Source: Desulfuromonadaceae bacterium
GTDB taxonomy: Bacteria; Desulfobacterota; Desulfuromonadia; Geobacterales; Pseudopelobacteraceae
Assembly: GCA_028683855.1 (NCBI GenBank)
Contig: JAQUHA010000001.1
Location: forward strand, 1 to 64,000
Direction: 5' to 3'
Length of the DNA stretch: 64,000 bases
The position numbers and the translations under genes are program-made. Every line of letters begins with the position of its first letter. Positions within the stretch are counted from its first letter, which is position 1. Below the pieces are notes generated by a model that saw only the letters and a program-made list of their open reading frames with translations, was not told where the DNA came from and searched no databases. Below are positions 1 to 64,000 of this stretch, piece by piece.

Positions 1-3000
1 CACAACATCCACTTTTCCATCGTTGTCAAAGTCACCTTTGGCAACCAGTGCCCAGCCGACACCAGGGCTTAACTGACCGGGTGCGGCAGGGTTGGTGAAT
101 GCTGTTTCCGATACTTTGGTGGCACCGCTCATATTCCAGACGGTGTAGGTGTTGTTAGTGGCATCGGCGGAGTTTGTCCAGACAATGTCAGGCCTGCCGT
201 CTCCGTTGAAGTCACTCTCATCCTTTGCAAACAGGGCGTTTACCGTGTGACCCGCAATAATATTTGTAAAATTAACGCTGAACGCTTTCAGATCGCTAAG
301 TGTCTGGGCAACGCCGTCAACGGTTACGGAGAGGATGTGGTAGCCGCTGTTCGGTGTGACTGTGATGGTACGCGATGCGGACGGATAGACAGCCGCAATC
401 GGGGTGATAGTGCCGCCGGCACCGGCGGAGGTCAGTATTTCAAACCAGCCGGGATAAGTCACAAAGGTGAACGTTAGTTCACAGTTTTTACGCAACGGTT
501 CTACAACCAGGTCGTATGGATTCTGCGTGCCGGTGGTTGTGCTACCGCAGGTGTCAACACGCGGGTTGATCTGGTAGCCGTCATACTGCACCAGCTTGAA
601 GGCTGGTTGATCACCGGCATCACCGTAGACCAGAGAGACCGGTGTCAGTGAGCCGCCGTTACCGGTTGCAGAGGCGGTTACCATGTACTGGTAAGCTTCA
701 AATGTGGCAACTACGTCATGGTTGGAAGAAATGCCGCTTATGCTGTATGTGCCGCCGTTTTTCATGGTGGCGGAGTCAAATACTGAACCGGTGTTATCGG
801 TTAGTGCGGTCAGTTTGTTGCCTGCTGTCGGGGCTATCGTGCAGACAGAGCTGCCACCATAGTTCACTGTGGCGGGGGTGCAGGTGATGCTGCCGTTGCC
901 GGTGAGCGATGAGCCGACGGTGAAGGTGTCAATGGCAAAGGTGGCTGTGATGGTGTGGTTTGCATTGATATTGGTAAAGGTGTAGCTGTTGATCGTTCCG
1001 GCAGGTGCGCCGTCAATAGTTACGGATGTTATGTGATAATTGGCGGCTGGGGTAATGTTGTAAACAGGGCTCGAGCCGTAGTTGTAGGTTCCGCCGGCGG
1101 TAATCGTGCCATTGGCTGTCTGGGTGGCGGTTACGCTGAATGTGTCAATCGCAAAGGTTGCTTCGATAACGTGACCATCAGCAGTCACATTACTGTAGGT
1201 GTAGTTGAACAGTTTCGGATTAGTCACCGTCTGAGCTGCGCCGTCAACCGTCACCGACGTAATATGATAATTAGCTGCTGGTTCAACAGTGTATTGCTGA
1301 CTTGTTCCATAATTTACAGCGCCGGTTGCCGGGCTGATCGTGCCGTTCGCTCCCGGATTGGCTGTAATTGTGAAGGTTTTTAATGCAGTTTCAGCGTTGA
1401 CGGTACAGTTGGCGGTCACGTTGGCGGTGGTGAAGATCCCACCGGCAGCATTGCCAGCCCAAACTCCGCCAACACATCCGGCTGCGCCGCTTACTGAAGT
1501 TATATTCTGACTTATAGCCGGTGTAACGGTAAAAGTAGTAGTCGAATCCTGGCTGATGTTCGCGCGAAATGCCGGGCTGAAACTAACCGTGGCACCGGCA
1601 TCATCATTGGTGCTGACCGTATAAAGATTTACCACAGCAGTCGGATCCAGGGTACAGTTGGTCGAAGCTGTTCCAACTCCACCATTTGAATCCATTACCT
1701 TGAAATTAATCGTATGCGTTCCAGCACCAAGTACAGCCAAAAGTGCTTTATAGGAAATGGTCGGATTGGCGATGGAATATTCATATCCATTCTTGTTATC
1801 CAGATCCCAGGCATAGGTGAGCAGATCACAGCCATCCGCATCCGTTCCTGTACCATTCAAAGTCAAAGTTCCACCAGGACCAACTGTATAAGGTCCACCG
1901 GTATTTGCGGTCGGAGCGTGGTTGTTTACTATGATATTATTAGTAACCTGGGATGATTCCGCACCATTAACTATCCCAAGAGTAACCGGATATGTTCCGG
2001 CGTGAAGAGTTGTGTTAACACTGCTGGTGTTGTAATTGATACCATTTATCAACCAACTGTAACCTGTGATTGCCCCTGTTGATGAGCTGCTGTCAAACGG
2101 TATGGTATCGCATACATTGAATGTTGCCCCGTTATTTGGTGTAAAATTCGCTGCGAGCGTTCCATCGACTGTTACAAAAAGTTGTGATGAAAGGATTACT
2201 CCACCGGGAATATTTATAGATACTGTGGCTGTAATGCGATGTAAGCCACTTGATGCGCTGTTCCATTCCATCGTGTAAGGAGCGCTGCCTGATGTACCTA
2301 TCAACGTCACACCATCGTAGAAAGAAACCTGTGATATTGTGACGCCAGTCGGAATACCAGCAATAACAGCTTCAAGATTAACAGGGCCGGGTGATAAGAA
2401 CGGAGCACCGGTTGCATTTACTGTTACTGAAAACGGATTGCCGATGAAAGCTAGGGTTGAGCCTTTAGCGTTGAAGGCTTCAACAATATAGGTCTCCATT
2501 CCTGTTGCACCATAATCTGTATAGCTGGTGCTGTTAGCCTCCAGCTTCTCCTGATTTAATGGAAGTACCTGCCCAAAAGCATCAACCTGAAATTCACCTG
2601 ATGTCGTGCGGTAAATATTATATCCTATCTCATTTGATGCATTCCGGTATGTTTCAGGATCAGCGGGAATCGTTGATACAGGAGTCGGATCAATCCAGTT
2701 AAGTACTACATTTCCGCCATCTATAGCCTGTGATGCCGTAAACGCAGGCGGCAGGTCTGCTGTATAATTCAGAACTATCGGACGCATCATATCCATCTCT
2801 TCGTGAGAGAGGATGTGACAGTGCCAGACATATTCCCATCCGAAATCATACATGATGTTTGTAACAGCTGGCGTTCGGGCTGCTCCTGTTGTCCAGTCAA
2901 CATTGTTGAATCCCATGGTTGAATCAATAGGTATTGCCGGATTGAGCGGACGAAGGCTGTTCGGAATACCAAACGGGAGCGCCGGAGCTCGTGGACGGAC

Positions 3001-5835
3001 TGCAACTATAGTGTCTTCAAGAGGGCTGATCTTAACTGTATCCTTCCAACCCAGCTCGTTTGGTTCAGGGTAGGCTATCTGACCATCCCAGCCAACGCGA
3101 TTAATCAACTGAACGTCAAATATATGGAAGTGAATAGGGTGTGTATCAACACCGTTGTGTGAAATCTTCCATATCTGTGTGCCATCTTTCACTGTGCCGG
3201 GAAGGTTTATGTCGGCGTTTGGAAGCACCTGAACACTCAACTCAGTCGAGTTGTTAACCGTCTCGGTCGGGATATCAGAGAACCCGTAGAGGAAAAAATT
3301 TGCATTCAAGGTCGTCGGGTTCGGACGCTGCATTCCGAGGTTACCGCTCATGCGGCCGTAAACCGGATCAAATGAAGCACCCATTTCGTCATGAATTCCT
3401 TTTGGTTCTGTTGTAACTTTTACTTTTTCTCCAGCCAGAGTTACAAACTGGAGGAAATGGTCATTGATCTGGTTTATACCTTCCCACGGAAAGTTAAGAG
3501 GGAAGTATGAATTGGGGTAAGTCTGGGCATAAGCGGGTTGGCCGACTATGATAGGCTCCTGTGCTCGCTCAAAGAGAGTAGTTCCTGCGTACGGACCGGA
3601 CGGTGCAGGTGTTGTGAACTCTGCTTCAAGAACCCCCTGGTCAAATACGTATGGTGTCTCTGCCGTGTCGTTCTGACGGACGATTACCTGCATTACGGTA
3701 CGTGTGTTTGGCGCATATCCAGGCATAATCCCACTTCCACCTACCCACGTTCCTGTTTCCTGATCAAAGGTTCCACCCGTGCCGTATCCACCGGAATCAC
3801 GCAGATCGTTACTCCCTGTTGTATTTACGTCGGTGTAATAGTCATAGCCGGGTACTCTGGCTGGCCAGGCTGCCGGTGCATCGTTGTAAAGAATAAGAGT
3901 TTTGCCGGCATAAGCGCTGAAATCCACGATTACGTCTGCACGTTCTGCAGGACCTACAGCAAGCCCCATTTTGTCAACATTTCCAACCCAGAAGGCTGTC
4001 GGATCGTTAATATAAGTTATCGGTTGAGGCGGTATCACAACTGGTTTCGGAAGGAAGCCACCTTCTGATGCGATCTGCAGAAAGCTTGGCCCTGCAAATG
4101 CAGGATCGGGAACTCCACCATCACGACCGTCAACCGGCCAGTCAGCCGGCCATCCGTTTTGAGCTGCAATCTCTGCTGAAGCGCGAAGCATTTTAACTTC
4201 GGTTTTGTTTGAGCGCAAAAAGCCTCTTTCATCAGCAACAAAGTTTGGATCGTTAAGAGCCGGTGCCGGGCTGACATGAGTTGCATCACCTTCATAGAAG
4301 GAGAGATTGAAGAAACGATCACTGGCGGCATTCAAAATGCGGAAGCGGTATGCCCTCGGATCTACTGTAAGTGTCGGGAAAACAGTGCCGTTTACAACTG
4401 CACTATCCTGGAAAGCCTCCATGCCCATCGAGACATTCGGAGTTCCGGGTATCAGCTCCGGCTGTCCTGGGGTCTGACACTCTGCAAGAACGAATGGGTT
4501 GTCGCTGCTGCAGTTGGGGTCGTAGTATGGGTTTGCAACCGGTCCCTGATCGACATCTGTAGCTGGATAGAACCATGGGCCATACATCCAGCGGCCGAAA
4601 GGGTTAACACCGCCGGTGCCTGCTGTAGAAGTCTGGGCAGGCATATATACGTGGGGGAGCCAGAGGTCGCCCGTTACAGGGGTACGAACTCCGTTGACAA
4701 CTTCACGGCTGTTGTCACCACCCCAGTTCCAGAGGGGATCAGTTTCGCGAACCTTATGTACCTGGATAGGAGTATCAAAAAGACCAGTATCAGGGTTGTA
4801 GATGTATTTTGTTGTCATACTTGCATCTACAAATGTTTTGTCCTGTAGTATGAGGGGAATCGTATTCTCAAGCGGCGGTATTTTACCGTCAGCAACAAGC
4901 GCTTTTTCAAAATCATCGGTGATTACATACCCTGCAGCTTCACCTGCATATACGTTAAGACGGGTAATGCCAAACGCATGGTCATGGTAAAACATTAAAC
5001 GGGCACTCTGCTGATTTGTGAAATAATAGGTATTTGCACCAGGACCTGGGTCCGGCATATCGGGTACATTCTGCACGCTGGCACCCCTGCGGAAAGGTGT
5101 GTTGGCGTATTCAGCGGCGGGCACTATCCACTGGTGCGGAGTTCCATCACTTATCCATGGTGTGCGACCGCCATGCAGGTGTATGTCGGCACGGTTCTCG
5201 GTATATTTGGCGCATGAGTTTACTATAGGGGTATTGTCGCATGGTTGACCGTCTGAAAACGCTGGACCAGAACCTGCACCCATTACTGTGGTATCAACAG
5301 GGATAAAGAGATTGCCGTCAGAACCGGTGGGGAGCCTGTTGATGAATTTAAGACGAACCGGACGATCGCGGTCGGCTATAATAATCGGTCCGAGATAGTG
5401 GGGTTTGACTCCATTCTTCCAGTTCCCGCTTTCGTCCAGTTGGACATAACCACGCAGCAGGGTTGGATTCAACTCGCTGTGCATTTTCTCTTCGTACTGC
5501 TCAAGAGCTATAATGTAGTAGTCAGAACCGGGATACGTAGTTGTGTCAGGAACCGCGATCGGCAGGGTCTGCCCAAGGTTGTTGACCCCGATAGTCCCTG
5601 AAAGGTTCAGACCGGGCAGAGTATCTACAAACTTCGCGATCGGGGGGCTGTTCGCCCAGTTTGGTGTCGTGTAGTAATCTGGCACAGGATCTGTTACGAC
5701 CGTGTCTAGCCCAAGAGTCCTTGGGCCGGTTGGAACTTGAGGAACTGCCACGGCTTCATTCGGCATCGCCAATCCGACAAGAAGTGTAAACATAATAAAA
5801 AAAGTATTTAAACCAGCTATTATTCTACTGTTCAT
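1..5835 (-). CDS. Giant secreted multicopper oxidase, OmpB/MofA-like (partial, C-terminus off the window)
   Basis: An open frame of 1945 codons runs from the ATG at 5835 (preceded by GGAGG) through the left edge without a stop, so the C-terminus is missing. A signal peptide ends near residue 31. All four copper-ligand motifs of multicopper oxidases are visible: HLHGG (about residue 217), YHDHAFG (about 280), HPIHFH (about 898) and HCHILSHEEMDMM (about 1003). The long spacing between the second and third motifs marks the large MofA/OmpB type. After the oxidase come an Fn3-like segment, PKD/Ig-like domains, several repeats of about 75 residues (NGTI..YG..Y...PAANYHITSV..DG) and an FG-GAP-like calcium-loop stretch (DFDNDGKVDVV) at the edge. 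Known relatives oxidise Mn(II) or are needed for Fe(III)-oxide reduction in Geobacter; substrate here is inferred. Likely cell-surface or secreted. First gene shown of a minus-strand redox cluster. Confidence 0.9.
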   Translation of the reverse strand, partial: MNSRIIAGLNTFFIMFTLLVGLAMPNEAVAVPQVPTGPRTLGLDTVVTDPVPDYYTTPNWANSPPIAKFVDTLPGLNLSGTIGVNNLGQTLPIAVPDTTTYPGSDYYIIALEQYEEKMHSELNPTLLRGYVQLDESGNWKNGVKPHYLGPIIIADRDRPVRLKFINRLPTGSDGNLFIPVDTTVMGAGSGPAFSDGQPCDNTPIVNSCAKYTENRADIHLHGGRTPWISDGTPHQWIVPAAEYANTPFRRGASVQNVPDMPDPGPGANTYYFTNQQSARLMFYHDHAFGITRLNVYAGEAAGYVITDDFEKALVADGKIPPLENTIPLILQDKTFVDASMTTKYIYNPDTGLFDTPIQVHKVRETDPLWNWGGDNSREVVNGVRTPVTGDLWLPHVYMPAQTSTAGTGGVNPFGRWMYGPWFYPATDVDQGPVANPYYDPNCSSDNPFVLAECQTPGQPELIPGTPNVSMGMEAFQDSAVVNGTVFPTLTVDPRAYRFRILNAASDRFFNLSFYEGDATHVSPAPALNDPNFVADERGFLRSNKTEVKMLRASAEIAAQNGWPADWPVDGRDGGVPDPAFAGPSFLQIASEGGFLPKPVVIPPQPITYINDPTAFWVGNVDKMGLAVGPAERADVIVDFSAYAGKTLILYNDAPAAWPARVPGYDYYTDVNTTGSNDLRDSGGYGTGGTFDQETGTWVGGSGIMPGYAPNTRTVMQVIVRQNDTAETPYVFDQGVLEAEFTTPAPSGPYAGTTLFERAQEPIIVGQPAYAQTYPNSYFPLNFPWEGINQINDHFLQFVTLAGEKVKVTTEPKGIHDEMGASFDPVYGRMSGNLGMQRPNPTTLNANFFLYGFSDIPTETVNNSTELSVQVLPNADINLPGTVKDGTQIWKISHNGVDTHPIHFHIFDVQLINRVGWDGQIAYPEPNELGWKDTVKISPLEDTIVAVRPRAPALPFGIPNSLRPLNPAIPIDSTMGFNNVDWTTGAARTPAVTNIMYDFGWEYVWHCHILSHEEMDMMRPIVLNYTADLPPAFTASQAIDGGNVVLNWIDPTPVSTIPADPETYRNASNEIGYNIYRTTSGEFQVDAFGQVLPLNQEKLEANSTSYTDYGATGMETYIVEAFNAKGSTLAFIGNPFSVTVNATGAPFLSPGPVNLEAVIAGIPTGVTISQVSFYDGVTLIGTSGSAPYTMEWNSASSGLHRITATVSINIPGGVILSSQLFVTVDGTLAANFTPNNGATFNVCDTIPFDSSSSTGAITGYSWLINGINYNTSSVNTTLHAGTYPVTLGIVNGAESSQVTNNIIVNNHAPTANTGGPYTVGPGGTLTLNGTGTDADGCDLLTYAWDLDNKNGYEYSIANPTISYKALLAVLGAGTHTINFKVMDSNGGVGTASTNCTLDPTAVVNLYTVSTNDDAGATVSFSPAFRANISQDSTTTFTVTPAISQNITSVSGAAGCVGGVWAGNAAGGIFTTANVTANCTVNAETALKTFTITANPGANGTISPATGAVNYGTSQQYTVEPAANYHITSVTVDGAAQTVTNPKLFNYTYSNVTADGHVIEATFAIDTFSVTATQTANGTITAGGTYNYGSSPVYNITPAANYHITSVTIDGAPAGTINSYTFTNINANHTITATFAIDTFTVGSSLTGNGSITCTPATVNYGGSSVCTIAPTAGNKLTALTDNTGSVFDSATMKNGGTYSISGISSNHDVVATFEAYQYMVTASATGNGGSLTPVSLVYGDAGDQPAFKLVQYDGYQINPRVDTCGSTTTGTQNPYDLVVEPLRKNCELTFTFVTYPGWFEILTSAGAGGTITPIAAVYPSASRTITVTPNSGYHILSVTVDGVAQTLSDLKAFSVNFTNIIAGHTVNALFAKDESDFNGDGRPDIVWTNSADATNNTYTVWNMSGATKVSETAFTNPAAPGQLSPGVGWALVAKGDFDNDGKVDVV

Positions 5836-5861
5836 AAATCCTCCACGCTTCATTTAAGCGG

Positions 5862-6134
5862 TTATTGTGCAGGCTGTCCTGATCGATGTTTTAGACGTTT
5901 AGCATCACGCTTAGCCTTTAAAACCTTCTTACGTTGATCCTTTAGCGATTGTGCGGCAGTATCTCGCTGAGGCTGGGAAACCCGCTGCTCATGCTGTTTT
6001 CGAAAATTCTCTTTTTTTGCAGCCAGTTCAGGCGACATAGGTCTCTTTTTAGCGGCAAAAGCCGTACCAGAGACTTGTGTCATCATTGACAGCGCCAAAA
6101 CTGAATACAATAGCGTTAAAATAACTCTGTTCAT
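5862..6134 (-). CDS. Small basic exported protein, unknown function
   Basis: A 90-residue protein with a clear signal peptide (hydrophobic segment residues 4-22, cleavage after AFA at about 28) and a mature part of about 62 residues that is very rich in Lys, Arg and Gln and predicted helical. GGGGAG precedes the ATG at a usual distance. It sits 26 bases upstream of the giant multicopper oxidase on the same strand, so the two are probably co-transcribed. I recognise no family. Its charge suggests it could bind a nucleic acid, polyanion or metal oxide surface in the periplasm, but this is only a guess. It may be a dedicated accessory to the oxidase. Confidence 0.7.
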   Translation of the reverse strand: MNRVILTLLYSVLALSMMTQVSGTAFAAKKRPMSPELAAKKENFRKQHEQRVSQPQRDTAAQSLKDQRKKVLKAKRDAKRLKHRSGQPAQ

Positions 6135-6393
6135 ACAATATCTCCCCTCTCTTTTCTTTTTTGTAAATCGTACCGTAAAACCCCTGTTGCTAACAAGACT
6201 AAAATGATCTTACTCGTTTCTTGATCGATAAGGTATACAAAGCAATTTTTGCGCCAAATAAGCCTTAGCTCTTATCCTGCTAAAATTACAGAGATAAAAT
6301 TACGGTTTATAATAAATATGATTCTTAATTATTCTCATAATGAGACTTTTTTTCTCATCTCACACCAACCAGTTGCAATTTACAGGCGTCTTT

Positions 6394-8088
6394 TTACTGT
6401 ATAACCCATTCGCTTCTCGGGATAAGTTCCGGATTTTTGCCATGCCCCAACTGAATGATGTAACACCCCTTTGAGACATATCGCTGTCCTGGCCCAAAAC
6501 TGAGTCGTTCATAATCCCGAACCGTTAGATCCATCTGCATACTCATTACATCCATAAAATGATCGCGGTACAAATTGTCGTAGATTTTGTTTAATCCCTG
6601 CAGAGCTGCCTGAAGGAGCATCGCTACCGTTCGCGAGGTTATCCTGCTTTCACCGAAATCTTTGACGCTTGTGACTATTGGAACTCTCGCGTCAAACTGT
6701 CCGGTCTGCGGACCTATGTATGGTGTCAGTCGGTACGGCCAGGTCAAGTATATATTTTTACGGACTTCATCAGAAATATCAGCCGCTTTCTTGCCGAGGT
6801 ATCCTGATGACATAAAGATAATTTTTCTCCCCTTTAGCCTGGAGAGCGTTTTTTTCAACTGCGGTAATGTTTCAGCGTCTGCCCATAAAAGCAGTACGGA
6901 GGTGCGGCGGCTGGATAAAATTTTGTTCAAGGTTTTATTGTCAGCCAACTCCCCTGCTGTAAGCTTGATGCTTTTAATCGGCGATCTCTCCATCTCTTTC
7001 CAGCTGTTTTCGAAGCCTGAGGCAAGAGCCCTCGCTACTTCAGAATCCTGAACGACCTGAAGAACTGTTTTTGTATCAGCGTCCTCAATCAATCTGTTCA
7101 GATATTTCGCTGCCCCCTCCCCCTCCTGGGCATACCCCTTGTTAAAGTAATAGGTGTACCAGGAGGTATCTGAAACAACCGGAAAGTCTGTTATCGGGAA
7201 AAGTGACGGGATCCTCTCCGATTCGCAAAAATCGTGTACAGGTTTCCAGTTCTGGTTTGAAATTCCACCTAATATTGCAAATACAGGTTTTGCCGCATTG
7301 TAATTTTCAAGCTGCTTCCGCCATGTTGAGGGGTCACCCTTAAGATCCCATATATCAAGCGATGCCTTACGGAAGGCGTATTTCATCTCTGCTGTGGGTA
7401 TGTAACCGAATTTTATATAGTCGTTATATAGTGCCAGCTGCTGATTTTTTCGATCCATAAAATTCTGTAACGGGTTAAGGAGTGCCTTGCGTTCTTCAGG
7501 GCTTACATCGTCGGTTATTATTGTTGCGAATCTGAATTCACTGCTGCTCGCCCCGGGTGAGGGTTCGTGTGAGAGAAATTCAAGATATCTGATCAGAATT
7601 GTCATATCTCTGTCAGATAGTGGATAGCGCGGCATAACGTCATTAAATTTCTGCCCAACCGGATCTACTCCAAAACGAAGTGCTGAAGCGAGCGTTGTAC
7701 GGTTGTAAGAGGGGCGCTCCTGTACCGTTTTTGCGTATATGTAGCGCCCTGTCTGATCTACAGTATCACCTAATGACGGTGGGCGACGGTAAGGTTCGTA
7801 TAGTTTTCTGCCGGTTGTCGGGGGGGTTACGACTCCACCTTCATAAGAGCCGAGTCCGGCGCGGAGATGGCAGCTTGAGCAGGAGAAAGCTCCGCTGTCA
7901 ACTTCTGTGTCGCCACGAATATATGCCGGCATATATTCGCCTGAGGGGAGTACTCCGTTCCGATACATCTGCTCACCAAGACGCATTATGTCAGATTGAG
8001 ATAAATCTTCGTCAGGAGTAAGCGGGGCTGAATAGAGTGGTGTCGCCAGAAGTATAGAGATCAGAAAAGGGAGGTATTTGATTATCAT
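6394..8088 (-). CDS. Exported monoheme cytochrome c fused to a type 1 periplasmic-binding (Leu/Ile/Val-binding-like) domain
   Basis: A 564-residue protein with a signal peptide ending near residue 20 (PLYS/AP). The N-terminal third carries one heme c site, C70-SSC-H74, followed by a cytochrome c fold region (conserved RYPLSDRDM segment near 150, with a Met just before it that could be the axial ligand). From about residue 185 to 545 the sequence looks like a periplasmic-binding protein of the branched-chain amino acid receptor type (AILGGISNQNW, TVLQVVQDSE, IIFMSSGYLG). No permease or kinase partner lies beside it, so a sensing or electron-transfer role is as likely as uptake. It is in the same orientation as the Sco-like and multicopper oxidase genes. 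The 108 bases between it and the Sco gene show no obvious terminator. Confidence 0.82.
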   Translation of the reverse strand: MIIKYLPFLISILLATPLYSAPLTPDEDLSQSDIMRLGEQMYRNGVLPSGEYMPAYIRGDTEVDSGAFSCSSCHLRAGLGSYEGGVVTPPTTGRKLYEPYRRPPSLGDTVDQTGRYIYAKTVQERPSYNRTTLASALRFGVDPVGQKFNDVMPRYPLSDRDMTILIRYLEFLSHEPSPGASSSEFRFATIITDDVSPEERKALLNPLQNFMDRKNQQLALYNDYIKFGYIPTAEMKYAFRKASLDIWDLKGDPSTWRKQLENYNAAKPVFAILGGISNQNWKPVHDFCESERIPSLFPITDFPVVSDTSWYTYYFNKGYAQEGEGAAKYLNRLIEDADTKTVLQVVQDSEVARALASGFENSWKEMERSPIKSIKLTAGELADNKTLNKILSSRRTSVLLLWADAETLPQLKKTLSRLKGRKIIFMSSGYLGKKAADISDEVRKNIYLTWPYRLTPYIGPQTGQFDARVPIVTSVKDFGESRITSRTVAMLLQAALQGLNKIYDNLYRDHFMDVMSMQMDLTVRDYERLSFGPGQRYVSKGCYIIQLGHGKNPELIPRSEWVIQ

Positions 8089-8196
8089 AGTTAATCCGAT
8101 CGTTTATATACCGGTAGTGTTTGAAATAGTCGATATAGGTGAGAGCGGGGCGAAGCATTAGCATAGCCCCGCTTTTCATAGGAGCAGAGTTGAATT

Positions 8197-8799
8197 TCAC
8201 TTTTTATGTTTTCCGGCAACAGCCTGAAACTCTTCCATAAACTCTTTTGAACTCATTATGCCGAACAGCCTTACCCAACTGTTATCTTTGGGGTTTCTTA
8301 TGATATTAAGCGGGTAATGCTGCATTTTGTCAGGTATGTAGGCATTGAAGGCTTTCATTACTGTGTCAATATCTGCTCTGCTCCCTGTCAGAAAATCCCA
8401 CCCCGGTTTTGCTCTGAAACGTTTAAGATACTCCTTCATAACTTTCGGTGTATCATTCTCCGGGTCTATTGTAATTGAGACAAGACGAACAGAACCACCC
8501 TTTGTATCGATGTTTCGCTGCAGATTTACAAAACCGGCTGAAAGCACCGGACAGATTGTTGTGCAGGTGCCGTAGATAAAATCAACAACGACCGGCGTCT
8601 CCCCGTAGAGCAGAGAGCGTAAACGGACTTTTTTCCCATTCTGATTCACAAGCGAAATATCCGGGATATTGTATTTCTCAACTGACCTCTTGTAGCTTCT
8701 GCTTTCAGCCAGAGCCTCTGAAGAGTTAAGAAACATAAAAACTGCTGCAAAAAAAATGCAGCAAATTATCTGGTTTAGTTCTGATATTTTCAAATTCAT
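8197..8799 (-). CDS. Sco1/SenC-family copper-binding thioredoxin-fold protein
   Basis: A 200-residue protein with an N-terminal hydrophobic anchor or signal (residues 10-31) and the Sco1 signature: the CxxxC motif C79-TTI-C83 and the distal copper ligand H161 (MQHYPL). The ITIDPENDTP stretch is typical of the family. Sco proteins deliver copper to, or act as thiol-disulfide partners of, periplasmic cuproenzymes. The obvious client here is the multicopper oxidase at the start of the window (inference). The annotated ATG directly abuts GGAGG, which is too close for normal initiation. A TTG two codons in (8793) is better placed and leaves the signal sequence intact. It lies 9 bases after the FKBP gene, so the two are probably co-translated. 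Confidence 0.88.
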   Translation of the reverse strand: MNLKISELNQIICCIFFAAVFMFLNSSEALAESRSYKRSVEKYNIPDISLVNQNGKKVRLRSLLYGETPVVVDFIYGTCTTICPVLSAGFVNLQRNIDTKGGSVRLVSITIDPENDTPKVMKEYLKRFRAKPGWDFLTGSRADIDTVMKAFNAYIPDKMQHYPLNIIRNPKDNSWVRLFGIMSSKEFMEEFQAVAGKHKK

Positions 8800-8808
8800 C
8801 CTCCGGGT

Positions 8809-9573
8809 TTACTTTTTTCCAGCCTGAACCGGTTCTGTCTCTTTTGGCTGAGTTTTTTTAGCCGTCGGGTCACGTTTTACCTCTAACAGTTCGACTTCAA
8901 ATGAAAGAGTTGCACCGGGGAGGATCATTTCGCCGGTTCCACTCTCTCCGTATGCCAGATTTGCTGGACATACAAATTTTGCTTTTCCGCCAGGCTTCAT
9001 TTTCTGTATCCCCTCAATCCAGCAGTGAATGACATTGTCAAGCTTGAACTCCAGAGGTCTGTTGCGCTTGAACGAACTGTCGAACTCTTTACCGTCAACG
9101 AGCGTCCCACGATAATTCACTTTTACTATGTCATCAGATGTGGGGGGCTCACCCTTCCCCTCTACTAAAGTTTTATAAACCATCCCTGAAGCTGTTTTAA
9201 CAGCACCGACTTCTTTAGCTGCATTCTCAAGATAAATTCTGCCTGCTCCAATCTGTTTTTCACCGGCAATTTTTCTGCGGGTTTTAGCCAGTTCCTGGAT
9301 TTTGCTATTGTACTGTACAAGGTCAACTTTCGGTTTTTCACCTTTATGACCATCTAAAATCCCTCTATTCACATAACTGTACTCCTCCTCGGTAAGGTCA
9401 AACACCGAGAGGGAGCGTGAGACAGAGAGACCCACTGCGTAAAGAGTTTTCTGATCCTCTGTCATAGAGTCAGGTTCTGCAGCGTATATTGCGCTGCTTG
9501 TAAGGAAAAAGAGAAAGACCCCTGTCAATTTAATTGTCAGCTTTTGTTTGAAAATCGTTTTGAACTTTTTCAT
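8809..9573 (-). CDS. Exported FKBP-type peptidyl-prolyl cis-trans isomerase (Mip/FkpA-like)
   Basis: A 254-residue protein with a signal peptide (residues 10-31, cleavage after IYA), an N-terminal Mip/FkpA-type dimerisation region (LYAVGLSVSRSL at about 45-56) and a C-terminal FKBP domain at about 125-232. Family landmarks are VNYRGTLVDGKEFDSSF, the WIEGIQKMKPGG hinge and PANLAYGE. The tail of about 20 residues is Lys/Thr/Glu-rich and low complexity. GGAGG precedes the ATG by 9 bases. The protein should fold proline-containing exported proteins in the periplasm. Its place immediately upstream of the Sco gene suggests help in maturing the exported redox proteins of this cluster (inference). 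Confidence 0.9.
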   Translation of the reverse strand: MKKFKTIFKQKLTIKLTGVFLFFLTSSAIYAAEPDSMTEDQKTLYAVGLSVSRSLSVFDLTEEEYSYVNRGILDGHKGEKPKVDLVQYNSKIQELAKTRRKIAGEKQIGAGRIYLENAAKEVGAVKTASGMVYKTLVEGKGEPPTSDDIVKVNYRGTLVDGKEFDSSFKRNRPLEFKLDNVIHCWIEGIQKMKPGGKAKFVCPANLAYGESGTGEMILPGATLSFEVELLEVKRDPTAKKTQPKETEPVQAGKK

Positions 9574-9617
9574 CTGCTATTTTCCTCCAGAATCAGGATA
9601 TTTATATTCGAAATTAT

Positions 9618-10130
9618 TCAATTAAATTGCTCCGATGTCAAAAGGTAATCGTTAATCTGTCTAAGATCGTCCAGTTCATCCGCTATAGTGTGCAGAGATC
9701 TTAACAGTGAAAGGATAATAGATGGTTTTACAGGCTTTTCAAAATAGTGGTGAGCCCCAAGCTCTTTTGCTCTCTTTTCAAGCTCCTGGCTGCCAAACCC
9801 TGTAACGAGTATAACTTTCGAGTCAGGCTGCGTAAGTCTAATGGAGTTAATCAGAGAGAGTCCATCCTGATTGTCTGATCCTGCAAAACGAACATCCGAT
9901 ATAACAGCAAAATATCTCTCTTCCTGCAACATCGAGAGCGCAGACTCTATGTTGTCAGATATATCAAAATGGAATTTCTCCCTCTCAAGCAGCTTGCGGT
10001 ATGCAAAACATATTGAGGGCTCATCATCAACCATGAGCACACGATGTAGCTCGGGTAAAATTGCAGCTTCATCCTGCACTCTATGATCAACTTTATCTCT
10101 CTTCATTCCTACCTGTTCAACAAGAATCAT
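9618..10130 (-). CDS. Single-domain response regulator (CheY-like receiver)
   Basis: A 170-residue protein consisting of one receiver domain at about residues 30-150 with short N- and C-terminal extensions and no output domain. The acidic pocket D35-D36, phosphoacceptor D79 (VISDVRF), the Thr of VTGFG and the Lys of FEKPVKP are all present, so it should be phosphorylatable. A three-residue insertion follows the phospho-site (AGSDNQDG). The first ATG has GGAG at a good distance; an internal ATG eight codons later is an alternative. The cognate kinase is not in the cluster. It is the first gene of the minus-strand redox run and may be co-transcribed with the FKBP gene. Confidence 0.85.
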   Translation of the reverse strand: MILVEQVGMKRDKVDHRVQDEAAILPELHRVLMVDDEPSICFAYRKLLEREKFHFDISDNIESALSMLQEERYFAVISDVRFAGSDNQDGLSLINSIRLTQPDSKVILVTGFGSQELEKRAKELGAHHYFEKPVKPSIILSLLRSLHTIADELDDLRQINDYLLTSEQFN

Positions 10131-10289
10131 GCCGAAGAGACTCCATTTGCGTTTCCCTCGATATCCACTCTGTTATATTGGATTCAGAGAAGCATACTGC
10201 TCTCTACAAAATGAGATTTAGTCTCAAAATGATATGACCAGAACCATTTTTATAAATATTATTCTCATGCCGGAGTTTTTGTGATAATA

Positions 10290-10323
10290 ATGTCCCCTCT
10301 TTTTCAAAGAAGGGGCATTTTAA
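10290..10323 (+). promoter_or_regulatory. Hairpin plus T-run in the gyrA leader (candidate attenuator or terminator)
   Basis: Arms ATGTCCCCTCTTT and AAAGAAGGGGCAT pair over 12 of 13 positions around a 3-base loop and are followed by TTTT. There is no plus-strand gene upstream that would need a terminator, so the element would lie in a transcript leading into gyrA, ending about 55 bases before its start codon. The reverse strand has a poorer T-run. Confidence 0.5.
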
Positions 10324-10378
10324 AATTCCCCCCCGTTTTACGGTAACCGCGATTATAAAAAGCAGATACGAGGTATAA

Positions 10379-12934
10379 ATGCAGATCCCTGTAGAAATTC
10401 CACTCAACAAGATTTCTGTTAATATTGAAGATGAGATGAAACGCTCCTATATGGACTACGCCATGTCGGTAATAATCGGACGCGCACTCCCTGATGTCCG
10501 CGACGGTCTGAAACCGGTTCACCGCCGCTGTCTGTATGCGATGTACGACATGGGGAACGACTATAACAAGCCTTACAAAAAATCGGCTCGTGTAGTCGGT
10601 GACGTTATCGGTAAGTATCATCCGCATGGTGATACAGCTGCATACGATACTATCGTCCGCATGGCGCAGGATTTTTCACTCCGTTATATGCTGGTTGACG
10701 GTCAGGGTAACTTCGGCTCGGTTGACGGCGACCGCCCGGCTGCTATGCGTTATACAGAGATCCGCTTAAGACATCTTTCCCACGAACTGTTGACAGACCT
10801 TGATAAAGAGACTGTCAATATGTCCCCCAACTACAATGACGAGATGCTCGAGCCTACCGTCCTCCCTGCAAAATTCCCAAATCTGCTGATAAACGGCTCA
10901 ACGGGAATCGCGGTCGGTATGGCGACAAACATCCCTCCTCACAATCTGGGGGAGATAATTGACGGCATTATTGCTGTGATCAACAACCCTGAAACTACTT
11001 TTGAAGAGTTACTGGAGCTTGTTCCCGGACCGGACTTCCCTACCGGTGCAACAATATACGGTCGGAAGGGGATACGGGATGCGTACAGCACCGGACGCGG
11101 CATCATACAGATTCGTGCAAAAGCTCATGTAGAAGCCTCCAAACGGTCGGAACGCCAGGCAATTATTGTGACGGAACTCCCTTATCAGGTGAATAAAGCC
11201 AAGCTGATCGAAAAGATCGCAGAACTGGTTAAAGAGAAGAAAGTTGAAGGTATCACCGAAATAAGGGATGAGTCTGATCGGCAAGGCATGAGGATCGTTA
11301 TTGAGGTAAAACGGGATGAAAACGCCGAGGTTCTGCTGAATCAACTTTACAAGCAGTCGCAGCTTCAGGTCTCTTTCGGTATCATCATGCTGGCTATCGT
11401 TCACAACCGTCCTAAGGTTCTGACTCTGCGCGAGATGATGGACTGCTTTGTTGAACATCGCTGCGAAGTGGTTACCCGCCGAACAAATTTTGAGCTTAAA
11501 AAAGCGCTTGCCAGAGCCCATATTCTTGAAGGTCTCAAGATCGCTCTTGACTGGCTGGATGCCGTAATTGAGATGATCCGCGAATCCAAAACCCCTCCTG
11601 AAGCAAAACAGGGGCTTATGGATGGAAAGTTTGCCGACCCCGCATTTCTGGCACGCCTCAACCTGCCGAGACCGGTCGGGATCGACGAGTCAGTTCATCT
11701 GACAGACATTCAGGCTCAGGCTATTCTGGAAATGCGCCTGCAGAGACTTACCGGTCTTGAACGGGACAAAATTATTGCCGAATACGAAGATATAATGAAA
11801 CTGATCTCCCGTCTCCGTGAAATTCTGGCATCAGACACCGAGATTCTCAAGATCATTGTTGGCGAACTCACCGAAATCAGAGAGCGATTTGGTGATAAAA
11901 GACGATCTGAAATTGCCGACCAGAGTGCCGATATTTCGTTGGAAGATACAATCGAAGATGAGGAGATGGTTGTCACAATTTCACATACCGGCTATATCAA
12001 GCGGAGTGCAGTTGACCTTTATCGCTCGCAACGACGTGGTGGTAAAGGGAAAACCGGCATGAAGACAAAAGATGAGGATTTTGTAGAGCAGCTTTTTATC
12101 GCCTCTACGAAGGATTATCTGCTCTGCTTCACAGATGCCGGACGTATGTATTGGCTGAAGGTTTATGAAATCCCTGAAGGAAGCCGCACAACCAAGGGGA
12201 AGGCTGTTGTCAATCTTGTAAATGTTTCAGAGGGGGAGAAGATAACGACTATTCTTCCGGTAAAAGAGTTCAGCGAGAATACTTATCTCTTTATGGCTAC
12301 TCAGCAGGGTGTCGTCAAGAAGACATCACTGATTGATTACTCAAACGTCAGGGTAGGCGGCATTATCGCTGTTAATCTTGATGACAGTGACAAGTTGATA
12401 TCTGTAGCTCTGACAGATGGCAGCAAGGACATCTTCCTTGCATCGCGCAACGGCAAATCAATACGCTTTAACGAGGATGATGTTCGCCCCACAGGAAGGG
12501 TTACACGCGGAGTACGCGGTATGGAGCTGGCTGGGGATGATAGGGTTATCGGCATGGAAATAGTTGATAATACTCAGGTTGGTTCAACCATATTCACCGT
12601 CTGTGAGAACGGTTACGGAAAACGCACCGACCTTGAAGAATACCGAGGGCAACGGCGTGGCGGCAGCGGCAAAATAACCATAAAGACGACCGAACGTAAC
12701 GGCTCTGTTGTAAATGTAATGCAGGTTTCAGACGACAATGATCTGATGGTTATTACGGATCAGGGCAAAATACTGCGTGTTCCGGTTTCAGGCTTCTCGG
12801 TTATAGGGCGTAATACACAGGGGGTAACCTTGATGAATACTGAGGATAACGAGAAGGTAGTCGCCGTTGCCCGTCTTGCCGAGAAGGATGAAGAGGGTGA
12901 CGATGGCGTGATGGATGCTGAGAATGAAGAGTAG
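10379..12934 (+). CDS. gyrA: DNA gyrase subunit A
   Basis: An 851-residue protein, the usual length for GyrA, which introduces negative supercoils together with GyrB. The winged-helix and tower region starts at once ([21 protein letters not shown]). The catalytic tyrosine is Y125 in [10 protein letters not shown]. The quinolone-determining region reads HGDTAAYD, so the position equivalent to E. coli Ser83 is Thr and Asp87 is kept; Thr is wild type in several lineages and I make no resistance claim. The canonical GyrA box QRRGGKG lies near residue 550, followed by the beta-pinwheel C-terminal domain with a second related motif (QRRGGSG). The tail is acidic. GAGGT precedes the ATG. gyrB is not in the window. 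Confidence 0.99.
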
Positions 12935-12964
12935 CCTTAAATTTACTCTCACAATGTAGAATAA

Positions 12965-13001
12965 AGCCGGGAATGCAGTCGACAGATTGCGCCCGGTTTT
13001 T
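12965..13001 (+). terminator. Rho-independent terminator after gyrA
   Basis: AGCCGGG and CCCGGTT pair (one G-T wobble) around a 20-base loop, with a T-run beginning in the 3' arm. It starts 31 bases after the gyrA stop codon. Confidence 0.7.
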
Positions 13002-13100
13002 AATATATTTGGTTTCAGTTCTGCGGTACAAGGATCTGAAGCAGCTGTTTCTCTTCTGGATAGCGGACTTCCGGAACAGAGGCGCTAAAAGAGGTATTCT

Positions 13101-14600
13101 GTGAGCAACCTGCTGTTAATCACCGACATAGCACGACTTAGAAAGATTTTCAGCCGTCTGACTGATGACAGAAGCATACGTCTCCGCATTGTTAACAACC
13201 TTGAAAAGGGTGGTGAGGAAATTGCGCTGGAAAAACCCGATATTGTGTTTGTTCAAACACACTTATCCGGACTTTCGGCTGACATTTTACTCATGCATCT
13301 GAAAAAGCAGTTGGGTAGAAAACGGTCACGTTTTGTTCTTCTTGCACCACTCGACCAGACGACTCCGACAATTCTAAAACCGTATCAGGGGTTGATAGAC
13401 AGTACACTGGATGACAACAAACTCCTTTTGCAGGTTCAGGAGCTTACGGCGACACTTTTGAACAAAAACAGGAAAAAAGAGGAGACATTAGAACAGACCG
13501 ACACAGCTCTGACCAGACCCGCAACTGTTGAAAGTGAAAATTCTTCCGGCATCCCCGAACTCAGAACTGAAACGGAAACTGTGCAGGTGCAAAATGATAT
13601 TTCTGCTGCATCAGAGCTTCCGCTTCCCCTCCCCCCTGCGGCTGAAGCATCTCCTGAAGATGAGGGGATAACCTATCCCCCCCGCCAGAGGCTGAAGGTC
13701 TACTCTGATTTCAACACTTCGTTCGACTCTGCCGTAAGCAGCACACCTGAACCGGAAAAATTAGAGCAGGCAGCTGTTCCACCATCGGCACAGGAGTGGA
13801 ATGTTGAAAGTATCGATACGGCAAGGGCAAAACCTGTCCGTTCAAAAAGAGTAAAGCGGCTATTCTGGCTGACTCTTTTTGTTATCGCAGTTGCGGCTCT
13901 GACATATTTTCAGCAGCGGATGGCTTTAAATAAAATTGAACCAACAGCTAAGAAGGCATCATCACCTGTCGTAACTGCAACTCCGATGAAGCCGATTTCA
14001 ACTGTTCCCCCAAAGGTTGCGCCGCAACCGGTTCAGACGAAGGATGCTGCTGCAACCACAACCCCAGCTGTTCTGCCGGAACAGAAGGGTGCAGTATCGG
14101 ATGAACATGACAAGATAAGTGATAAAGCGGTGATCTCGGCGATAACCAAACAGCGTGAGAAAAAAACTGCACCACCTCCAAAGCCGGTTGTTCCCGCAAA
14201 ACCTGCAACTCCGCCTAAACCTGAAAAACCGCCTGTTTTCAGATTAACCACTCTCCCCAGTTTTGTTCCAACCAAAGGGGTTAACAAAAAGTACGCCGAG
14301 GAGAATCCCGGATGGGAGCTTTACACAGGCAAAGTTACCGAGTTCAAAATCCTCTGGAAAAACAAGGCTATTAAAGCGATTCAGGTTATGGACAGCGGGG
14401 GGATGGGGATCTCTGAAGCATTCATGCTCAAGGAGTTTAAAGAGGTTACGGGTGGGAATATGAAGCTCTCCCCCCTCACGTCCGAAAAGAGAGACGGTTT
14501 TGAAATTCAGCGCGGAAGCATCGCAGAAAACATAAAAGTAGTTTACTACCGCGACGAGCAGGAGGGTAAGCTGCAGGCTTTCGTTCTTACATGGCAGTAA
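13101..14600 (+). CDS. Membrane protein with N-terminal receiver-like fold, Pro-rich linkers and a C-terminal domain; unknown
   Basis: A 499-residue protein starting at GTG. Residues 1-120 have the alternating pattern of a receiver-like domain (LLLITDIARLRKIF, PDIVFVQTHLSGL, RFVLLAPLD), but the first acidic pocket and the phospho-Asp are not conserved, so it would be a pseudo-receiver. A low-complexity linker runs to about 250. A single transmembrane segment follows at about 254-270 (LFWLTLFVIAVAALTYF) after a KRVKR patch, which predicts a cytoplasmic N-terminus. A Pro/Lys/Thr-rich periplasmic spacer leads to a folded C-terminal domain of about 110 residues. No family recognised. It is followed by rimO after 54 bases, probably in one transcript. 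Confidence 0.75.
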   Translation: MSNLLLITDIARLRKIFSRLTDDRSIRLRIVNNLEKGGEEIALEKPDIVFVQTHLSGLSADILLMHLKKQLGRKRSRFVLLAPLDQTTPTILKPYQGLIDSTLDDNKLLLQVQELTATLLNKNRKKEETLEQTDTALTRPATVESENSSGIPELRTETETVQVQNDISAASELPLPLPPAAEASPEDEGITYPPRQRLKVYSDFNTSFDSAVSSTPEPEKLEQAAVPPSAQEWNVESIDTARAKPVRSKRVKRLFWLTLFVIAVAALTYFQQRMALNKIEPTAKKASSPVVTATPMKPISTVPPKVAPQPVQTKDAAATTTPAVLPEQKGAVSDEHDKISDKAVISAITKQREKKTAPPPKPVVPAKPATPPKPEKPPVFRLTTLPSFVPTKGVNKKYAEENPGWELYTGKVTEFKILWKNKAIKAIQVMDSGGMGISEAFMLKEFKEVTGGNMKLSPLTSEKRDGFEIQRGSIAENIKVVYYRDEQEGKLQAFVLTWQ

Positions 14601-14654
14601 TCAGGTTGATATATCTCTTTTTATTCAAACTCTAAACTGGATACAGGGGTTCTT

Positions 14655-16001
14655 GTGAAGGAAAAAGTTAAACAGAAAGTAAGTATGGTCAGCCTCGGTT
14701 GTCCGAAAAACCTTGTTGACGCCGAGGTTATGCTCGGAGTCCTCTCAACTCAGGATTACGAAATAACAATGGATGAAAAGGATGCTGATGTTATTATTGT
14801 CAACACCTGCTCGTTCATTAAAGAGGCAAAGCAGGAGAGCATCGACGCTATTCTTGATCTGGCGGAGCGGAAACATGACGGGCGCTGCCACACGCTGATC
14901 GTCTCCGGCTGTCTCCCTCAGCGTTATCAGGAGGAGCTGGCGGAAGAGCTTCCTGAAGTCGATATATTCATCGGTACCGGCGACTATCCCAAAATCGCCG
15001 AAATTCTTGCCGAAAAGAGCGGAACTGAGGGGCAGCTCCGATATGTAGGTGATCCAGACTTTATCTACGATGAAACATTACCGCGTCTCAACTCATCCCC
15101 CTCCTGGTTTTCCTACCTGAAAATCGGCGAAGGGTGCTCTAACTGCTGCTCTTACTGTATTATTCCGAAGCTTCGAGGAAATTACCGGTCACGCCCTGTC
15201 GACGCTCTGGTTGCAGAAGCTGAAAAGCTTGTTGAGCGGGGTGTAAAGGAGATCAATGTAATATCACAGGATATTACAAGATACGGCAGCGATTTTACCG
15301 ACGGAACAAACCTGGAAACTCTCGTAAAACGGCTTGCCGGAATAGAGGGGCTGCGCTGGATACGCCTTCTCTACGCATATCCAGATGGAATAACCGACGG
15401 ACTCATTGCTCTTATTCGGGACGAACCTAAAATCTGTAAATATCTGGATATCCCCATTCAGCATATATCCGACCCTGTTCTTAAGTCTATGAAGCGTAGA
15501 AGCTCGGAGAGCGATATTCGTGATCTTATTGCAAAACTACGCCTCGAAGTCCCTGAAATTGCACTTCGCACCTCAATCATCGTCGGGTTTCCGGGGGAGA
15601 CTGTGGATGATTTTAACAAACTGACTCACTTTGTTGAGCAGAGCCGCTTTGATCGGCTCGGCGTCTTCTGCTATTCAAGGGAAGAGGGTACTCCGGCAGC
15701 TGAAATGGCAGAGCAGGTATCCGAGCGCGTTAAAAGGGAGCGCTACAGAAAGCTGATGAGAGTGCAGGCACGCCTCTCCTTCCGCCACAACCGGACACTG
15801 ATCGGAACCACCGAGCAGGTTATCGTTGAAGGATTCAGCGAGGAGACAGAGCTGCTCCTTAAAGGGCGCTCCTCCCGTCAGGCTCCTGACATTGACGGGC
15901 AGGTTTACATCACCTCCGGCACAGCAAACATCGGTGATATTGTCACGCTTAAAATCACCGACTCATCGGATTACGATCTGATTGGCGAAATGCTGGAATA
16001 G
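14655..16001 (+). CDS. rimO: Ribosomal protein S12 methylthiotransferase RimO
   Basis: A 448-residue radical SAM enzyme that methylthiolates the conserved aspartate of ribosomal protein S12. It has the three expected domains: an N-terminal UPF0004 domain with the auxiliary cluster cysteines ([25 protein letters not shown]), a radical SAM core with CxxxCxxC in [16 protein letters not shown], and a C-terminal TRAM domain. The GCPKNLVD motif and the length favour RimO over MiaB. A GTG start at 14655 has AGGGG upstream; an ATG ten codons later would still keep every domain. A histidine kinase gene follows after 9 bases. Confidence 0.96.
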
Positions 16002-16010
16002 AAGATAACC

Positions 16011-17423
16011 ATGAAGCTGAACGCCAAGCTGATTATCATAATGCTTTCACTGCTTGTTCTGACCTTACTGACTCTCTTCATGCTGAATCAGTTTTCCCAG
16101 AATGCCCTTGTAAATGAGATTCAGGACAGCTCTCAGGAGATCAGCAAAGCCATTCAGATGAGTATCGAGGACTTGACATCCAATACCGAGACCTCACGCC
16201 TTAATGATTATCTTATAAAAGCACGCGACAAAGGGATAAGCGAAATCAACATAATCAACACCGAAGGTGAGATTGTTGACTCGTCAGACCCAGAGAAGAT
16301 CGGCAAAAAGCGGGAACTTAAAAAGCTGGAGAAGGGGGTTCACGCTGTAAAAAGAACTGATGAGAGACCGGCTCTCTCACATAAACCGTACGAAGTGGTT
16401 GTACCGGTTATTGTTGGTGATGAACAGCTGGGATATGTTCAGATCAATATGCTGCTCGACAATATCAGTGATATACAGCGTGAGAATTTCATCCGACGGC
16501 TCTTTGCCACCGGCATGGTTTTTACCGTCGGCATTGCACTTACAATTTTCCTTGCCCGCAGGTATACAACTCCAATCAAAGACCTGGTCGAGTATTTTAA
16601 AAGGGTATCCGCCGGCGATCTCTCCGTTACCATCCCTGTCGAAAACAACAACGAAATAGGTGAGATGGCTGCAGGCTTCAACAATATGGTTGGAAAACTA
16701 CGAGAGCGTGAGGCTCTGGAAAAGCGGCTTTACGAAGCAGAACACCTCTCACGCGTCGGACAGCTTGCCTCCGGTATCGCACACGAAATCAGAAACCCGC
16801 TTAATTACATAAGCCTCGCAATAGACCACCTTAGAACGGAGATGCTCCCCTGCTGCGGCGATAAAGCTTCTGAACTTGAAGAGTTAACGGCAAAGATCAA
16901 GGAGGAGGTTCGCCGCGCAAACTATATGGTTGTAAACTTTATGAACTACGGCCGCCCACTTAAGCTCCGAAGAGCAGAAGTAGCCTACACCGAGCTCCTC
17001 GCCAAAGTGCTGCCTCTGGTTCAGAATCGCTTAACCGAACAGCAGATTGTGCTAAAGCAGCAGATACCTTCCGACCTCCCCCCTTTATGGATTGACGGAG
17101 AACTTTTCCGGAACTGCATACTCAATTTTCTCACCAACGCATCCCAGGCGATGCCTGAGGGGGGGAGTATTACTCTCGGTGCCTCTCTTGAAGATAAAAG
17201 GCTGAAACTGTTCTTTAAGGACGAAGGGAGAGGTATTGCCCCAGATGATCTGAACAAGATATTTCAACCCTATTTTACAACCAAAGATGTCGGAATCGGC
17301 CTCGGACTGGCAATTACCGAACGGATTATAAAGGAGCATTCAGGGAGTATTGAGGTCGAAAGCGCCATAGGAAAAGGTACCACATTTACCGTTTACCTGC
17401 CGATACAACCGACTGAAAGCTGA
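16011..17423 (+). CDS. Membrane sensor histidine kinase (HAMP, HisKA, HATPase)
   Basis: A 470-residue kinase with two transmembrane segments (about 7-26 and 164-183) enclosing a periplasmic sensor region of about 135 residues with a single-Cache-like pattern (INIINTEGEIVDSSDPEKIG). HAMP follows at about 184-236. The H-box is HEIRNPL with H258 as phosphoacceptor. The ATPase has an N-box (NFLTNASQAMPEGG), G1 (DEGRGIAP), an F-box and G2 (GIGLGLAI). The kinase domain resembles the NtrB/ZraS group, matching the NtrC-type regulator 47 bases downstream, which should be its partner. The ligand is unknown. Confidence 0.93.
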   Translation: MKLNAKLIIIMLSLLVLTLLTLFMLNQFSQNALVNEIQDSSQEISKAIQMSIEDLTSNTETSRLNDYLIKARDKGISEINIINTEGEIVDSSDPEKIGKKRELKKLEKGVHAVKRTDERPALSHKPYEVVVPVIVGDEQLGYVQINMLLDNISDIQRENFIRRLFATGMVFTVGIALTIFLARRYTTPIKDLVEYFKRVSAGDLSVTIPVENNNEIGEMAAGFNNMVGKLREREALEKRLYEAEHLSRVGQLASGIAHEIRNPLNYISLAIDHLRTEMLPCCGDKASELEELTAKIKEEVRRANYMVVNFMNYGRPLKLRRAEVAYTELLAKVLPLVQNRLTEQQIVLKQQIPSDLPPLWIDGELFRNCILNFLTNASQAMPEGGSITLGASLEDKRLKLFFKDEGRGIAPDDLNKIFQPYFTTKDVGIGLGLAITERIIKEHSGSIEVESAIGKGTTFTVYLPIQPTES

Positions 17424-17470
17424 AAGTTCACCCACTCAGACCCCTGAATTCCGCTGGAGATGAATCCATT

Positions 17471-18856
17471 ATGAGATTAAAAGGTAGTATACTTGTAGTT
17501 GATGATGAAAAAGGGCAGAGGGACATCCTTAACCTGATACTGAAAAAAGAGGGTTACGATGTTGTTGTTGTCCCTGGTGTGAATGAAGCGCTGGAACAAC
17601 TCGAAAAACGGGAATTCGATCTGATAATTACCGATCTGAAAATGCACGGTTTGAGCGGACTTGATCTTCTGGAGAGGGCTCTTGCGGATGATCCCGAACA
17701 GTGCATCATAATGATGACAGCTCACGGTTCGGTCGATTCGGCTGTAGAAGCCATGCGGAAAGGTGCTTTTGACTACCTTGAAAAACCGCTTGAGCGGGAC
17801 AATCTTGTAATGACTCTCCTCCGGACTTTTGAACGTATCGACTTGATCAGGGAGAATCGGGTTTTGCAGAAGCGGATTGACTCAATCGCAACTATCCCGA
17901 ATATGCAGGGTGAGCACCCCAAAATGAAGGAGGTATTCCGCGTTATTGCTAAAGTTGCCCCTTCTAATTCAACAGTTTTGATCGTAGGTGAATCCGGAAC
18001 AGGCAAAGAGCTGATTGCGCGGGCGATACACGATGGCAGTCCCCGCAGAGAGAAACCCTTTATTGCCATAAACTGTGCTGCTATACCTGACACCCTTATC
18101 GAAAGTGAGCTTTTTGGGCACGAAAAGGGGAGTTTTACCGGTGCTAACGCCCGCGAAATCGGTATCTTTGAAGCGGCTGACGGCGGCACGGTTTTTCTTG
18201 ATGAAATCGGTGAGATGAATGTAGCGATGCAGGCGAAACTGCTCCGCGCTATTCAGGAGAAGGAGATTCGCCGTGTTGGAGGCAAGGTGAATATTGCTCT
18301 GGATGTCCGTCTGGTTTCCGCGACAAACAAAGATCTTGAGCAGGAGATAAAAAAAGGGAGTTTCCGTGAGGATCTGTTCTATCGGCTGAATGTTATAAGG
18401 GTTAATCTTCCGCCACTCAGGGAACGCGGGAGCGATATAAAGACTCTGGCGGAGTTCTTTCTGGAGAAATACAGCAAGGCAGCCGGCATCTCAATAGACG
18501 GCATTTCAAAGCGTTCGCTTAAACTGTTGATGAACTACAACTGGCCCGGTAACGTCCGTCAGCTTGAGTCAGTAATTGAGCGTTCGATCCTGATGGCGGA
18601 GAGCAACTACATTGAACCTGACGATCTCCCGACAGAGATATCCGTTTCCGGCTCACCGGTTGACAGTATAAGTTTTAACCTGCCGCCGGAAGGGATCGAT
18701 TTTGAGGCACTTGAAAAAGGGCTTATTTCAAAAGCGATGGAGCGGGCAGAGTGGGTGATAGGTAAAGCCGCCCCGCTGCTGGGGATGAGTTATAAAACGC
18801 TGCAGTACCGTCTTGATAAGTTTGAAATAGAGCGACCTGACAAGAAGAGCAGATAG
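17471..18856 (+). CDS. Sigma-54-dependent response regulator (NtrC family)
   Basis: A 461-residue enhancer-binding protein. The receiver domain (1-120) has D11-D12, phosphoacceptor D55 (IITDLKMHG), the Thr of MMTAHGS and the Lys of LEKPL. The AAA+ domain has Walker A GESGTGKE at 173-180, a Walker B stretch ending in FLDEIGEM, and the sigma-54 contact loop as GSFTGA (about 220-225) with Ser replacing the usual Ala. A Fis-type helix-turn-helix closes the protein (LLGMSYKTLQYRLDKFEI). It forms a two-component pair with the kinase just upstream. Its stop codon directly abuts the end of the convergent outer-membrane gene, with no room for a terminator. Confidence 0.95.
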   Translation: MRLKGSILVVDDEKGQRDILNLILKKEGYDVVVVPGVNEALEQLEKREFDLIITDLKMHGLSGLDLLERALADDPEQCIIMMTAHGSVDSAVEAMRKGAFDYLEKPLERDNLVMTLLRTFERIDLIRENRVLQKRIDSIATIPNMQGEHPKMKEVFRVIAKVAPSNSTVLIVGESGTGKELIARAIHDGSPRREKPFIAINCAAIPDTLIESELFGHEKGSFTGANAREIGIFEAADGGTVFLDEIGEMNVAMQAKLLRAIQEKEIRRVGGKVNIALDVRLVSATNKDLEQEIKKGSFREDLFYRLNVIRVNLPPLRERGSDIKTLAEFFLEKYSKAAGISIDGISKRSLKLLMNYNWPGNVRQLESVIERSILMAESNYIEPDDLPTEISVSGSPVDSISFNLPPEGIDFEALEKGLISKAMERAEWVIGKAAPLLGMSYKTLQYRLDKFEIERPDKKSR

Positions 18857-20131
18857 TTAGAACGGATATCCCAGCCCGACAAAGACGGCTGGCCCATCTT
18901 TTCCGATTCCAATGTCCAGCCTCCCGATAATATTCGGTCGGACAACGGCACGGATACCTACTCCCGGGTTGAATTCAAAATTTGAACTGTCAGCTTTTTT
19001 CAGAGATTCCATCACTGCACCCATATCAATAAACGGAGCGATTTCCCAATCGGCAGTCACCCCGAATATCTCCCACCTGATTAATCTTATCCGCTCTTCC
19101 AGATTGCACAGAAGAAAACTGTTGTCTATGAAACGGTTTCGCCCGTAACCGCGCAGAGTGGTCTCGCCACCCAGAATGCTCTGCTCCAGAAATGGAACTC
19201 TCTCTCCGAGAGTCTGGTTATACATAAGACGAAATACGCTTATAAAGCGTGATTCCGCAAACGGTATATAACCTTTAGCCTCAACCTCATAATGACGGTA
19301 ATTTTCAGCTCCACCAAGATCCTTAATCGTCGGTTCGAATGAGATGCGGGTATAACCACCGTATGTCGGCATATCCCTGCTATCCAGAGTGCTGTAGACA
19401 AGCGCAACTCTGGCGGCATGAGTTGTAAATCCGTCTATGCCAGGTACTGTTGCAGTCGTAAATCTATCTCTGATATCCGGTAAACTCTCAAAAGCTCCGC
19501 GCTGTATCTTTACATCTCTAAATCTGTCACCGACTGTTATCTGAAAATGCCGCCCTATCTGATATCCGGCGGAAATATTGTAGCCTACTTCATTATCAGC
19601 GTAATTAGTCTCCATCTGCTGCTTGCTTTTGGCGTTAAAACCGAAAAAACGTGATGAACCGTCTGATAATTTAAAGAAAAAACCATTAAGCTCCAGCTTC
19701 CTATCAAGAAAGGAGCTGTCTTTTATTCTCAGTTCGTAATCATGATTCACCCTTCCGGACTGAGACAGATTGAACTCCATATTTCTATCTGGAATCGGGT
19801 AGTATGCTCCGTACAGAGAGGCGGTCAGACCAAATGTATCGTTGTAAGTGACCTGAGGAGCAAGCAGGGTAGTAACTTCATCCTGCCGATTATGAGCAAG
19901 AAATGCGGTCAGCGCCCCGTAAGTGACACCCTCATTAGGGCTTGCAGCGATTACAGGAAGCGGAATGGAGACGAGTTTCACAGCCCCCTCTTCAGGATCA
20001 GCCCCCCCTGCTGCAAGCCAGAAACTGTCACGGGGAATATAGCTGGTACAACCGACCGTCAGCATCATGATAGATGCCAGGATTATATGAACACACCGGA
20101 GAGGCATGACTGTTGAGAAGGTAGTCTGCAT
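18857..20131 (-). CDS. Omp85/surface-antigen-like outer-membrane beta-barrel
   Basis: About 424 residues. The N-terminus is a signal sequence with a lipobox-like end (MMLTVGC), followed by alternating beta-strand sequence typical of a 16-strand barrel. The Omp85 strand motif GGETTLRGYGRNRF and a C-terminal aromatic (VFVGLGYPF, a BAM recognition signal) support the BamA/TamA C-terminal 'surface antigen D15' family. No POTRA domains are visible, so it is a barrel-only relative, possibly a patatin-type or unassigned porin. Start choice is uncertain: GTG at 20149, ATG at 20131 (used here) or ATG at 20107, none with a strong ribosome-binding site. It is divergent from proA and shares about 125 bases with its promoter region. 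Confidence 0.78.
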   Translation of the reverse strand: MQTTFSTVMPLRCVHIILASIMMLTVGCTSYIPRDSFWLAAGGADPEEGAVKLVSIPLPVIAASPNEGVTYGALTAFLAHNRQDEVTTLLAPQVTYNDTFGLTASLYGAYYPIPDRNMEFNLSQSGRVNHDYELRIKDSSFLDRKLELNGFFFKLSDGSSRFFGFNAKSKQQMETNYADNEVGYNISAGYQIGRHFQITVGDRFRDVKIQRGAFESLPDIRDRFTTATVPGIDGFTTHAARVALVYSTLDSRDMPTYGGYTRISFEPTIKDLGGAENYRHYEVEAKGYIPFAESRFISVFRLMYNQTLGERVPFLEQSILGGETTLRGYGRNRFIDNSFLLCNLEERIRLIRWEIFGVTADWEIAPFIDMGAVMESLKKADSSNFEFNPGVGIRAVVRPNIIGRLDIGIGKDGPAVFVGLGYPF

Positions 20132-20255
20132 GAAGCGTTCTTGTAGCACCGGGGCGGGATGTGTGTCAATTATCTTGCCGGCTGGCTGCTTTTTGCGTAC
20201 TATTCCCGATCTGTTACTGCTGACAGTTCTATTTTATAAATTGGAGCTTAAATGT

Positions 20256-21512
20256 ATGACAATTACTGAACAGGTTAATATGATAGCGGAAAAAGCACGG
20301 CTTGCGTCCCTCGTCATGGCTCAACTCCCCAGCGGAACAAAAAACGATATGCTGCTTAAAATGGCTTCTGCGCTGGAGGATGCGACTACTCAGCTGATTG
20401 CAGAAAATCGCAAAGACCTTGAGTGCGGTGAGCAGAAGGGACTTTCACCGGCAATGCTTGATCGGCTGATGCTCGATCAGACACGAATAAAAGGGATTGC
20501 CAAAGCATTGAGGGAGGTTGCAGCTCTTGACGATCCGGTAGGTGAAATAACAAAAATGAAAAAACGCCCGAATGACCTTATGGTTGGCAAGATGCGGATA
20601 CCTTTAGGGACAATCGGCATAATATACGAATCGAGACCGAATGTGACCGCTGACGCTGCAGCTCTCTGCCTTAAAGCGGGTAACGCCGTGGTTCTGCGCG
20701 GCGGATCTGAGGCTATAAACTCCAATCTCGCCATCGCCACAGTTTTGCAGAGTGTGCTAAAGGAGATGAATATTCCTGAAGCGGCATTATCGCTTATCCC
20801 TTTTACAGAAAGGGAGGGGGTGCTGGAGATGTTGAAACAGGAAGAGTCTATCGACCTGATAATCCCGCGCGGCGGCGAAAGCCTTATCCGATTTGTTGTC
20901 GAAAACTCACGCATTCCGGTCATCAAACACTACAAAGGGGTCTGCCATATTTTTGTCGACCAATCGGCTGATTTTGATAAGGCAGAGCAGATAATAGTCA
21001 ACAGCAAAACCCAGCGACCCGGTGTATGTAATGCCCTGGAAACTCTTCTTATTCATAAAGAGGTTGCTGCAGAATTTATCCCTCGAATAGCCGCAACTCT
21101 CACAGCGCTTGGCGTGGAGTTGCGCGGAGACGAAGCTTTCTGCAGCTACGCAACAGCAGCAACTGCAGCCACCGAAGAGGACTGGTACGCCGAGTATCTG
21201 GAGCTGATCCTGGCGTGCCGCGTTGTTGATGATATTGATGCGGCTATTTTCCATATAAACCGTTACTGTTCGCTGCATACGGAGTCTATTATCACCAGCG
21301 ACTACAGCCGCGCCCAGCGCTTCATCCGGGAAGTTAATTCATCATGCGTAATGGTCAATGCTTCGACACGTTTTGCAGATGGCGGTCAGCTCGGTCTCGG
21401 AGCCGAAATCGGCATATCTACGACCAAACTCCACTCTTTCGGTCCTATGGGTCTTGAGGATCTGACTACGACCAAGTTCATTGTTTACGGCGATGGGCAG
21501 ATAAGAGAATAA
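20256..21512 (+). CDS. proA: Gamma-glutamyl phosphate reductase
   Basis: A 418-residue NADPH-dependent enzyme that converts gamma-glutamyl phosphate to glutamate semialdehyde, the second step of proline synthesis. The aldehyde-dehydrogenase-type core is complete, with IGIIYESRPNVT, KAGNAVVLRGGSEA and the catalytic cysteine in RPGVCNALETLL. The frame stays open upstream to 20106, but the ATG at 20256 (MTITEQ) has GGAG ten bases before it and matches the family N-terminus; an out-of-frame ATG lies four bases earlier. proB is not adjacent. Confidence 0.97.
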   Translation: MTITEQVNMIAEKARLASLVMAQLPSGTKNDMLLKMASALEDATTQLIAENRKDLECGEQKGLSPAMLDRLMLDQTRIKGIAKALREVAALDDPVGEITKMKKRPNDLMVGKMRIPLGTIGIIYESRPNVTADAAALCLKAGNAVVLRGGSEAINSNLAIATVLQSVLKEMNIPEAALSLIPFTEREGVLEMLKQEESIDLIIPRGGESLIRFVVENSRIPVIKHYKGVCHIFVDQSADFDKAEQIIVNSKTQRPGVCNALETLLIHKEVAAEFIPRIAATLTALGVELRGDEAFCSYATAATAATEEDWYAEYLELILACRVVDDIDAAIFHINRYCSLHTESIITSDYSRAQRFIREVNSSCVMVNASTRFADGGQLGLGAEIGISTTKLHSFGPMGLEDLTTTKFIVYGDGQIRE

Positions 21513-21533
21513 TTCAGGTAAAGGGATATCAGC

Positions 21534-21938
21534 ATGACTATTCAAGAGCAGATTAACCGGTTCCTCGACTCACCGGCTTTTGGGGTGGTAGGAGCCTCAG
21601 CCAATCGGGATAAATACGGCAATAAGGTTCTACGCTGTTACCTGCAAAAAGGGAGGATAGCTATACCGGTCAATACTGTTGAGAGTAAAATAGAGGGGTT
21701 GCCATGCGTCGCTGCAGTTACGGACCTCCCCTCTAAGGTCGAAAGTATCTCTATGATTACACCGCCGGCTGTCACCGCAAAACTTGTACCTCTCGCAATT
21801 GAGAGGGGGATAAAAAACATCTGGATGCAGCCCGGGGCAGAACATCCTGATGCTGTTGCCCTCTGTCGTGAAAAGGGTGTTAATGTAATTGCCGACGGCA
21901 GCTGCGTACTCGTAGTACTGGGATTTCACGATCATTAA
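21534..21938 (+). CDS. CoA-binding domain protein (YccU-like)
   Basis: A 134-residue Rossmann-fold protein of the CoA-binding (YccU) family. Landmarks are FGVVGASANRDKYGNKVLR at the N-terminus, IPVNTVESKIEGL, and IWMQPGAEHPDAV near the C-terminus. The family binds CoA in crystal structures but its physiological role is not established. It follows proA by 21 bases with a good AAAGGG upstream, so the two are likely co-transcribed. Confidence 0.88.
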   Translation: MTIQEQINRFLDSPAFGVVGASANRDKYGNKVLRCYLQKGRIAIPVNTVESKIEGLPCVAAVTDLPSKVESISMITPPAVTAKLVPLAIERGIKNIWMQPGAEHPDAVALCREKGVNVIADGSCVLVVLGFHDH

Positions 21939-22063
21939 AATCCGGATCTGACCGTTAATAAATCATCTCACCTTATTGAGGTCTTTTTGAGCGACTCTTC
22001 TGATGCAATTGCCATAAGCAGATCCGTGTGATAAAGTCTGCGCCCTATTGAGAAGACAACAAT

Positions 22064-23656
22064 ATGACAATCCTGCAAAAAATAGATAACTCTTTAAGGG
22101 AGCGGCGGAGCATAAACCGGCTGCTGGATTTCCTGAAGAGAGACAACCTTACGGGCGATCAGATGGAGCGCATCGGCAAACGGCTGCAGAAGTCAGGCAA
22201 ACGTGCCCTCTCTCCGTTGGTTCGCAAACTCTGGCGTGAAAAAAACGGCACTGCCCTCTACCGTTACACCTGTATGCTTGATTTTTTTGATGCATCCGCC
22301 TGGATGGATCAGCTGATTCAGATAACCCTGAAACGCACAGACCTTGAAGAGGATGGCAAACTCGCGCTTCTGGACCTTCTACACGACAGCGGCGTAGATG
22401 TCACCGCCCCACCCTTTGCTTCATTAACCGGTTATGGATCTCCCACGCTCGAAGGTTTTGTTGATGACTGCCTTGGCGATAGCGACCGCGGCATGGTCCG
22501 CTTTATTGACAGCTTTCTCGATGTCGCTGACGAATTCCGGGCGCAGATGACGAACCATCTTGCCGAAAATGCCTCAGCTGAAGCCGCAGCACTTCTTGAG
22601 ATACTGCTCTCTTTTGAAAAAGAGGAGATAGTCCGCGATACAATAACCGCTCTCGGACGGACAAGAAGCGGTTATGCGCTTGGAGTACTGAGCAGAGCCG
22701 AATCCCGCTGTTCAAACGAAATGACCGGCTTAATCAGGCGGAGTATAAGACGACTCGCTTTTACCGGGGTAAACGAAGCAGTTGAACTTCCCAAATCTCT
22801 TCAACGACCACTCCCTTTCCACGAAGTTTATGCCGGTCCTGTTGATTTTTACGGTTCCCGTACCATCTGGTTTTCCTGGAAAACCGATAACTCCGCCTTT
22901 GCTGCGATGCTTATTCTTACCGGAGAAACAGACGGTATACTTAATGCCATCAGTTATCGTATGAAGGATGAAAAGGAGTACGCTCATATTCTTCATGATG
23001 TGACAAACGGCGAGATGCTTACCCCCGTCAATCCCGATTATGCTCTTGCTGCACTCCGTGATGCCCTTTACCTCAGCCGTGAGGCAGGTTTTTATCTGCC
23101 ACCGGATTTTTATGTTGATATGCGCCTCTTCCGACCGGAAGCCCTAAAGCCGGAAGCTTACGTCCCGCGCTTTAAAATTAAATATCTAGACGGGATTGTT
23201 GAAAAAATTGCCGGTTTTGTATCAAACAGTAACGAGCTGTTTGATGAGCCTGGACTTGAAGGGTGGGTTCTGACTGAAAAAGCCATCTACGATGCGGCTG
23301 ACCGTCTTGCAGCTATAGAACTGGATGACAAACCGGAAGATATTTCGAGCGAATCTGTTGAAAATGAGATTTCACGCTGTTGCGAAGAGTTGATTGCACC
23401 GAGACGGGCTGACATAATTAAACGCCTTCTTCTTACAGCGGACTATCTGCAACAGCTTGATGAAAATGAAAACGCAGTACAGAAAACTCTGGCAACCTCC
23501 TTAAGCCTTGTCGGAGGCTTTCTACCCGACAGCCGTCACCCTTTTATAAGGCGACTGCTGCTGGACAGCATAGAAGCGGCGCGTCAGACGCTCGCAGAAG
23601 GTTATGACCCACGTCTGGAGGAAATTGGATATGACGATGATGAATATGACGACTGA
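22064..23656 (+). CDS. Helical-repeat (HEAT-like) protein of unknown function
   Basis: A 530-residue soluble protein with no signal peptide or membrane segment. The N-terminal 230 residues are helical with a repeat-like pattern suggestive of HEAT repeats. The middle part (about 245-330) is more mixed. The C-terminal region is acidic and ends in a run of Asp, Glu and Tyr. I recognise no catalytic motif. The last 26 bases overlap the start of gpsA, which implies translational coupling. It may be a scaffold or regulator. Confidence 0.7.
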   Translation: MTILQKIDNSLRERRSINRLLDFLKRDNLTGDQMERIGKRLQKSGKRALSPLVRKLWREKNGTALYRYTCMLDFFDASAWMDQLIQITLKRTDLEEDGKLALLDLLHDSGVDVTAPPFASLTGYGSPTLEGFVDDCLGDSDRGMVRFIDSFLDVADEFRAQMTNHLAENASAEAAALLEILLSFEKEEIVRDTITALGRTRSGYALGVLSRAESRCSNEMTGLIRRSIRRLAFTGVNEAVELPKSLQRPLPFHEVYAGPVDFYGSRTIWFSWKTDNSAFAAMLILTGETDGILNAISYRMKDEKEYAHILHDVTNGEMLTPVNPDYALAALRDALYLSREAGFYLPPDFYVDMRLFRPEALKPEAYVPRFKIKYLDGIVEKIAGFVSNSNELFDEPGLEGWVLTEKAIYDAADRLAAIELDDKPEDISSESVENEISRCCEELIAPRRADIIKRLLLTADYLQQLDENENAVQKTLATSLSLVGGFLPDSRHPFIRRLLLDSIEAARQTLAEGYDPRLEEIGYDDDEYDD

Positions 23657-24695
23657 CAGAAGGGCAGACGGAACTGTTGCAGAGTTACCGGAGGTAGAGA
23701 GAATTGCGGTTATTGGGGGGGGGAGCTGGGGAACGGCTCTTGCCGGACGACTGGCAGCCAATGGCAATGACACCATTCTCTGGGCTTATGAAGCTGAACT
23801 GGTAGATGAGATAAACAACCGTCATACCAACTCACTCTACCTCTCAGGCATAAACCTTCACCCAACGCTTGCGGCAACTAATAATCTGGAAGATGCGGTA
23901 GCAGGGCGGAGTATAATTCTGCTCGTCACTCCTGTTCAGGTTATGCGGGGCGTCCTCAAACAGCTTGCTCCACACATCTCTCCAAACGCTATTATTGCAA
24001 ACGCCTCTAAAGGAATCGAGCTGGAAACCCTGCAGACCGTCTCACAACTCTGCGGAGAGCTGTTTGGCGATGAAGCATTAAATCGTTATGTAGCTCTCTC
24101 CGGCCCTACCTTTGCCCGCGAAGTCGCTCAGGAGCTCCCCTCGCTGATAGTCGCTGCATCCCGCAACATAGACGCATCACTTCGCGTTCAATCCGCCTTC
24201 AGCTGTCCATGTCTCAGGGTCTATACAAATTCTGATGTAACCGGAGTAGAGCTGGGGGGGGCAGTTAAAAATGTTATCGCCATCGCCGCCGGAATCTGCG
24301 ACGGACTCGGTTTCGGGCATAACGCCCGCGCAGCACTTATCACAAGAGGGCTCTCAGAAATGAATCGCCTGGGGCAGGCTATGGGTGCTCAACCTGCCAC
24401 TTTTGCAGGATTGGCTGGAATGGGTGACCTGGTCTTAACCTGTACCGGCGATCTTTCAAGAAACCGTACTGTAGGTTTCAAACTGGGTCAGGGGATGAAA
24501 CTGCCAGGCATTCTGGCAGAGATGAGAATGGTTGCAGAAGGGGTGAAAAGTGCAGAATCGGTGTATAGGCTTGCACAGACTCTCGAAGTCGAGATGCCGA
24601 TTGTTGAAAAGACCTTTCAAATTCTGCACGAGGACAAACCGGCGCGTCAGGCGGTTATAGAGTTGATGGCGCGTGACCTGAAAGCGGAGGGGTGA
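23631..24695 (+). CDS. gpsA: NAD(P)-dependent glycerol-3-phosphate dehydrogenase
   Basis: About 354 residues. The enzyme reduces dihydroxyacetone phosphate to sn-glycerol 3-phosphate for phospholipid synthesis. The nucleotide-binding motif is VIGGGSWGTALA, followed by family landmarks NASKGIE, SGPTFAREVA, the catalytic Lys in GGAVKNVIAIAAG, and GLAGMGDLVLTC. The frame stays open to 23604, but the ATG at 23631 is preceded by GGAGG at 8 bases. This leaves a short extension of about 20 residues before the Rossmann fold; nearby in-frame ATGs at 23637-23646 are alternatives. The start lies inside the end of the upstream gene. Confidence 0.96.
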   Translation: MTMMNMTTDRRADGTVAELPEVERIAVIGGGSWGTALAGRLAANGNDTILWAYEAELVDEINNRHTNSLYLSGINLHPTLAATNNLEDAVAGRSIILLVTPVQVMRGVLKQLAPHISPNAIIANASKGIELETLQTVSQLCGELFGDEALNRYVALSGPTFAREVAQELPSLIVAASRNIDASLRVQSAFSCPCLRVYTNSDVTGVELGGAVKNVIAIAAGICDGLGFGHNARAALITRGLSEMNRLGQAMGAQPATFAGLAGMGDLVLTCTGDLSRNRTVGFKLGQGMKLPGILAEMRMVAEGVKSAESVYRLAQTLEVEMPIVEKTFQILHEDKPARQAVIELMARDLKAEG

Positions 24696-24794
24696 CTCCT
24701 TCACAGCCTGAAAATTCCCGCCGGCTGCGTTTCCATTTTAAAATCCACCTGCAGATCCTATCATCAATATTTAGCTGGTTCAGGAAAAGAGTGT

Positions 24795-24917
24795 CTAAAG
24801 TGGTTGATTCGAGCTGACTTTCCATAAAGCATCATTATCGAGCAGAATGCCGCCAAGGACTGACATTTCAGCTTCGATATTCTGAGGCGGGAGTCTTTTG
24901 GAAATGGTCGAGTTCAT
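24795..24917 (-). pseudogene. N-terminal remnant of replicative helicase DnaB
   Basis: A 40-codon frame too short for most gene finders. Its start (KRLPPQNIEAEMSVLGGILL) is the conserved N-terminal opening of DnaB, then it diverges after DNDALWKV and stops at TAG. Only the first part of the primase-interaction domain survives, with no ATPase. It lies 10 bases after the peptidase-like gene on the same strand and marks the left border of the accessory island, suggesting that a phage- or plasmid-like replication module was cut off here. Confidence 0.75.
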
Positions 24918-24927
24918 AATGAATCCT

Positions 24928-25335
24928 TTAAATATTTGATGCGGGCAGTTCATCAGAAGATCGAACAAGTTGTTCTCTAGTCTCTGTTACCCTTGCCTGG
25001 TAGAGGAAGTGAGCAAATAGGTCCACAAGCTTCTCGTTGTTGCGCAGCTCTTCTTCACCCATCACGTAGAAAATCCAGTGAACCATCTCATGAAAAAACG
25101 ACTGTTCCACCGTCTGCATAGGTGCGACACTCGGATCGAGGAGAATCTGTTGATAGGCATACCGTGCTTCTCCGATGACCTGCTTGGTCTTGACCATAGT
25201 GTTGTCGTAAACCACGTCGATTTTCAGCCCCCCCAACCAGAATGATGTCGGGATGATTGAGGATGGAGTGTGTAAATCGTTCTGCTCTGATTGTTGCAGA
25301 GTAGCGGCATCAATTTTTCGGCTCGGGTTATTCAT
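24928..25335 (-). CDS. Small putative zinc metallopeptidase-like protein (HExxH), mobile-element type
   Basis: A 135-residue protein with HEMVH near residue 88 and a downstream acidic helix (NNEKLVDLFAHFLYQ), the arrangement of IrrE/ImmA- and SprT-like minimal zincin domains. The region before it (QILLDPSVAPMQTVEQSFFHE) resembles the strand and linker of these domains. Related small proteins occur in prophages and integrative elements, sometimes cleaving repressors; no repressor is adjacent. It is followed by the DnaB remnant in the same orientation, so the pair looks like a piece of an element's early region. Catalytic activity is inferred from the motif only. Confidence 0.65.
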   Translation of the reverse strand: MNNPSRKIDAATLQQSEQNDLHTPSSIIPTSFWLGGLKIDVVYDNTMVKTKQVIGEARYAYQQILLDPSVAPMQTVEQSFFHEMVHWIFYVMGEEELRNNEKLVDLFAHFLYQARVTETREQLVRSSDELPASNI

Positions 25336-25498
25336 GGTTATTCTCTCCTGTGTTGATTTTCCTTCTGGTAAGAGTCACGGCAGTGGATGTTTAAATTTCA
25401 AAATAATTGTTGATGTGGTATTTATTCTAGGCAGATGAAGGATAAGCAATTAACTTTTCACTATGTTATGTAGGCAGGGTTTAATAAGGGTAGGTTGA

Positions 25499-26602
25499 AT
25501 GACAGATAAATTTTCAACATGGCTCAACAAACCGGAATGCTTCACTGACCTACTCCCTTGTGCTCGTTTGGTAATTCGTCGTGCCGAGCAGTTGGGGATA
25601 ACGCTTGATGATTCCTATATGCAGGCTGGCGATTCGGGAGAGTATCAAGCAGCCGTTGCCAGCAACCTTTGGCAGTTCATTAAAGAAGAGTCTGAAAGCA
25701 TTGCGCAAAAAGCGACTAAATACCTTGTAGAGCTCGACTATAAGGGGCTTGCCACGTTCATCAGTCGCGAATTCATAGACAGCTGCATTGATCAGCGCCG
25801 CAACGACAGTCCTTTCCACGCTTACTATCGCCATATGCGCTCTGTACTATCCGAAGCAAAAGACATCAACTACAAACCGATGCCACGAACCGGTTCCTAT
25901 TTTGCCTGGTCACACAAGCCTGACCTTGCTTTCCTTCCAGATGACAATAACTTTCGTATCAAAAATCTGAATTTCAAAGAATGGACTTCAAGCACTATCT
26001 CATTCAGTGAGATTCACAAGAAAACCGCCATGATTCAACTTTCTCATCATTATTGGGATGAATCACTGCGAGTCATACTGGACGACTACCTGCACCCCAT
26101 TCGTGAACTGGTGACGTTTGTTACAGTGAAATATCCTCTTATTCCCAGCGTAGAATATGAGTCGGATACTGCTGATGATGACGGCGAAGAATCACAACGA
26201 ACTCCGAGAGATACTTTTGTAAATCCTGATTCATCAGGTGGTGATGACTCATGGATGCGCCAACTTCCGGTATTGGGGCAATCAATTATCGAAACGGATC
26301 TTGAAAGAATAGCTCAAGACGCAGTTGCAAAACTTACTTCCAAAGAAAGAATAGTTCTGTGCAGTCTTGAGGCATCTTTAACTCCAGAAGAAATAGCGGC
26401 AAATCTTGGCAAGAAAGGTGTCAGCAGCGTAAGTAATTACAAAGCGGATGCAATCAAAAAACTTCACAAGGAATGGGTACGCTGGAGCCTGCCAGACAGC
26501 GAGTATTATTCCGTTGCTGAAGATGAACTGCGGATTTTTTACAAAAAAGTAATTTCGATTTGTAAAGAGGCGATTGACTGCCGTGATAGCAGAGAAGGGT
26601 AA
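25499..26602 (+). CDS. Sigma-factor-like protein, copy 1
   Basis: A 367-residue protein. Residues 279-322 form a sigma region-4-like helix-turn-helix (LTSKERIVLCSL...LTPEEIAANLG). Residues 84-120 (FISREFIDSCIDQRRNDSP) resemble the end of an ECF-type region 2. The whole chain is homologous to the protein at 30514-31608; both share SPFHAY.RH.R.V, the S.T...SEI segment and a central P.REL..FV..KY block. The same zinc-finger partner type lies nearby (27328-28452), supporting a sigma/anti-sigma pair. The assignment rests on these features and on context, not on a full family match. It has an acidic linker at about 221-250. The ATG follows AGGT. Confidence 0.65.
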   Translation: MTDKFSTWLNKPECFTDLLPCARLVIRRAEQLGITLDDSYMQAGDSGEYQAAVASNLWQFIKEESESIAQKATKYLVELDYKGLATFISREFIDSCIDQRRNDSPFHAYYRHMRSVLSEAKDINYKPMPRTGSYFAWSHKPDLAFLPDDNNFRIKNLNFKEWTSSTISFSEIHKKTAMIQLSHHYWDESLRVILDDYLHPIRELVTFVTVKYPLIPSVEYESDTADDDGEESQRTPRDTFVNPDSSGGDDSWMRQLPVLGQSIIETDLERIAQDAVAKLTSKERIVLCSLEASLTPEEIAANLGKKGVSSVSNYKADAIKKLHKEWVRWSLPDSEYYSVAEDELRIFYKKVISICKEAIDCRDSREG

Positions 26603-26653
26603 GATTCATCGTAATTGACAACATAATAACCGAGCCTGAATTGGAGGGATATC

Positions 26654-26932
26654 GTGACCGCCTTAAAAAAAGTTCCAAAATTTAATACAGAGGACGACGA
26701 GCGTGATTTTTGGTCAACTCATGATGCGACGGACTATCTTGATTTTTCTCAAGCAGAGGAAACAGTCTTTCCCAACCTGAAGCCATCGACAAGGGCTATT
26801 TCTCTGCGCCTGCCGGTTTCGTTGATTGACAGGCTGAAGATGCTGGCCAATAAAAAGGACGTTCCCTATCAATCTCTCTTGAAATTTCTTCTGGCAGAAA
26901 AGGTTGATGAAGCTTTTCATCATGTGAAATGA
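26654..26932 (+). CDS. BrnA/CopG-like ribbon-helix-helix antitoxin
   Basis: A 92-residue protein starting at GTG with GGAGG six bases upstream. The N-terminal half (DDERDFWSTHDATDYLDFS) and the C-terminal ribbon-helix-helix (AISLRLPVSLIDRLKMLANKK) match the BrnA/CopG antitoxin layout, in which the C-terminal part binds operator DNA. No BrnT-like toxin is next to it; the following 97-residue gene is not recognisably BrnT. It is either an orphan antitoxin or a DNA-binding regulator of the surrounding sigma/anti-sigma module. Confidence 0.75.
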   Translation: MTALKKVPKFNTEDDERDFWSTHDATDYLDFSQAEETVFPNLKPSTRAISLRLPVSLIDRLKMLANKKDVPYQSLLKFLLAEKVDEAFHHVK

Positions 26933-26933
26933 C

Positions 26934-27227
26934 ATGAAAGACTACGACACGATCTTTCAGTCCGTGAGTGCCATTGCCGAACAGATACAGGGTTTGCAAG
27001 CAGTTGCCGTGGTTCAATATACGCCAGTTGTGGAAACCATTATCGCCACTTGCAGCCGCGATATCCGGCAGATCGAACAGACGCTCGATGGTCTGCTTGA
27101 TTTCTGCTGCCACGAACAAGCGCTTCTGCTCTATCGCCGTCTCTGCCGCTATTACTTCGATATTGACCCCGCTGCCACGGTAAGATACGTCAACGCTTAT
27201 CGCGAATTGTGGGATTCAGAGCTATAG
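26934..27227 (+). CDS. Unknown small helical protein
   Basis: A 97-residue, mostly helical protein without signal or membrane segment. It contains a Cys pair (FCCHEQALLLYRRLCRYY) that could bind metal, and aromatic residues near the C-terminus. It begins one base after the BrnA-like gene's stop codon, so it is almost certainly co-translated with it. I recognise no family. A toxin role is possible because of its position after an antitoxin-like gene, but nothing in the sequence shows this. Confidence 0.6.
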   Translation: MKDYDTIFQSVSAIAEQIQGLQAVAVVQYTPVVETIIATCSRDIRQIEQTLDGLLDFCCHEQALLLYRRLCRYYFDIDPAATVRYVNAYRELWDSEL

Positions 27228-27327
27228 TTGAATGAGGCTTGAATTGATTTTAATTCCCTCGAATTCGAGGGGTTTAAAAATAGAGATAGATTCAACAGAT
27301 CTGAAATTGGAATAAGGGACATCAAGC

Positions 27328-28452
27328 ATGAGTAGATACAATGATGAACTAAAACTCAAACTGGCCTGGCAGTCGGCACTTGAACAGCGCACCTGCCCTG
27401 GTTCAGATATTCTGTGTGCGGAAACTATTGATGACAATCTGCAGAAGCATTTGTCCTTTTGTGAAACATGTCGTGAGAACCGGGCGATGCAGTTGGAAGA
27501 AAGAACAGCTTGGCAAGGGTTACTTGATAAAATGTCAGGAAAAGCCATGCAACCGGCAAGTGATATTGCAAAGCAGGAAGGCCAAGTGTGGACACTTAAA
27601 AAAGAGTTGGGGAAGTGGCAGGAGGACGGTCGCTATTTTCAGCCACCAATGCTTCTAATACTCAACAAGAGTAAGAACAATGCCGTTTGGAAGGTCGCCC
27701 AGCTTTATGAAGATAAACGACTTTCTGGCAATGGGGATGTGCTGCTTGATGACCGGTTCGGTTTTGCTGAAAGCTGGAATTGTTATGACGTGAGGGAAGC
27801 ATCTCTAGGATTGTGCTTTGGCTGTGTGAAGGAGGAGGAGTTAAAACAGGTTGTCGCTTGCTCTCGTGCTACATATCCGCCAGTGCCAGATGGATCGATT
27901 CTTTCGTTTTTCCGTAGTATGGAGCTTGAGGTAGGGGCGTTTGTTTTACTGCCTGCGGTGGTTGAAGTGCTGGAAAGTGAGAAAGAGTGTGTGTTTGACG
28001 TGATTCAGGGATTGAAGCTGGCAGTAAGCGGTACAAAGAATTTTGTGCTGGAAATTGCTGCCGAGACGCTTGATCTGCTGCGTGGTACGTTCAAGCCGGC
28101 GTTGGTATTGCGTGGAGCTGCATCAAAGCCAGCGGCAGCAAAGTTGACGGACGAACAGAAAAAAATGATTCTGGAACATTGTGCCGTTGTCCCTGTTGAG
28201 ATGAGGCTTTCCGGTGATACGCTGACGGTATCACTTAAATGGTTGCGAGATAAGCCGGTTGAATTGCCTTTGGTGAGGGTGGTTTTGAATGAGGTTGATG
28301 TTGCTTATGCAGTTTTTACAGGCACAGCCGCTGATAAAATTGTCATGGGGTCGCCGTTGTTATCTGGTGTTTTAACTTCGCAGATAAGCTCTTTGAAATT
28401 GAGCTTTATTGAGAACGTATTGATGTTGCATATTACCGTAGAGTCGCATTGA
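27328..28452 (+). CDS. Zinc-finger anti-sigma-like protein, copy 1
   Basis: A 374-residue protein. The N-terminus has the ZAS anti-sigma zinc motif: C23, then H41-LSF-C45-ET-C48. A conserved block follows (EGQVW.L...L..W..DG.Y) and a beta-rich middle region. It is homologous over most of its length to the protein at 31605-32747. No transmembrane segment is evident, so it would be a soluble anti-sigma factor. It lies in the same strand as the sigma-like gene at 25499, separated by two small genes. By analogy with copy 2 its middle or C-terminal part may be a proteolysis or sensing region (inference). Confidence 0.65.
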   Translation: MSRYNDELKLKLAWQSALEQRTCPGSDILCAETIDDNLQKHLSFCETCRENRAMQLEERTAWQGLLDKMSGKAMQPASDIAKQEGQVWTLKKELGKWQEDGRYFQPPMLLILNKSKNNAVWKVAQLYEDKRLSGNGDVLLDDRFGFAESWNCYDVREASLGLCFGCVKEEELKQVVACSRATYPPVPDGSILSFFRSMELEVGAFVLLPAVVEVLESEKECVFDVIQGLKLAVSGTKNFVLEIAAETLDLLRGTFKPALVLRGAASKPAAAKLTDEQKKMILEHCAVVPVEMRLSGDTLTVSLKWLRDKPVELPLVRVVLNEVDVAYAVFTGTAADKIVMGSPLLSGVLTSQISSLKLSFIENVLMLHITVESH

Positions 28453-28501
28453 ATAGAAAAGATAAAAGCCATTTAATAGTTGTTATCAAGGAGTCGTAGG
28501 A

Positions 28502-29512
28502 ATGAAAAAGCCAGCAAAAACCAGTTCACCTGAAACCGCTTTTGCAGAAGTGGTCAACCTGATCCACTCGGCACGTCAACGGGCGTTTCAGGCGATCAAT
28601 ACAACCCTGATCGATTTGTATTGGCAGGTTGGCGAATACATCAGCCGCAAGATTGAAAGCGCAGAATGGGGTGATGGCGTGGTCGAACAGCTTGCCGCCT
28701 ACATTGCCCGTACTCAGCCTGGTTTGAGGGGATTCACACGTCGAAATCTTTTTCGTATGAGACAATTTCACGAGACATATCGAGGTGATGAAAAAGTCGC
28801 GCCACTGGTGAGACAATTATCGTGGACTCATAATCTGATTATCCTCAGTCAGAGCAAGCGCGAGGAAGAACGGGAGTTTTATCTGCGAATGGTCATCAGG
28901 GAAAAATGGAGCAAGCGAGAACTTGAACGACAGTTCCGGACAGCTCTGTTTGAGCGAATCATTCTGAACCCAGTAAAAGTGTCACCAGTGGTGACACAAA
29001 TTTATCCGGACGCTCTGAATCTTTTCAAGGATTCGTATCTGGTTGAATTTCTGGAGTTACCGGACGGGCATGACGAGTCTGATTTGCACCAGGGATTGTT
29101 GCATAGGTTGAAGGAGTTTCTGAATGAGTTGGGGAGGGATTTCTGTTTTGTCGGTTCCGAATTTCCTGTGCAGGTTGGCAAGCGTGATTTTGCTCTGGAT
29201 CTGCTGTTTTTCCATAGGGGGTTGAATTGTCTGGTGGCGATTGAGTTGAAGGTCGGGCGATTTGAACCGGAGTATCTTGGCAAGCTGGGGTTTTATCTGG
29301 AGGCGCTTGATCGGGATGTGAAAAAGAGTCACGAAAATCCGGCTATTGGCGTGTTGCTCTGCGCCAGCAAGGATGCCGAGGTGGTAGAGTATGCGCTCAG
29401 CCGTTCACTCTCTCCTGCTATGATTGCCGAATACCAGACACAGTTGCCGGATAAGAAGCTGCTGCAAGCCAAACTGCATGAGTTTTATCTGCTTAATATG
29501 CGTGAGGAATGA
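28502..29512 (+). CDS. DUF1016 (YhcG-like) PD-(D/E)xK nuclease-family protein
   Basis: A 336-residue protein. The N-terminal half is the DUF1016 helical region (INTTLIDLYWQVGEYISRK, LSWTHNLIILSQSK). The C-terminal half is the nuclease-like domain with FALDLLFFHRGLNCLVAIELKVG, giving the D...ExK catalytic pattern, then the FEPEYLGKLGFYLEALD helix. Relatives are frequent in mobile and defence-rich islands; the substrate is not known. It has a good ribosome-binding site (AAGGAG) and follows the anti-sigma-like gene by 49 bases. Confidence 0.9.
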   Translation: MKKPAKTSSPETAFAEVVNLIHSARQRAFQAINTTLIDLYWQVGEYISRKIESAEWGDGVVEQLAAYIARTQPGLRGFTRRNLFRMRQFHETYRGDEKVAPLVRQLSWTHNLIILSQSKREEEREFYLRMVIREKWSKRELERQFRTALFERIILNPVKVSPVVTQIYPDALNLFKDSYLVEFLELPDGHDESDLHQGLLHRLKEFLNELGRDFCFVGSEFPVQVGKRDFALDLLFFHRGLNCLVAIELKVGRFEPEYLGKLGFYLEALDRDVKKSHENPAIGVLLCASKDAEVVEYALSRSLSPAMIAEYQTQLPDKKLLQAKLHEFYLLNMREE

Positions 29513-29637
29513 TGAAAAAGGGTTGATTGAGACGGTTGTGGAGAGATGGTTGTTTCTATCACCGCTGAAAAACAGATTGGAAATATTTGGGGCTTTTTTG
29601 AAGGTGTATTGTTTTTAAATTAGGTGGTTAGCTTGAT

Positions 29638-29653
29638 TTCCGGACGTCCGGAA
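29638..29653. repeat. Perfect 16-base palindrome
   Basis: TTCCGGACGTCCGGAA is perfectly self-complementary. It sits just before the REP-like pair and could be a protein-binding site or part of the repeat unit. Confidence 0.7.
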
Positions 29654-29668
29654 TCTTGTAGATTATCG

Positions 29669-29715
29669 TTCCCACGCTCCAGCGTGGGAATGCATCAAGT
29701 GACGCTCCAGCGTCA
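29669..29715. repeat. REP-like tandem palindromes sharing a CGCTCCAGCG core
   Basis: TTCCCACGCT-CC-AGCGTGGGAA (29669-29690) has perfect 10-base arms, and TGACGCT-CC-AGCGTCA (29700-29715) has perfect 7-base arms. Both have a CC loop. From memory, the first is a dispersed palindrome seen in many proteobacteria and other phyla. No transposase of the RAYT type is adjacent. Confidence 0.75.
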
Positions 29716-30049
29716 AGTCAAGCTGCTGTTGGTGCGCTCTTGCGGGTGGTTTTTGTGGGGATTTAAAGGGTTGTTTTGGGTAAGGATGTGGTTGGAATTT
29801 GCAGTTGTAGGTTTGTGTTGAACAGAGTTCATCTTGAAACGCAACGTTAGGCTACTGGCGATACCGAAAACGTCGCGTTGATGAAACAAACGCGACCAAC
29901 TGTTGATTCTTCATTTTTCATCACGGCCATGACTCTGCAATTTTCAAAATCAACAAAATATTTTTCTTTCTGGTCTTGAATGCTCGATTCTGTTAATACG
30001 TTAAGTTGTTAAAGATGCTTTATAAGAGCCAAGCAAAAGGGGTTTGGAT

Positions 30050-30517
30050 ATGGGGGGCGATACCAGAAGAAAGGGCAATCCGTTCTGGGAACTGGATGCT
30101 TTAAGGAAGTCACTTCCAAGTATTAAAGCACCAGAAAACTGGCAACCATTGTCATATTTCATAAAAATCAGTGACAGGATCCTGCTACAGAAGACATGTG
30201 GAAAATTTCCAGGGGGCAAAACATCGGAGTCATTATCCGAATCAGCCAATCATCCGATATTTATGTTAAAGCGTGAAGGCAACTTCAGTTACCGCTTTTG
30301 CCCATGCTCATCAAAAAACTTCAAGGGATACAGTCAGATTCCTGAAGGCTCGCGTCTTGCCCCTGATGGAAAGATATTTCAGCCAAGTGGCTATATTTGC
30401 CACCAATATCTCATCAACCTGCCACCTCAGAATGACATAGTCAGGCAGGAGAACTTTTTCGGTATTGTCAGGGAGAGCGACATAGTCGGAGATCAATATA
30501 AAGAAGGAATGCAATGA
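30050..30517 (+). CDS. Unknown protein at the head of the sigma/Lon/ATPase operon
   Basis: A 155-residue soluble protein with no recognised family. The ATG at 30050 is preceded by AAAAGGGG at 7 bases and is preferred over the in-frame TTG at 30044. The middle is basic and contains CPCSSKNFKGY and a later YICHQYLINL, so it has three cysteines that might coordinate metal. Its stop overlaps the start of the sigma-like gene (ATGA at 30514), so it is translationally coupled to the system and probably belongs to it. Confidence 0.65.
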   Translation: MGGDTRRKGNPFWELDALRKSLPSIKAPENWQPLSYFIKISDRILLQKTCGKFPGGKTSESLSESANHPIFMLKREGNFSYRFCPCSSKNFKGYSQIPEGSRLAPDGKIFQPSGYICHQYLINLPPQNDIVRQENFFGIVRESDIVGDQYKEGMQ

Positions 30518-31608
30518 AGACTGGACTCAATGAATGGCTGAACTCTTCAGACGGCAAAGCTGTTATTTATGATTGCGCCATCAATATTGATTTGAAGGCT
30601 CGCAGAAGCTCGATCAATCTGGCACAGATATTCAGCGAAGAGTTCACGAGTGACTCTAAAGAGTTGCGAGATATAATAGCTGCTGAGTTGATGATGTATA
30701 TTTTAGAACATCACGAAGCAGTCGGTAGAGACATTTCCGAGGACGTTAAAAATAAAGATATTTCTGCAATTGCCGCTAAGATTAACACCAGATTCCTGAA
30801 TCACGTTATTGACAAGCGTCGCACCTATCCTGTCAGCCCCTTCCATGCATACCAACGCCATTTGCGAAACGTTATATCCAAGTCTTCAGATATTCGCTAT
30901 GTCCCCACGGATGATGGTTCCTTTTTCGCGTACTCAGATGATGAGTTTATTGACTATTTGCCGTATAGCTACTGGGGGTTGTCATTTGAGGGGTGGTCAA
31001 GCCCAACTGTTCCCCATAGCGAGATTGATGAACAGGCCGGTATGCTCTCCTTATCTCGTTTTTACTGGAATGAAGCGTCTGGAAAATACGAGTTGGAATA
31101 CCTGCAGCCACTACGTGAATTGACTCGGTTCGTGTTTGCCAAGTACTCCTTTGCAGCCAAGCGTCAGGAAATTAAAACAGGTAGCGACGAAGGGACTATT
31201 GAATCCGAAGCATTTGATCTACTAAAGCCCATCCAGCTTGCCGGTGATCCGCTTGGTTCACGTCACCGCCAATTAGCTGACTTGAATTATGATGTTGTTG
31301 AAAATGGACTTAAAATACTTGCAGATCAATGTCTGAGCGGTCTTGATGATAGACAGGCTGAAATACTCTGGCGGGCAGCTGACGGACAGAAGCTTGATGA
31401 AATTGCAAAACATTTGGGTGAGAAGGGACCAAGCAATATTCATTACCATATTAAAAAAGCTCAGAGTCATATCCGTAAGTTCTGGTCACTGTGGGGGAAT
31501 GCGCAGTTGCCTGGATTCAATGAAGAGGATGAGGAAGAACAATTTATTTTTGCAGAAAAAATCGCCGAGCTTTGTAAAAAGCGTTGCGGGGGCCGTGAAG
31601 GAATATGA
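30514..31608 (+). CDS. Sigma-factor-like protein, copy 2
   Basis: A 364-residue homolog of the protein at 25499-26602. A region-2-like part lies at about 83-125 (FLNHVIDKRR, SPFHAYQRHLRNVIS), and a region-4-like helix-turn-helix at about 273-320 (LDDRQAEILWRAADGQKLDEIAKHLG). It is coupled by 4-base overlaps to the gene before it and to the zinc-finger gene after it (31605). Together with that partner I read it as a promoter-recruiting factor held inactive by an anti-sigma protein (inference). It is larger than a minimal ECF sigma factor because of a central conserved block of about 100 residues also found in copy 1. Confidence 0.68.
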   Translation: MKTGLNEWLNSSDGKAVIYDCAINIDLKARRSSINLAQIFSEEFTSDSKELRDIIAAELMMYILEHHEAVGRDISEDVKNKDISAIAAKINTRFLNHVIDKRRTYPVSPFHAYQRHLRNVISKSSDIRYVPTDDGSFFAYSDDEFIDYLPYSYWGLSFEGWSSPTVPHSEIDEQAGMLSLSRFYWNEASGKYELEYLQPLRELTRFVFAKYSFAAKRQEIKTGSDEGTIESEAFDLLKPIQLAGDPLGSRHRQLADLNYDVVENGLKILADQCLSGLDDRQAEILWRAADGQKLDEIAKHLGEKGPSNIHYHIKKAQSHIRKFWSLWGNAQLPGFNEEDEEEQFIFAEKIAELCKKRCGGREGI

Positions 31609-32747
31609 GGACACACATTCCGATGGAATCTACTAATAGTGCACTTAAAATGAAGCTGGCGTGGCAGGAAGCCTACCGTATTCGCTCGTGCCCAGGTGAT
31701 GATATGCTGTTTGCAGAACAACTGACAATTGAAACCCAGAGGCATCTGAAGATATGTCCTGCCTGCAGCGATGTCAGGAACTCTTCCGCACAGTCGAGAA
31801 CCGCCTGGCGCGAATTGGCCGGTAGACTTTCTGATGGTGCTTCGCCACACAAGGCAACAGAAGTTGCACCGGTTGAGGGTCAGGTTTGGGCTCTTAGAGA
31901 TGACCTATCGCATTGGGGGAACGATGGCAATTATTACCGAGCGCCACGGATACTTCTGCTAGGAATCGAAGGCAATGCGCTTAAGGTCGCACAGATTTAT
32001 CACGATATCTCTCTTTTGTCTGATGGCGATGTGTTGTTATCCGGTGATCGATTTGGTTTTGCCCAGGCATGGAACATTTACACCATTCACCTGGGTATGT
32101 TGAGTCATTGCCTTGGCGGGGTTAAGCAGGAAGAGATTCAGACTGTGCTGAATGAGGCTGGCAAGTCTCGGAAGGATATAGACGAAAACTCTATTTTGTA
32201 CTGGTTCAGGACGACAGAAGTAATAGTCGGTGCGGAGATTGCGATGCCTGCGGTGGCGCAGTTGTTAGTGGAGCTGGAGTCATTAGTATCAGTACCTTCT
32301 TTTGTGCATGAGATATTTGGCGAAGTTTCAGGACTGATTGAAAAGCTAAAGGAATATGTTCTCCCAGATAATTATGATTCTGCGTTCGGGTTTCTAGCTG
32401 GTGTAAGACCACAGCAATTACAGCTTGCCGCCGCAGATAGCGAAAATACTATACCGGTTAACATTGTACATAAGACTGCTGATGGCGTGCTGATCGAAAC
32501 AATACAAGCAACAATTACAGACGATGACTGGCAGAGCAACCGGACGTATCTCATCTCTGGTAAATTGTCTCGTGAAGCAAAGACAGGATTACATCTTTTG
32601 GCAACACTGTCTTATCATGGCGAAACTATAGCGGAGTGCCAAAATAGGATTGAGGAAGGTTCACCATATTTTGACATTCTTTTCAAAGATGTTCCTGAAG
32701 ATTTGGCACAAATCGATAATGTAATAATTTTATTGGTGAATACATGA
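31605..32747 (+). CDS. Zinc-finger anti-sigma-like protein, copy 2
   Basis: A 380-residue protein with the ZAS pattern: C29, then H47-LKI-C51-PA-C54. It is homologous to the protein at 27328-28452 through the EGQVWAL, GDVLLSGDRFGFAQAWN and GAEIAMPAVAQLL blocks. The C-terminal 130 residues differ most between copies and look beta-rich. No membrane segment is seen. The start overlaps the sigma gene (ATGA); an ATG six codons later (31623) is also possible. Its end overlaps the Lon-like protease gene, so enzyme and presumed substrate would be made together. I infer that it sequesters the sigma-like protein until cleaved. Confidence 0.7.
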   Translation: MRTHIPMESTNSALKMKLAWQEAYRIRSCPGDDMLFAEQLTIETQRHLKICPACSDVRNSSAQSRTAWRELAGRLSDGASPHKATEVAPVEGQVWALRDDLSHWGNDGNYYRAPRILLLGIEGNALKVAQIYHDISLLSDGDVLLSGDRFGFAQAWNIYTIHLGMLSHCLGGVKQEEIQTVLNEAGKSRKDIDENSILYWFRTTEVIVGAEIAMPAVAQLLVELESLVSVPSFVHEIFGEVSGLIEKLKEYVLPDNYDSAFGFLAGVRPQQLQLAAADSENTIPVNIVHKTADGVLIETIQATITDDDWQSNRTYLISGKLSREAKTGLHLLATLSYHGETIAECQNRIEEGSPYFDILFKDVPEDLAQIDNVIILLVNT

Positions 32748-34327
32748 AAGGGCTAGATTGGAACATAGAGCAGGTAGTTGCCAGTCTTAGACGCGGCAAT
32801 GAATATTTGTCTGCAACCGCAAACCGCAATTTTTCTAATCCACACGATAATATCTGGGGAAATGGGGACAAGTTTGTTGAACAAGCAGACCTCATTGCAA
32901 GCAATTTGTCGGTAACACACCGACGGCTATTCCAGTCAGTATGCCTTGCGTCATATTTGCTAAATCCAAGTAAAGCCCCTGCTGAAGCGGAACACTGGTT
33001 GCGCAGCAATTGTAACATTCACGATTTAATCGGTATTGATAGCACATGGGAGCAGATCGTCTCTTGGAAATGGGGACGGGTTGCGATTGCCGTTGCTGAT
33101 ACGGAACGCAAGAATAGAGACAGATTATTTTATTGTCTTACGGTATGCAGTCCATCAAGTGAAATGACGACTGTTCTTCCTGTCTGGGCACAAAACTGCA
33201 TGGATGAGGATGCCAGAGCGGCAGTTGAAACCGCTTTAGAGCTGGTGAAACGGAAGTTTCCAAGAGTTACATTTTTTATTTGGCCGATTCTGGATCAATG
33301 TTGTTATGCCATAAATGGAAAGTCTTTGGGGCTTCCTGTCTATCTTGGGGCGTTTTCTCTTGCTACAGGCATTGTGACACCTGATGTTTTATCTACTGGC
33401 GCAATAACTAGAGCTGGCACCATAGACAAAGTTGAGTATTTGGCTGAAAAGTTGGATATTGCTGCAAAAGAACGATTTATAGCATTCATATATCCGGCAC
33501 CTGTTAATGATCCGCTATGCAATGCAAAATCCACTACAGTTGAAAAATTCGCAGTTCGTACTTTGCGAGAAGCAGAGATTAGTTGGGCTCAGAATATCCC
33601 TAGTATTGCGATTCAAATTTCCAGTTTTGAGTACCTTTTCTATGATCCATGCCGTTTGATTGAGTCACTCCCAGGCCAAACGGGTGTTATGTTGTCTGTC
33701 ATTGAAAATTGTGCTGACAGAATATCCGGCGTCATCAGTTCGCTCCTTACAACTGGAGATTTAAAGATCATCGATTCTGTGGATATATTTACCTCAAGGG
33801 TTGAAAATCTAACAGGTCATCCAGATGATCAGGGCATATTGATGTCAAGTGCTTACGGTGCAATTTTCGATCAATCATTGGTGCAATCTATCTCACACTA
33901 TCGTGCGGATGTTTCATATCGTATAGCCATGCTACTGGCTAAACTGAAAATCACTAGTGGAACAAATGAATATCAGGAGTGGTGCGAAGTAGCAAAAAAT
34001 ATCAATCGCAGAATCTCTTTCTCCAATTTACAACACAAGCTTTCAGAATTTAATATTGTTATAAATGGTTATAAAAAGGTCGAAAACTTTGAAGATCTTT
34101 GCGAAATAAAAAATGAGTGGTGGTTTAAATCAGAATCAATCAATGCTATTGCATCATTGTCAGACTATTTTGACAAAGTAATTGAATATGCAAATTTACC
34201 TCATGGGTGGGGCAGTGGATATATATTGGATAAGTGGATAAATGAATCTAAAGTTCTAGTACACTACGAATTAGCGCAGTCTACAATTGCTAACATACTG
34301 GAAAGGCTAAACAATGAAAAGCGCTGA
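32744..34327 (+). CDS. Lon-type (S16) protease-domain protein without AAA+ module
   Basis: A 527-residue protein. Residues 105-245 fit a Lon proteolytic domain: the strand-rich start (WKWGRVAIAVADT), then the nucleophile segment INGKSLGLPVYLGAF with S194, then PDVLSTGAITRAGTIDKVEYLAEK with K236. The Ser-Lys distance is 42 residues against 43 in E. coli Lon (S679/K722), and the PDV..TG.IT..G motif is kept. There is no Lon N-domain or AAA+ ATPase in the same chain. The C-terminal 280 residues are of unknown, mostly helical type and could be the regulatory part. The gene overlaps its neighbours on both sides, and the next gene supplies a separate ATPase. Confidence 0.75.
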   Translation: MKGLDWNIEQVVASLRRGNEYLSATANRNFSNPHDNIWGNGDKFVEQADLIASNLSVTHRRLFQSVCLASYLLNPSKAPAEAEHWLRSNCNIHDLIGIDSTWEQIVSWKWGRVAIAVADTERKNRDRLFYCLTVCSPSSEMTTVLPVWAQNCMDEDARAAVETALELVKRKFPRVTFFIWPILDQCCYAINGKSLGLPVYLGAFSLATGIVTPDVLSTGAITRAGTIDKVEYLAEKLDIAAKERFIAFIYPAPVNDPLCNAKSTTVEKFAVRTLREAEISWAQNIPSIAIQISSFEYLFYDPCRLIESLPGQTGVMLSVIENCADRISGVISSLLTTGDLKIIDSVDIFTSRVENLTGHPDDQGILMSSAYGAIFDQSLVQSISHYRADVSYRIAMLLAKLKITSGTNEYQEWCEVAKNINRRISFSNLQHKLSEFNIVINGYKKVENFEDLCEIKNEWWFKSESINAIASLSDYFDKVIEYANLPHGWGSGYILDKWINESKVLVHYELAQSTIANILERLNNEKR

Positions 34328-36623
34328 ATCAAAACATAATCCTTATGATTTTGCAAACCCTGTTTCGGATAAAAATATTTTTAGCGGCAGGAAGAAGCAG
34401 TTAGAAGAGATTAGGTATTATCTGGCGCAGGCAGTAAATGCGCCAAGGGCAATTAATCTGGCTTTGCTTGGAGAAAGAGCCTCAGGAAAGACCAGTATGC
34501 TTAATATGATTTCTATTGAAGCAAAAGAACTAGGTTTTTGTGTTGTCAGGATAGATCTCAATGAGGGTGACGTTGAAAACCAGCTATCTTTTTTCTACAA
34601 GCTATTTGATAGCATTTTATCAGAAGCTCTCGAATTTACTAAAGAAGATAGTAATTATTGTTTTGGGGGGAAAGCTGGGAAAACCTACGATGCTTATCTT
34701 GATATGACATGCGCGTATGATGTCCCAGAGAATAAGATTTGGGCACCATTCTTCTTTCCAGTTCAGTATGCAAAAGCGATGAGCAAAGGCTGTCTGGATA
34801 TAAAAGTAGGGGATGCCATTATTAAAAAAGATCTGCAAACTCTGAGCAATGAGGTAGTAGCACCTATTGCACTTCTGTTTGACGAGTGTAATGTGCTCAC
34901 GGAAAACAGAATCTTATTGGAGATGATGCGAAACATTTTTATGAATCTGCCCGGATATATGCTCGTTTTCACTGGAACACCAAATTTGTTTCCGTTGATG
35001 GACGAGGTCTTTTCCCCAATAGTAAGGCAATTTAAAAGGATAAATATTGATCCGTTTGTTAGTTGGCGTGAAATCAGGGAGTGTATTGAAAAACCACTTA
35101 AGAGCATTAGCAAAAATATTCAAGATGTAATGGAGGTTGATACTTTTATTGATTTAACTGACATACAGAGTCTGACTGGTGGTAAGCCATACGAAATACA
35201 GCTTCTGTGTCATTATATGTATAAAGGTTACGAATCAGGCCATTCGGATAAAATGCAGTTAAGTATTGATGTTTTTGATGAGGTTTTAATAGATTTGGCA
35301 AAAGGTAAAGATATTAGATCGAGGATAATTATCTCTAAATTACAAGAAGTTAGCGCCAAGTCAATTAAAGCGCTTAGATTACTAGCATCATGTTGCGGAA
35401 AAGCCACTTTTGATGACATATGGGCGATAGAGTGCTTGGTTAACGATAATAATAGATGGGATAAGCATGAGTTGTATGATCAGTTAGAATATCTTGAGAA
35501 CAATAATATTTTGAATGTCATGAATGACATAATATTTTTTAACGGAGATGATTTTGATAGGATTTATTCAAAATATTTTTCTAGGCAGCATAATAATTTT
35601 AACTTGAGCATTAATGACTATCCTCAGGATATTTTCACGAAAATAGCACTAGATTCAAAATTACGAAAATTCTCAATGATGCCATTCGATCAGATTAAAA
35701 AGAATCTGGAAGATGTCAGTTATAGCAAAGAGCTGAGGAGCCAATACATTGATTTAGAGTTAGATATAAACATTGATGGCAAAGATAAGCTTATTAAAGA
35801 AATTATAGTCTCCTATAGCAACAAAGATATTACTTCACTCAAAAATTCACTTGGGTTGGCCATCCATATTTACTGGTTGCTTTACGAACAGATTGCTAAT
35901 AGTTCAAGCTCAATTGATATATTGATTATAGATATACTTTCAAAAAAACTCAGTATGAAGCTGATGTATTATTATGACGGCAATGAAAAAACTTCTAATA
36001 TTACCGAGATGCTATCTGATATGAAAAATAGAGGAGAAGGTGTATCGATTAATTTTGAATATATTATTGAAAGTTTTAATTTACCTACTATTGATGACAT
36101 AAAGATCATTGTTCGCGAAACTTTCGATGATGATATTAAAGAATTTATATCCAAACAGCATGTAAAACAGATGGCCGAAATATATTTAGATAATGGCAGT
36201 AAGGAGCTTTGTAAATTAAATGCAGATTTAGCCTGTAATTTCAATGAAGCACTTGATGCAAATGCAGCTAATAATATTGGTTATGTATATATGGCTTTAG
36301 GTGAATTTGATAGTGCTGTAAAAATGTTTAACACCGCGATAAAACAAGACGACAAGCATAATACAAAGCAACTAGCTTACTACAATCTTGGAGTACTAGA
36401 GATTTATGCTTCAAATATTCTTAAATCAGTTGAATACTTTACTAAATGCATTGATGAAATCGAAATACATGGCGGTTCTTCCGAATGTGCATGTATATTT
36501 TTAATCGGTTTTGAAAATAATAAAATAATTACCATAGAAGATAAGAATGATCCTGATTTGCTGATGGCTTCTAAGAACGCTATTGCAGTTATTAAAAACA
36601 ACTTTAACTGTGAAGTTCAATGA
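34314..36623 (+). CDS. P-loop ATPase with C-terminal TPR repeats (STAND/ORC-like sensor candidate)
   Basis: A 769-residue protein. It opens with the NPYDFANPV...FSGRKKQLEEI lead typical of ORC/STAND-type ATPases, then Walker A GERASGKT (53-60), Walker B IALLFDE (185-191) and a sensor-like VFTGTPNLF (218-226). A winged-helix-like part follows to about 420. A long helical region leads to TPR-like repeats at about 651-715 (NNIGYVYMALGEFDSAVKMFNTAI). The build matches signal-sensing NTPases of conflict systems. It overlaps the Lon-like gene by 14 bases. The gene is visibly richer in A and T and in AAT/ATA codons than core genes such as gyrA, consistent with transfer. Confidence 0.78.
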   Translation: MKSAESKHNPYDFANPVSDKNIFSGRKKQLEEIRYYLAQAVNAPRAINLALLGERASGKTSMLNMISIEAKELGFCVVRIDLNEGDVENQLSFFYKLFDSILSEALEFTKEDSNYCFGGKAGKTYDAYLDMTCAYDVPENKIWAPFFFPVQYAKAMSKGCLDIKVGDAIIKKDLQTLSNEVVAPIALLFDECNVLTENRILLEMMRNIFMNLPGYMLVFTGTPNLFPLMDEVFSPIVRQFKRINIDPFVSWREIRECIEKPLKSISKNIQDVMEVDTFIDLTDIQSLTGGKPYEIQLLCHYMYKGYESGHSDKMQLSIDVFDEVLIDLAKGKDIRSRIIISKLQEVSAKSIKALRLLASCCGKATFDDIWAIECLVNDNNRWDKHELYDQLEYLENNNILNVMNDIIFFNGDDFDRIYSKYFSRQHNNFNLSINDYPQDIFTKIALDSKLRKFSMMPFDQIKKNLEDVSYSKELRSQYIDLELDINIDGKDKLIKEIIVSYSNKDITSLKNSLGLAIHIYWLLYEQIANSSSSIDILIIDILSKKLSMKLMYYYDGNEKTSNITEMLSDMKNRGEGVSINFEYIIESFNLPTIDDIKIIVRETFDDDIKEFISKQHVKQMAEIYLDNGSKELCKLNADLACNFNEALDANAANNIGYVYMALGEFDSAVKMFNTAIKQDDKHNTKQLAYYNLGVLEIYASNILKSVEYFTKCIDEIEIHGGSSECACIFLIGFENNKIITIEDKNDPDLLMASKNAIAVIKNNFNCEVQ

Positions 36624-36690
36624 CACCAACAAGGGCTATATTTGCTGACTGATCAGAAAAGATAATATCCGTGGCAAGCCCAATATAAAA

Positions 36691-36722
36691 ACAGCCCATT
36701 GAAAAACACTTTATTGGGCTGT
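36691..36722 (+). terminator. Hairpin after the ATPase gene
   Basis: ACAGCCCA and TGGGCTGT form a perfect 8-base stem around a 16-base loop, 67 bases after the ATPase stop codon. The T-run after it is weak, so it may be an inefficient terminator or an mRNA-protecting hairpin. Confidence 0.5.
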
Positions 36723-36759
36723 CAGGTTTAACAATCTGAAATCAGTAAAGGAGCCCTAA

Positions 36760-37575
36760 TTGGCTGGACATTTTTTCCAAAGATTACGGACCTATTATAC
36801 TGAAGTTGCTTCAGTGCTTCGTGGTGAGGCAAGCGTAGCCTCAGTTTTCCCAAATATGACCGATGTAGGAATGTCTCGAGAAAATTTATACGCAGAATTT
36901 TTGCGTCTGCACGCACCCTCCAAATGCAATGTTTTTTTAGGTGGATTTCTTTTTGGAGAGGACGGCACTGAATCCGCGCAACTCGACGTTATTGTAACAA
37001 CAGACACAACTCCGCGATTTAACTTTCACAATAAAAATGGCCTCGGCAAGTCTTTTTCTCCAGTAGAAGGCACGCTAGGTATTGCTTCAATCAAATCCAC
37101 ACTAAACAAGAATGAACTTGAAAACGCACTCGCTGGTATTGCTAGCATTCCTGCTTCTACACCCCTTGGAAGTCGAGTCAATCCTAGTTTTAACGTCAAG
37201 GACTACGAAGATTGGCCGTATAAAATTATCTACGCGTCTAAAGGTATATCTGCTACTTCACTGTTAACGCATCTAAATAACTACTATATCCGCAATCCGA
37301 GTATCCAATTTGGCCGTAGGCCAAACATTATTCATGTATCCGGAAAGTACGTAATCCTTAGAGCTACAAATGCAGTAGGCATCTGGGATGCGAACAAACA
37401 TGAGGACATGAATTTAGAAGCTGGCACATTCCACCTGATTGATATAGACCCAGATCTTCAAGGAATAATGTGGGTGTTAAACGCTCTGCAGCAAAATGCA
37501 ACAGCATCAACTCATATTCTATACTCGTATATTGATATATTGAACCGGCTGAATGGTTTGCCTGAAAAAATATAG
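36760..37575 (+). CDS. DUF6602-like, possible PD-(D/E)xK-fold protein
   Basis: A 271-residue protein starting at TTG with AAGGAG upstream. Family landmarks are NLYAEFLRLHAP (43-53), a QLDVIVT strand with D76, and PVEGTLGIASIKSTL with K112. This resembles the D...(E)xK layout of nuclease-like folds, but the residue two before the Lys is Ser rather than Glu or Asp, so activity is uncertain. It comes 136 bases after the ATPase gene, behind a hairpin, and is probably a separate unit in the same defence-type island. Confidence 0.68.
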   Translation: MAGHFFQRLRTYYTEVASVLRGEASVASVFPNMTDVGMSRENLYAEFLRLHAPSKCNVFLGGFLFGEDGTESAQLDVIVTTDTTPRFNFHNKNGLGKSFSPVEGTLGIASIKSTLNKNELENALAGIASIPASTPLGSRVNPSFNVKDYEDWPYKIIYASKGISATSLLTHLNNYYIRNPSIQFGRRPNIIHVSGKYVILRATNAVGIWDANKHEDMNLEAGTFHLIDIDPDLQGIMWVLNALQQNATASTHILYSYIDILNRLNGLPEKI

Positions 37576-37615
37576 ACGGTATTCAACAAGTTATTCGGCA
37601 AAAAGGGCAGCTTTC

Positions 37616-37711
37616 ATGAACCAACAAACCTTACAATCACTCCTTTCCGCTCTGATCTCCTGCTGGGAAAACGAGATCGTCGAATTCAAAGAACATCGGA
37701 GATTTATATAG
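37616..37711 (+). pseudogene. N-terminal remnant of an AlbA_2/Schlafen-type ATP-binding protein
   Basis: A 31-residue frame whose end, WENEIVEFKEHR, is the conserved opening of AlbA_2 (RecG-like, Schlafen-type) proteins, where EFKE precedes the core domain. It then runs into a stop. The next full-length gene but one (38002) encodes an intact member of the same domain class, so this is either a decayed relative or a breakpoint left by replacement. Confidence 0.6.
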
Positions 37712-37721
37712 GAGAGTAACT

Positions 37722-38012
37722 ATGTCCAATGTCCATAATGAACCACTACGGCAGCTTGTTGCAATATTGCAAGAGCACTTAGCAAACAATGCAACCGAAG
37801 TCGTTATTGACCATGATACTGTATCTGTCGCATTCCCTAAAAGTCACCCGTTTGACGATCGAATGGTGAATTGGAATACACTACGAGTATGGGCCAAGAG
37901 TGAAGGATGGGATGTTCGAGCACTCACAGAAGAAACCCCCGCAGAAGACCAGCACAGGCCATACATATTGTTCTCAAAATCCTGTAGGCATAAGGGAAAC
38001 GATGATGAATAA
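37722..38012 (+). CDS. Small protein of unknown function
   Basis: A 96-residue soluble acidic protein with GGAGAG before its ATG. It contains a VVIDHDTVSVAFP strand pair and a charged C-terminus (CRHKGNDDE). No family recognised. Its last 11 bases overlap the start of the AlbA_2-type gene, so the two are co-translated and may work together. Confidence 0.65.
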   Translation: MSNVHNEPLRQLVAILQEHLANNATEVVIDHDTVSVAFPKSHPFDDRMVNWNTLRVWAKSEGWDVRALTEETPAEDQHRPYILFSKSCRHKGNDDE

Positions 38013-39681
38013 GTCCGAACTCATCGATTTGATTGATCGTCTCCGCCAGGAACCAACCGAGACAGAGTGGTTTGAATTCAAAGTCAACAATGAAGAGCCT
38101 CAAGCGATTGGTGAATATATCTCTTCGCTTGCTAATTCGGCCTCTATGCACGACCAGGAGTATGGCTATTTGGTGTTTGGCGTCAAGGACAAAACTCACG
38201 AGGTTGTCGGAACCGAATTCAAACCCCGCAAAAAGAAGATTGGCAATCAGGAGCTGGAAAACTGGCTGATAACACAACTACAACCATCTATGGACTTCAA
38301 AATATTCGAATTCGACTACAGCGGGAAACCGATTGTCCTGTTCCGAATTGAACCGGCAACCAACACACCTATAAGCTTTAAAGGAATCGAGTACATCCGC
38401 GTTGGCTCCTACAAAAAGAAGCTGGCGGATCATCCGGAAAAAGCCCGAAAAATCTGGATCAAAAAACCGGCTGTTGATTGGTCAGCACAGATTTGTGAAA
38501 GTGCATCGCTGGATGACCTCGACCCGAGAGCCGTTGCCAGGGCACGAGACGAATACAAGAAAAAGTATCCTGATAAAGCGGTAGAGGTTGATTCATGGGA
38601 CGACGTCACATTTCTGAATAAGGCAAAAATTACCATTAAGGGCAAAATCACCCGAACTGCCATTCTTCTCCTTGGCAAAGAGGAGTCTGAACATTTCATT
38701 TCTCCATCCGTAGCCAAAATCAGTTGGATATTGAAAAACGACCAGAATGTCGAGAAGGATTATGAGCATTTTGCACCACCATTTCTTCTCAATACAGATG
38801 TGCTCTTTAGTAAAATTCGCAACCTGAAATACCGCTATCTCCAGGAAAACACGCTATTCCCCACGGAGATAACTCAATATGAACCGTATGTCATCCGTGA
38901 GGCACTGCATAATTGTATTGCTCATCAGGATTATGAGCTGCGCGGTCGAATCAACGTGATCGAACTGTCGGACGAACTTCTTTTTACCAATCTGGGAAAA
39001 TTTATCCCTGAATCTGTTGAGACGGTGATTGAGCAGGATGCGCCTGCAGAACATTACCGCAACCATTTCCTGGCGAACGCCATGGTTAATCTAAAAATGA
39101 TCGATACGCAGGGTGGCGGCATCAAGAAAATGTTTATGATGCAGCGCAGCCGCTTCTTTCCACTGCCCGAGTATGATCTGAGCGAGCCGGAAAGGGTGAA
39201 AGTAAAGATTTATGGGAAGATTCTGGATAAAAATTATACCCAGATATTGATTGCCAAGACCGATCTCGATCTGAAGACGGTCATCTGCCTTGATAAGGTG
39301 CAAAAGAAAAAACGCCTGAACGAGCAGGAGTACAAATTCATCAAACCCAAAAAACTGGTGGAAGGAAGATACCCGAACCTCTTTGTTGCCGCACATATAG
39401 CTGCCGTTACGGGAGATAAAACCTCATACATTCGTAATCGGGCGTTCGACGATGCACATTACAAGGAGATGATACTATCTTTTATCAAACAGTACGGGGC
39501 TGCCAGCAGGAAGGATATTGACAATCTCTTGTTAGACAAACTTTCTGATGCTTTAGACGAACAACAGAAGAAAAACAAGGTCAGAAACCTCATCTATGCG
39601 ATGGCTAATCGCGACAAAACTATTGTAAATAAAGGTAGTTCTGTAAAGTCAAAGTGGGTATTGGCTGGTAATACTATTTAG
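38002..39681 (+). CDS. AlbA_2/Schlafen-type domain protein with RecG-like ATP-binding C-terminal part
   Basis: About 559 residues. The AlbA_2 domain (residues 1-150) has TETEWFEFKVNNEEP, EYGYLVFGVKDKTHEVVG and IEYIRVGSYKK. A helical linker leads to a HATPase_c_4-like region with REALHNCIAHQDY and the GGGIKKMF segment, as in proteins annotated RecG-like or 'ATP-binding'. The C-terminal part looks like a winged-helix (IKQYGAASRKDIDNLLLDKL). The frame is open to 37900, but ATGs at 38002 and 38005 fit the family start. Such proteins are frequent in defence islands and some act as regulators or RNA-binding effectors; the role here is not shown. Confidence 0.8.
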   Translation: MMNKSELIDLIDRLRQEPTETEWFEFKVNNEEPQAIGEYISSLANSASMHDQEYGYLVFGVKDKTHEVVGTEFKPRKKKIGNQELENWLITQLQPSMDFKIFEFDYSGKPIVLFRIEPATNTPISFKGIEYIRVGSYKKKLADHPEKARKIWIKKPAVDWSAQICESASLDDLDPRAVARARDEYKKKYPDKAVEVDSWDDVTFLNKAKITIKGKITRTAILLLGKEESEHFISPSVAKISWILKNDQNVEKDYEHFAPPFLLNTDVLFSKIRNLKYRYLQENTLFPTEITQYEPYVIREALHNCIAHQDYELRGRINVIELSDELLFTNLGKFIPESVETVIEQDAPAEHYRNHFLANAMVNLKMIDTQGGGIKKMFMMQRSRFFPLPEYDLSEPERVKVKIYGKILDKNYTQILIAKTDLDLKTVICLDKVQKKKRLNEQEYKFIKPKKLVEGRYPNLFVAAHIAAVTGDKTSYIRNRAFDDAHYKEMILSFIKQYGAASRKDIDNLLLDKLSDALDEQQKKNKVRNLIYAMANRDKTIVNKGSSVKSKWVLAGNTI

Positions 39682-39706
39682 TCAAGTTTAGTCATGTTTA
39701 GTCAAG
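39677..39706 (+). repeat. Three tandem 10-base repeats, TTTAGTCAAG type
   Basis: TTTAGTCAAG, TTTAGTCATG and TTTAGTCAAG follow each other directly, beginning within the stop codon of the AlbA_2-type gene. A fourth partial TTTAGTCA follows at about 39711. The repeat supplies several in-frame TAG stops; likely a slippage product. Confidence 0.6.
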
Positions 39707-39862
39707 TTGGTTTTAGTCATTGGAAGGCAATTTACGTCGCCCAGGATTATTCCGGGGACATAATACCATTATCCCTCTCGTCCCATCACTCTGAATACAG
39801 CAACCCGCGACGAGGAGCGTCAGAATCGTTAGTTCAAGCAATTAAACCAAAGGATATGCAGC

Positions 39863-40876
39863 ATGACTGAATCCCAAATCATCCTCTACTCCACTCCCGA
39901 CGGTGACATTAAAGTTGACACCGTCTTGCAGAATGAAACCATCTGGCTGACCCAGAGTGCCATGGCTGAGCTGTTTGGTGTCAATGTTCCCGCCATATCC
40001 AAGCACCTGTCCAATATCTATGAAGAAGGAGAATTGAGCCGAGAGTCAACTGTTTCCAAAATGGAAACAGTTCAAAACGAGGGGGGACGGCAGATTGCCC
40101 GTAATAAGGATTTTTACAATCTGGACGCCATAATCGCCGTAGGCTATCGGGTCAACTCCAAGCGTGCCACCCAGTTTCGCATCTGGGCTACCGGTATTCT
40201 GAAAGAGTACATCATCAAAGGTTTTGCCATGGATGATGAACGGCTGAAAAAAGTCGATACCTGGGACTATTTTGACGAGTGGCTGGCTCGCATCCGGGAT
40301 ATCCGGGCATCTGAAAAGCGTTTTTACCAGAAAATCCGCGATATCTATGCTACCGCCATCGATTATGACAAAAGCTCCGATCTGGCTCAGTTGTTTTTCA
40401 AGAAGGTTCAGAACAAGATGCTCTGGGCCATTAGCGGCAAGACCGCCGCAGAATTGATAGAATCGCGCAGTAATCCGGAGCTACCCAACATGGGGCTGAC
40501 ATCTTGGCAGGGTTCCATTGTCCGCAAGCCGGATGTGGCCACTGCCAAGAACTATCTACAGGCCGATGAGATTAAAGACCTCAACGAAATTGTTACCATG
40601 TATCTGGACTATGCTGAACGGCAGGCCCGACAGCGCAAGACTGTCACTATGGAGCAGTGGTCGGAAAAACTCGACGCCTTTCTGTCGTTCAATGAGCATG
40701 TGCTCTTGACCCATGCCGGAAAAGTAAAGGCCGAGGTGGCCAAGGAAATAGCCGAACAGCGGTATGAAAAATTTGACCAAAAACGCAGAGCCGAAGAAGC
40801 CCTGGCCGCTGATAAAGAGGATCTGCAAGCTTTGGAAGAACTGGAAAAACGACTGATGGAGCAAAAGAAACCATAA
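39863..40876 (+). CDS. RhuM-family protein
   Basis: A 337-residue protein matching the RhuM ('virulence protein') family over its length. Landmarks are TIWLTQSAMAELFGVNVPA (an HTH-like N-terminus), YNLDAIIAVGYRVNSKRAT, FRIWATGILKEYIIKGFAMDDERLK and a C-terminal coiled coil rich in Lys, Glu and Ala. The name comes from a Salmonella pathogenicity-island gene whose biochemical function is unclear. Relatives are common in mobile islands. It is a stand-alone gene here, with AAAGGA before its ATG. Confidence 0.88.
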   Translation: MTESQIILYSTPDGDIKVDTVLQNETIWLTQSAMAELFGVNVPAISKHLSNIYEEGELSRESTVSKMETVQNEGGRQIARNKDFYNLDAIIAVGYRVNSKRATQFRIWATGILKEYIIKGFAMDDERLKKVDTWDYFDEWLARIRDIRASEKRFYQKIRDIYATAIDYDKSSDLAQLFFKKVQNKMLWAISGKTAAELIESRSNPELPNMGLTSWQGSIVRKPDVATAKNYLQADEIKDLNEIVTMYLDYAERQARQRKTVTMEQWSEKLDAFLSFNEHVLLTHAGKVKAEVAKEIAEQRYEKFDQKRRAEEALAADKEDLQALEELEKRLMEQKKP

Positions 40877-41004
40877 CCATTACAAAAATAGATTTTGGGC
40901 AAAAAACATCCTGCCACAAAATATTTTTTTGAAAACTGTCACATCACTGCCGTGTCTCATATCAGAAGCCGAAATTACCGGCAAACTGATCATGGAGGCA
41001 CGGC

Positions 41005-41886
41005 ATGTTATTTCCCGCACACAATCCCGCACAGCAGGTACTCAACTGGCATTGCCGTAGCAATAACATCTCTGAATCAAATATATCCGCGGCAGCTGTG
41101 GATATGCGTGAGCATGTATACCGGATTCGCAAGATGTACGGAATGCCAATCGGACGCACAATCCCATACGATGATGCCGATTTCCGGGCAGCATATATGC
41201 TGGCCTATTTTCCCTATTACATCGAACCTATCTGCCATGTTCTGGAATCCGCCGAACTTCCTGATTCATTATTTTCCACGGGTACTCTGAAAGCTGCATT
41301 CTTTGGTGGCGGCCCATGCCCGGAAGCTCTTGGCCTTGCCGCATATCTCCGCAAGCGTGCTCCACGCCTTGCAAGAGCAGAAGCAACTGCATTCGACCGT
41401 CAGCCCGACTGGAACCCCATTCAGCAGGAACTTGTTCCGATGATGCTGCCATCATACAAATCAGAACATACGACATTTGCCCTGAACAGCCGTTCGTGCG
41501 ATGTGGTAGAATGTCTTGCTCGGCAGTGTACTTGCGGTGTAGCTGATATGGATATTATCATCGGCCAGAACTTCCTGACGGAAGTCTATGCAAACCGCAC
41601 CCGTGCCATTGCAACATTCGAGCGGTTGATACAACGTTCAACGTGCCGTTATCTGGTTTTTGTTGAGAACCAGTACGATCAGGTAAAGGTACTGATGAAC
41701 GAACTCTCTGCCTGCCTTTATGACAAAGGACTTACAACATCCCGTCCAACAGCAGAGACAAGAACCATTCGCCCAAATTTCCGTTTGCCACAGGTCATGC
41801 AACAGCACCTGTTCACTTGGGAGGATGGGCTCAAACCACGATACAGCGTCACGTTCCACCACATGGTTCTTGAGATAGCGAGGTAA
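41005..41886 (+). CDS. Possible class I SAM-methyltransferase-fold protein
   Basis: A 293-residue protein with GGAGG seven bases before its ATG. The segment KAAFFGGGPCPEALGLAAYL (about 94-113) looks like motif I of a Rossmann methyltransferase, followed by an acidic residue in ATAFDRQ and a DIIIGQNFLTEVY strand resembling motif IV. An NPPY- or DPPY-type catalytic motif is absent, so it is not a standard DNA adenine or cytosine methylase. It lies 3 bases before the DUF1848 gene, so the two are coupled. Target unknown. Confidence 0.6.
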   Translation: MLFPAHNPAQQVLNWHCRSNNISESNISAAAVDMREHVYRIRKMYGMPIGRTIPYDDADFRAAYMLAYFPYYIEPICHVLESAELPDSLFSTGTLKAAFFGGGPCPEALGLAAYLRKRAPRLARAEATAFDRQPDWNPIQQELVPMMLPSYKSEHTTFALNSRSCDVVECLARQCTCGVADMDIIIGQNFLTEVYANRTRAIATFERLIQRSTCRYLVFVENQYDQVKVLMNELSACLYDKGLTTSRPTAETRTIRPNFRLPQVMQQHLFTWEDGLKPRYSVTFHHMVLEIAR

Positions 41887-41889
41887 CAA

Positions 41890-42864
41890 ATGATTATTTC
41901 TGCCAGCAGACGCACCGATATCCCGGCTTTCTACGCCGAGTGGTTCATGAACCGGGTACGGGAGGGATATTTCCACAGGGTCAACCCGTTCAACAGCAAC
42001 CAGGTCTCCGGATTCAGTCTGAAACCGGAAGATGTAGATGCCATCTGCTTCTGGACCAAAAACCCGCGACCGCTCATGAAGCACCTTAATGAGTTGGATG
42101 AGCGTGGTCTGAATTACTATTTCCAGTTTACCCTCAACCCATACGACAAAACCTTTGAGCCGAATGTGCCCTCACTACAGGAGGGCATTAGCACCATGAT
42201 AGAACTGGCAGGGCACATCGGTTCAGAACGAGTGGTGTGGCGTTACGATCCGGTAATTCTCTCCACTGTTACACCTGTTGCCTGGCATTTGGAGCAAGTA
42301 GAGCATATTGCCGGGCAGCTGAAAAATGCCACCAGTCGACTGGTGTTCAGTTTCTACGATTTCTACGGCAAAGGTCAGGGGCGACTAAATAAATCTCTTC
42401 TGGGTACAGGAATTAAACTGGAGGATATATGCGCCCCAAATCAGAAAGATGCCCTGGAGCAGATTGCACGAGGCTTCAAGGAAATTGCTGACCGCTTCGG
42501 CTTACAGATATTTTCCTGTAGTGAGGATATTGACCTAAATTCCATCGGCATTCAGCATGGTGCATGCATTGATGGCGCACTGATAAGTGAACTATTTGGA
42601 ATTGACGCAGTTTCAGGCAAAGATAAAAACCAGAGGGAAAGTTGTGGGTGTGTCGAGTCAGCAGATATGGGCATGTACAACTCGTGCCATTTTCGTTGCA
42701 CCTACTGTTACGCCAACTTCAACGAGGGTATGATCGACGCCAACTGCCAGAAGCATTACCCGGACAGTCCATCTCTTCTCGGCATGCATGAAGGATATGT
42801 AGAGATTCAGACATCGCTCCACAAAAAGAAGAAGTGCGGCGGATGCCAGCAGAACCTTTTCTGA
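41890..42864 (+). CDS. DUF1848 family protein (radical SAM-like, cysteine-rich C-terminus)
   Basis: A 324-residue protein that opens with the DUF1848 signature MIISASRRTDIPAFYAEWF and FWTKNPRPLM. The C-terminus carries a cysteine cluster (CGCVES, then CHFRCTYCYAN) that looks able to hold an iron-sulfur cluster; a final CGGCQQ ends the protein. The barrel-like body and the cysteines suggest a radical-SAM-related fold with the cluster at the end instead of the front. Biochemical function is not established for the family. It is coupled to the methyltransferase-like gene upstream. Confidence 0.82.
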   Translation: MIISASRRTDIPAFYAEWFMNRVREGYFHRVNPFNSNQVSGFSLKPEDVDAICFWTKNPRPLMKHLNELDERGLNYYFQFTLNPYDKTFEPNVPSLQEGISTMIELAGHIGSERVVWRYDPVILSTVTPVAWHLEQVEHIAGQLKNATSRLVFSFYDFYGKGQGRLNKSLLGTGIKLEDICAPNQKDALEQIARGFKEIADRFGLQIFSCSEDIDLNSIGIQHGACIDGALISELFGIDAVSGKDKNQRESCGCVESADMGMYNSCHFRCTYCYANFNEGMIDANCQKHYPDSPSLLGMHEGYVEIQTSLHKKKKCGGCQQNLF

Positions 42865-42893
42865 ATCTTGGACGCCTTACAGTGGGGGGCATC

Positions 42894-43049
42894 ATGAACA
42901 ATTACGGACCGGAAGATGAGTACGATGAGTATGAGAATGGCCAGGACGACAGCGATGAGTTTGACCTGCTGACGGCAGAGATCATGGGAGACAATGATTC
43001 CTGGGAGCGCTCCAACGATGAGGGGTGGTATTACGACGATAACGACTGA
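42894..43049 (+). CDS. Very acidic 51-residue protein
   Basis: The ATG at 42894 (MNNYGPEDEYDEY) follows GGGGGG at a good distance, so the longer frame from 42834 is not needed. About 40 percent of residues are Asp or Glu, and several Tyr and Trp are present. It lies between DUF1848 and ssb in the same direction. The composition is that of a DNA-mimic or a partner of basic proteins, but no family is recognised. Confidence 0.6.
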   Translation: MNNYGPEDEYDEYENGQDDSDEFDLLTAEIMGDNDSWERSNDEGWYYDDND

Positions 43050-43073
43050 AAACACAGTAACAGGAGCTAAATC

Positions 43074-43487
43074 ATGGCATCACTTAACAAGGTAATACTG
43101 ATAGGTAATCTGGGTAAAGACCCGGAAATCCGCACTACAACCACTGGACAGAGCATCGCCACATTTTCCATTGCGACCGGCGAGAAATTCAAGAATAAGT
43201 CTGGCGAGTGGGAGGAACGCACCGAGTGGCACAACGTGGTCCTGTGGGGCAAACTGGCCGAGATCGCTCGTGATCATTTACACAAGGGTAAGCAAGTTTA
43301 CATCGAAGGCAAGCTCCAGACACGTAAATGGGAAGGTAAGGATGGCCATTCCCGTTACACCACCGAGGTCATCGGCGAGCGGATGCAGATGCTGGGGAAC
43401 AAGGGAGAGAAGTCTTCAGCTCCTGCTGCATTCACGGATTCCGTAGACGATACCGATTTTGACGACCTGGACAACTATCCATTTTAA
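43074..43487 (+). CDS. ssb: Single-stranded DNA-binding protein (accessory copy)
   Basis: A 137-residue SSB with an OB-fold (LNKVILIGNLGKDPEIR, TEWHNVVLWGKLAEIA, YIEGKLQTRKW) and a short acidic tail ending in NYPF, close to the DDDIPF-type tip that recruits replication and repair proteins. It is a little shorter than typical chromosomal SSB because the Gly/Gln-rich linker is nearly absent, which is common for SSBs of phages and integrative elements. GGAG precedes the ATG. It is followed by a clamp-like small gene after 13 bases. Confidence 0.95.
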   Translation: MASLNKVILIGNLGKDPEIRTTTTGQSIATFSIATGEKFKNKSGEWEERTEWHNVVLWGKLAEIARDHLHKGKQVYIEGKLQTRKWEGKDGHSRYTTEVIGERMQMLGNKGEKSSAPAAFTDSVDDTDFDDLDNYPF

Positions 43488-43500
43488 GGCGGAACATCCC

Positions 43501-43815
43501 ATGGCATTTGATATCACAGTATCAAGGGAAGAGTTTGACCTGGCGCTGAAACAGGTCAAGAAGTTCAACAAGGGGAAGAAACCGTTTGACCTTATTCTGA
43601 AATTTGACGGGACAGCCCTGCTGCTGGAGACCCCAATGGCAACCTTCTCAGCATCAGGGACCGGAACATCAGATGTAAGTATCGTGCTTCCGGGCAGGAT
43701 GATGATCCTGATGTTGGGAACATTCCCGACATCTGATGCGCTGGCGTTCCGACTGGACGGATCCTCCCTGAAGATAGACCGACTGACTATTCCGTGCAAA
43801 GTTGTTGTGGAGTAA
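43501..43815 (+). CDS. Small protein resembling a single beta-clamp (DnaN) domain
   Basis: A 104-residue protein. The frame is open upstream, but the ATG at 43501 follows AAGGCGG and gives a clean start. The pattern is that of one sliding-clamp domain: ITVSREEFDLALKQV, then LILKFDGTALLLETP, then VSIVLPGRMMILMLGTFPTS, then LAFRLDGSSLKID. This parallels the strand-helix order of DnaN domain 1 (helix after VxR, D-G turn, VPARKFxxIxxxLP). The resemblance is by eye and could be fortuitous. Its neighbour is ssb, so a role in replication or repair of an element is plausible. Confidence 0.5.
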   Translation: MAFDITVSREEFDLALKQVKKFNKGKKPFDLILKFDGTALLLETPMATFSASGTGTSDVSIVLPGRMMILMLGTFPTSDALAFRLDGSSLKIDRLTIPCKVVVE

Positions 43816-43821
43816 TCACCT

Positions 43822-44337
43822 ATGAGCTCCCCCCGCACCCCTGGTATATACATAGGTATGATGACACTAGTTGTCTTCAGTTTGCTCGTATGGTCGTCAA
43901 TTGTCGCTCCGTGTGTCGAAATCGGTATTTTCCTGGCGTCAGCAACATCCGCAGTAGGTACGGCTTTCATGTCTTGGCGGCTCTCCAGTCGGCTTGGTCA
44001 GAAAGAGATGCTACTGGTGTATGTATCGCTTGCAGCAGTGCTGACTGCGGCAGTTACCGCCCTTGTTGATTTTGCTGACATAACGTTCCTTGGTGAGTTG
44101 AATGACGCTGAATCAGGATTGTTGCTGGGTGGGGTTCTAGCCTTTGTTGTAGTGGGCTGGATAGCTGTTCGCCTGAGTGAACGATTCCCATTATCGTTGA
44201 CTCTGGGGTCTGTCATTGCTTGTTCGACTTCATGGGGATTTATTTCGTTTTTTGGTAAATCGATTGAGCAGGAGTATCAGAGCATTATTACTATAAGGAC
44301 TAAAGGGGACGTAGGTGATTTGGTTGATTTGAGCTGA
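43822..44337 (+). CDS. Small integral membrane protein, unknown
   Basis: A 171-residue protein with four or five hydrophobic segments (about 10-28, 32-48, 65-85, 98-118 and 128-146) and a short soluble C-terminal tail. No family recognised. It starts 6 bases after the clamp-like gene's stop and may be co-transcribed with it. It could be an effector or just an unrelated membrane protein in the island. Confidence 0.6.
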   Translation: MSSPRTPGIYIGMMTLVVFSLLVWSSIVAPCVEIGIFLASATSAVGTAFMSWRLSSRLGQKEMLLVYVSLAAVLTAAVTALVDFADITFLGELNDAESGLLLGGVLAFVVVGWIAVRLSERFPLSLTLGSVIACSTSWGFISFFGKSIEQEYQSIITIRTKGDVGDLVDLS

Positions 44338-44387
44338 CCAACTTATGCAGTTCATGGGAAATACATGGACTTCCCGATTTCATCATT

Positions 44388-45647
44388 TCACCGCTCTATT
44401 GAAAACGGATTAAGAAACTGCCGTCCCCACAGGTAGTTTTTATCGACCAGGCTGAGTTCCGCCTCTTCGCAGACCCTCTCCCAATTCTCACGTATGGCTG
44501 ACTCGATCCGGTCAATCAGAGTTGCCGCTGCCTTTTGGGAAAGCAGGAAGTGGTGCGCGGCAGCCAGGCTGATTTTTAGCTGGCTGAACCGGTTGTCGCC
44601 GGTGATGAGCATAGCCTGGGTAGCTTCATTGCCGGTTCGCCCTTGAGGGCAGATATCATAGGCCGGCGTGAGGGTCAGCTCATGCCCATTCCAGAATGCA
44701 GCATGGTTGCGGGCATGATCATCGGTGTTGCCGCAAAGGATATTGAAAACCAACCGGCCGTAAAGTTCCTTGAGAGTTTCTGCCGGCTCGGCAAAGCGAT
44801 GGCGAATGATTTCGGCAAACTCTTCATAACTGGCATAACGGGCCTTCATCTCACTGAGTCCAAACAGGGTCAGGGCGGAAACCATCGATTTTCGCGCCCA
44901 TCCGGAATCTAGCGCAATACGGTCGAAGCGCTCGATCAACAAGACATCCTTGCCGGCCGCATTAACCAGTTTTACGGGAGCGACCTCAAGCCCCGCAATA
45001 GCAGCCAATCTCATGGCAACGTATTCGGCTTTAACAACGCTGTAGAGATCACTGCCGGACGAAAACTTGGCAATGTACTTGTTACCTTGATCTTCTATCA
45101 AAGCCTTTGGCCGCGCACCGCCAATGGAACTGCCATGGAAGAGCGCCTGATCAAGCTCGGCGGTTAATGGCAGACCCTGCTCGACCCGTGCGGCCGATGC
45201 CAGCAACTCTTCCAGGCTCGCATTTACTGGAGCTCTCGGAACAAATTCCGTTGGTGAACGCTGAAAATCAAGAGCGCCAATCCGGTCAGACCCCGATTCC
45301 AACAGGTAGGTGAGTTCATCCAGGCTGCCGGTATCCGCATCCCGACCCTTCTGCCCGAATTTCCTGTTGATGATGACACGTCGCCCCCAGGCATCGGGCG
45401 CTGCATCCCGAATGCAATTGGGAATCTCCAGGTCACCCAACAGGGGCAACACCCCGGCTCGTAGCGGTAATTCCGGCTCATAAATTGGAATCGCCCGGAT
45501 CTTGCCACCTATCCGCTCAAGATAACTTTTGCCATAGTTGAAATGGATTGAGCCGTTATCCGTTTCAAGCTTGCCGGCAACCACCGGTTGCGTCTCTCCG
45601 GGAAGCCAGATCCAGACATAGGCTTCTTTCGGCTTAGAAGTCATCAT
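44388..45647 (-). CDS. hipA: HipA-type serine/threonine kinase toxin
   Basis: About 419 residues. HipA phosphorylates translation factors such as GltX in E. coli and induces growth arrest; the target here is unknown. An N-terminal HipA_N region (VWIWLPGETQPVVAG, LPLLGDLEIPNCIRDAAPDAWG) precedes the kinase lobe with a Gly-rich SSIGGARPKALI loop, the ATP-binding Lys in YIAKFSS, catalytic NTDDHARNHAF and the metal-binding LTPAYDICP. All key residues look intact. The frame runs upstream to 45809 inside hipB; the ATG pair at 45647/45644 follows AAGGGGGG and overlaps the end of hipB by 14 bases, as usual for hipBA. Confidence 0.93.
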   Translation of the reverse strand: MMTSKPKEAYVWIWLPGETQPVVAGKLETDNGSIHFNYGKSYLERIGGKIRAIPIYEPELPLRAGVLPLLGDLEIPNCIRDAAPDAWGRRVIINRKFGQKGRDADTGSLDELTYLLESGSDRIGALDFQRSPTEFVPRAPVNASLEELLASAARVEQGLPLTAELDQALFHGSSIGGARPKALIEDQGNKYIAKFSSGSDLYSVVKAEYVAMRLAAIAGLEVAPVKLVNAAGKDVLLIERFDRIALDSGWARKSMVSALTLFGLSEMKARYASYEEFAEIIRHRFAEPAETLKELYGRLVFNILCGNTDDHARNHAAFWNGHELTLTPAYDICPQGRTGNEATQAMLITGDNRFSQLKISLAAAHHFLLSQKAAATLIDRIESAIRENWERVCEEAELSLVDKNYLWGRQFLNPFSIER

Positions 45648-45966
45648 CCACCCCCCTTGTCTTGCTTCTGATCCGCTTGGGCAGGAGCGCGATTTTACTT
45701 TGCGCCAGTTCAATACCGGTTGCAAGTACCCGGTTCTCCTGATCAAACAGTGGGATGCCAACCAGGGCAGCGACTTCGAAGACCAGCCCGATGGATGGCG
45801 ACATATCACCGGACTCTATCTTCTGGAGTGTCGCCCTGGAAATACCGGCCCTCTCCGCAAGTATTTGCTCTGACCAGTGGCGCTCCTTGCGCCCGAGCTT
45901 GATCTGTTGGCCGAGCAATAAAGCTGCTTCTTTTGCGTATTTTGAGTATGTTCTTTGCTTCATCAT
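45634..45966 (-). CDS. hipB: HipB-type XRE antitoxin/repressor
   Basis: A 110-residue protein with an XRE helix-turn-helix at about 25-75 (WSEQILAERAGISRATLQKIESGDMSPSI), which should bind operators upstream of its own gene and neutralise HipA. The N-terminus is basic. It precedes and overlaps hipA, the canonical order. Two near-identical 17-base direct repeats and an inverted repeat lie just upstream and are the likely operators. Confidence 0.92.
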   Translation of the reverse strand: MMKQRTYSKYAKEAALLLGQQIKLGRKERHWSEQILAERAGISRATLQKIESGDMSPSIGLVFEVAALVGIPLFDQENRVLATGIELAQSKIALLPKRIRSKTRGVDDDF

Positions 45967-45986
45967 AGGCAGCCCAAATATAGAAT

Positions 45987-46083
45987 GACCAAAATAATAT
46001 ACGTTAAACTATTTAATGTATATTGTACTGATCATTTGGTTGGCATTCAATAAAAATTCTGGAATTGACTAAAATAATATACG
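45987..46083. promoter_or_regulatory. Candidate hipBA operator region: 17-base direct repeats and an inverted repeat
   Basis: GACCAAAATAATATACG (45987-46003) and GACTAAAATAATATACG (46067-46083) match at 16 of 17 positions and are spaced by exactly 80 bases. Within the first, AATATAC (45996-46002) pairs with GTATATT (46018-46024) as an inverted repeat with a 15-base spacer. HipB family members bind spaced operators in this position, so these are good candidates. Confidence 0.6.
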
Positions 46084-46156
46084 CAACCCGCCATAATGAC
46101 CATTATATTGGCACGATCTCAATCTAAATTCCGAAGACAGCATAAGCCTCAATATT

Positions 46157-46511
46157 TTGACCACGTTTCTTAACCCAGACCTGTCAGGCGACTGGCGGAA
46201 ATCTGTTGACAGGGGTTATGCAACCCTGAAGTTACTCTGCAGCCATCTGGTCGTGGTTGGATTTTCGTTCGGTGGCGGCCTTGCTATTGACTGCGCGGCT
46301 CGAAACAGCGATATTGCCGGAGTAGTTGCGATCACCCCCCCCTTGCGGCTGCAGAATTTTACCTCCAGATTTGCCCCGCAGCTGGACATTTGGAATAGAT
46401 TCATGACAGCTGTAAATTTTCAAAAGACACGGAATTCTTTCGGGAGACGGGGCAGAGAAGGTTCATGCAGCAATCGGTGAGTTTGTAATGTCATTTCAAA
46501 AAGGATCATAA
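46157..46511 (+). pseudogene. Broken alpha/beta-hydrolase gene
   Basis: The first frame (46157-46480) contains a serine-hydrolase elbow GFSFGGGLA preceded by LVVVG and followed by GVVAITPPLRL, but lacks the N-terminal part of the fold. Near 46430 the coding pattern moves to another frame, which reads RHGILSGDGAEKVHAAIGEF and stops at 46511; this looks like the C-terminal catalytic-His strand and last helix. The gene is thus truncated at the start, probably internally deleted, and frameshifted. It marks the right edge of the accessory island. Confidence 0.65.
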
Positions 46512-46549
46512 TTCAAAGCGTCAGATATAATTACAGAAAGGATCTAAAA

Positions 46550-47263
46550 ATGGATTATCGAAAATTTCTTCACGTATTTCTCTGGCTTGCCATCTTCTGC
46601 TCTTCCGCCCTCGCTCAGGGGGATAAAGTCATCAGGCTCTCCGGGACCGGCACTGTCTCCACAAAACCTGATCGCGCCAGGATACATATGCGGGTCTCCG
46701 GCCTGAGCGGAAGCATAGTTTCCGGAAAGGGCGAGGTGGATGAGAAGGTTGGCGAAGTGCAGAAAATGCTTCTGGATTTTGGCGTAAAACCGATTGATAT
46801 CAACACCTCCACCCTCACTGTTTATGAGGAGAGAAATGATCAGATCAACCGCGATGGGAGCGGCAAGGTTGCCAAACCGGAAATGTACCGTATAAACAGG
46901 GATGTAATTTCACAAATTGAAGATATTACCAAACTGGATGTCATTTTGGATAATGCTCTGAAACTGGGGACAAACAGCATCCAGAACGTGGAATTCTACT
47001 CAGGCAACGCTGAAGAGTTCAGATTTGCAGCTCTGGCAAAGGCCTCCGATGATGCGCGAAAGAAGGCTGAATTTCTCGCGAACAGATTCGGCTGCAAAGT
47101 GGGTAAAGTCAGACAGATAGAATATGATTATAAAGGGCAGGGGCCGCAACCGCAGTTTTATGGCGCAGCTTCCGCCGGACTTAGAGGTGCTGACTCACTC
47201 TCCTTCCTGCAAGGGGGTGTCGATGTTACTGCAACTGTTAATGTTGAGTTTGAAATTGAGTAA
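46550..47263 (+). CDS. SIMPL domain (DUF541) periplasmic protein
   Basis: A 237-residue protein with a signal peptide (cleavage after ALAQ at about 23) and a SIMPL/DUF541 domain: VIRLSGTGTVSTKPDRARIHMRVSG at the start, a central DVILDNALKLGTNSIQNVEF, and a C-terminal strand (VDVTATVNVEFEIE). Such proteins (E. coli YggE, Brucella BP26) are periplasmic and form ring assemblies; the function is not settled, with links to oxidative stress. It is monocistronic here. Confidence 0.88.
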   Translation: MDYRKFLHVFLWLAIFCSSALAQGDKVIRLSGTGTVSTKPDRARIHMRVSGLSGSIVSGKGEVDEKVGEVQKMLLDFGVKPIDINTSTLTVYEERNDQINRDGSGKVAKPEMYRINRDVISQIEDITKLDVILDNALKLGTNSIQNVEFYSGNAEEFRFAALAKASDDARKKAEFLANRFGCKVGKVRQIEYDYKGQGPQPQFYGAASAGLRGADSLSFLQGGVDVTATVNVEFEIE

Positions 47264-47345
47264 GAGAAGGCCAGCAAATCTTGAATTCTCCACAGATAAG
47301 GCAAAGTACTCATAAGAGAAGTCTGACTTGTGATCAGCAGAGGCT

Positions 47346-47375
47346 GCCCGAAGGATCTTCCAGGCGGTCTTTTTT
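47346..47375 (+). terminator. Probable terminator after the SIMPL gene
   Basis: GCC-C-GAAG-GAT-CTTC-CA-GGC folds into a bulged hairpin and is followed by a T-run (TCTTTTTT). It lies about 80 bases after the stop codon and between convergent genes. Confidence 0.5.
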
Positions 47376-47416
47376 CATCAACTCAGCGACAAATGGGTTC
47401 TACCCGTACGTACTTG

Positions 47417-48391
47417 TCAGATAGAGGCACCTTCGTACAAACATTGATCAGTGGGGGGGTAGACAGTATCTGACGACATCGGGAGATAAGAGTGGTTCAA
47501 GTCAAACGATGCGAGGATGCAGCTTATGAAATCCTTTATTGCAACATCATTCATGCGATCCCGGTTGATTACCGCAGTGCGATGACGTAGATGTGTAAAT
47601 CCCGGAATTCGATGTTCCCGCAGAGCTCCCGACTTAAGCTGTTTTACCGCCATGCTTCTGGAGATGAAGGCGACCCCGCCGCCACTGACAATAGTCTCCA
47701 GAGTCATTCGGAGATCGTCAAGAACGATTGATCTGCTGAAATCTTCTATCTTATTCCCGCCAAGCGCCAGATTCCGTTCCAGAAGCTTTCTTGAGGCACA
47801 GCCGATTTTTCTGGCGATCAGACATTGTCCGAAGAGCTGCTTGATATCAACCTCATTCTCAGGAATACCAAGAACCGGTGAACTGACGAATATCAGTTCA
47901 TCCTTGGGGAGTTGAACCGCCTCGAAACCAGGGATCTCAAGCTGCTCAGTATGTTCAATAACCGCAAGATCAAATTCGTTCTCCAATAGCTCCTTGATTG
48001 CCTGATCTATCGAGTGAAACATGAATTTCAGGTCGATGTTGTCGGCGTGACGCAGCATGAACTGGTTGATTACATGGGGGAGATAAGCGACTCCGAAGGT
48101 CGGCGTGCAGCAGATCGAGAGGCGGGACTTCCCGCCGTGGTGCCTGAGATCGTTAATCAGTTTTGCCTCGATTTTAAGAATCTGTTCCGCCCTGCGAACC
48201 ACTATTTTTCCCGCTTCCGTCAAAACCAGAGTAGGGCCGGATCGATCGAGCAGTTGACAGTTGTAATGCTCCTCCAGAAATTTTATCCGCTGGGATATTG
48301 CCGACTGGGTAACAAACATTTCGGTAGCCGCCAGGGAGAAACTGCCGACCTGTGATATGACCTGAAGAGTCTTTAGATATTCCGTTCTCAT
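47417..48391 (-). CDS. LysR-family transcriptional regulator
   Basis: A 324-residue LysR regulator. The N-terminal winged helix-turn-helix (SLAATEMFVTQSAISQRIKFLEEHY) is followed by a substrate-binding domain with the usual IEHTEQLEIPGF and GGGVAFISRSMAV stretches. The C-terminus is extended by about 25 residues. It is divergent from the small exported protein and decaheme cytochrome genes, so by LysR habit it probably regulates them from the 171-base shared promoter region. The inducer is unknown. Confidence 0.92.
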   Translation of the reverse strand: MRTEYLKTLQVISQVGSFSLAATEMFVTQSAISQRIKFLEEHYNCQLLDRSGPTLVLTEAGKIVVRRAEQILKIEAKLINDLRHHGGKSRLSICCTPTFGVAYLPHVINQFMLRHADNIDLKFMFHSIDQAIKELLENEFDLAVIEHTEQLEIPGFEAVQLPKDELIFVSSPVLGIPENEVDIKQLFGQCLIARKIGCASRKLLERNLALGGNKIEDFSRSIVLDDLRMTLETIVSGGGVAFISRSMAVKQLKSGALREHRIPGFTHLRHRTAVINRDRMNDVAIKDFISCILASFDLNHSYLPMSSDTVYPPTDQCLYEGASI

Positions 48392-48562
48392 AGAAACATT
48401 CCTATATCTATATAATATGTATAAGTTTTGCTAATCCATCTATTAAAACGATTCGTTTTTGCATCTTGCTCGGTTGGAGTACTATGCCCACCGCCCGTAT
48501 ACATTGTCAAGTCGGTTCGACAACAAGTGTGCCCTGATGCGTTTACCTGGAGATAAAGAGTT

Positions 48563-48901
48563 ATGCATAAGCTGCTGATAAAAAAGCTCTGGAGAATCCT
48601 AATCCTCCCCTCCATGCTGCTGCATCTACAGTTCGCAACTGCGCTGAACCATAACCGTATAGACAACTCCATTTACAACCAGAGGGACCGCTTACACCAT
48701 TTATACGGCAAGCAGCCGATACTCACCAAGGTGACCGCAAGCAAGGGTCGCCCCCACGCCAATCTGGATCATATATCTCTGCTCCAAAAACCGCTCACTC
48801 CGATCGTCTCAGGAAAAGACACAAGGGTACATCTGACCCCCGCCACGGCCTGGCAGTATCAGCCGGGCGGGTCATGTCCCGCGCGTGCCTCACCGACATA
48901 A
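48563..48901 (+). CDS. Possible small exported basic protein preceding the cytochrome
   Basis: A 112-residue frame with a plausible signal peptide (KKLWRILILPSMLLHLQFATA, residues 7-27) and a GGAG about 12 bases upstream. The mature part is His- and Arg-rich with no family resemblance. It lies divergent from lysR and 66 bases before the decaheme cytochrome, in the same direction. It could be a real accessory gene or a chance frame in a leader; low-complexity evidence only. Confidence 0.4.
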   Translation: MHKLLIKKLWRILILPSMLLHLQFATALNHNRIDNSIYNQRDRLHHLYGKQPILTKVTASKGRPHANLDHISLLQKPLTPIVSGKDTRVHLTPATAWQYQPGGSCPARASPT

Positions 48902-48967
48902 CTCCCGATTGAAGGGCGAGGATCAGGAACATTATTACACAGTTATTACCATTTGAAAGGAGAACAC

Positions 48968-50056
48968 ATGCGACATACATCGTCCGGCGCAAAAGTAGTG
49001 AAGCTTATATTGCTCTGCGCGCTAATGGCTGTTGTCGGGGCCTGTGCCACCGGCGCAGTCAGGGAGCGAATGCTGACTCTGCCGACCATTGACGGCGCAA
49101 ATAAAGTTGGAGACGCAAGTTGCGCATCCTGCCACGAAAAAATGATGGTTCCATTTGCCAAGTCGATTCACGGTCGTCTGGCAGAATTCGAGGTCATGGG
49201 TGGTGAAAAAGGTTGCGAATCCTGTCACGGCCCAGCCAGCCTGCATACCAAAGAGGGGGACAGCAGCAAGATCCTCTCATTCGGCAAGCTCGTCCCTGAT
49301 CAGGCTTCAGCAATCTGTCTGAAATGCCACAGCTCTGACTCGCTGATGGAGTGGCACGGAAACGAGCATGCCGTTAATGACGTCGCCTGCACCGACTGCC
49401 ACAAGATCCATGAAACAGGCAAGCCGCTCAAAAAGGCACTCAAGATGCCGGAACCTGATCTCTGCTACAGCTGCCATCAGGAGTATCAGGCAAAAGCCAA
49501 CTTCCCATCCCACCATCCGATTAAAGAGGGGAAGATGGTCTGCAGCAGCTGCCACCAGCCTCACGGGTCGGGCGCCAAGAGCCTGAAAACCGATGAGAAA
49601 CCAAACGACCTCTGCTACAACTGCCACGCTCGCCACCAGGGTCCGTTTGTTTTTGAACACAGCCCTGTACAGGAAGACTGCAACATCTGCCACGATCCTC
49701 ACGGAACTGTCGCCAACAACCTGCTCAAGCAGAGTGAGCCATTCATCTGCCTCCAGTGCCATGAAAGCCATTTCCACGCAACAAGAACAGGTTCAAGCAT
49801 AGATCCCGGAAACAGCGCATTTGATGCATCCAGCTTAGGGGGAGCAGTAGTTAGTGGATTGCCAGCGAACACAACCAATGATGTCGGCTTCACCAATACC
49901 CATGGGACTGACGCCTGGGCTCAGGCATTCGGCACCAAGTGTACTGTCTGCCACTCCAAGGTACATGGCAGCGACCTGCCGTCACAAACAGCACCATCCG
50001 TTAACGATGCCGGCACACGCGGTTGGCCGGATGGAGCCAGAGGATTGACACGCTAA
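48968..50056 (+). CDS. Decaheme c-type cytochrome, DmsE/MtrA family
   Basis: About 362 residues with an N-terminal lipobox-like signal (LMAVVGAC). Ten CxxCH heme sites are present: CASCH, CESCH, CLKCH, CTDCH, CYSCH, CSSCH, CYNCH, CNICH, CLQCH and CTVCH. This is the full complement of a MtrA/DmsE-type decaheme that threads an outer-membrane porin. The ATG at 48968 follows AAAGGAG; the frame opens five codons earlier. The partner barrel gene begins 28 bases after its stop, forming a porin-cytochrome pair. The extracellular partner (an MtrC or OmcA type) is not adjacent. The C-terminal tail after the ninth heme is about 80 residues with one more heme site, longer than in MtrA. Confidence 0.93.
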   Translation: MRHTSSGAKVVKLILLCALMAVVGACATGAVRERMLTLPTIDGANKVGDASCASCHEKMMVPFAKSIHGRLAEFEVMGGEKGCESCHGPASLHTKEGDSSKILSFGKLVPDQASAICLKCHSSDSLMEWHGNEHAVNDVACTDCHKIHETGKPLKKALKMPEPDLCYSCHQEYQAKANFPSHHPIKEGKMVCSSCHQPHGSGAKSLKTDEKPNDLCYNCHARHQGPFVFEHSPVQEDCNICHDPHGTVANNLLKQSEPFICLQCHESHFHATRTGSSIDPGNSAFDASSLGGAVVSGLPANTTNDVGFTNTHGTDAWAQAFGTKCTVCHSKVHGSDLPSQTAPSVNDAGTRGWPDGARGLTR

Positions 50057-50083
50057 ACCTCAAATTAATTTGAAGGAGGATTT

Positions 50084-52489
50084 ATGAAAGGATATAGATC
50101 GTGGCTGACCGGCATCACTATGTGTGCCATGCTGGTTCCTCTGTCTGCGGTGGCTGATGTCAACAAGCCATTATCAGGCTCACTGGAGGCAGGTGCAGCA
50201 GCCATTAATGTAAAAGATGATATCAAGCAGGTCAGTGAGTATTCGACCCTGCGGACAAAAAACGGGGTAAACCCCTACGGCAAGGCGGATCTGAGCGTAC
50301 ATCAGGGTGGCGTTGTCTTTGACGGCACCGTCCGCTTCATGGACGCAGTAGATCAGGATCACAGCGCCAATCTGGATTACAAACGTATTTTCAGGACAGA
50401 TTTCAGCTATTCAGTTATGCAGCACTGGCTGGATCACGACAAAATGCTGTATCTGGACGCTGCAATACCGTCTCCTTCCAGCTATACAGGAACGGCTGCC
50501 AATCCGCTGCCGCTGACACCAAACAATGTACCGGCTTTCTGGTATAACCCGATTGACCCTGCCAATCCGCTTACCCCTGCGTATGGCGGTGCTTCAGGGG
50601 CAGCGCTTCCCGGTTACACTGTCCAGCAGATCGGCCGTGCTTCGGTATTCGGTGAGGATTTGACACCAAATGCCGTATTTTCGATCAAGCGCAGCGAATT
50701 GACCAGCAAGAGTGACCTGACCATTCCGCAGCTTCCGAATCTGACTTTCCATTTCGGGTTCAGAAATGAAGACAGAAAAGGGATGGAACAGTCCATCGGC
50801 ATGAGCAAATGCACCTCCTGCCATGTTACCGGTCAATCCAGAGACGTTGATGAGAATACCCGCGACATCACGGCAGGCGTTACCGGTAAATTCGGTCTGT
50901 TGACGCTCGATTACTCGTTTTTGGATCGCGAGTTCAGAGAGAATGCCACACCGCCAAGCAGATATTACGACCCGGCGCTTTCACCCGGCGCAGGCGTCAT
51001 TCCTACCTACTACACTGGTGGTTATGTAACCTTTGATAACCGTATCCTTTACGATTATCGTGATGGCCTCCTCCGTTATGACGAGACACCCGATTCAAAA
51101 AAAGAGAGCCACATTATAAAAGCAAAGGTTGATCTCCAAAATTCTACCTCTGTAATGGCGAGTTATGTCAAATCGACCGTTGACAGCGGCAAAACGGGAG
51201 AGCCGGGTAACTTCAGTTTTAACGGTAGCAACGGCATAACCCTCCGCACAACGTATGATGCCTATGGCGCTAAACTTTCCAGTAAATTTGGAAAAGACCT
51301 TACAATTAATGTACGGGGACGTTCAGAACATTTGAGAAGTGATGATGTTGGGATCGCCTTTTCAACAGTAGGAATACCTACGGCTGTATCAGTCCCACCG
51401 GTGTCAGCCACAAATAACAATTTTGTCCCCTCAGCAGACTCACTTGTTACTCGCTATTCATCTTTATCTAGTGACACAGTGACAACGGGTATTGATGCTG
51501 TATATCGGTTGGCTAGACGTACAACTCTCAGACTTGGATACGATTTTCAGTTATTGGATCGTCATGATGAGCATTTGCAAGACACCAAAACACACACTAT
51601 CAAGGCAAGCATTAACACAAGACCTGGCAGTACGGTGTCAGGACGTGCTGCTGTATCGTACAAAGCGATTGACAATCCTTATCACAACCCGAATGCTGCG
51701 CTTACAAATATAACAAACAGTACAGCAACAACAGTCACTACAGGGCCAACATACGGTGTATCTCTTTACGACGAGAGGACATCTGATCTGAGCAATCAGC
51801 CGGATAATTCAATGGATGGCGTATTATCCGGAACATGGTCACCATCTCCGTACTATTCAGTTACAGCTATGTATCGAATAAAAAAGGAGGAGAATGACCT
51901 TGATGTCTCCTCTTGGAATCAGTTGACACAAAGTCCCGCTTTGACAGTCTGGTATGCGCCTGACAAGAAGATCAATATGACCTTTGCGTACAATTATATG
52001 GATCAAACTTCCGAAACAGCCTTTTGTCAAGGATGGTACGATGGCTGAGCAGGCATAATTCCATCGAGCCAGTTTGGTTCGACATGTGGTGATTCAAAAT
52101 ATACAACAAAAGCACACACATTATCGGTAACAACAGATGTTATGGCATCCGAAAAAGTAAAGGTTTTTGCCAATGTAATGTTTAGCAAGGTATCTTCACG
52201 AATAAATGATTTCCAGCCATCAGCCATGCCAACTACTGATACAGTTCTTCAGGAACTTTACAGCATCAGCAATCTGGCTTTGTATCCAGAATACTCCGCG
52301 ATTCACTATCGACAGGGGGAAATTAACCTCGGCTGCACCTACAACTTTACACCTGCTCTCTATACCACGGCTCAGGCAGGGTTAAAGTCATTCCGAGATG
52401 TCTACACAAGCAGCAGCAACATCCACATTTATGGGGATCAGAGCGGCAAAGAGTATTCCGGTTCGCTCGGACTGGGGTACAAGTTCTGA
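50084..52489 (+). CDS. MtrB/PioB-family outer-membrane porin, predicted selenoprotein (in-frame UGA at 52046)
   Basis: An 801-residue beta-barrel if UGA (52046-52048) is read as selenocysteine (U655). Upstream, a signal peptide (cleavage near SAVA) and alternating strands of the MtrB/PioB type are followed by a single CTSCH heme-like motif (C243-H247). The frame continues without change after UGA for another 146 residues, with strand pattern and a final SGSLGLGYKF whose C-terminal Phe is the BAM signal; the product stopping at UGA would end in WYDG and lack this. Cysteines C648 and C668 flank U655. A hairpin at 52064-52082 fits the bacterial SECIS layout. selA starts 172 bases later. Premature stop or sequencing error is the alternative, but needs a point change only, as no frameshift is seen. 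Confidence 0.82.
52064..52082 (+). promoter_or_regulatory. Candidate SECIS hairpin for the MtrB/PioB-like gene
   Basis: TCGAGCCA (52064-52071) and TGGTTCGA (52075-52082) form an 8-base stem with one G-U pair and a GTT loop. The first loop base is G and lies 24 bases from the end of UGA (23 bases between). This fits the bacterial SECIS pattern of a G in the first two loop positions, a 3-14-base loop and a UGA-to-loop distance of about 16-37. Confidence 0.7.
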
Positions 52490-52661
52490 GTTAGCTTTTC
52501 AGACATCAGAACTACTCTGTTTCTCTAAACTGAAACCGGGCGGACAAGTTGTTCGCTCGGTTTTTTGCTCCAAAACACCCTATAGGGTAGCTGGTTCAAA
52601 TTTCTTCGCCACACTGGCAAAGTATGATACGCTTTCGACACCACCGATCAAGGAGCAACCG

Positions 52662-54050
52662 ATGGATCTGATACGAAAAATACCCAAAGTCGACAAGCTG
52701 CTGGCAGAACCTGCCTGTCAGAGTCTTCTGGCTGATCACCCGCGCCCGGTTGTTCTTGCGGTTGTGCGACAGGTTCTGGATGAGCTGCGTAAATCTGCGG
52801 TAGCCGGTACTCTGGAGGAGAGTGACCTGATCCCGGCAACAGTCGGAGCCAGAGTCGAGCAGAGCCTCGCCGCCGGAGAAGCATTCAACCTTCGCCGGGT
52901 GGTAAATGGTACCGGTGTAGTAATTCACACCAATCTGGGGAGATCTTCTCTTGCGCCACGTCTGCGTGAACATCTCTCCGATATTGCCTTTGGCTACTCA
53001 ACTCTGGAATACAACCTTGAGACCGGTGAAAGAGGCACCCGCTACGCTCATGTGGAAAAGCTGATCTGTCAACTGACTGGTGCCGAAGCGGCGCTGGTTG
53101 TAAATAATAACGCAGCGGCTGTGCTTCTAGTCCTCTCGGCAATAGCCAACGGACAGGAGGTTATCGTCTCCCGTGGCGAGCTGGTGGAGATCGGCGGCGC
53201 ATTCAGAATTCCTGAAGTAATGAAACAGGGTGGGGCGCTGCTGCGTGAAGTCGGCACGACAAACCGCACCCATCTGCACGATTACCGAACCGCCATATCC
53301 GAGCAGACAGCCATGCTGCTCAAGGTGCACTGCAGCAACTTTGCCGTTGTCGGCTTTACCGCCGAAGTTACCGTAGCCGAACTCGCCGCGCTCGGAAAAG
53401 AGCACGGGATACCGGTTGTGGCGGATATCGGCAGCGGGAATCTGGTTGACTGGAGCGGTGTCCCCGGCATGACCGAGCCGAAGGTGCAGGACTACCTTGC
53501 CGCAGGAATTGATCTGGTAACCTTCAGTGGTGACAAGCTGCTGGGTGGGCCGCAGGCCGGAATTATCGCCGGCAGTGCGACAGTGGTGAACAGGCTGAAA
53601 AAACATCAGCTGCTCCGCGCGCTGCGGGTTGATAAGCTGACCCTGGCTGCTCTTGAGGGGACGCTCCGCCTCTACCGGGATGAGCGTCTGGCGCTGGCCG
53701 AAATTCCGACCCTACGCCTGCTCCGGCTGTCAGCGAAAGAGCTGAAAAAGAGTGGCCAGCGGATCGTTCGCCAACTGCGGAAGAAACTCCCGGCAACGCT
53801 GGAAATTGAACTTCTTCCCGGCATATCGCAGGTGGGGGGCGGGGCTCTGCCGCTGGCCGAACTCCCGACATGGCTGTTGGCAATCCGCTCGGGAGAATTC
53901 TCCGCCCGGGAACTTGAAGAGGGGCTGCGGAAACAGCCGGTGCCGGTGATCGGGAGAATCAGCCGTGGTGATTTTATCCTCGATCTCAGGACCATTAACG
54001 ATAGCGACTGGGAGGACGTAATTACCGGTTTCAGAGCAGTTACCGGCTGA
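52662..54050 (+). CDS. selA: L-seryl-tRNA(Sec) selenium transferase
   Basis: A 462-residue PLP enzyme that converts Ser-tRNA(Sec) to selenocysteinyl-tRNA(Sec) using selenophosphate. It has the SelA hallmarks: RRVVNGTGVVIHTNLGRS near the start, VVNNNAAAVLLVLSA, and the PLP-binding Lys at K292 in VTFSGDKLLGGPQAG. The frame is open upstream to 52398, but ATG 52662 follows AAGGAG and gives the usual length. It may be co-transcribed with the porin gene. selB is convergent, and selD is not seen in the window. Confidence 0.97.
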   Translation: MDLIRKIPKVDKLLAEPACQSLLADHPRPVVLAVVRQVLDELRKSAVAGTLEESDLIPATVGARVEQSLAAGEAFNLRRVVNGTGVVIHTNLGRSSLAPRLREHLSDIAFGYSTLEYNLETGERGTRYAHVEKLICQLTGAEAALVVNNNAAAVLLVLSAIANGQEVIVSRGELVEIGGAFRIPEVMKQGGALLREVGTTNRTHLHDYRTAISEQTAMLLKVHCSNFAVVGFTAEVTVAELAALGKEHGIPVVADIGSGNLVDWSGVPGMTEPKVQDYLAAGIDLVTFSGDKLLGGPQAGIIAGSATVVNRLKKHQLLRALRVDKLTLAALEGTLRLYRDERLALAEIPTLRLLRLSAKELKKSGQRIVRQLRKKLPATLEIELLPGISQVGGGALPLAELPTWLLAIRSGEFSARELEEGLRKQPVPVIGRISRGDFILDLRTINDSDWEDVITGFRAVTG

Positions 54051-54080
54051 CCCGGCACATGAAGCATTTACGAATAAAAG

Positions 54081-54118
54081 AGGGGGCGGCACTTTTCAGT
54101 AACGCCCCCTTGATTTTC
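54081..54118. terminator. Terminator between convergent selA and selB
   Basis: AGGGGGCG and CGCCCCCT form a perfect 8-base stem around a 14-base loop, followed on the plus strand by TTGATTTTCT and on the minus strand by CTTTTATTCG. It probably serves both genes. Confidence 0.75.
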
Positions 54119-54123
54119 TATCG

Positions 54124-56034
54124 CTATTTTCTCCGCAGCACCCGCTTATCACCCAGCCGGATGGTCACCTTCCGCGAATCGAAATATTCAAGCAGAGGGA
54201 TCATGAACTTGCGTGACAGACCACTTATTTCACGGAATTCCGCAGGATTGATCTCCCCCTTCTCCCGCAGATAGGCGGTCAGAATCTCCTCGATCTGCAG
54301 CAGCGGCTCCGGCCGGTAGAAGATATCGCTCTTCAACCTGATCGCTTCACCTTCGGCAGCAAGAAGGGCAAGATGCTCCGCCGCCTGTTTTTCCGGAATA
54401 TTGAGCAGCTTGCACAGTTCATTGACAAACGGCGGCTCTTTGCCACCCCTGTCCAGCTCCTCTTTGATCCTGTCACGAACATCCACCTGCTCTGTTTCAC
54501 TCCCAGCTTTTCTGCCGGCCAGCCGGACGAGCTCACGCTCCGCGATGACTCTCCCACTCTTTTCGAGGGCAGCAAGACAGGGGGTAAAAAAGCGGCTGTC
54601 ACTTCTTGCGGGGATTCTCGACTTCAGCTCTTCCTTGCTGATCCCCTCTTTCAGGGGATTTTGCACGAAGTAGCTGTTCATAACCTCCAGCAGCAGGTCA
54701 CAGAGCAACGTAAATGATTCCCTACTGAGATATTTTTTTGGTTCCCGCACCACCTGCACGATTTTACCCGCCGTCAGCAGAACCGACAGAGCTGCCTCCA
54801 GACGCCGCGATGGTATCCCGCTTCTGGCTGAGATCTCGTCATGAGTGATTCCGGAGAGCATGCTCCCGGAGACCATTCCCGAAATAATGCTGCTCTCGAT
54901 TCCGGCTGAAAGGCTCCCGAGAAGTTTCAACGCCTCGGCAGAACGCCTTCTCCTGCCGGGAGGAGATGGGTCGAGAATCCTGCCGCCGGCCACAGTCGCG
55001 GAGGGGGATGAAGTCCGGAGGACGAAGGGATCACCGTTAAGCAGCAGCACCGGTCTGGCGAGGCGAAGCTGAGCGTAGGCACTCTCACCCGGCGCGAGGG
55101 AAGGCCGGTCAAAAAGAATTACCGTCGCCGGGACTTCGTAGGTGGCGGAGTGGAGACGAAGACCGGAGCGATGTTTCAGGCTGCGGGGCGCAGAGGCGAG
55201 ATGATTCATGTAGACATCCACGATCCTCGTTGTCTGATAGACACCCTTGGGGACAACGACATCGCCGCGCCGCACCTGATAATGATCAACTCCCTGCAGG
55301 TTAAGAGCCAGCCTCGATCCGGCATCCCCGGTTTCAACCTTTGCACCGTGAGCCTGGATGCCCCTTATCCTGCATGGCAGGGCAGAAGGGAGAAGTTCCG
55401 CTTCATCCCCCAGTGAAACCGAGCCAGAGAGGAGCGTGCCGGTGACAACAGTGCCAAAACCGGAGAGTGTGAAAACCCTGTCAATCGGCAGACGGTAAGG
55501 CCCTTCGCTCCGCTTCTGCTCCAGCTCACCGGCGATCACAGCAAGTTCGTCCCGCAGCCGGTCAATACCGCTGCCGCTACGCGACGAGACCGGAATAATA
55601 GGTGCCTCTTCGAGGAAGCTATCCGCCAGAAACTCGCGCACCTCTTCGACCACCAGAGACAGCCACTCCGGATCAACCAGATCGCTCTTGGTAAGCGCCA
55701 CCACCCCCCTTTTTACGCCAAGGAGCTGGCAGATATCGAGGTGCTCGCGGGTCTGGGGCATCACCCCTTCGTCCGCGGCAATCACCATCATCACCAGATC
55801 CATCCCCCCGACACCGGCAACCATGGTTCGTACAAACCGTTCGTGCCCCGGCACATCGACAATACCGAAATGGATGCCATCCGGCAGGTCAAGTCCGGCA
55901 AAACCGAGCTCAATGGTTATGCCGCGTGACTTCTCTTCGGGAAGACGGTCAGTATCAACACCGGTCAGCGCTTTAACAAGTGAGGTCTTGCCATGATCGA
56001 TATGGCCTGCTGTGCCGAGTATGAGATTCTTCAT
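54124..56034 (-). CDS. selB: Selenocysteine-specific elongation factor SelB
   Basis: A 636-residue GTPase that delivers Sec-tRNA(Sec) to UGA by binding the SECIS hairpin. The GTP-binding domain has [12 protein letters not shown] (P-loop), the [15 protein letters not shown] switch, the DVPGHERF motif and TKSDL. EF-Tu-like domains II-III follow, then four winged-helix domains ending in a C-terminal segment rich in basic residues, the SECIS-binding part. Length matches the family (about 610-640). The start at 56034 lies 48 bases after the tRNA-Sec 3' end on the same strand, so the two could share a transcript from the tRNA promoter. Confidence 0.97.
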
Positions 56035-56082
56035 GGGATTCGCCGGATATTGCAGCCGATGCTCTGCAGTATTTAGAGGTTA

Positions 56083-56180
56083 TGGCGGAAGCACACAGGA
56101 ATCGAACCTGCCAAGGAGATTTCTCATCCCCCACACCGGTTTTGAAGACCGGGCAGCCCACCAGCGGCTGAAGTACTTCC
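56083..56180 (-). tRNA. selC: Selenocysteine tRNA (anticodon UCA)
   Basis: Reading the minus strand from 56180 gives an 8-base acceptor stem (GGAAGTAC with GTGCTTCC), a discriminator G and an encoded CCA. The anticodon TCA lies at 56145-56143 in the loop of a CCGG stem. A long variable arm (GGGGAT-GAGAA-ATCTCC) and a T arm with CAGG-TTCGATT-CCTG follow. Length 98 with CCA, eight-base acceptor and long variable arm are diagnostic of tRNA-Sec. Confidence 0.97.
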
Positions 56181-56202
56181 ATTTGAGATGTATACGGAAA
56201 AT

Positions 56203-56231
56203 TTTATATATCTATTTCGATAATATTTCAA
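56203..56231 (-). promoter_or_regulatory. Predicted sigma-70 promoter of tRNA-Sec
   Basis: On the minus strand, TTGAAA (56231-56226), a 17-base spacer and TATAAA (56208-56203) lie 22 bases before the mature 5' end of the tRNA. Both boxes match four or five of six consensus bases with optimal spacing. Confidence 0.7.
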
Positions 56232-56504
56232 GGCTAATATCCTGAGAACGCTGTAAAAACTGCTTTAATTCCATCTCGTTTCCAACAATTCAGAATTTCT
56301 GTTCTCCCCGTTTCCCTTCCTTCTGCCGATAGCAGTTCAGACAATAAAAGGTTAAAATGTCTGTAGACCGGTTGATGATTTTCCGGGTTTAGGGAGAGAG
56401 AAATTTTATTGCTTTACTTTTAGCCGAAATGTAGTCTCATTATTGACTCGGTTTTATGCATGAATTGCTTAGCCGAAGCTTGATGATCTCGCCGGGGGTG
56501 ATAA
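56232..56504. other. Intergenic region between tRNA-Sec promoter and the small selenoprotein
   Basis: No gene seen. It is A/T-rich and includes TTGACT near 56443 and a polypyrimidine stretch near 56300-56330. It should hold the promoter for the small gene at 56505, but I cannot name it confidently. Confidence 0.5.
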
Positions 56505-56684
56505 ATGAACGATTTTTTGACAATTATTCTGGTGGTTGCGGTCTGGTTTGTATTACAGAAATACATTCTCCCAGCTGCCGGTATTAGTACATGAATGTCT
56601 GACTCATGTGATCTCGGGGACCGGGATTCGAAAAGAGTAGATTCAAAAGTTGATGCAGAAATACAGAAAAGCCAAAAACCGTAA
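56505..56684 (+). CDS. Small membrane-anchored predicted selenoprotein (in-frame UGA at 56592)
   Basis: Reading UGA at 56592 as Sec gives a 59-residue protein: a transmembrane helix (FLTIILVVAVWFVLQ, about residues 4-18), a QKYILPAAGIST segment, U30, then MSDSC with Cys five residues later, and a charged tail ending in TAA at 56682. I recall short bacterial proteins with a similar LP..G..T-C/U-MSG-C pattern, but cannot verify this. ATCTCGG (56611-56617) and CCGGGAT (56621-56627) form a 7-base stem with a GGA loop, exactly 23 bases after UGA, as in the porin gene. GGGGG precedes the ATG. It lies divergently beside tRNA-Sec. The U-x4-C pair suggests a redox role. If UGA is a stop it is a 29-residue membrane peptide. 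Confidence 0.62.
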
Positions 56685-56898
56685 CAAAAATCAGTTCTTC
56701 TTGACGATGTTTACGGTCAATTCTGCGGGACCAGCAACCGGCAAGTTGGAAACGGAGAGGCTCCGGCTTTCCGATCCCATCAAAAGGGGTTCGCCGGATT
56801 TCTTCAAAAAGCGCAAAAATTCGTTCAGTCTGGCGTTTATCAGTTTTCAGCCAATAACGCAGATCATCCAGGGCAGTCGGGGTGAGTGTAACATTCAT
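56584..56898 (-). pseudogene. Remnant of a YoeB/Txe-family toxin
   Basis: From ATG 56898, about 65 residues match a YoeB/Txe toxin (LTPTALDDLRYWLKTDKRQ, GIGKPEPLRFQLAGCWSRRI, DRKHR). The family's last 20 residues (LVY..., CRxHY with the catalytic His-Tyr) are missing after 56704. The frame instead runs on into sequence that overlaps the small selenoprotein gene on the other strand. The antitoxin just upstream is also incomplete, so the module is decayed. Confidence 0.7.
56611..56627 (+). promoter_or_regulatory. Candidate SECIS hairpin for the small selenoprotein
   Basis: ATCTCGG and CCGGGAT pair over 7 bases (one U-G) with a GGA loop beginning with G. The loop starts 23 bases beyond UGA. The spacing and 3-base loop equal those of the hairpin after the porin UGA. 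Confidence 0.6.
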
Positions 56899-56966
56899 AG
56901 TCCAAGAGCATCCAAAGATGTTCGTTTGCCAGACTTGGCTTCCTGGATAGATTGAGTCAATATGGC
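56895..56966 (-). pseudogene. C-terminal remnant of a Phd/RelB-type antitoxin
   Basis: In the frame ending TGA at 56895, the sequence reads SIQEAKSGKRTSLDALGL, a common antitoxin C-terminus, and its stop overlaps the toxin ATG (ATGA). The DNA-binding N-terminal half is not recognisable upstream. It confirms that a toxin-antitoxin pair once stood here. Confidence 0.6.
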
Positions 56967-57086
56967 TACGATCTGCCCAAAGAAGCCGAAAGTATGTCCG
57001 CTTGAGTTGGAATGTTGACATGACAGTTCAAATAGCGGAAAACTGCTTTGGAGGCATCCCAATTAAAACGAGAGAGGGCTGAAACC

Positions 57087-57560
57087 ATGCGCATAGGACA
57101 CGGCTACGATGTTCACAGATTAGTGGAGGGGAGAAAGCTGATCATGGGGGGGGTGGATATCCCGTGGGAGAAAGGGTTGCTGGGTCATTCTGACGCCGAT
57201 GTTCTACTGCACGCAATTGCCGACGGAATTTTAGGTGGAATCGGCGAAGGTGATATCGGCAAACACTTCCCGGATACCGACCCCCGCTACAAGGGTGCAG
57301 ACAGCTTGAAACTGTTGGAGCACGTCATGAATCTGGCTGCAGACAAGGGTTACGAACTGGCTAACCTAGATGCTACAATTATTGCCCAAATGCCAAAGAT
57401 GGCTCCGCACATTCAGAGTATGCGGGAGAATATAGCAAGAGTACTGAAAGCCGACGTTTCCAAGGTCAACGTAAAGGCAACGACAGAAGAGGGTCTCGGA
57501 TTTACCGGCGTTGGTGAGGGGATAGCTGCACACGCCGTTGTATTGTTGAAACTGATTTAA
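57087..57560 (+). CDS. ispF: 2-C-methyl-D-erythritol 2,4-cyclodiphosphate synthase
   Basis: A 157-residue enzyme of the MEP isoprenoid pathway, which cyclises CDP-ME-2-phosphate. Metal ligands are in DVHR (D8, H10) and the [15 protein letters not shown] segment; the C-terminal [17 protein letters not shown] loop is canonical. The frame is open to 57048, but ATG 57087 ([11 protein letters not shown]) is the family start, although its upstream AGAGAGGG is 8-10 bases away. ispD is not adjacent, and the gene appears monocistronic. Confidence 0.97.
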
Positions 57561-57611
57561 CAACCGGATTCTTTACATTGACAATAAGACATAATTAATG
57601 GATCATCTGCC

Positions 57612-59099
57612 ATGCTGAAATTACGGCGTTTATCGATTGTCGATTTTAGCCGAAAAAGGGGCGTGCGGGTGTATTCGTTATTTAAAATATGTATAAACAT
57701 CGCACATGTTCTTGCACTTGTTTTTTTGACAGGCTGCGCAGCCTCCTCCACTTTCACCCCCTATCCAGATAAAATACAGCCACTTATAAACTCATTATCG
57801 AATCGAACTCTTCTCGACACCTCGAAAACCCTGCAGAGCGAGAGTAAAGGCAAAGACCAGATTCTCTACAATATGGAGTTAGGGCGTTATTCACAGCTTA
57901 CCGGTGATATTAGCAACAGTATGTCCGACTTTAGCAGATCAATCGAAAAAAACCGTGAAAACGACGAGAAATCACTGATTTCAGCTTCAGGCGTTGGCTC
58001 AAATCTGGCGGCTATTATCGTAAACGACAACGCCATACCATACGAAGCAGAGGGGTATGAGCGAGTACTTCTGCACCACTATCAGGCTCTTAATTATCTA
58101 AGAAAAAATGATCTTGAAGGTGCAGGGGTCGAGGTTAGACGTGCCAATTCTGAACAGAATGACTCTCTGAAACGGTTTGAAAAAGAGCTTTTGAAAAGCG
58201 AAAAGGAAGCGGCTGATAAACGCGTTGATTCCAATAATGTTTCTAATATCGCGTCAAAGTACGCACAGATGGATGAGGTAGCCGGGAGAGTAAAGAACTC
58301 TTTCCAGAATGCATATACATTCTACATTTCCGCCTTTATTTATGAACTACTGAAGCAGCCAAATGATGCATATATCGATTATAAGAAGGCATTGGAGATT
58401 TATCCTGAAAACAGATATCTGCAAAAAGATGTACTGCGGCTTGCAAAAATACTGGATATGCGTGAGGAACTTGACGAGCTGAAAAAGCGCTTTAGTATTG
58501 AAGAGCATCAGTTTGATATCGTGAGTGAGGAGACAGGCGAGCTTCTTGTCATCTTCGAGGATGGATTCGCGCCACGGAAACATGAAATAAAGATTCCTAT
58601 CCCCGCAGGGAGAGGCGGCATTGTAACAATTGCATTTCCGATCTATCAGGAGAAATGGTCAAACCAACTACCATTACATATTTTCAATAACAACAGCGAG
58701 TTGGGAAGTACTGAACCAATATGTGACATCAGGGCACTGGCAGTAAAAGCATTAGAAGAGAAGATTCCGATGATTGCTGTCCGTCAGATTATTCGTGCTG
58801 TCGCAAAGGGTGTGACGTCTGCTGAGGCGAAAAAGAGAGCTGGCGACCTTGGAGAGCTTGCAGCTATTCTCTGGAATATTGTAAGTGAAAGTGCGGATCT
58901 GCGAAGCTGGCTGACTTTACCATCAAACGCTCAGATACTGCGAACTAATCTGCCGACTGGGAGCTACAGACTGAATCTGAAACACCCGATGACTGACGGC
59001 GCTGCGCATCTTGATCTTAATGTGACCCCTGAAAGTAAAAGCATACTGTTTGTCAATCGAGCCGGCAGGCAGCTGTACAGCTCGGTTATGCAATTCTAA
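57612..59099 (+). CDS. COG3014-like lipoprotein, helical-repeat type
   Basis: Up to 495 residues. A lipobox LTGC with C42 follows a hydrophobic core; a GTG at 57669 after AAAAGGGG would give a more typical lipoprotein signal than the ATG at 57612. The mature part is helical with TPR-like stretches (ELGRYSQLTGDISNSMSDFSRSI; KALEIYPENRYLQKDVLRLAK). This family often occurs with LpoB and YcfL homologs, as here. It opens a run of six same-strand exported proteins (57612-62918), probably an outer-membrane or peptidoglycan-related operon. No enzymatic motif is seen. Confidence 0.8.
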   Translation: MLKLRRLSIVDFSRKRGVRVYSLFKICINIAHVLALVFLTGCAASSTFTPYPDKIQPLINSLSNRTLLDTSKTLQSESKGKDQILYNMELGRYSQLTGDISNSMSDFSRSIEKNRENDEKSLISASGVGSNLAAIIVNDNAIPYEAEGYERVLLHHYQALNYLRKNDLEGAGVEVRRANSEQNDSLKRFEKELLKSEKEAADKRVDSNNVSNIASKYAQMDEVAGRVKNSFQNAYTFYISAFIYELLKQPNDAYIDYKKALEIYPENRYLQKDVLRLAKILDMREELDELKKRFSIEEHQFDIVSEETGELLVIFEDGFAPRKHEIKIPIPAGRGGIVTIAFPIYQEKWSNQLPLHIFNNNSELGSTEPICDIRALAVKALEEKIPMIAVRQIIRAVAKGVTSAEAKKRAGDLGELAAILWNIVSESADLRSWLTLPSNAQILRTNLPTGSYRLNLKHPMTDGAAHLDLNVTPESKSILFVNRAGRQLYSSVMQF

Positions 59100-59121
59100 A
59101 CCAGTTGAAAGGAGTGCGTGT

Positions 59122-60258
59122 ATGAGATTAATTCTGATGGTAATTTGTACTGTTTTTTTGGCTGCCTTTCCAACTGTAAGCAGCTTTGCTGAAGAGAGTT
59201 CTCCGGCTCCCCACCCTTTAAATGCAGCAATTTTTATACAGAATCGTGCAGGGGTTGAGTTTTCGGAGAAGCTGGATTTACTGAATGATCTTTTAACGAC
59301 ACGCTTAACAGAAAAGGGATTTTCAGTTATTGACCGAAGCGTGGTCGTTGAAAAATTTCGGGAAGCCCGCAACCTTGAACCAGAGTTACAAAGAGATCTA
59401 AAAGCATTGGATAAAACAGCTGAAGGCTCTGATTCAGCTTCCGGAGTGGAAAATTCAATATCCGATGCCTCGGCGCTGCGAATAGCTCAGATGATAGGGG
59501 CTGATTATCTCATAATGGCTTCGCTTACATCGTACGGAGAGGAGACGAAAACTTTTAATGGAGAGGGGACCCTGTACGGCAGTAACAATAAAAGCCGGAT
59601 TTACAAGCTTAGAATTGGCTTGAAAGTTCTTGAAGGGAACTCAGGAGGAACGGTCTATGGAGACATGGTTTCAGTATCTGAGCGTGTTGCAGTTGTTGAG
59701 CGCCTGGAGATAGAGTCAACTGAGATTATTAATAAACTTCTGGATGCAGGAGCAATTAAACTTGCAGAAAATATCAGCGGTAAGCTTCAAAAAATCAGGG
59801 ATGTGAGAGTCAAGACAGCCGCAGTTGTCGAATTTTCGGTGCAAAGCAATGTGGATGCTGCGGATGTCGAACTTGACGGGGTTGCAATAGGCTCAACTCC
59901 AGGGCGCTTTGTTGCTGCTCCTGGCTTGCATCAGCTCCGGATTTCAAAACAGTGGCTAACCCCTTGGGACAGAACAGTTAATATTTTTGCAAATCAGACT
60001 CTTAACGTGACTCTTGAGCTCTCTCCCGAAGGGATCAGACGATATTCCACCCTTGAAAAACTTAAGCTTGACATTGCAAACAGCAGAATGCGAACAGAGA
60101 TGGAGGAGCAAGAACGAAAAGCTGAGATTGATACAAGCAGGGAACAGAGTGATGCCGATGCTTACTCCAAAAAAGCCGTTGCCGATGGCGAAAGAAAAAA
60201 ACTTGAAGAGAGCTATGATCGTATTGAGGGAGCACCCTCAACCATAATTTATAAATAG
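59122..60258 (+). CDS. Periplasmic protein with CsgG/PBP-activator-like N-terminal fold and PEGA domain
   Basis: A 378-residue protein from ATG 59122 (AAAGGAG before it), with a signal peptide ending near SSFA. Residues 30-215 resemble the CsgG/LpoB-like fold (IADYLI-type strands: ASALRIAQMIGADYLIMASL). A PEGA domain follows (DAADVELDGVAIGSTPGRFVAAPGLHQLRI), then a C-terminal coiled coil rich in Glu and Lys. PEGA domains are surface- or wall-associated. It is the second gene of the lipoprotein operon. Confidence 0.78.
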   Translation: MRLILMVICTVFLAAFPTVSSFAEESSPAPHPLNAAIFIQNRAGVEFSEKLDLLNDLLTTRLTEKGFSVIDRSVVVEKFREARNLEPELQRDLKALDKTAEGSDSASGVENSISDASALRIAQMIGADYLIMASLTSYGEETKTFNGEGTLYGSNNKSRIYKLRIGLKVLEGNSGGTVYGDMVSVSERVAVVERLEIESTEIINKLLDAGAIKLAENISGKLQKIRDVRVKTAAVVEFSVQSNVDAADVELDGVAIGSTPGRFVAAPGLHQLRISKQWLTPWDRTVNIFANQTLNVTLELSPEGIRRYSTLEKLKLDIANSRMRTEMEEQERKAEIDTSREQSDADAYSKKAVADGERKKLEESYDRIEGAPSTIIYK

Positions 60259-60271
60259 AATGGAGAGCAGA

Positions 60272-61297
60272 ATGAAGATAATTCAACGATTTGCATCCGT
60301 GGTTATTGCATTAACTCTTATAATACCACTCTCTGTCTCTGCAGCAGAGTTGAGTAAAGGTGAAAAGGATACGATATTTATCGGGCAGCTTAAAATTCAG
60401 CCTTCCGTTGTTGAAATGGCAGAGAGAAAAAACCGTCTCCCCGAACTCAGGCGGATATTTAACTCTCTGGAGACTCAATTCATCTCTTCACTTAATTCAA
60501 CAAGGGTTTTTCAGCTTGTTGAGAGGAGTCGCAAATCTGATATTGAGCTCGAACAGGCTTTTGCAGCTGCATCTGTCGATCCTGATGACAAAAATGCGGC
60601 ACAGGCAGGAAAAATGGCAGGGGCAAAGTTTGCGTTTCTGCCGCAGATTGACGGCTTTGAAGATTCATCTGAGACTGCAGAATATCAAGGAATTGGTCGT
60701 GCATCGATGACGCGCAGACTTTTTATCTCTGCTACGGTTCAGGTTGTTGATACAACAACAGGCAAAATGCTTCCAGATTCTCCGAGCATCCAGCTTACAA
60801 AAACCGAGGAGATCGAAAATGCCAGGTTAGGTCAGCTCTCCGGCAGTGATCAGATTATTGTTGCTCTTGCCAGAGAGATGGCATCAAAACTGTCTCAGGA
60901 GTTGGTTGGTTTCCTTAGACCGGCAAAGGTGTTAAGTGTTACTGGCAGACAGATTATGTTCAACAGAGGCACCGAAGCGGGGTTCAACAAGGGTGATCTG
61001 CTGGACATATATGCCGTTCAGGACGTAAAGGATGATGATACCGGCGAGACATTCCGTAATGAAGTGCCGGTTGGGAGAGCAATAATCAAACGGATAGATA
61101 AAAATCAGAGTTATGCTAATATCGACGGTGATGATATGGGGATAACAAAAGGGTGCGTGGTTCGTTTTTTGAAAACTGCCGCAGAACGCGCTGCAGATGG
61201 GAGAGAACCGACCGACGGAACTCAGCCAGATTTTGAGAGCAAAACGGATTCGGAGAACACTCCGGGATCAAGCGAAAAACCACTAAAATGGAAGTAG
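60272..61297 (+). CDS. Exported CsgG-like protein
   Basis: A 341-residue protein with a signal peptide (cleavage after VSAA) and ATG 60272 with GGAG eight bases before it. The N-terminal 190 residues look like CsgG/TolB-N folds (IFIGQLKIQPSVVEMA, QFISSLNSTRVFQLVERS, AGAKFAFLPQIDGF). The C-terminal 110 residues form a small beta domain (GRQIMFNRGTEAGFNKGDLLDIY) like those in FlgT/CsgG-associated proteins. The tail is acidic low complexity. It fits an operon of envelope proteins. Confidence 0.78.
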   Translation: MKIIQRFASVVIALTLIIPLSVSAAELSKGEKDTIFIGQLKIQPSVVEMAERKNRLPELRRIFNSLETQFISSLNSTRVFQLVERSRKSDIELEQAFAAASVDPDDKNAAQAGKMAGAKFAFLPQIDGFEDSSETAEYQGIGRASMTRRLFISATVQVVDTTTGKMLPDSPSIQLTKTEEIENARLGQLSGSDQIIVALAREMASKLSQELVGFLRPAKVLSVTGRQIMFNRGTEAGFNKGDLLDIYAVQDVKDDDTGETFRNEVPVGRAIIKRIDKNQSYANIDGDDMGITKGCVVRFLKTAAERAADGREPTDGTQPDFESKTDSENTPGSSEKPLKWK

Positions 61298-61306
61298 GGG
61301 GTACTT

Positions 61307-61750
61307 ATGAAGAACACCGGCAATTTAATAGCCAGTAATGTTTCAGCTATTGCCCTGATTGCCTCATTGGGGCTGACAGGCTGCAGCACAACGGCAGGGG
61401 TTGAAACAACCGGCAAGACGTCGTGGGATGAAGAGGGGGCAAGAACTCTTGAGAAGAAAGTCGTTTTCAACAATAGCGGATTAAAGGGGGATATTGAAAT
61501 AGTCGACGCAAAAAGCGCACTCGCAGGTGACATCATGAAAGCTCAGGTAACTCTGCGCTCGAAAGATAGTGATACAATCCCATTTCAATACCGTTTTGAC
61601 TGGTATGATGCAAACGGCATGGAGATCAACTCAGGCTCAGGATCGTGGAAACCGCTTATTATCTATGGGCGTGAAAGCAAAACAGTTCAGAGCGTTGCCC
61701 CTGACCCAAGAGGGAGGGAGTTTAAGCTTAAAATCCGTGAGCCTGATTAA
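61307..61750 (+). CDS. YcfL/DUF1425-like lipoprotein
   Basis: A 147-residue lipoprotein with lipobox GLTGC (C26). The mature domain (VVFNNSGLKGDIEIVDAKS, FQYRFDWYDANGMEI, SWKPLIIYGRESKTVQSVAPDP) matches DUF1425 (YcfL). In E. coli ycfL lies next to lpoB, and the same order is kept here, which supports a peptidoglycan-associated role. Confidence 0.87.
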   Translation: MKNTGNLIASNVSAIALIASLGLTGCSTTAGVETTGKTSWDEEGARTLEKKVVFNNSGLKGDIEIVDAKSALAGDIMKAQVTLRSKDSDTIPFQYRFDWYDANGMEINSGSGSWKPLIIYGRESKTVQSVAPDPRGREFKLKIREPD

Positions 61751-61818
61751 CATCTCAGGTTTTGAGTTATAACGATAGATTCATATTTATTACTTCAATA
61801 AAAGCGAGGATACGGGTT

Positions 61819-62421
61819 ATGAAATTTGGAATTAAAATGATTCTGGCTGCTGCCGTAATTGGCTCTTTATCCCTTTCGGGGTGTGCATCAACAATTCAGT
61901 ATGGTGATGCCGGTTCGGCTAAACCGCTCTCCACGGAATTTGGATCATCAGATCTCCAGCAGATTGCTGAGACAATGGTTGACTCCATGATCAGCTTTCC
62001 GCCGATGGTAGAGTTAACGTCCTCTAGGCGACCAGTTGTAACGGTTGATAAAGTCAAAAACAAGACCATGCAGCACATTGATACTGAATCCGTAACTGAT
62101 TCAATCAGAGCGAAACTGATCCGTTCCGGAAAATTTCGTTTCATAGACCGAACTACAGATGCACAGACTGTTGAAGAGCTCAAAATTCAGCAGGACAGTG
62201 GGCTTGTCGATAAGAAGAGTGCCGTAAAATTCGGGCAGCAGATAGGAGCGGAGTTTCTGCTGACCTCCAATTTTTCGGAGATAAGGCAGAGGGCAGGCGA
62301 TACTACAGATGTTTACTACAAGTTCACAATGTCACTAAAAAATCTGAAAACAGGTATTCTGGAGTGGTCAGACGAAAAAGAGATCCGGAAGGTTTTTAAA
62401 CGCGGTACTTTTGGAGGGTAA
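61819..62421 (+). CDS. lpoB: Penicillin-binding protein activator LpoB
   Basis: A 200-residue lipoprotein (lipobox SLSGC). LpoB activates the bifunctional peptidoglycan synthase PBP1b from the outer membrane. Family landmarks are SSDLQQIAETMVDSM, VDKVKNKTMQHIDTESVTDSIR, RFIDRTTDAQTVEELKIQQDSGLVD and EFLLTSNFSEIRQRAG. The frame is open to 61762, but ATG 61819 begins the lipoprotein signal. The PBP1b partner is not in this window. Confidence 0.92.
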   Translation: MKFGIKMILAAAVIGSLSLSGCASTIQYGDAGSAKPLSTEFGSSDLQQIAETMVDSMISFPPMVELTSSRRPVVTVDKVKNKTMQHIDTESVTDSIRAKLIRSGKFRFIDRTTDAQTVEELKIQQDSGLVDKKSAVKFGQQIGAEFLLTSNFSEIRQRAGDTTDVYYKFTMSLKNLKTGILEWSDEKEIRKVFKRGTFGG

Positions 62422-62423
62422 AA

Positions 62424-62918
62424 ATGAAGAAACTTATACTGTTACTACCCGCAATTCTGATGCTCTTTGCCTGCTCCGCTGTAAAGCCTGATTTCGCTTT
62501 TATGGAAAAAACTGCGGTGGATCAGAACACAGGGCTTACCTGGGCACGCAATGCTAATATGCCGGGGAGACCGCTTATGTGGAGAGGCGAAGATAATGTT
62601 TATGAGTATATGAAAAGATTGAATGAAACGAATTATGCCGGTTATGCCGACTGGAGGGTTCCATCTAAGGAAGAGATTGGCGAACTGATAGAATATGCCA
62701 AATCGATGGGTTATGATAAAACTAAAATGGATACATGGCCATACCAGAAACTCCGTCAACTCGGCTTTATCGATGTCAGAGATTACGATTACTGGACTTC
62801 CACCCGCCAATCTTCAACTGAAATGTGGACAGCAGACCTCACAACCGGAAGGGTCGCTCCAAAACCTGAAAGCAAGCCTTACTGCCTCTGGCCGGTTAGA
62901 GGAAGCAGCGGACGTTGA
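62424..62918 (+). CDS. DUF1566 lipoprotein
   Basis: A 164-residue lipoprotein with LLFAC lipobox and a DUF1566 domain: VDQNTGLTWARNAN, NYAGYADWRVPSKEEIGELIE, and a YDYWTSTRQSSTEMWTADLTTGRV pattern ending in CLWPVRG. DUF1566 is a C-type-lectin-like fold often found in exported proteins; ligand unknown. It starts 2 bases after lpoB and is the last gene of the operon, followed by a strong terminator. Confidence 0.88.
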   Translation: MKKLILLLPAILMLFACSAVKPDFAFMEKTAVDQNTGLTWARNANMPGRPLMWRGEDNVYEYMKRLNETNYAGYADWRVPSKEEIGELIEYAKSMGYDKTKMDTWPYQKLRQLGFIDVRDYDYWTSTRQSSTEMWTADLTTGRVAPKPESKPYCLWPVRGSSGR

Positions 62919-62974
62919 TTTAATCAGGTTTTAACCGAACAGTCATTAAATTTAAGCAAAATAGCTCATAAAAC

Positions 62975-63002
62975 AAGCCCCGTGGAATTTTCCAGGGGGC
63001 TT
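62975..63002. terminator. Bidirectional terminator after the lipoprotein operon
   Basis: AAGCCCC-G-TGGA and TCCA-G-GGGGCTT form an 11-pair stem with a single G-G mismatch and an ATTT loop, followed by TTAATTTTAT on the plus strand. The convergent small gene ends 33 bases beyond it. Confidence 0.8.
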
Positions 63003-63034
63003 AATTTTATCCGCGGTACTCTATGTCGCTTTTT

Positions 63035-63169
63035 TTACTTCACGCAGGTGCCTGATTTAATCTGTGTACGTGTACCGGACTTGCTCTGTGTTTTTGTGGC
63101 TGCAAATGCTGACATACCGATTGACATTGCAAGGATGGCTGCTGTTGCTACGATAACGATCTTTTTCAT
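63035..63169 (-). CDS. Small exported peptide, unknown
   Basis: A 44-residue protein: a signal peptide (KIVIVATAAILAMSIGMSAFA) followed by a mature part of about 21 residues rich in Thr, Ser, Lys and ending in GTCVK, containing one Cys. The ATG at 63169 is preceded by GGAGTAAC. Similar tiny exported peptides are common in this group of bacteria; function unknown. Confidence 0.6.
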   Translation of the reverse strand: MKKIVIVATAAILAMSIGMSAFAATKTQSKSGTRTQIKSGTCVK

Positions 63170-63355
63170 GGTGTTACTCCTTCTTATAGAGAAATAGTCC
63201 TTCTGATCTTTATAAGAGCAGTCGCCATGCCAACTTTTTAAGCAGCTAATATTGTTGCAAATTTTTCTACACCATCCAGTTTTCACCTATTATTTACTGC
63301 AAAATATGCATCTGCTCCCGAACAGCCTGCACCTGCGGGGCTGACAGCTAAATAT

Positions 63356-64000
63356 TTAAGAGCAGACCTCATCCGTGACTTTTTTCAGAACATCCCGCAA
63401 CTGCTCGTAGTTATAAGGTTTACTGATTAAGCCATCAGTCTTATCAATATTTATTCGTGAAGCAACTTCAGCGTCACCAAAACCGCTTGAAAGGATAATC
63501 GGCAGATCTGGACGAATCTTTTTCAGTTCACGGAACATTTCGTACCCATCCATGACCGGCATACCCAGATCCGTTAAGACAACACCTATTTCTTCAGCGT
63601 TAAGCTGAAAGATATCAACCCCTTCCCTTCCATTTGAAGCTTCTATAACATTATATCCAAGTTTATCGAGCATCATTCTGGCTACATTACGAACCTGTTG
63701 TTCATCCTCAACCAAAAGTACAGTCGCACCGACCCTGCATGACTTTGAAGCCGGCAAAAGAGTGGCATCTCTGTCGGGGTGACTCCTTATAACCGGAAAA
63801 CATACTTTAAAACAGCTCCCCATGCCTGGTTCGCTGAAAAGCTGCAACACCCCTTTATGCGCCTGAATAATACCAAGCACTACTGACATACCGAGACCAC
63901 GCCCGTAAAATTTTGTCGTATAAAACGGCTCGAATATTCGCTTTTTTGTCTCTTCGTCCATGCCTGAGCCGTTATCTGCGACCTCCAGACATACATATTC
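63356..64000 (-). CDS. Hybrid sensor histidine kinase with C-terminal receiver (partial, N-terminus off the window)
   Basis: An open frame continues to the right edge; the first visible residues, EYVCLEVADNGSGM, are the end of the N-to-G1 region, so the gene starts outside. The ATPase part has DNGSGM, FEPFYTTK and GRGLGMSVV. The C-terminal receiver has the acidic pair in LLVEDEQ, phosphoacceptor Asp in VVLTDLGMPVMDG, a Ser (SSGF) at the Thr position and the Lys of ISKPYN. An ATG at 63961 lies inside the kinase domain and is not the real start. The layout is typical of PAS-type hybrid kinases of this group. Confidence 0.92.
   Translation of the reverse strand, partial: EYVCLEVADNGSGMDEETKKRIFEPFYTTKFYGRGLGMSVVLGIIQAHKGVLQLFSEPGMGSCFKVCFPVIRSHPDRDATLLPASKSCRVGATVLLVEDEQQVRNVARMMLDKLGYNVIEASNGREGVDIFQLNAEEIGVVLTDLGMPVMDGYEMFRELKKIRPDLPIILSSGFGDAEVASRINIDKTDGLISKPYNYEQLRDVLKKVTDEVCS

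What the first reader, a model, noticed from the sequence alone, without database searches (positions are those of the whole stretch)
30050..36623. Sigma factor, zinc-finger anti-sigma, Lon-type protease and TPR ATPase in one overlapping operon
Five genes overlap by 4 to 14 bases at every joint. I see a sigma-like HTH protein, a ZAS zinc-motif protein, a Lon S16 protease domain and a P-loop ATPase with TPRs. The logic suggests that the ATPase senses a stimulus, triggers the protease, and releases the sigma-like protein to turn on genes. CalpL/CalpT/CalpS of type III CRISPR uses the same three roles (Lon protease, anti-sigma, sigma), but there is no CRISPR or SAVED domain here, so the sensor would be different. 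A phage-defence or stress switch is my inference.
Basis: partly seen in the sequence, partly recalled or inferred. Interest (0 to 1): 0.93.

Follow-up and report, generated by a model that had tools for sequence, protein, structure and literature searches.

The report
Protease-triggered sigma switch, CRISPR-linked kin
This operon encodes a sigma-factor-like protein, a protein with a conserved zinc-type motif and a predicted MazF-like fold, a Lon-type protease with its catalytic pair intact and a TPR ATPase; the protease is predicted to cut the zinc-motif protein and so free the sigma factor, probably to switch on anti-phage genes, and some relatives of the operon sit beside type III CRISPR genes while others carry a caspase-like protease instead of Lon.

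The parts
30050..30517 (+). small protein, first gene of the conserved core; H-P and C-P-C motifs; possibly PemK/MazF-like
   Evidence: found in 22 of 28 loci; invariant W, F, T, H68, P69, P85, C86 in 22 rows; hhalign against a PemK alignment E=4e-4 but probability only 35%; PDB profile search found no MazF
30514..31608 (+). sigma-factor-like protein (region 4 at residues about 253-330; region 2 suggested at the N-part; extra segment between)
   Evidence: profile versus PDB E=3.5e-6; model and fold comparison
31605..32747 (+). predicted anti-sigma: zinc motif N-part (residues 1-80), MazF-like domain (85-191, bases 31857-32177), beta C-domain (282-380, bases 32448-32744)
32744..34327 (+). Lon-type (S16) protease, 527 aa; Ser194 at 33323-33325, Lys236 at 33449-33451; C-part about 190 aa shorter than in most relatives
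   Evidence: profile E=7.9e-17 to archaeal Lon, 3.1e-4 to CalpL; dyad 23 of 23, lengths
34314..36623 (+). P-loop ATPase with C-terminal TPR, candidate sensor/activator of this locus
   Evidence: TPR E=1.8e-8, weak AAA hits; Walker motifs; ATPase part homologous to unlinked proteins in 2 other of 395 genomes
29922..29948 (+). box CACGG-N14-TTTTCAAA upstream of the operon
   Evidence: same box at the same spacing (0-2 mismatches) upstream in 9 of 10 Geobacterales-type loci; one of two exact copies in the genome
40928..40954 (-). inverted exact copy of the same box at the far end of the cassette
   Evidence: similar inverted copies in L004, L011, L013
25499..26602 (+). second sigma-like copy
   Evidence: 30% identity, E=4.7e-43
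27328..28452 (+). second anti-sigma copy, with the C-part type otherwise seen beside TPR-CHAT; no protease gene recognised beside it, followed by a YhcG/DUF1016 nuclease gene (28502-29512)

Best explanation
The operon likely works as a cytosolic sigma-release switch of the Calp/Craspase type, in which a Lon-type protease would cut a MazF-like, zinc-motif anti-sigma protein and free the sigma factor it holds. At rest the sigma would be held by the N-part of the anti-sigma (zinc motif plus MazF-like domain), and the protease would be docked on the anti-sigma's C-terminal beta domain. A stimulus, here probably read by the ATPase/TPR protein, would activate the protease; cleavage near the boundary before the C-domain would release or destabilise the anti-sigma, and the sigma would turn on defence genes, perhaps its own operon through the CACGG-N14-TTTTCAAA box. 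Shown: gene order, catalytic pair, zinc motif, region 4 of the sigma, exchange of protease type together with the anti-sigma C-part, closeness of relatives to type III CRISPR genes. Predicted: MazF-like fold, region 2 of the sigma. Inferred: binding, cleavage, sigma release, stimulus, target genes, defence.
Against: No contact, cleavage or transcription was tested. Anti-sigma versus CalpT by hhalign is not significant (E=0.14), nor sigma versus the putative CalpS (E=0.31), nor small versus the Calp small gene (E=0.69). Region 2 of the sigma is not secure. The ATPase is not conserved with the module, so its sensor role rests on this operon alone. The window's locus has no CRISPR, and 6 of the 16 wider genomes gave no tested CRISPR evidence, two of them (L033, L035) with full-length neighbourhoods. 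The upstream copy in the window has no recognised protease. One short cross-match (57 aa, 42%) joins the two C-part types (L004-L015).
Confidence: 0.6

Rival explanations
1. The sigma/anti-sigma pair is only a regulator of the cassette, and the protease (or TPR-CHAT, helicase-HNH, TIR) is the killing effector that it turns on; the protease does not cut the anti-sigma.
For: Varied downstream genes: Lon-helicase-HNH fusion, BRO-N, TIR, TPR-CHAT, ATPase. The box upstream of the operon would fit autoregulation.
Against: The anti-sigma C-part changes with the protease type inside one gene, which this reading does not explain; Lon or CHAT, both proteases, are in 27 of 28 loci.
Confidence: 0.2
2. The module is a toxin-antitoxin-like unit: the MazF-like proteins are RNA-cutting toxins and the protease frees them.
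For: MazF-like fold of the anti-sigma middle and weak PemK similarity of the small protein.
Against: The conserved R-P motif of PemK/MazF relatives (A9) is not kept as such in the anti-sigma, sequence similarity is weak, and a sigma gene is in 28 of 28 loci. Catalytic residues were not mapped on a structure.
Confidence: 0.08
3. The operon is a general stress or protein-quality response (Lon plus sigma), unrelated to phage.
For: Lon proteases and alternative sigma factors are classic stress parts (general knowledge); no defence test done.
Against: Patchy occurrence, neighbours of defence type in the window, closeness to type III CRISPR in relatives.
Confidence: 0.1

Closest known systems
Calp system of type III CRISPR (CalpL Lon-SAVED, CalpT anti-sigma, CalpS sigma)
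   Same: Lon protease with Ser/Lys pair, sigma, anti-sigma, same order small-sigma-anti-sigma-Lon in the two CalpL loci that I fetched (L106, L107); predicted MazF-like anti-sigma (CalpT as MazF homologue is recalled from the abstract of the Nature paper, which is not held).
   Different: No SAVED match in the window Lon; zinc motif at the N-part; sequence homology of anti-sigma and sigma to the Calp partners not detectable; no CRISPR in the window.
Craspase/CASP of type III-E (Cas7-11, TPR-CHAT Csx29, Csx30, CASP-sigma)
   Same: A TPR-CHAT protease beside a sigma and its inhibitor, as in the four relatives L013, L014, L015, L078.
   Different: No Cas7-11 or CRISPR array seen in those loci; the window has Lon; Csx30/Csx31 were not compared by sequence.
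EACC2/caspase systems with ECF sigma and DUF1822 TPR protein (eLife 2021, PMC8195603, passages)
   Same: Protease coupled to a sigma factor in a predicted conflict system.
   Different: Caspase and trypsin parts, no Lon or zinc/MazF-like anti-sigma described in the passages seen.
PDC-M16 (PADLOC phage-defence candidate)
   Same: Helicase part of the L004 Lon fusion matches PDC-M16A at E=7.2e-176.
   Different: The match covers the helicase, not the Lon, sigma or anti-sigma; the window lacks it.

Membership tests
Calp system | Lon-type protease with Ser/Lys pair | tested here: met
Calp system | SAVED sensor fused to Lon | tested here: not met
   by profile only: PADLOC SAVED-Lon models match just residues 189-244, the Lon part; Pfam shows no SAVED; the C-part was not modelled
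Calp system | sigma factor in the operon | tested here: met
   region 4 by profile E=3.5e-6; region 2 only suggested
Calp system | MazF-fold anti-sigma | tested here: met
Calp system | sequence homology of anti-sigma to CalpT | tested here: inconclusive
   hhalign E=0.14; the same method also fails to join CalpT to MazF
Calp system | encoded with type III CRISPR | tested here: not met
   window: no array, strong Cas10 only on another contig; relatives: 10 of 16
Calp system | activated protease cuts the anti-sigma | not testable with these tools
   needs biochemistry
Craspase/CASP (type III-E) | TPR-CHAT protease with Cas7-11 and crRNA | tested here: not met
   window protease is Lon; the TPR-CHAT relatives show no array by repeat scan; Cas7-11 was not searched by profile
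ZAS / zf-HC2 anti-sigma family | C/H...HxxxCxxC zinc motif | tested here: met
   24 of 24 rows
ZAS / zf-HC2 anti-sigma family | match to Pfam zf-HC2 above cut-off | tested here: inconclusive
   4 of 24 members match, best E 0.07

The most novel reading that the evidence does not exclude
A Calp-like sigma-release module has escaped from type III CRISPR and become a stand-alone immune switch: a constant sigma plus anti-sigma front end into which different sensor-protease units (Lon with ATPase/TPR, Lon-helicase-HNH, TPR-CHAT with TIR) are plugged by recombination at a domain boundary inside the anti-sigma gene, so that the anti-sigma C-domain is the docking and cutting adaptor that travels with its protease.
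Probability: 0.35. Interest if true: 0.92.

Novelty: new variant of a known kind. Interest (0 to 1): 0.82.

Why it matters
Two CRISPR systems, Calp (Lon) and Craspase (TPR-CHAT), are known to turn RNA sensing into sigma-factor release, and the authors of one noted that this may be a common theme (PMC10028731, passage). Here one gene family joins both protease types to one sigma/anti-sigma module, with and without CRISPR. That would show how a transcriptional arm of bacterial immunity is built from exchangeable parts, gives direct tests (which C-domain is cut by which protease), and offers a candidate promoter box for finding the genes that the sigma controls.

Tried and rejected
The ATPase as a fixed sensor of the system: rejected, found with the module in this locus only. 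CRISPR in the window: looked for and not found (Cas10). L035 repeat (4 copies): a short repeat inside a long ORF, not counted as CRISPR. L082 repeat (3 copies at a contig end): not counted. L072 CARF-like ORF: seen by eye only, not counted. Anti-sigma/CalpT, sigma/CalpS and small/Calp-small homology by hhalign: not significant. MazF homology of the small protein: weak. The ZAS profile against PDB sequences gave only weak unrelated hits. The top Foldseek hit of the anti-sigma model by E-value is cobra venom factor (3.9e-4, rmsd 17, TM 0.14-0.20), taken as a chance match of the beta part. sigma-70 promoter scan: no excess, 21 found against 21.7 in shuffles. Rfam: no match in 24500-40000. Plasmids: no match for anti-sigma or sigma. 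The box CACGG-N14-TTTTCAAA could be the sigma's promoter or the end of a mobile cassette; not settled, since the right-hand copies point inward with no gene to drive; within one mismatch 17 genome matches stand against 12 for the backward control. A third, antisense variant at the 3' end of the sigma gene in 10 of 10 loci may be coding constraint. Rows dropped before counts: duplicates L076, L077, L079, L080 (same contigs as L011, L014, L015, L013); marginal or partial hits G084 and G367; CalpL hit G136 (cut by contig end, not examined). The chance figure treats genomes as independent, though G211, G316 and G334, and G184 and G331, are congeneric.

Full report
What is there. The operon at 30050-36623 is real: five genes overlapping by 4, 4, 4 and 14 bases. 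The second gene has sigma region 4 (profile E=3.5e-6 to FliA). Its model (pLDDT 76) gives mainly sigma factors in the fold comparison, though the two-domain alignments have rmsd about 21 A and Foldseek gave nothing at E<=0.001, so region 2 is suggested only. The third gene carries an invariant C-H-C-C motif (24 of 24 rows, two identical). The fourth is a Lon-type protease (12-row profile E=7.9e-17 to an archaeal Lon, 3.1e-4 to CalpL) with Ser194 and Lys236 kept in 23 of 23. The fifth has P-loop motifs and TPR.

Copies and relatives. The same genome has three sigma/anti-sigma copies: this one, one just upstream in the window (25499-28452, followed by a YhcG nuclease gene), and one on contig C57 (L004), where Lon is fused to a helicase and an HNH-like end. 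With loci and the phylum and relatives searches I examined 28 distinct loci. Sigma and anti-sigma are in 28 of 28, the small first gene in 22 of 28, Lon in 23, TPR-CHAT in 4 and neither protease in 1; the profiles were built from part of these loci, so the first two numbers hold partly by construction. The order is always small-sigma-anti-sigma-protease where the genes are present. The ATPase of the window was found in none of the other loci tested, and in 395 genomes only two unlinked homologues of its ATPase part were found.

Distribution. The anti-sigma was found in 19 of 395 genomes of the phylum, two of them marginal, and in 3 of 37 genomes of the genus. It had no match in the plasmid collection.

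Parallel with Calp. A PADLOC SAVED-Lon model found CalpL in 3 of 297 genomes. In the two that I fetched the order is small gene, putative sigma, putative anti-sigma, CalpL, named by position and by a weak match to the PDB chain CalpT10 (E=0.34). So the order is the same as in the window. Sequence homology of the non-protease genes is not detectable, and the method also fails to join CalpT to MazF, so this is no evidence against it. Published passages state that CalpL, on binding cA4, cuts CalpT, which holds the sigma CalpS (PMC11417357, PMC12751052).

CRISPR neighbourhood. Of the 16 phylum genomes outside the window's order with a good anti-sigma hit, 10 have a CRISPR array or a cas gene in the fetched neighbourhood: L030 (Csm5, TM1812), L034 (array, PrimPol, Cas1), L036 (array, Cas10, TM1812), L037 (array), L038 (array, Cas1), L039 (array), L070 (Cas1), L071 (Cmr4, TM1812), L073 (Csm5, TM1812/Csx20), L075 (array). 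Of the other six, three lie on contigs of 5.8-10.6 kb, L072 has a CARF-like ORF seen by eye only, and L033 and L035 show none. Cas10 on the same contig lies within 35 kb in 9 of 16 genomes, 0.39 expected (P about 3e-12 if genomes were independent; within 20 kb 7 of 16, 0.22 expected). Within the window's order L081 has a Csx10-like RAMP protein beside it (E=4.2e-16, below cut-off). The window, L004, L010-L015 and L078 show no array; the window's genome has a strong Cas10 on another contig.

Protease exchange. L013, L014, L015 and L078 carry TPR-CHAT instead of Lon (CHAT E=1.2e-50, 6.9e-34, 8e-53, 2e-45). L004 (Lon) and L014 (TPR-CHAT) are 91.8% identical in DNA over 2,266 bp, from before the small gene to about codon 220 of the anti-sigma gene, and then stop being alike; at protein level 92% before and 24% after. 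L004's C-part is 88% identical to that of P0007, whose N-part is 39%; P0014 is the reverse case (N-part 91% to P0002, C-part 17%; 50-53% to L014 and the window's upstream copy). All 4 TPR-CHAT loci have the second C-part type and the 5 Lon loci compared have the first; the one cross-match is 57 aa at 42%. The CRISPR-linked rows were not in this test. The simplest reading is that the C-domain fits the protease, as the PDB entry with CalpL and a CalpT10 chain would suggest.

Mechanism. I commit to a sigma-release switch: zinc/MazF part holds sigma, C-domain holds the protease, activation leads to a cut and release. Steps after the anatomy are inferred. The activator in the window is probably the ATPase/TPR protein; in CRISPR-linked relatives it could be a cyclic-oligoadenylate sensor such as the neighbouring CARF proteins.

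Context. The window neighbours include genes that match PADLOC candidate models: a YhcG nuclease (PDC-S02), a DUF6602 gene (PD-DExK/NucC-like), a RhuM gene (PDC-S05), DUF1848. A box CACGG-N14-TTTTCAAA stands upstream of the operon at fixed spacing in 9 of 10 related loci, has only two exact copies in the 3.47 Mb genome, both in the window, and recurs inverted at the far side of the cassette in 4 loci. It may be the sigma's promoter or a cassette end.

Literature. Eight searches of the held library gave no description of this family; most subscription papers are not held. Papers were seen as passages or listings only.

Noticed in passing
window 25499-29512: Second sigma/anti-sigma pair with the TPR-CHAT type C-part, separated by a CopG-type antitoxin gene (26657-26929) and followed by a YhcG/DUF1016 nuclease; looks like a partly rebuilt copy.
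   Followed up: partly
window 29922-29948 (+) and 40928-40954 (-): The only two exact copies of CACGG-N14-TTTTCAAA in the genome, facing each other across the cassette; related loci have similar pairs.
   Followed up: partly
window 41005-42864: Gene family beginning MFPxHN followed by DUF1848 and SSB, recurring at the right border of the cassette in window and L013 (and in part L011, L004): a likely insertion hot spot.
   Followed up: partly
window 36760-40876: DUF6602 (PD-DExK/NucC-like match), Schlafen AlbA_2 and RhuM genes between operon and right border.
   Followed up: partly
L004 9063-11639: Lon N-part fused to a PIF1/RecD-type helicase (PDC-M16A match) with an HNH-like end.
   Followed up: partly
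L037 15507-17675, L039 12307-14529, L075 2332-4461: Adenosine deaminase fused to an N-part (weak Csm6/ring-nuclease match in L075), each beside a gene of about 198 aa, near arrays and the sigma/Lon module.
   Followed up: no
L013 11172-12873: BRO-N and TIR genes between the anti-sigma and the TPR-CHAT gene.
   Followed up: no
L011 13380-15263 and L010 8687-10648: Protein of about 630-650 aa without Pfam match (L011 copy) behind a Lon/helicase pair.
   Followed up: no
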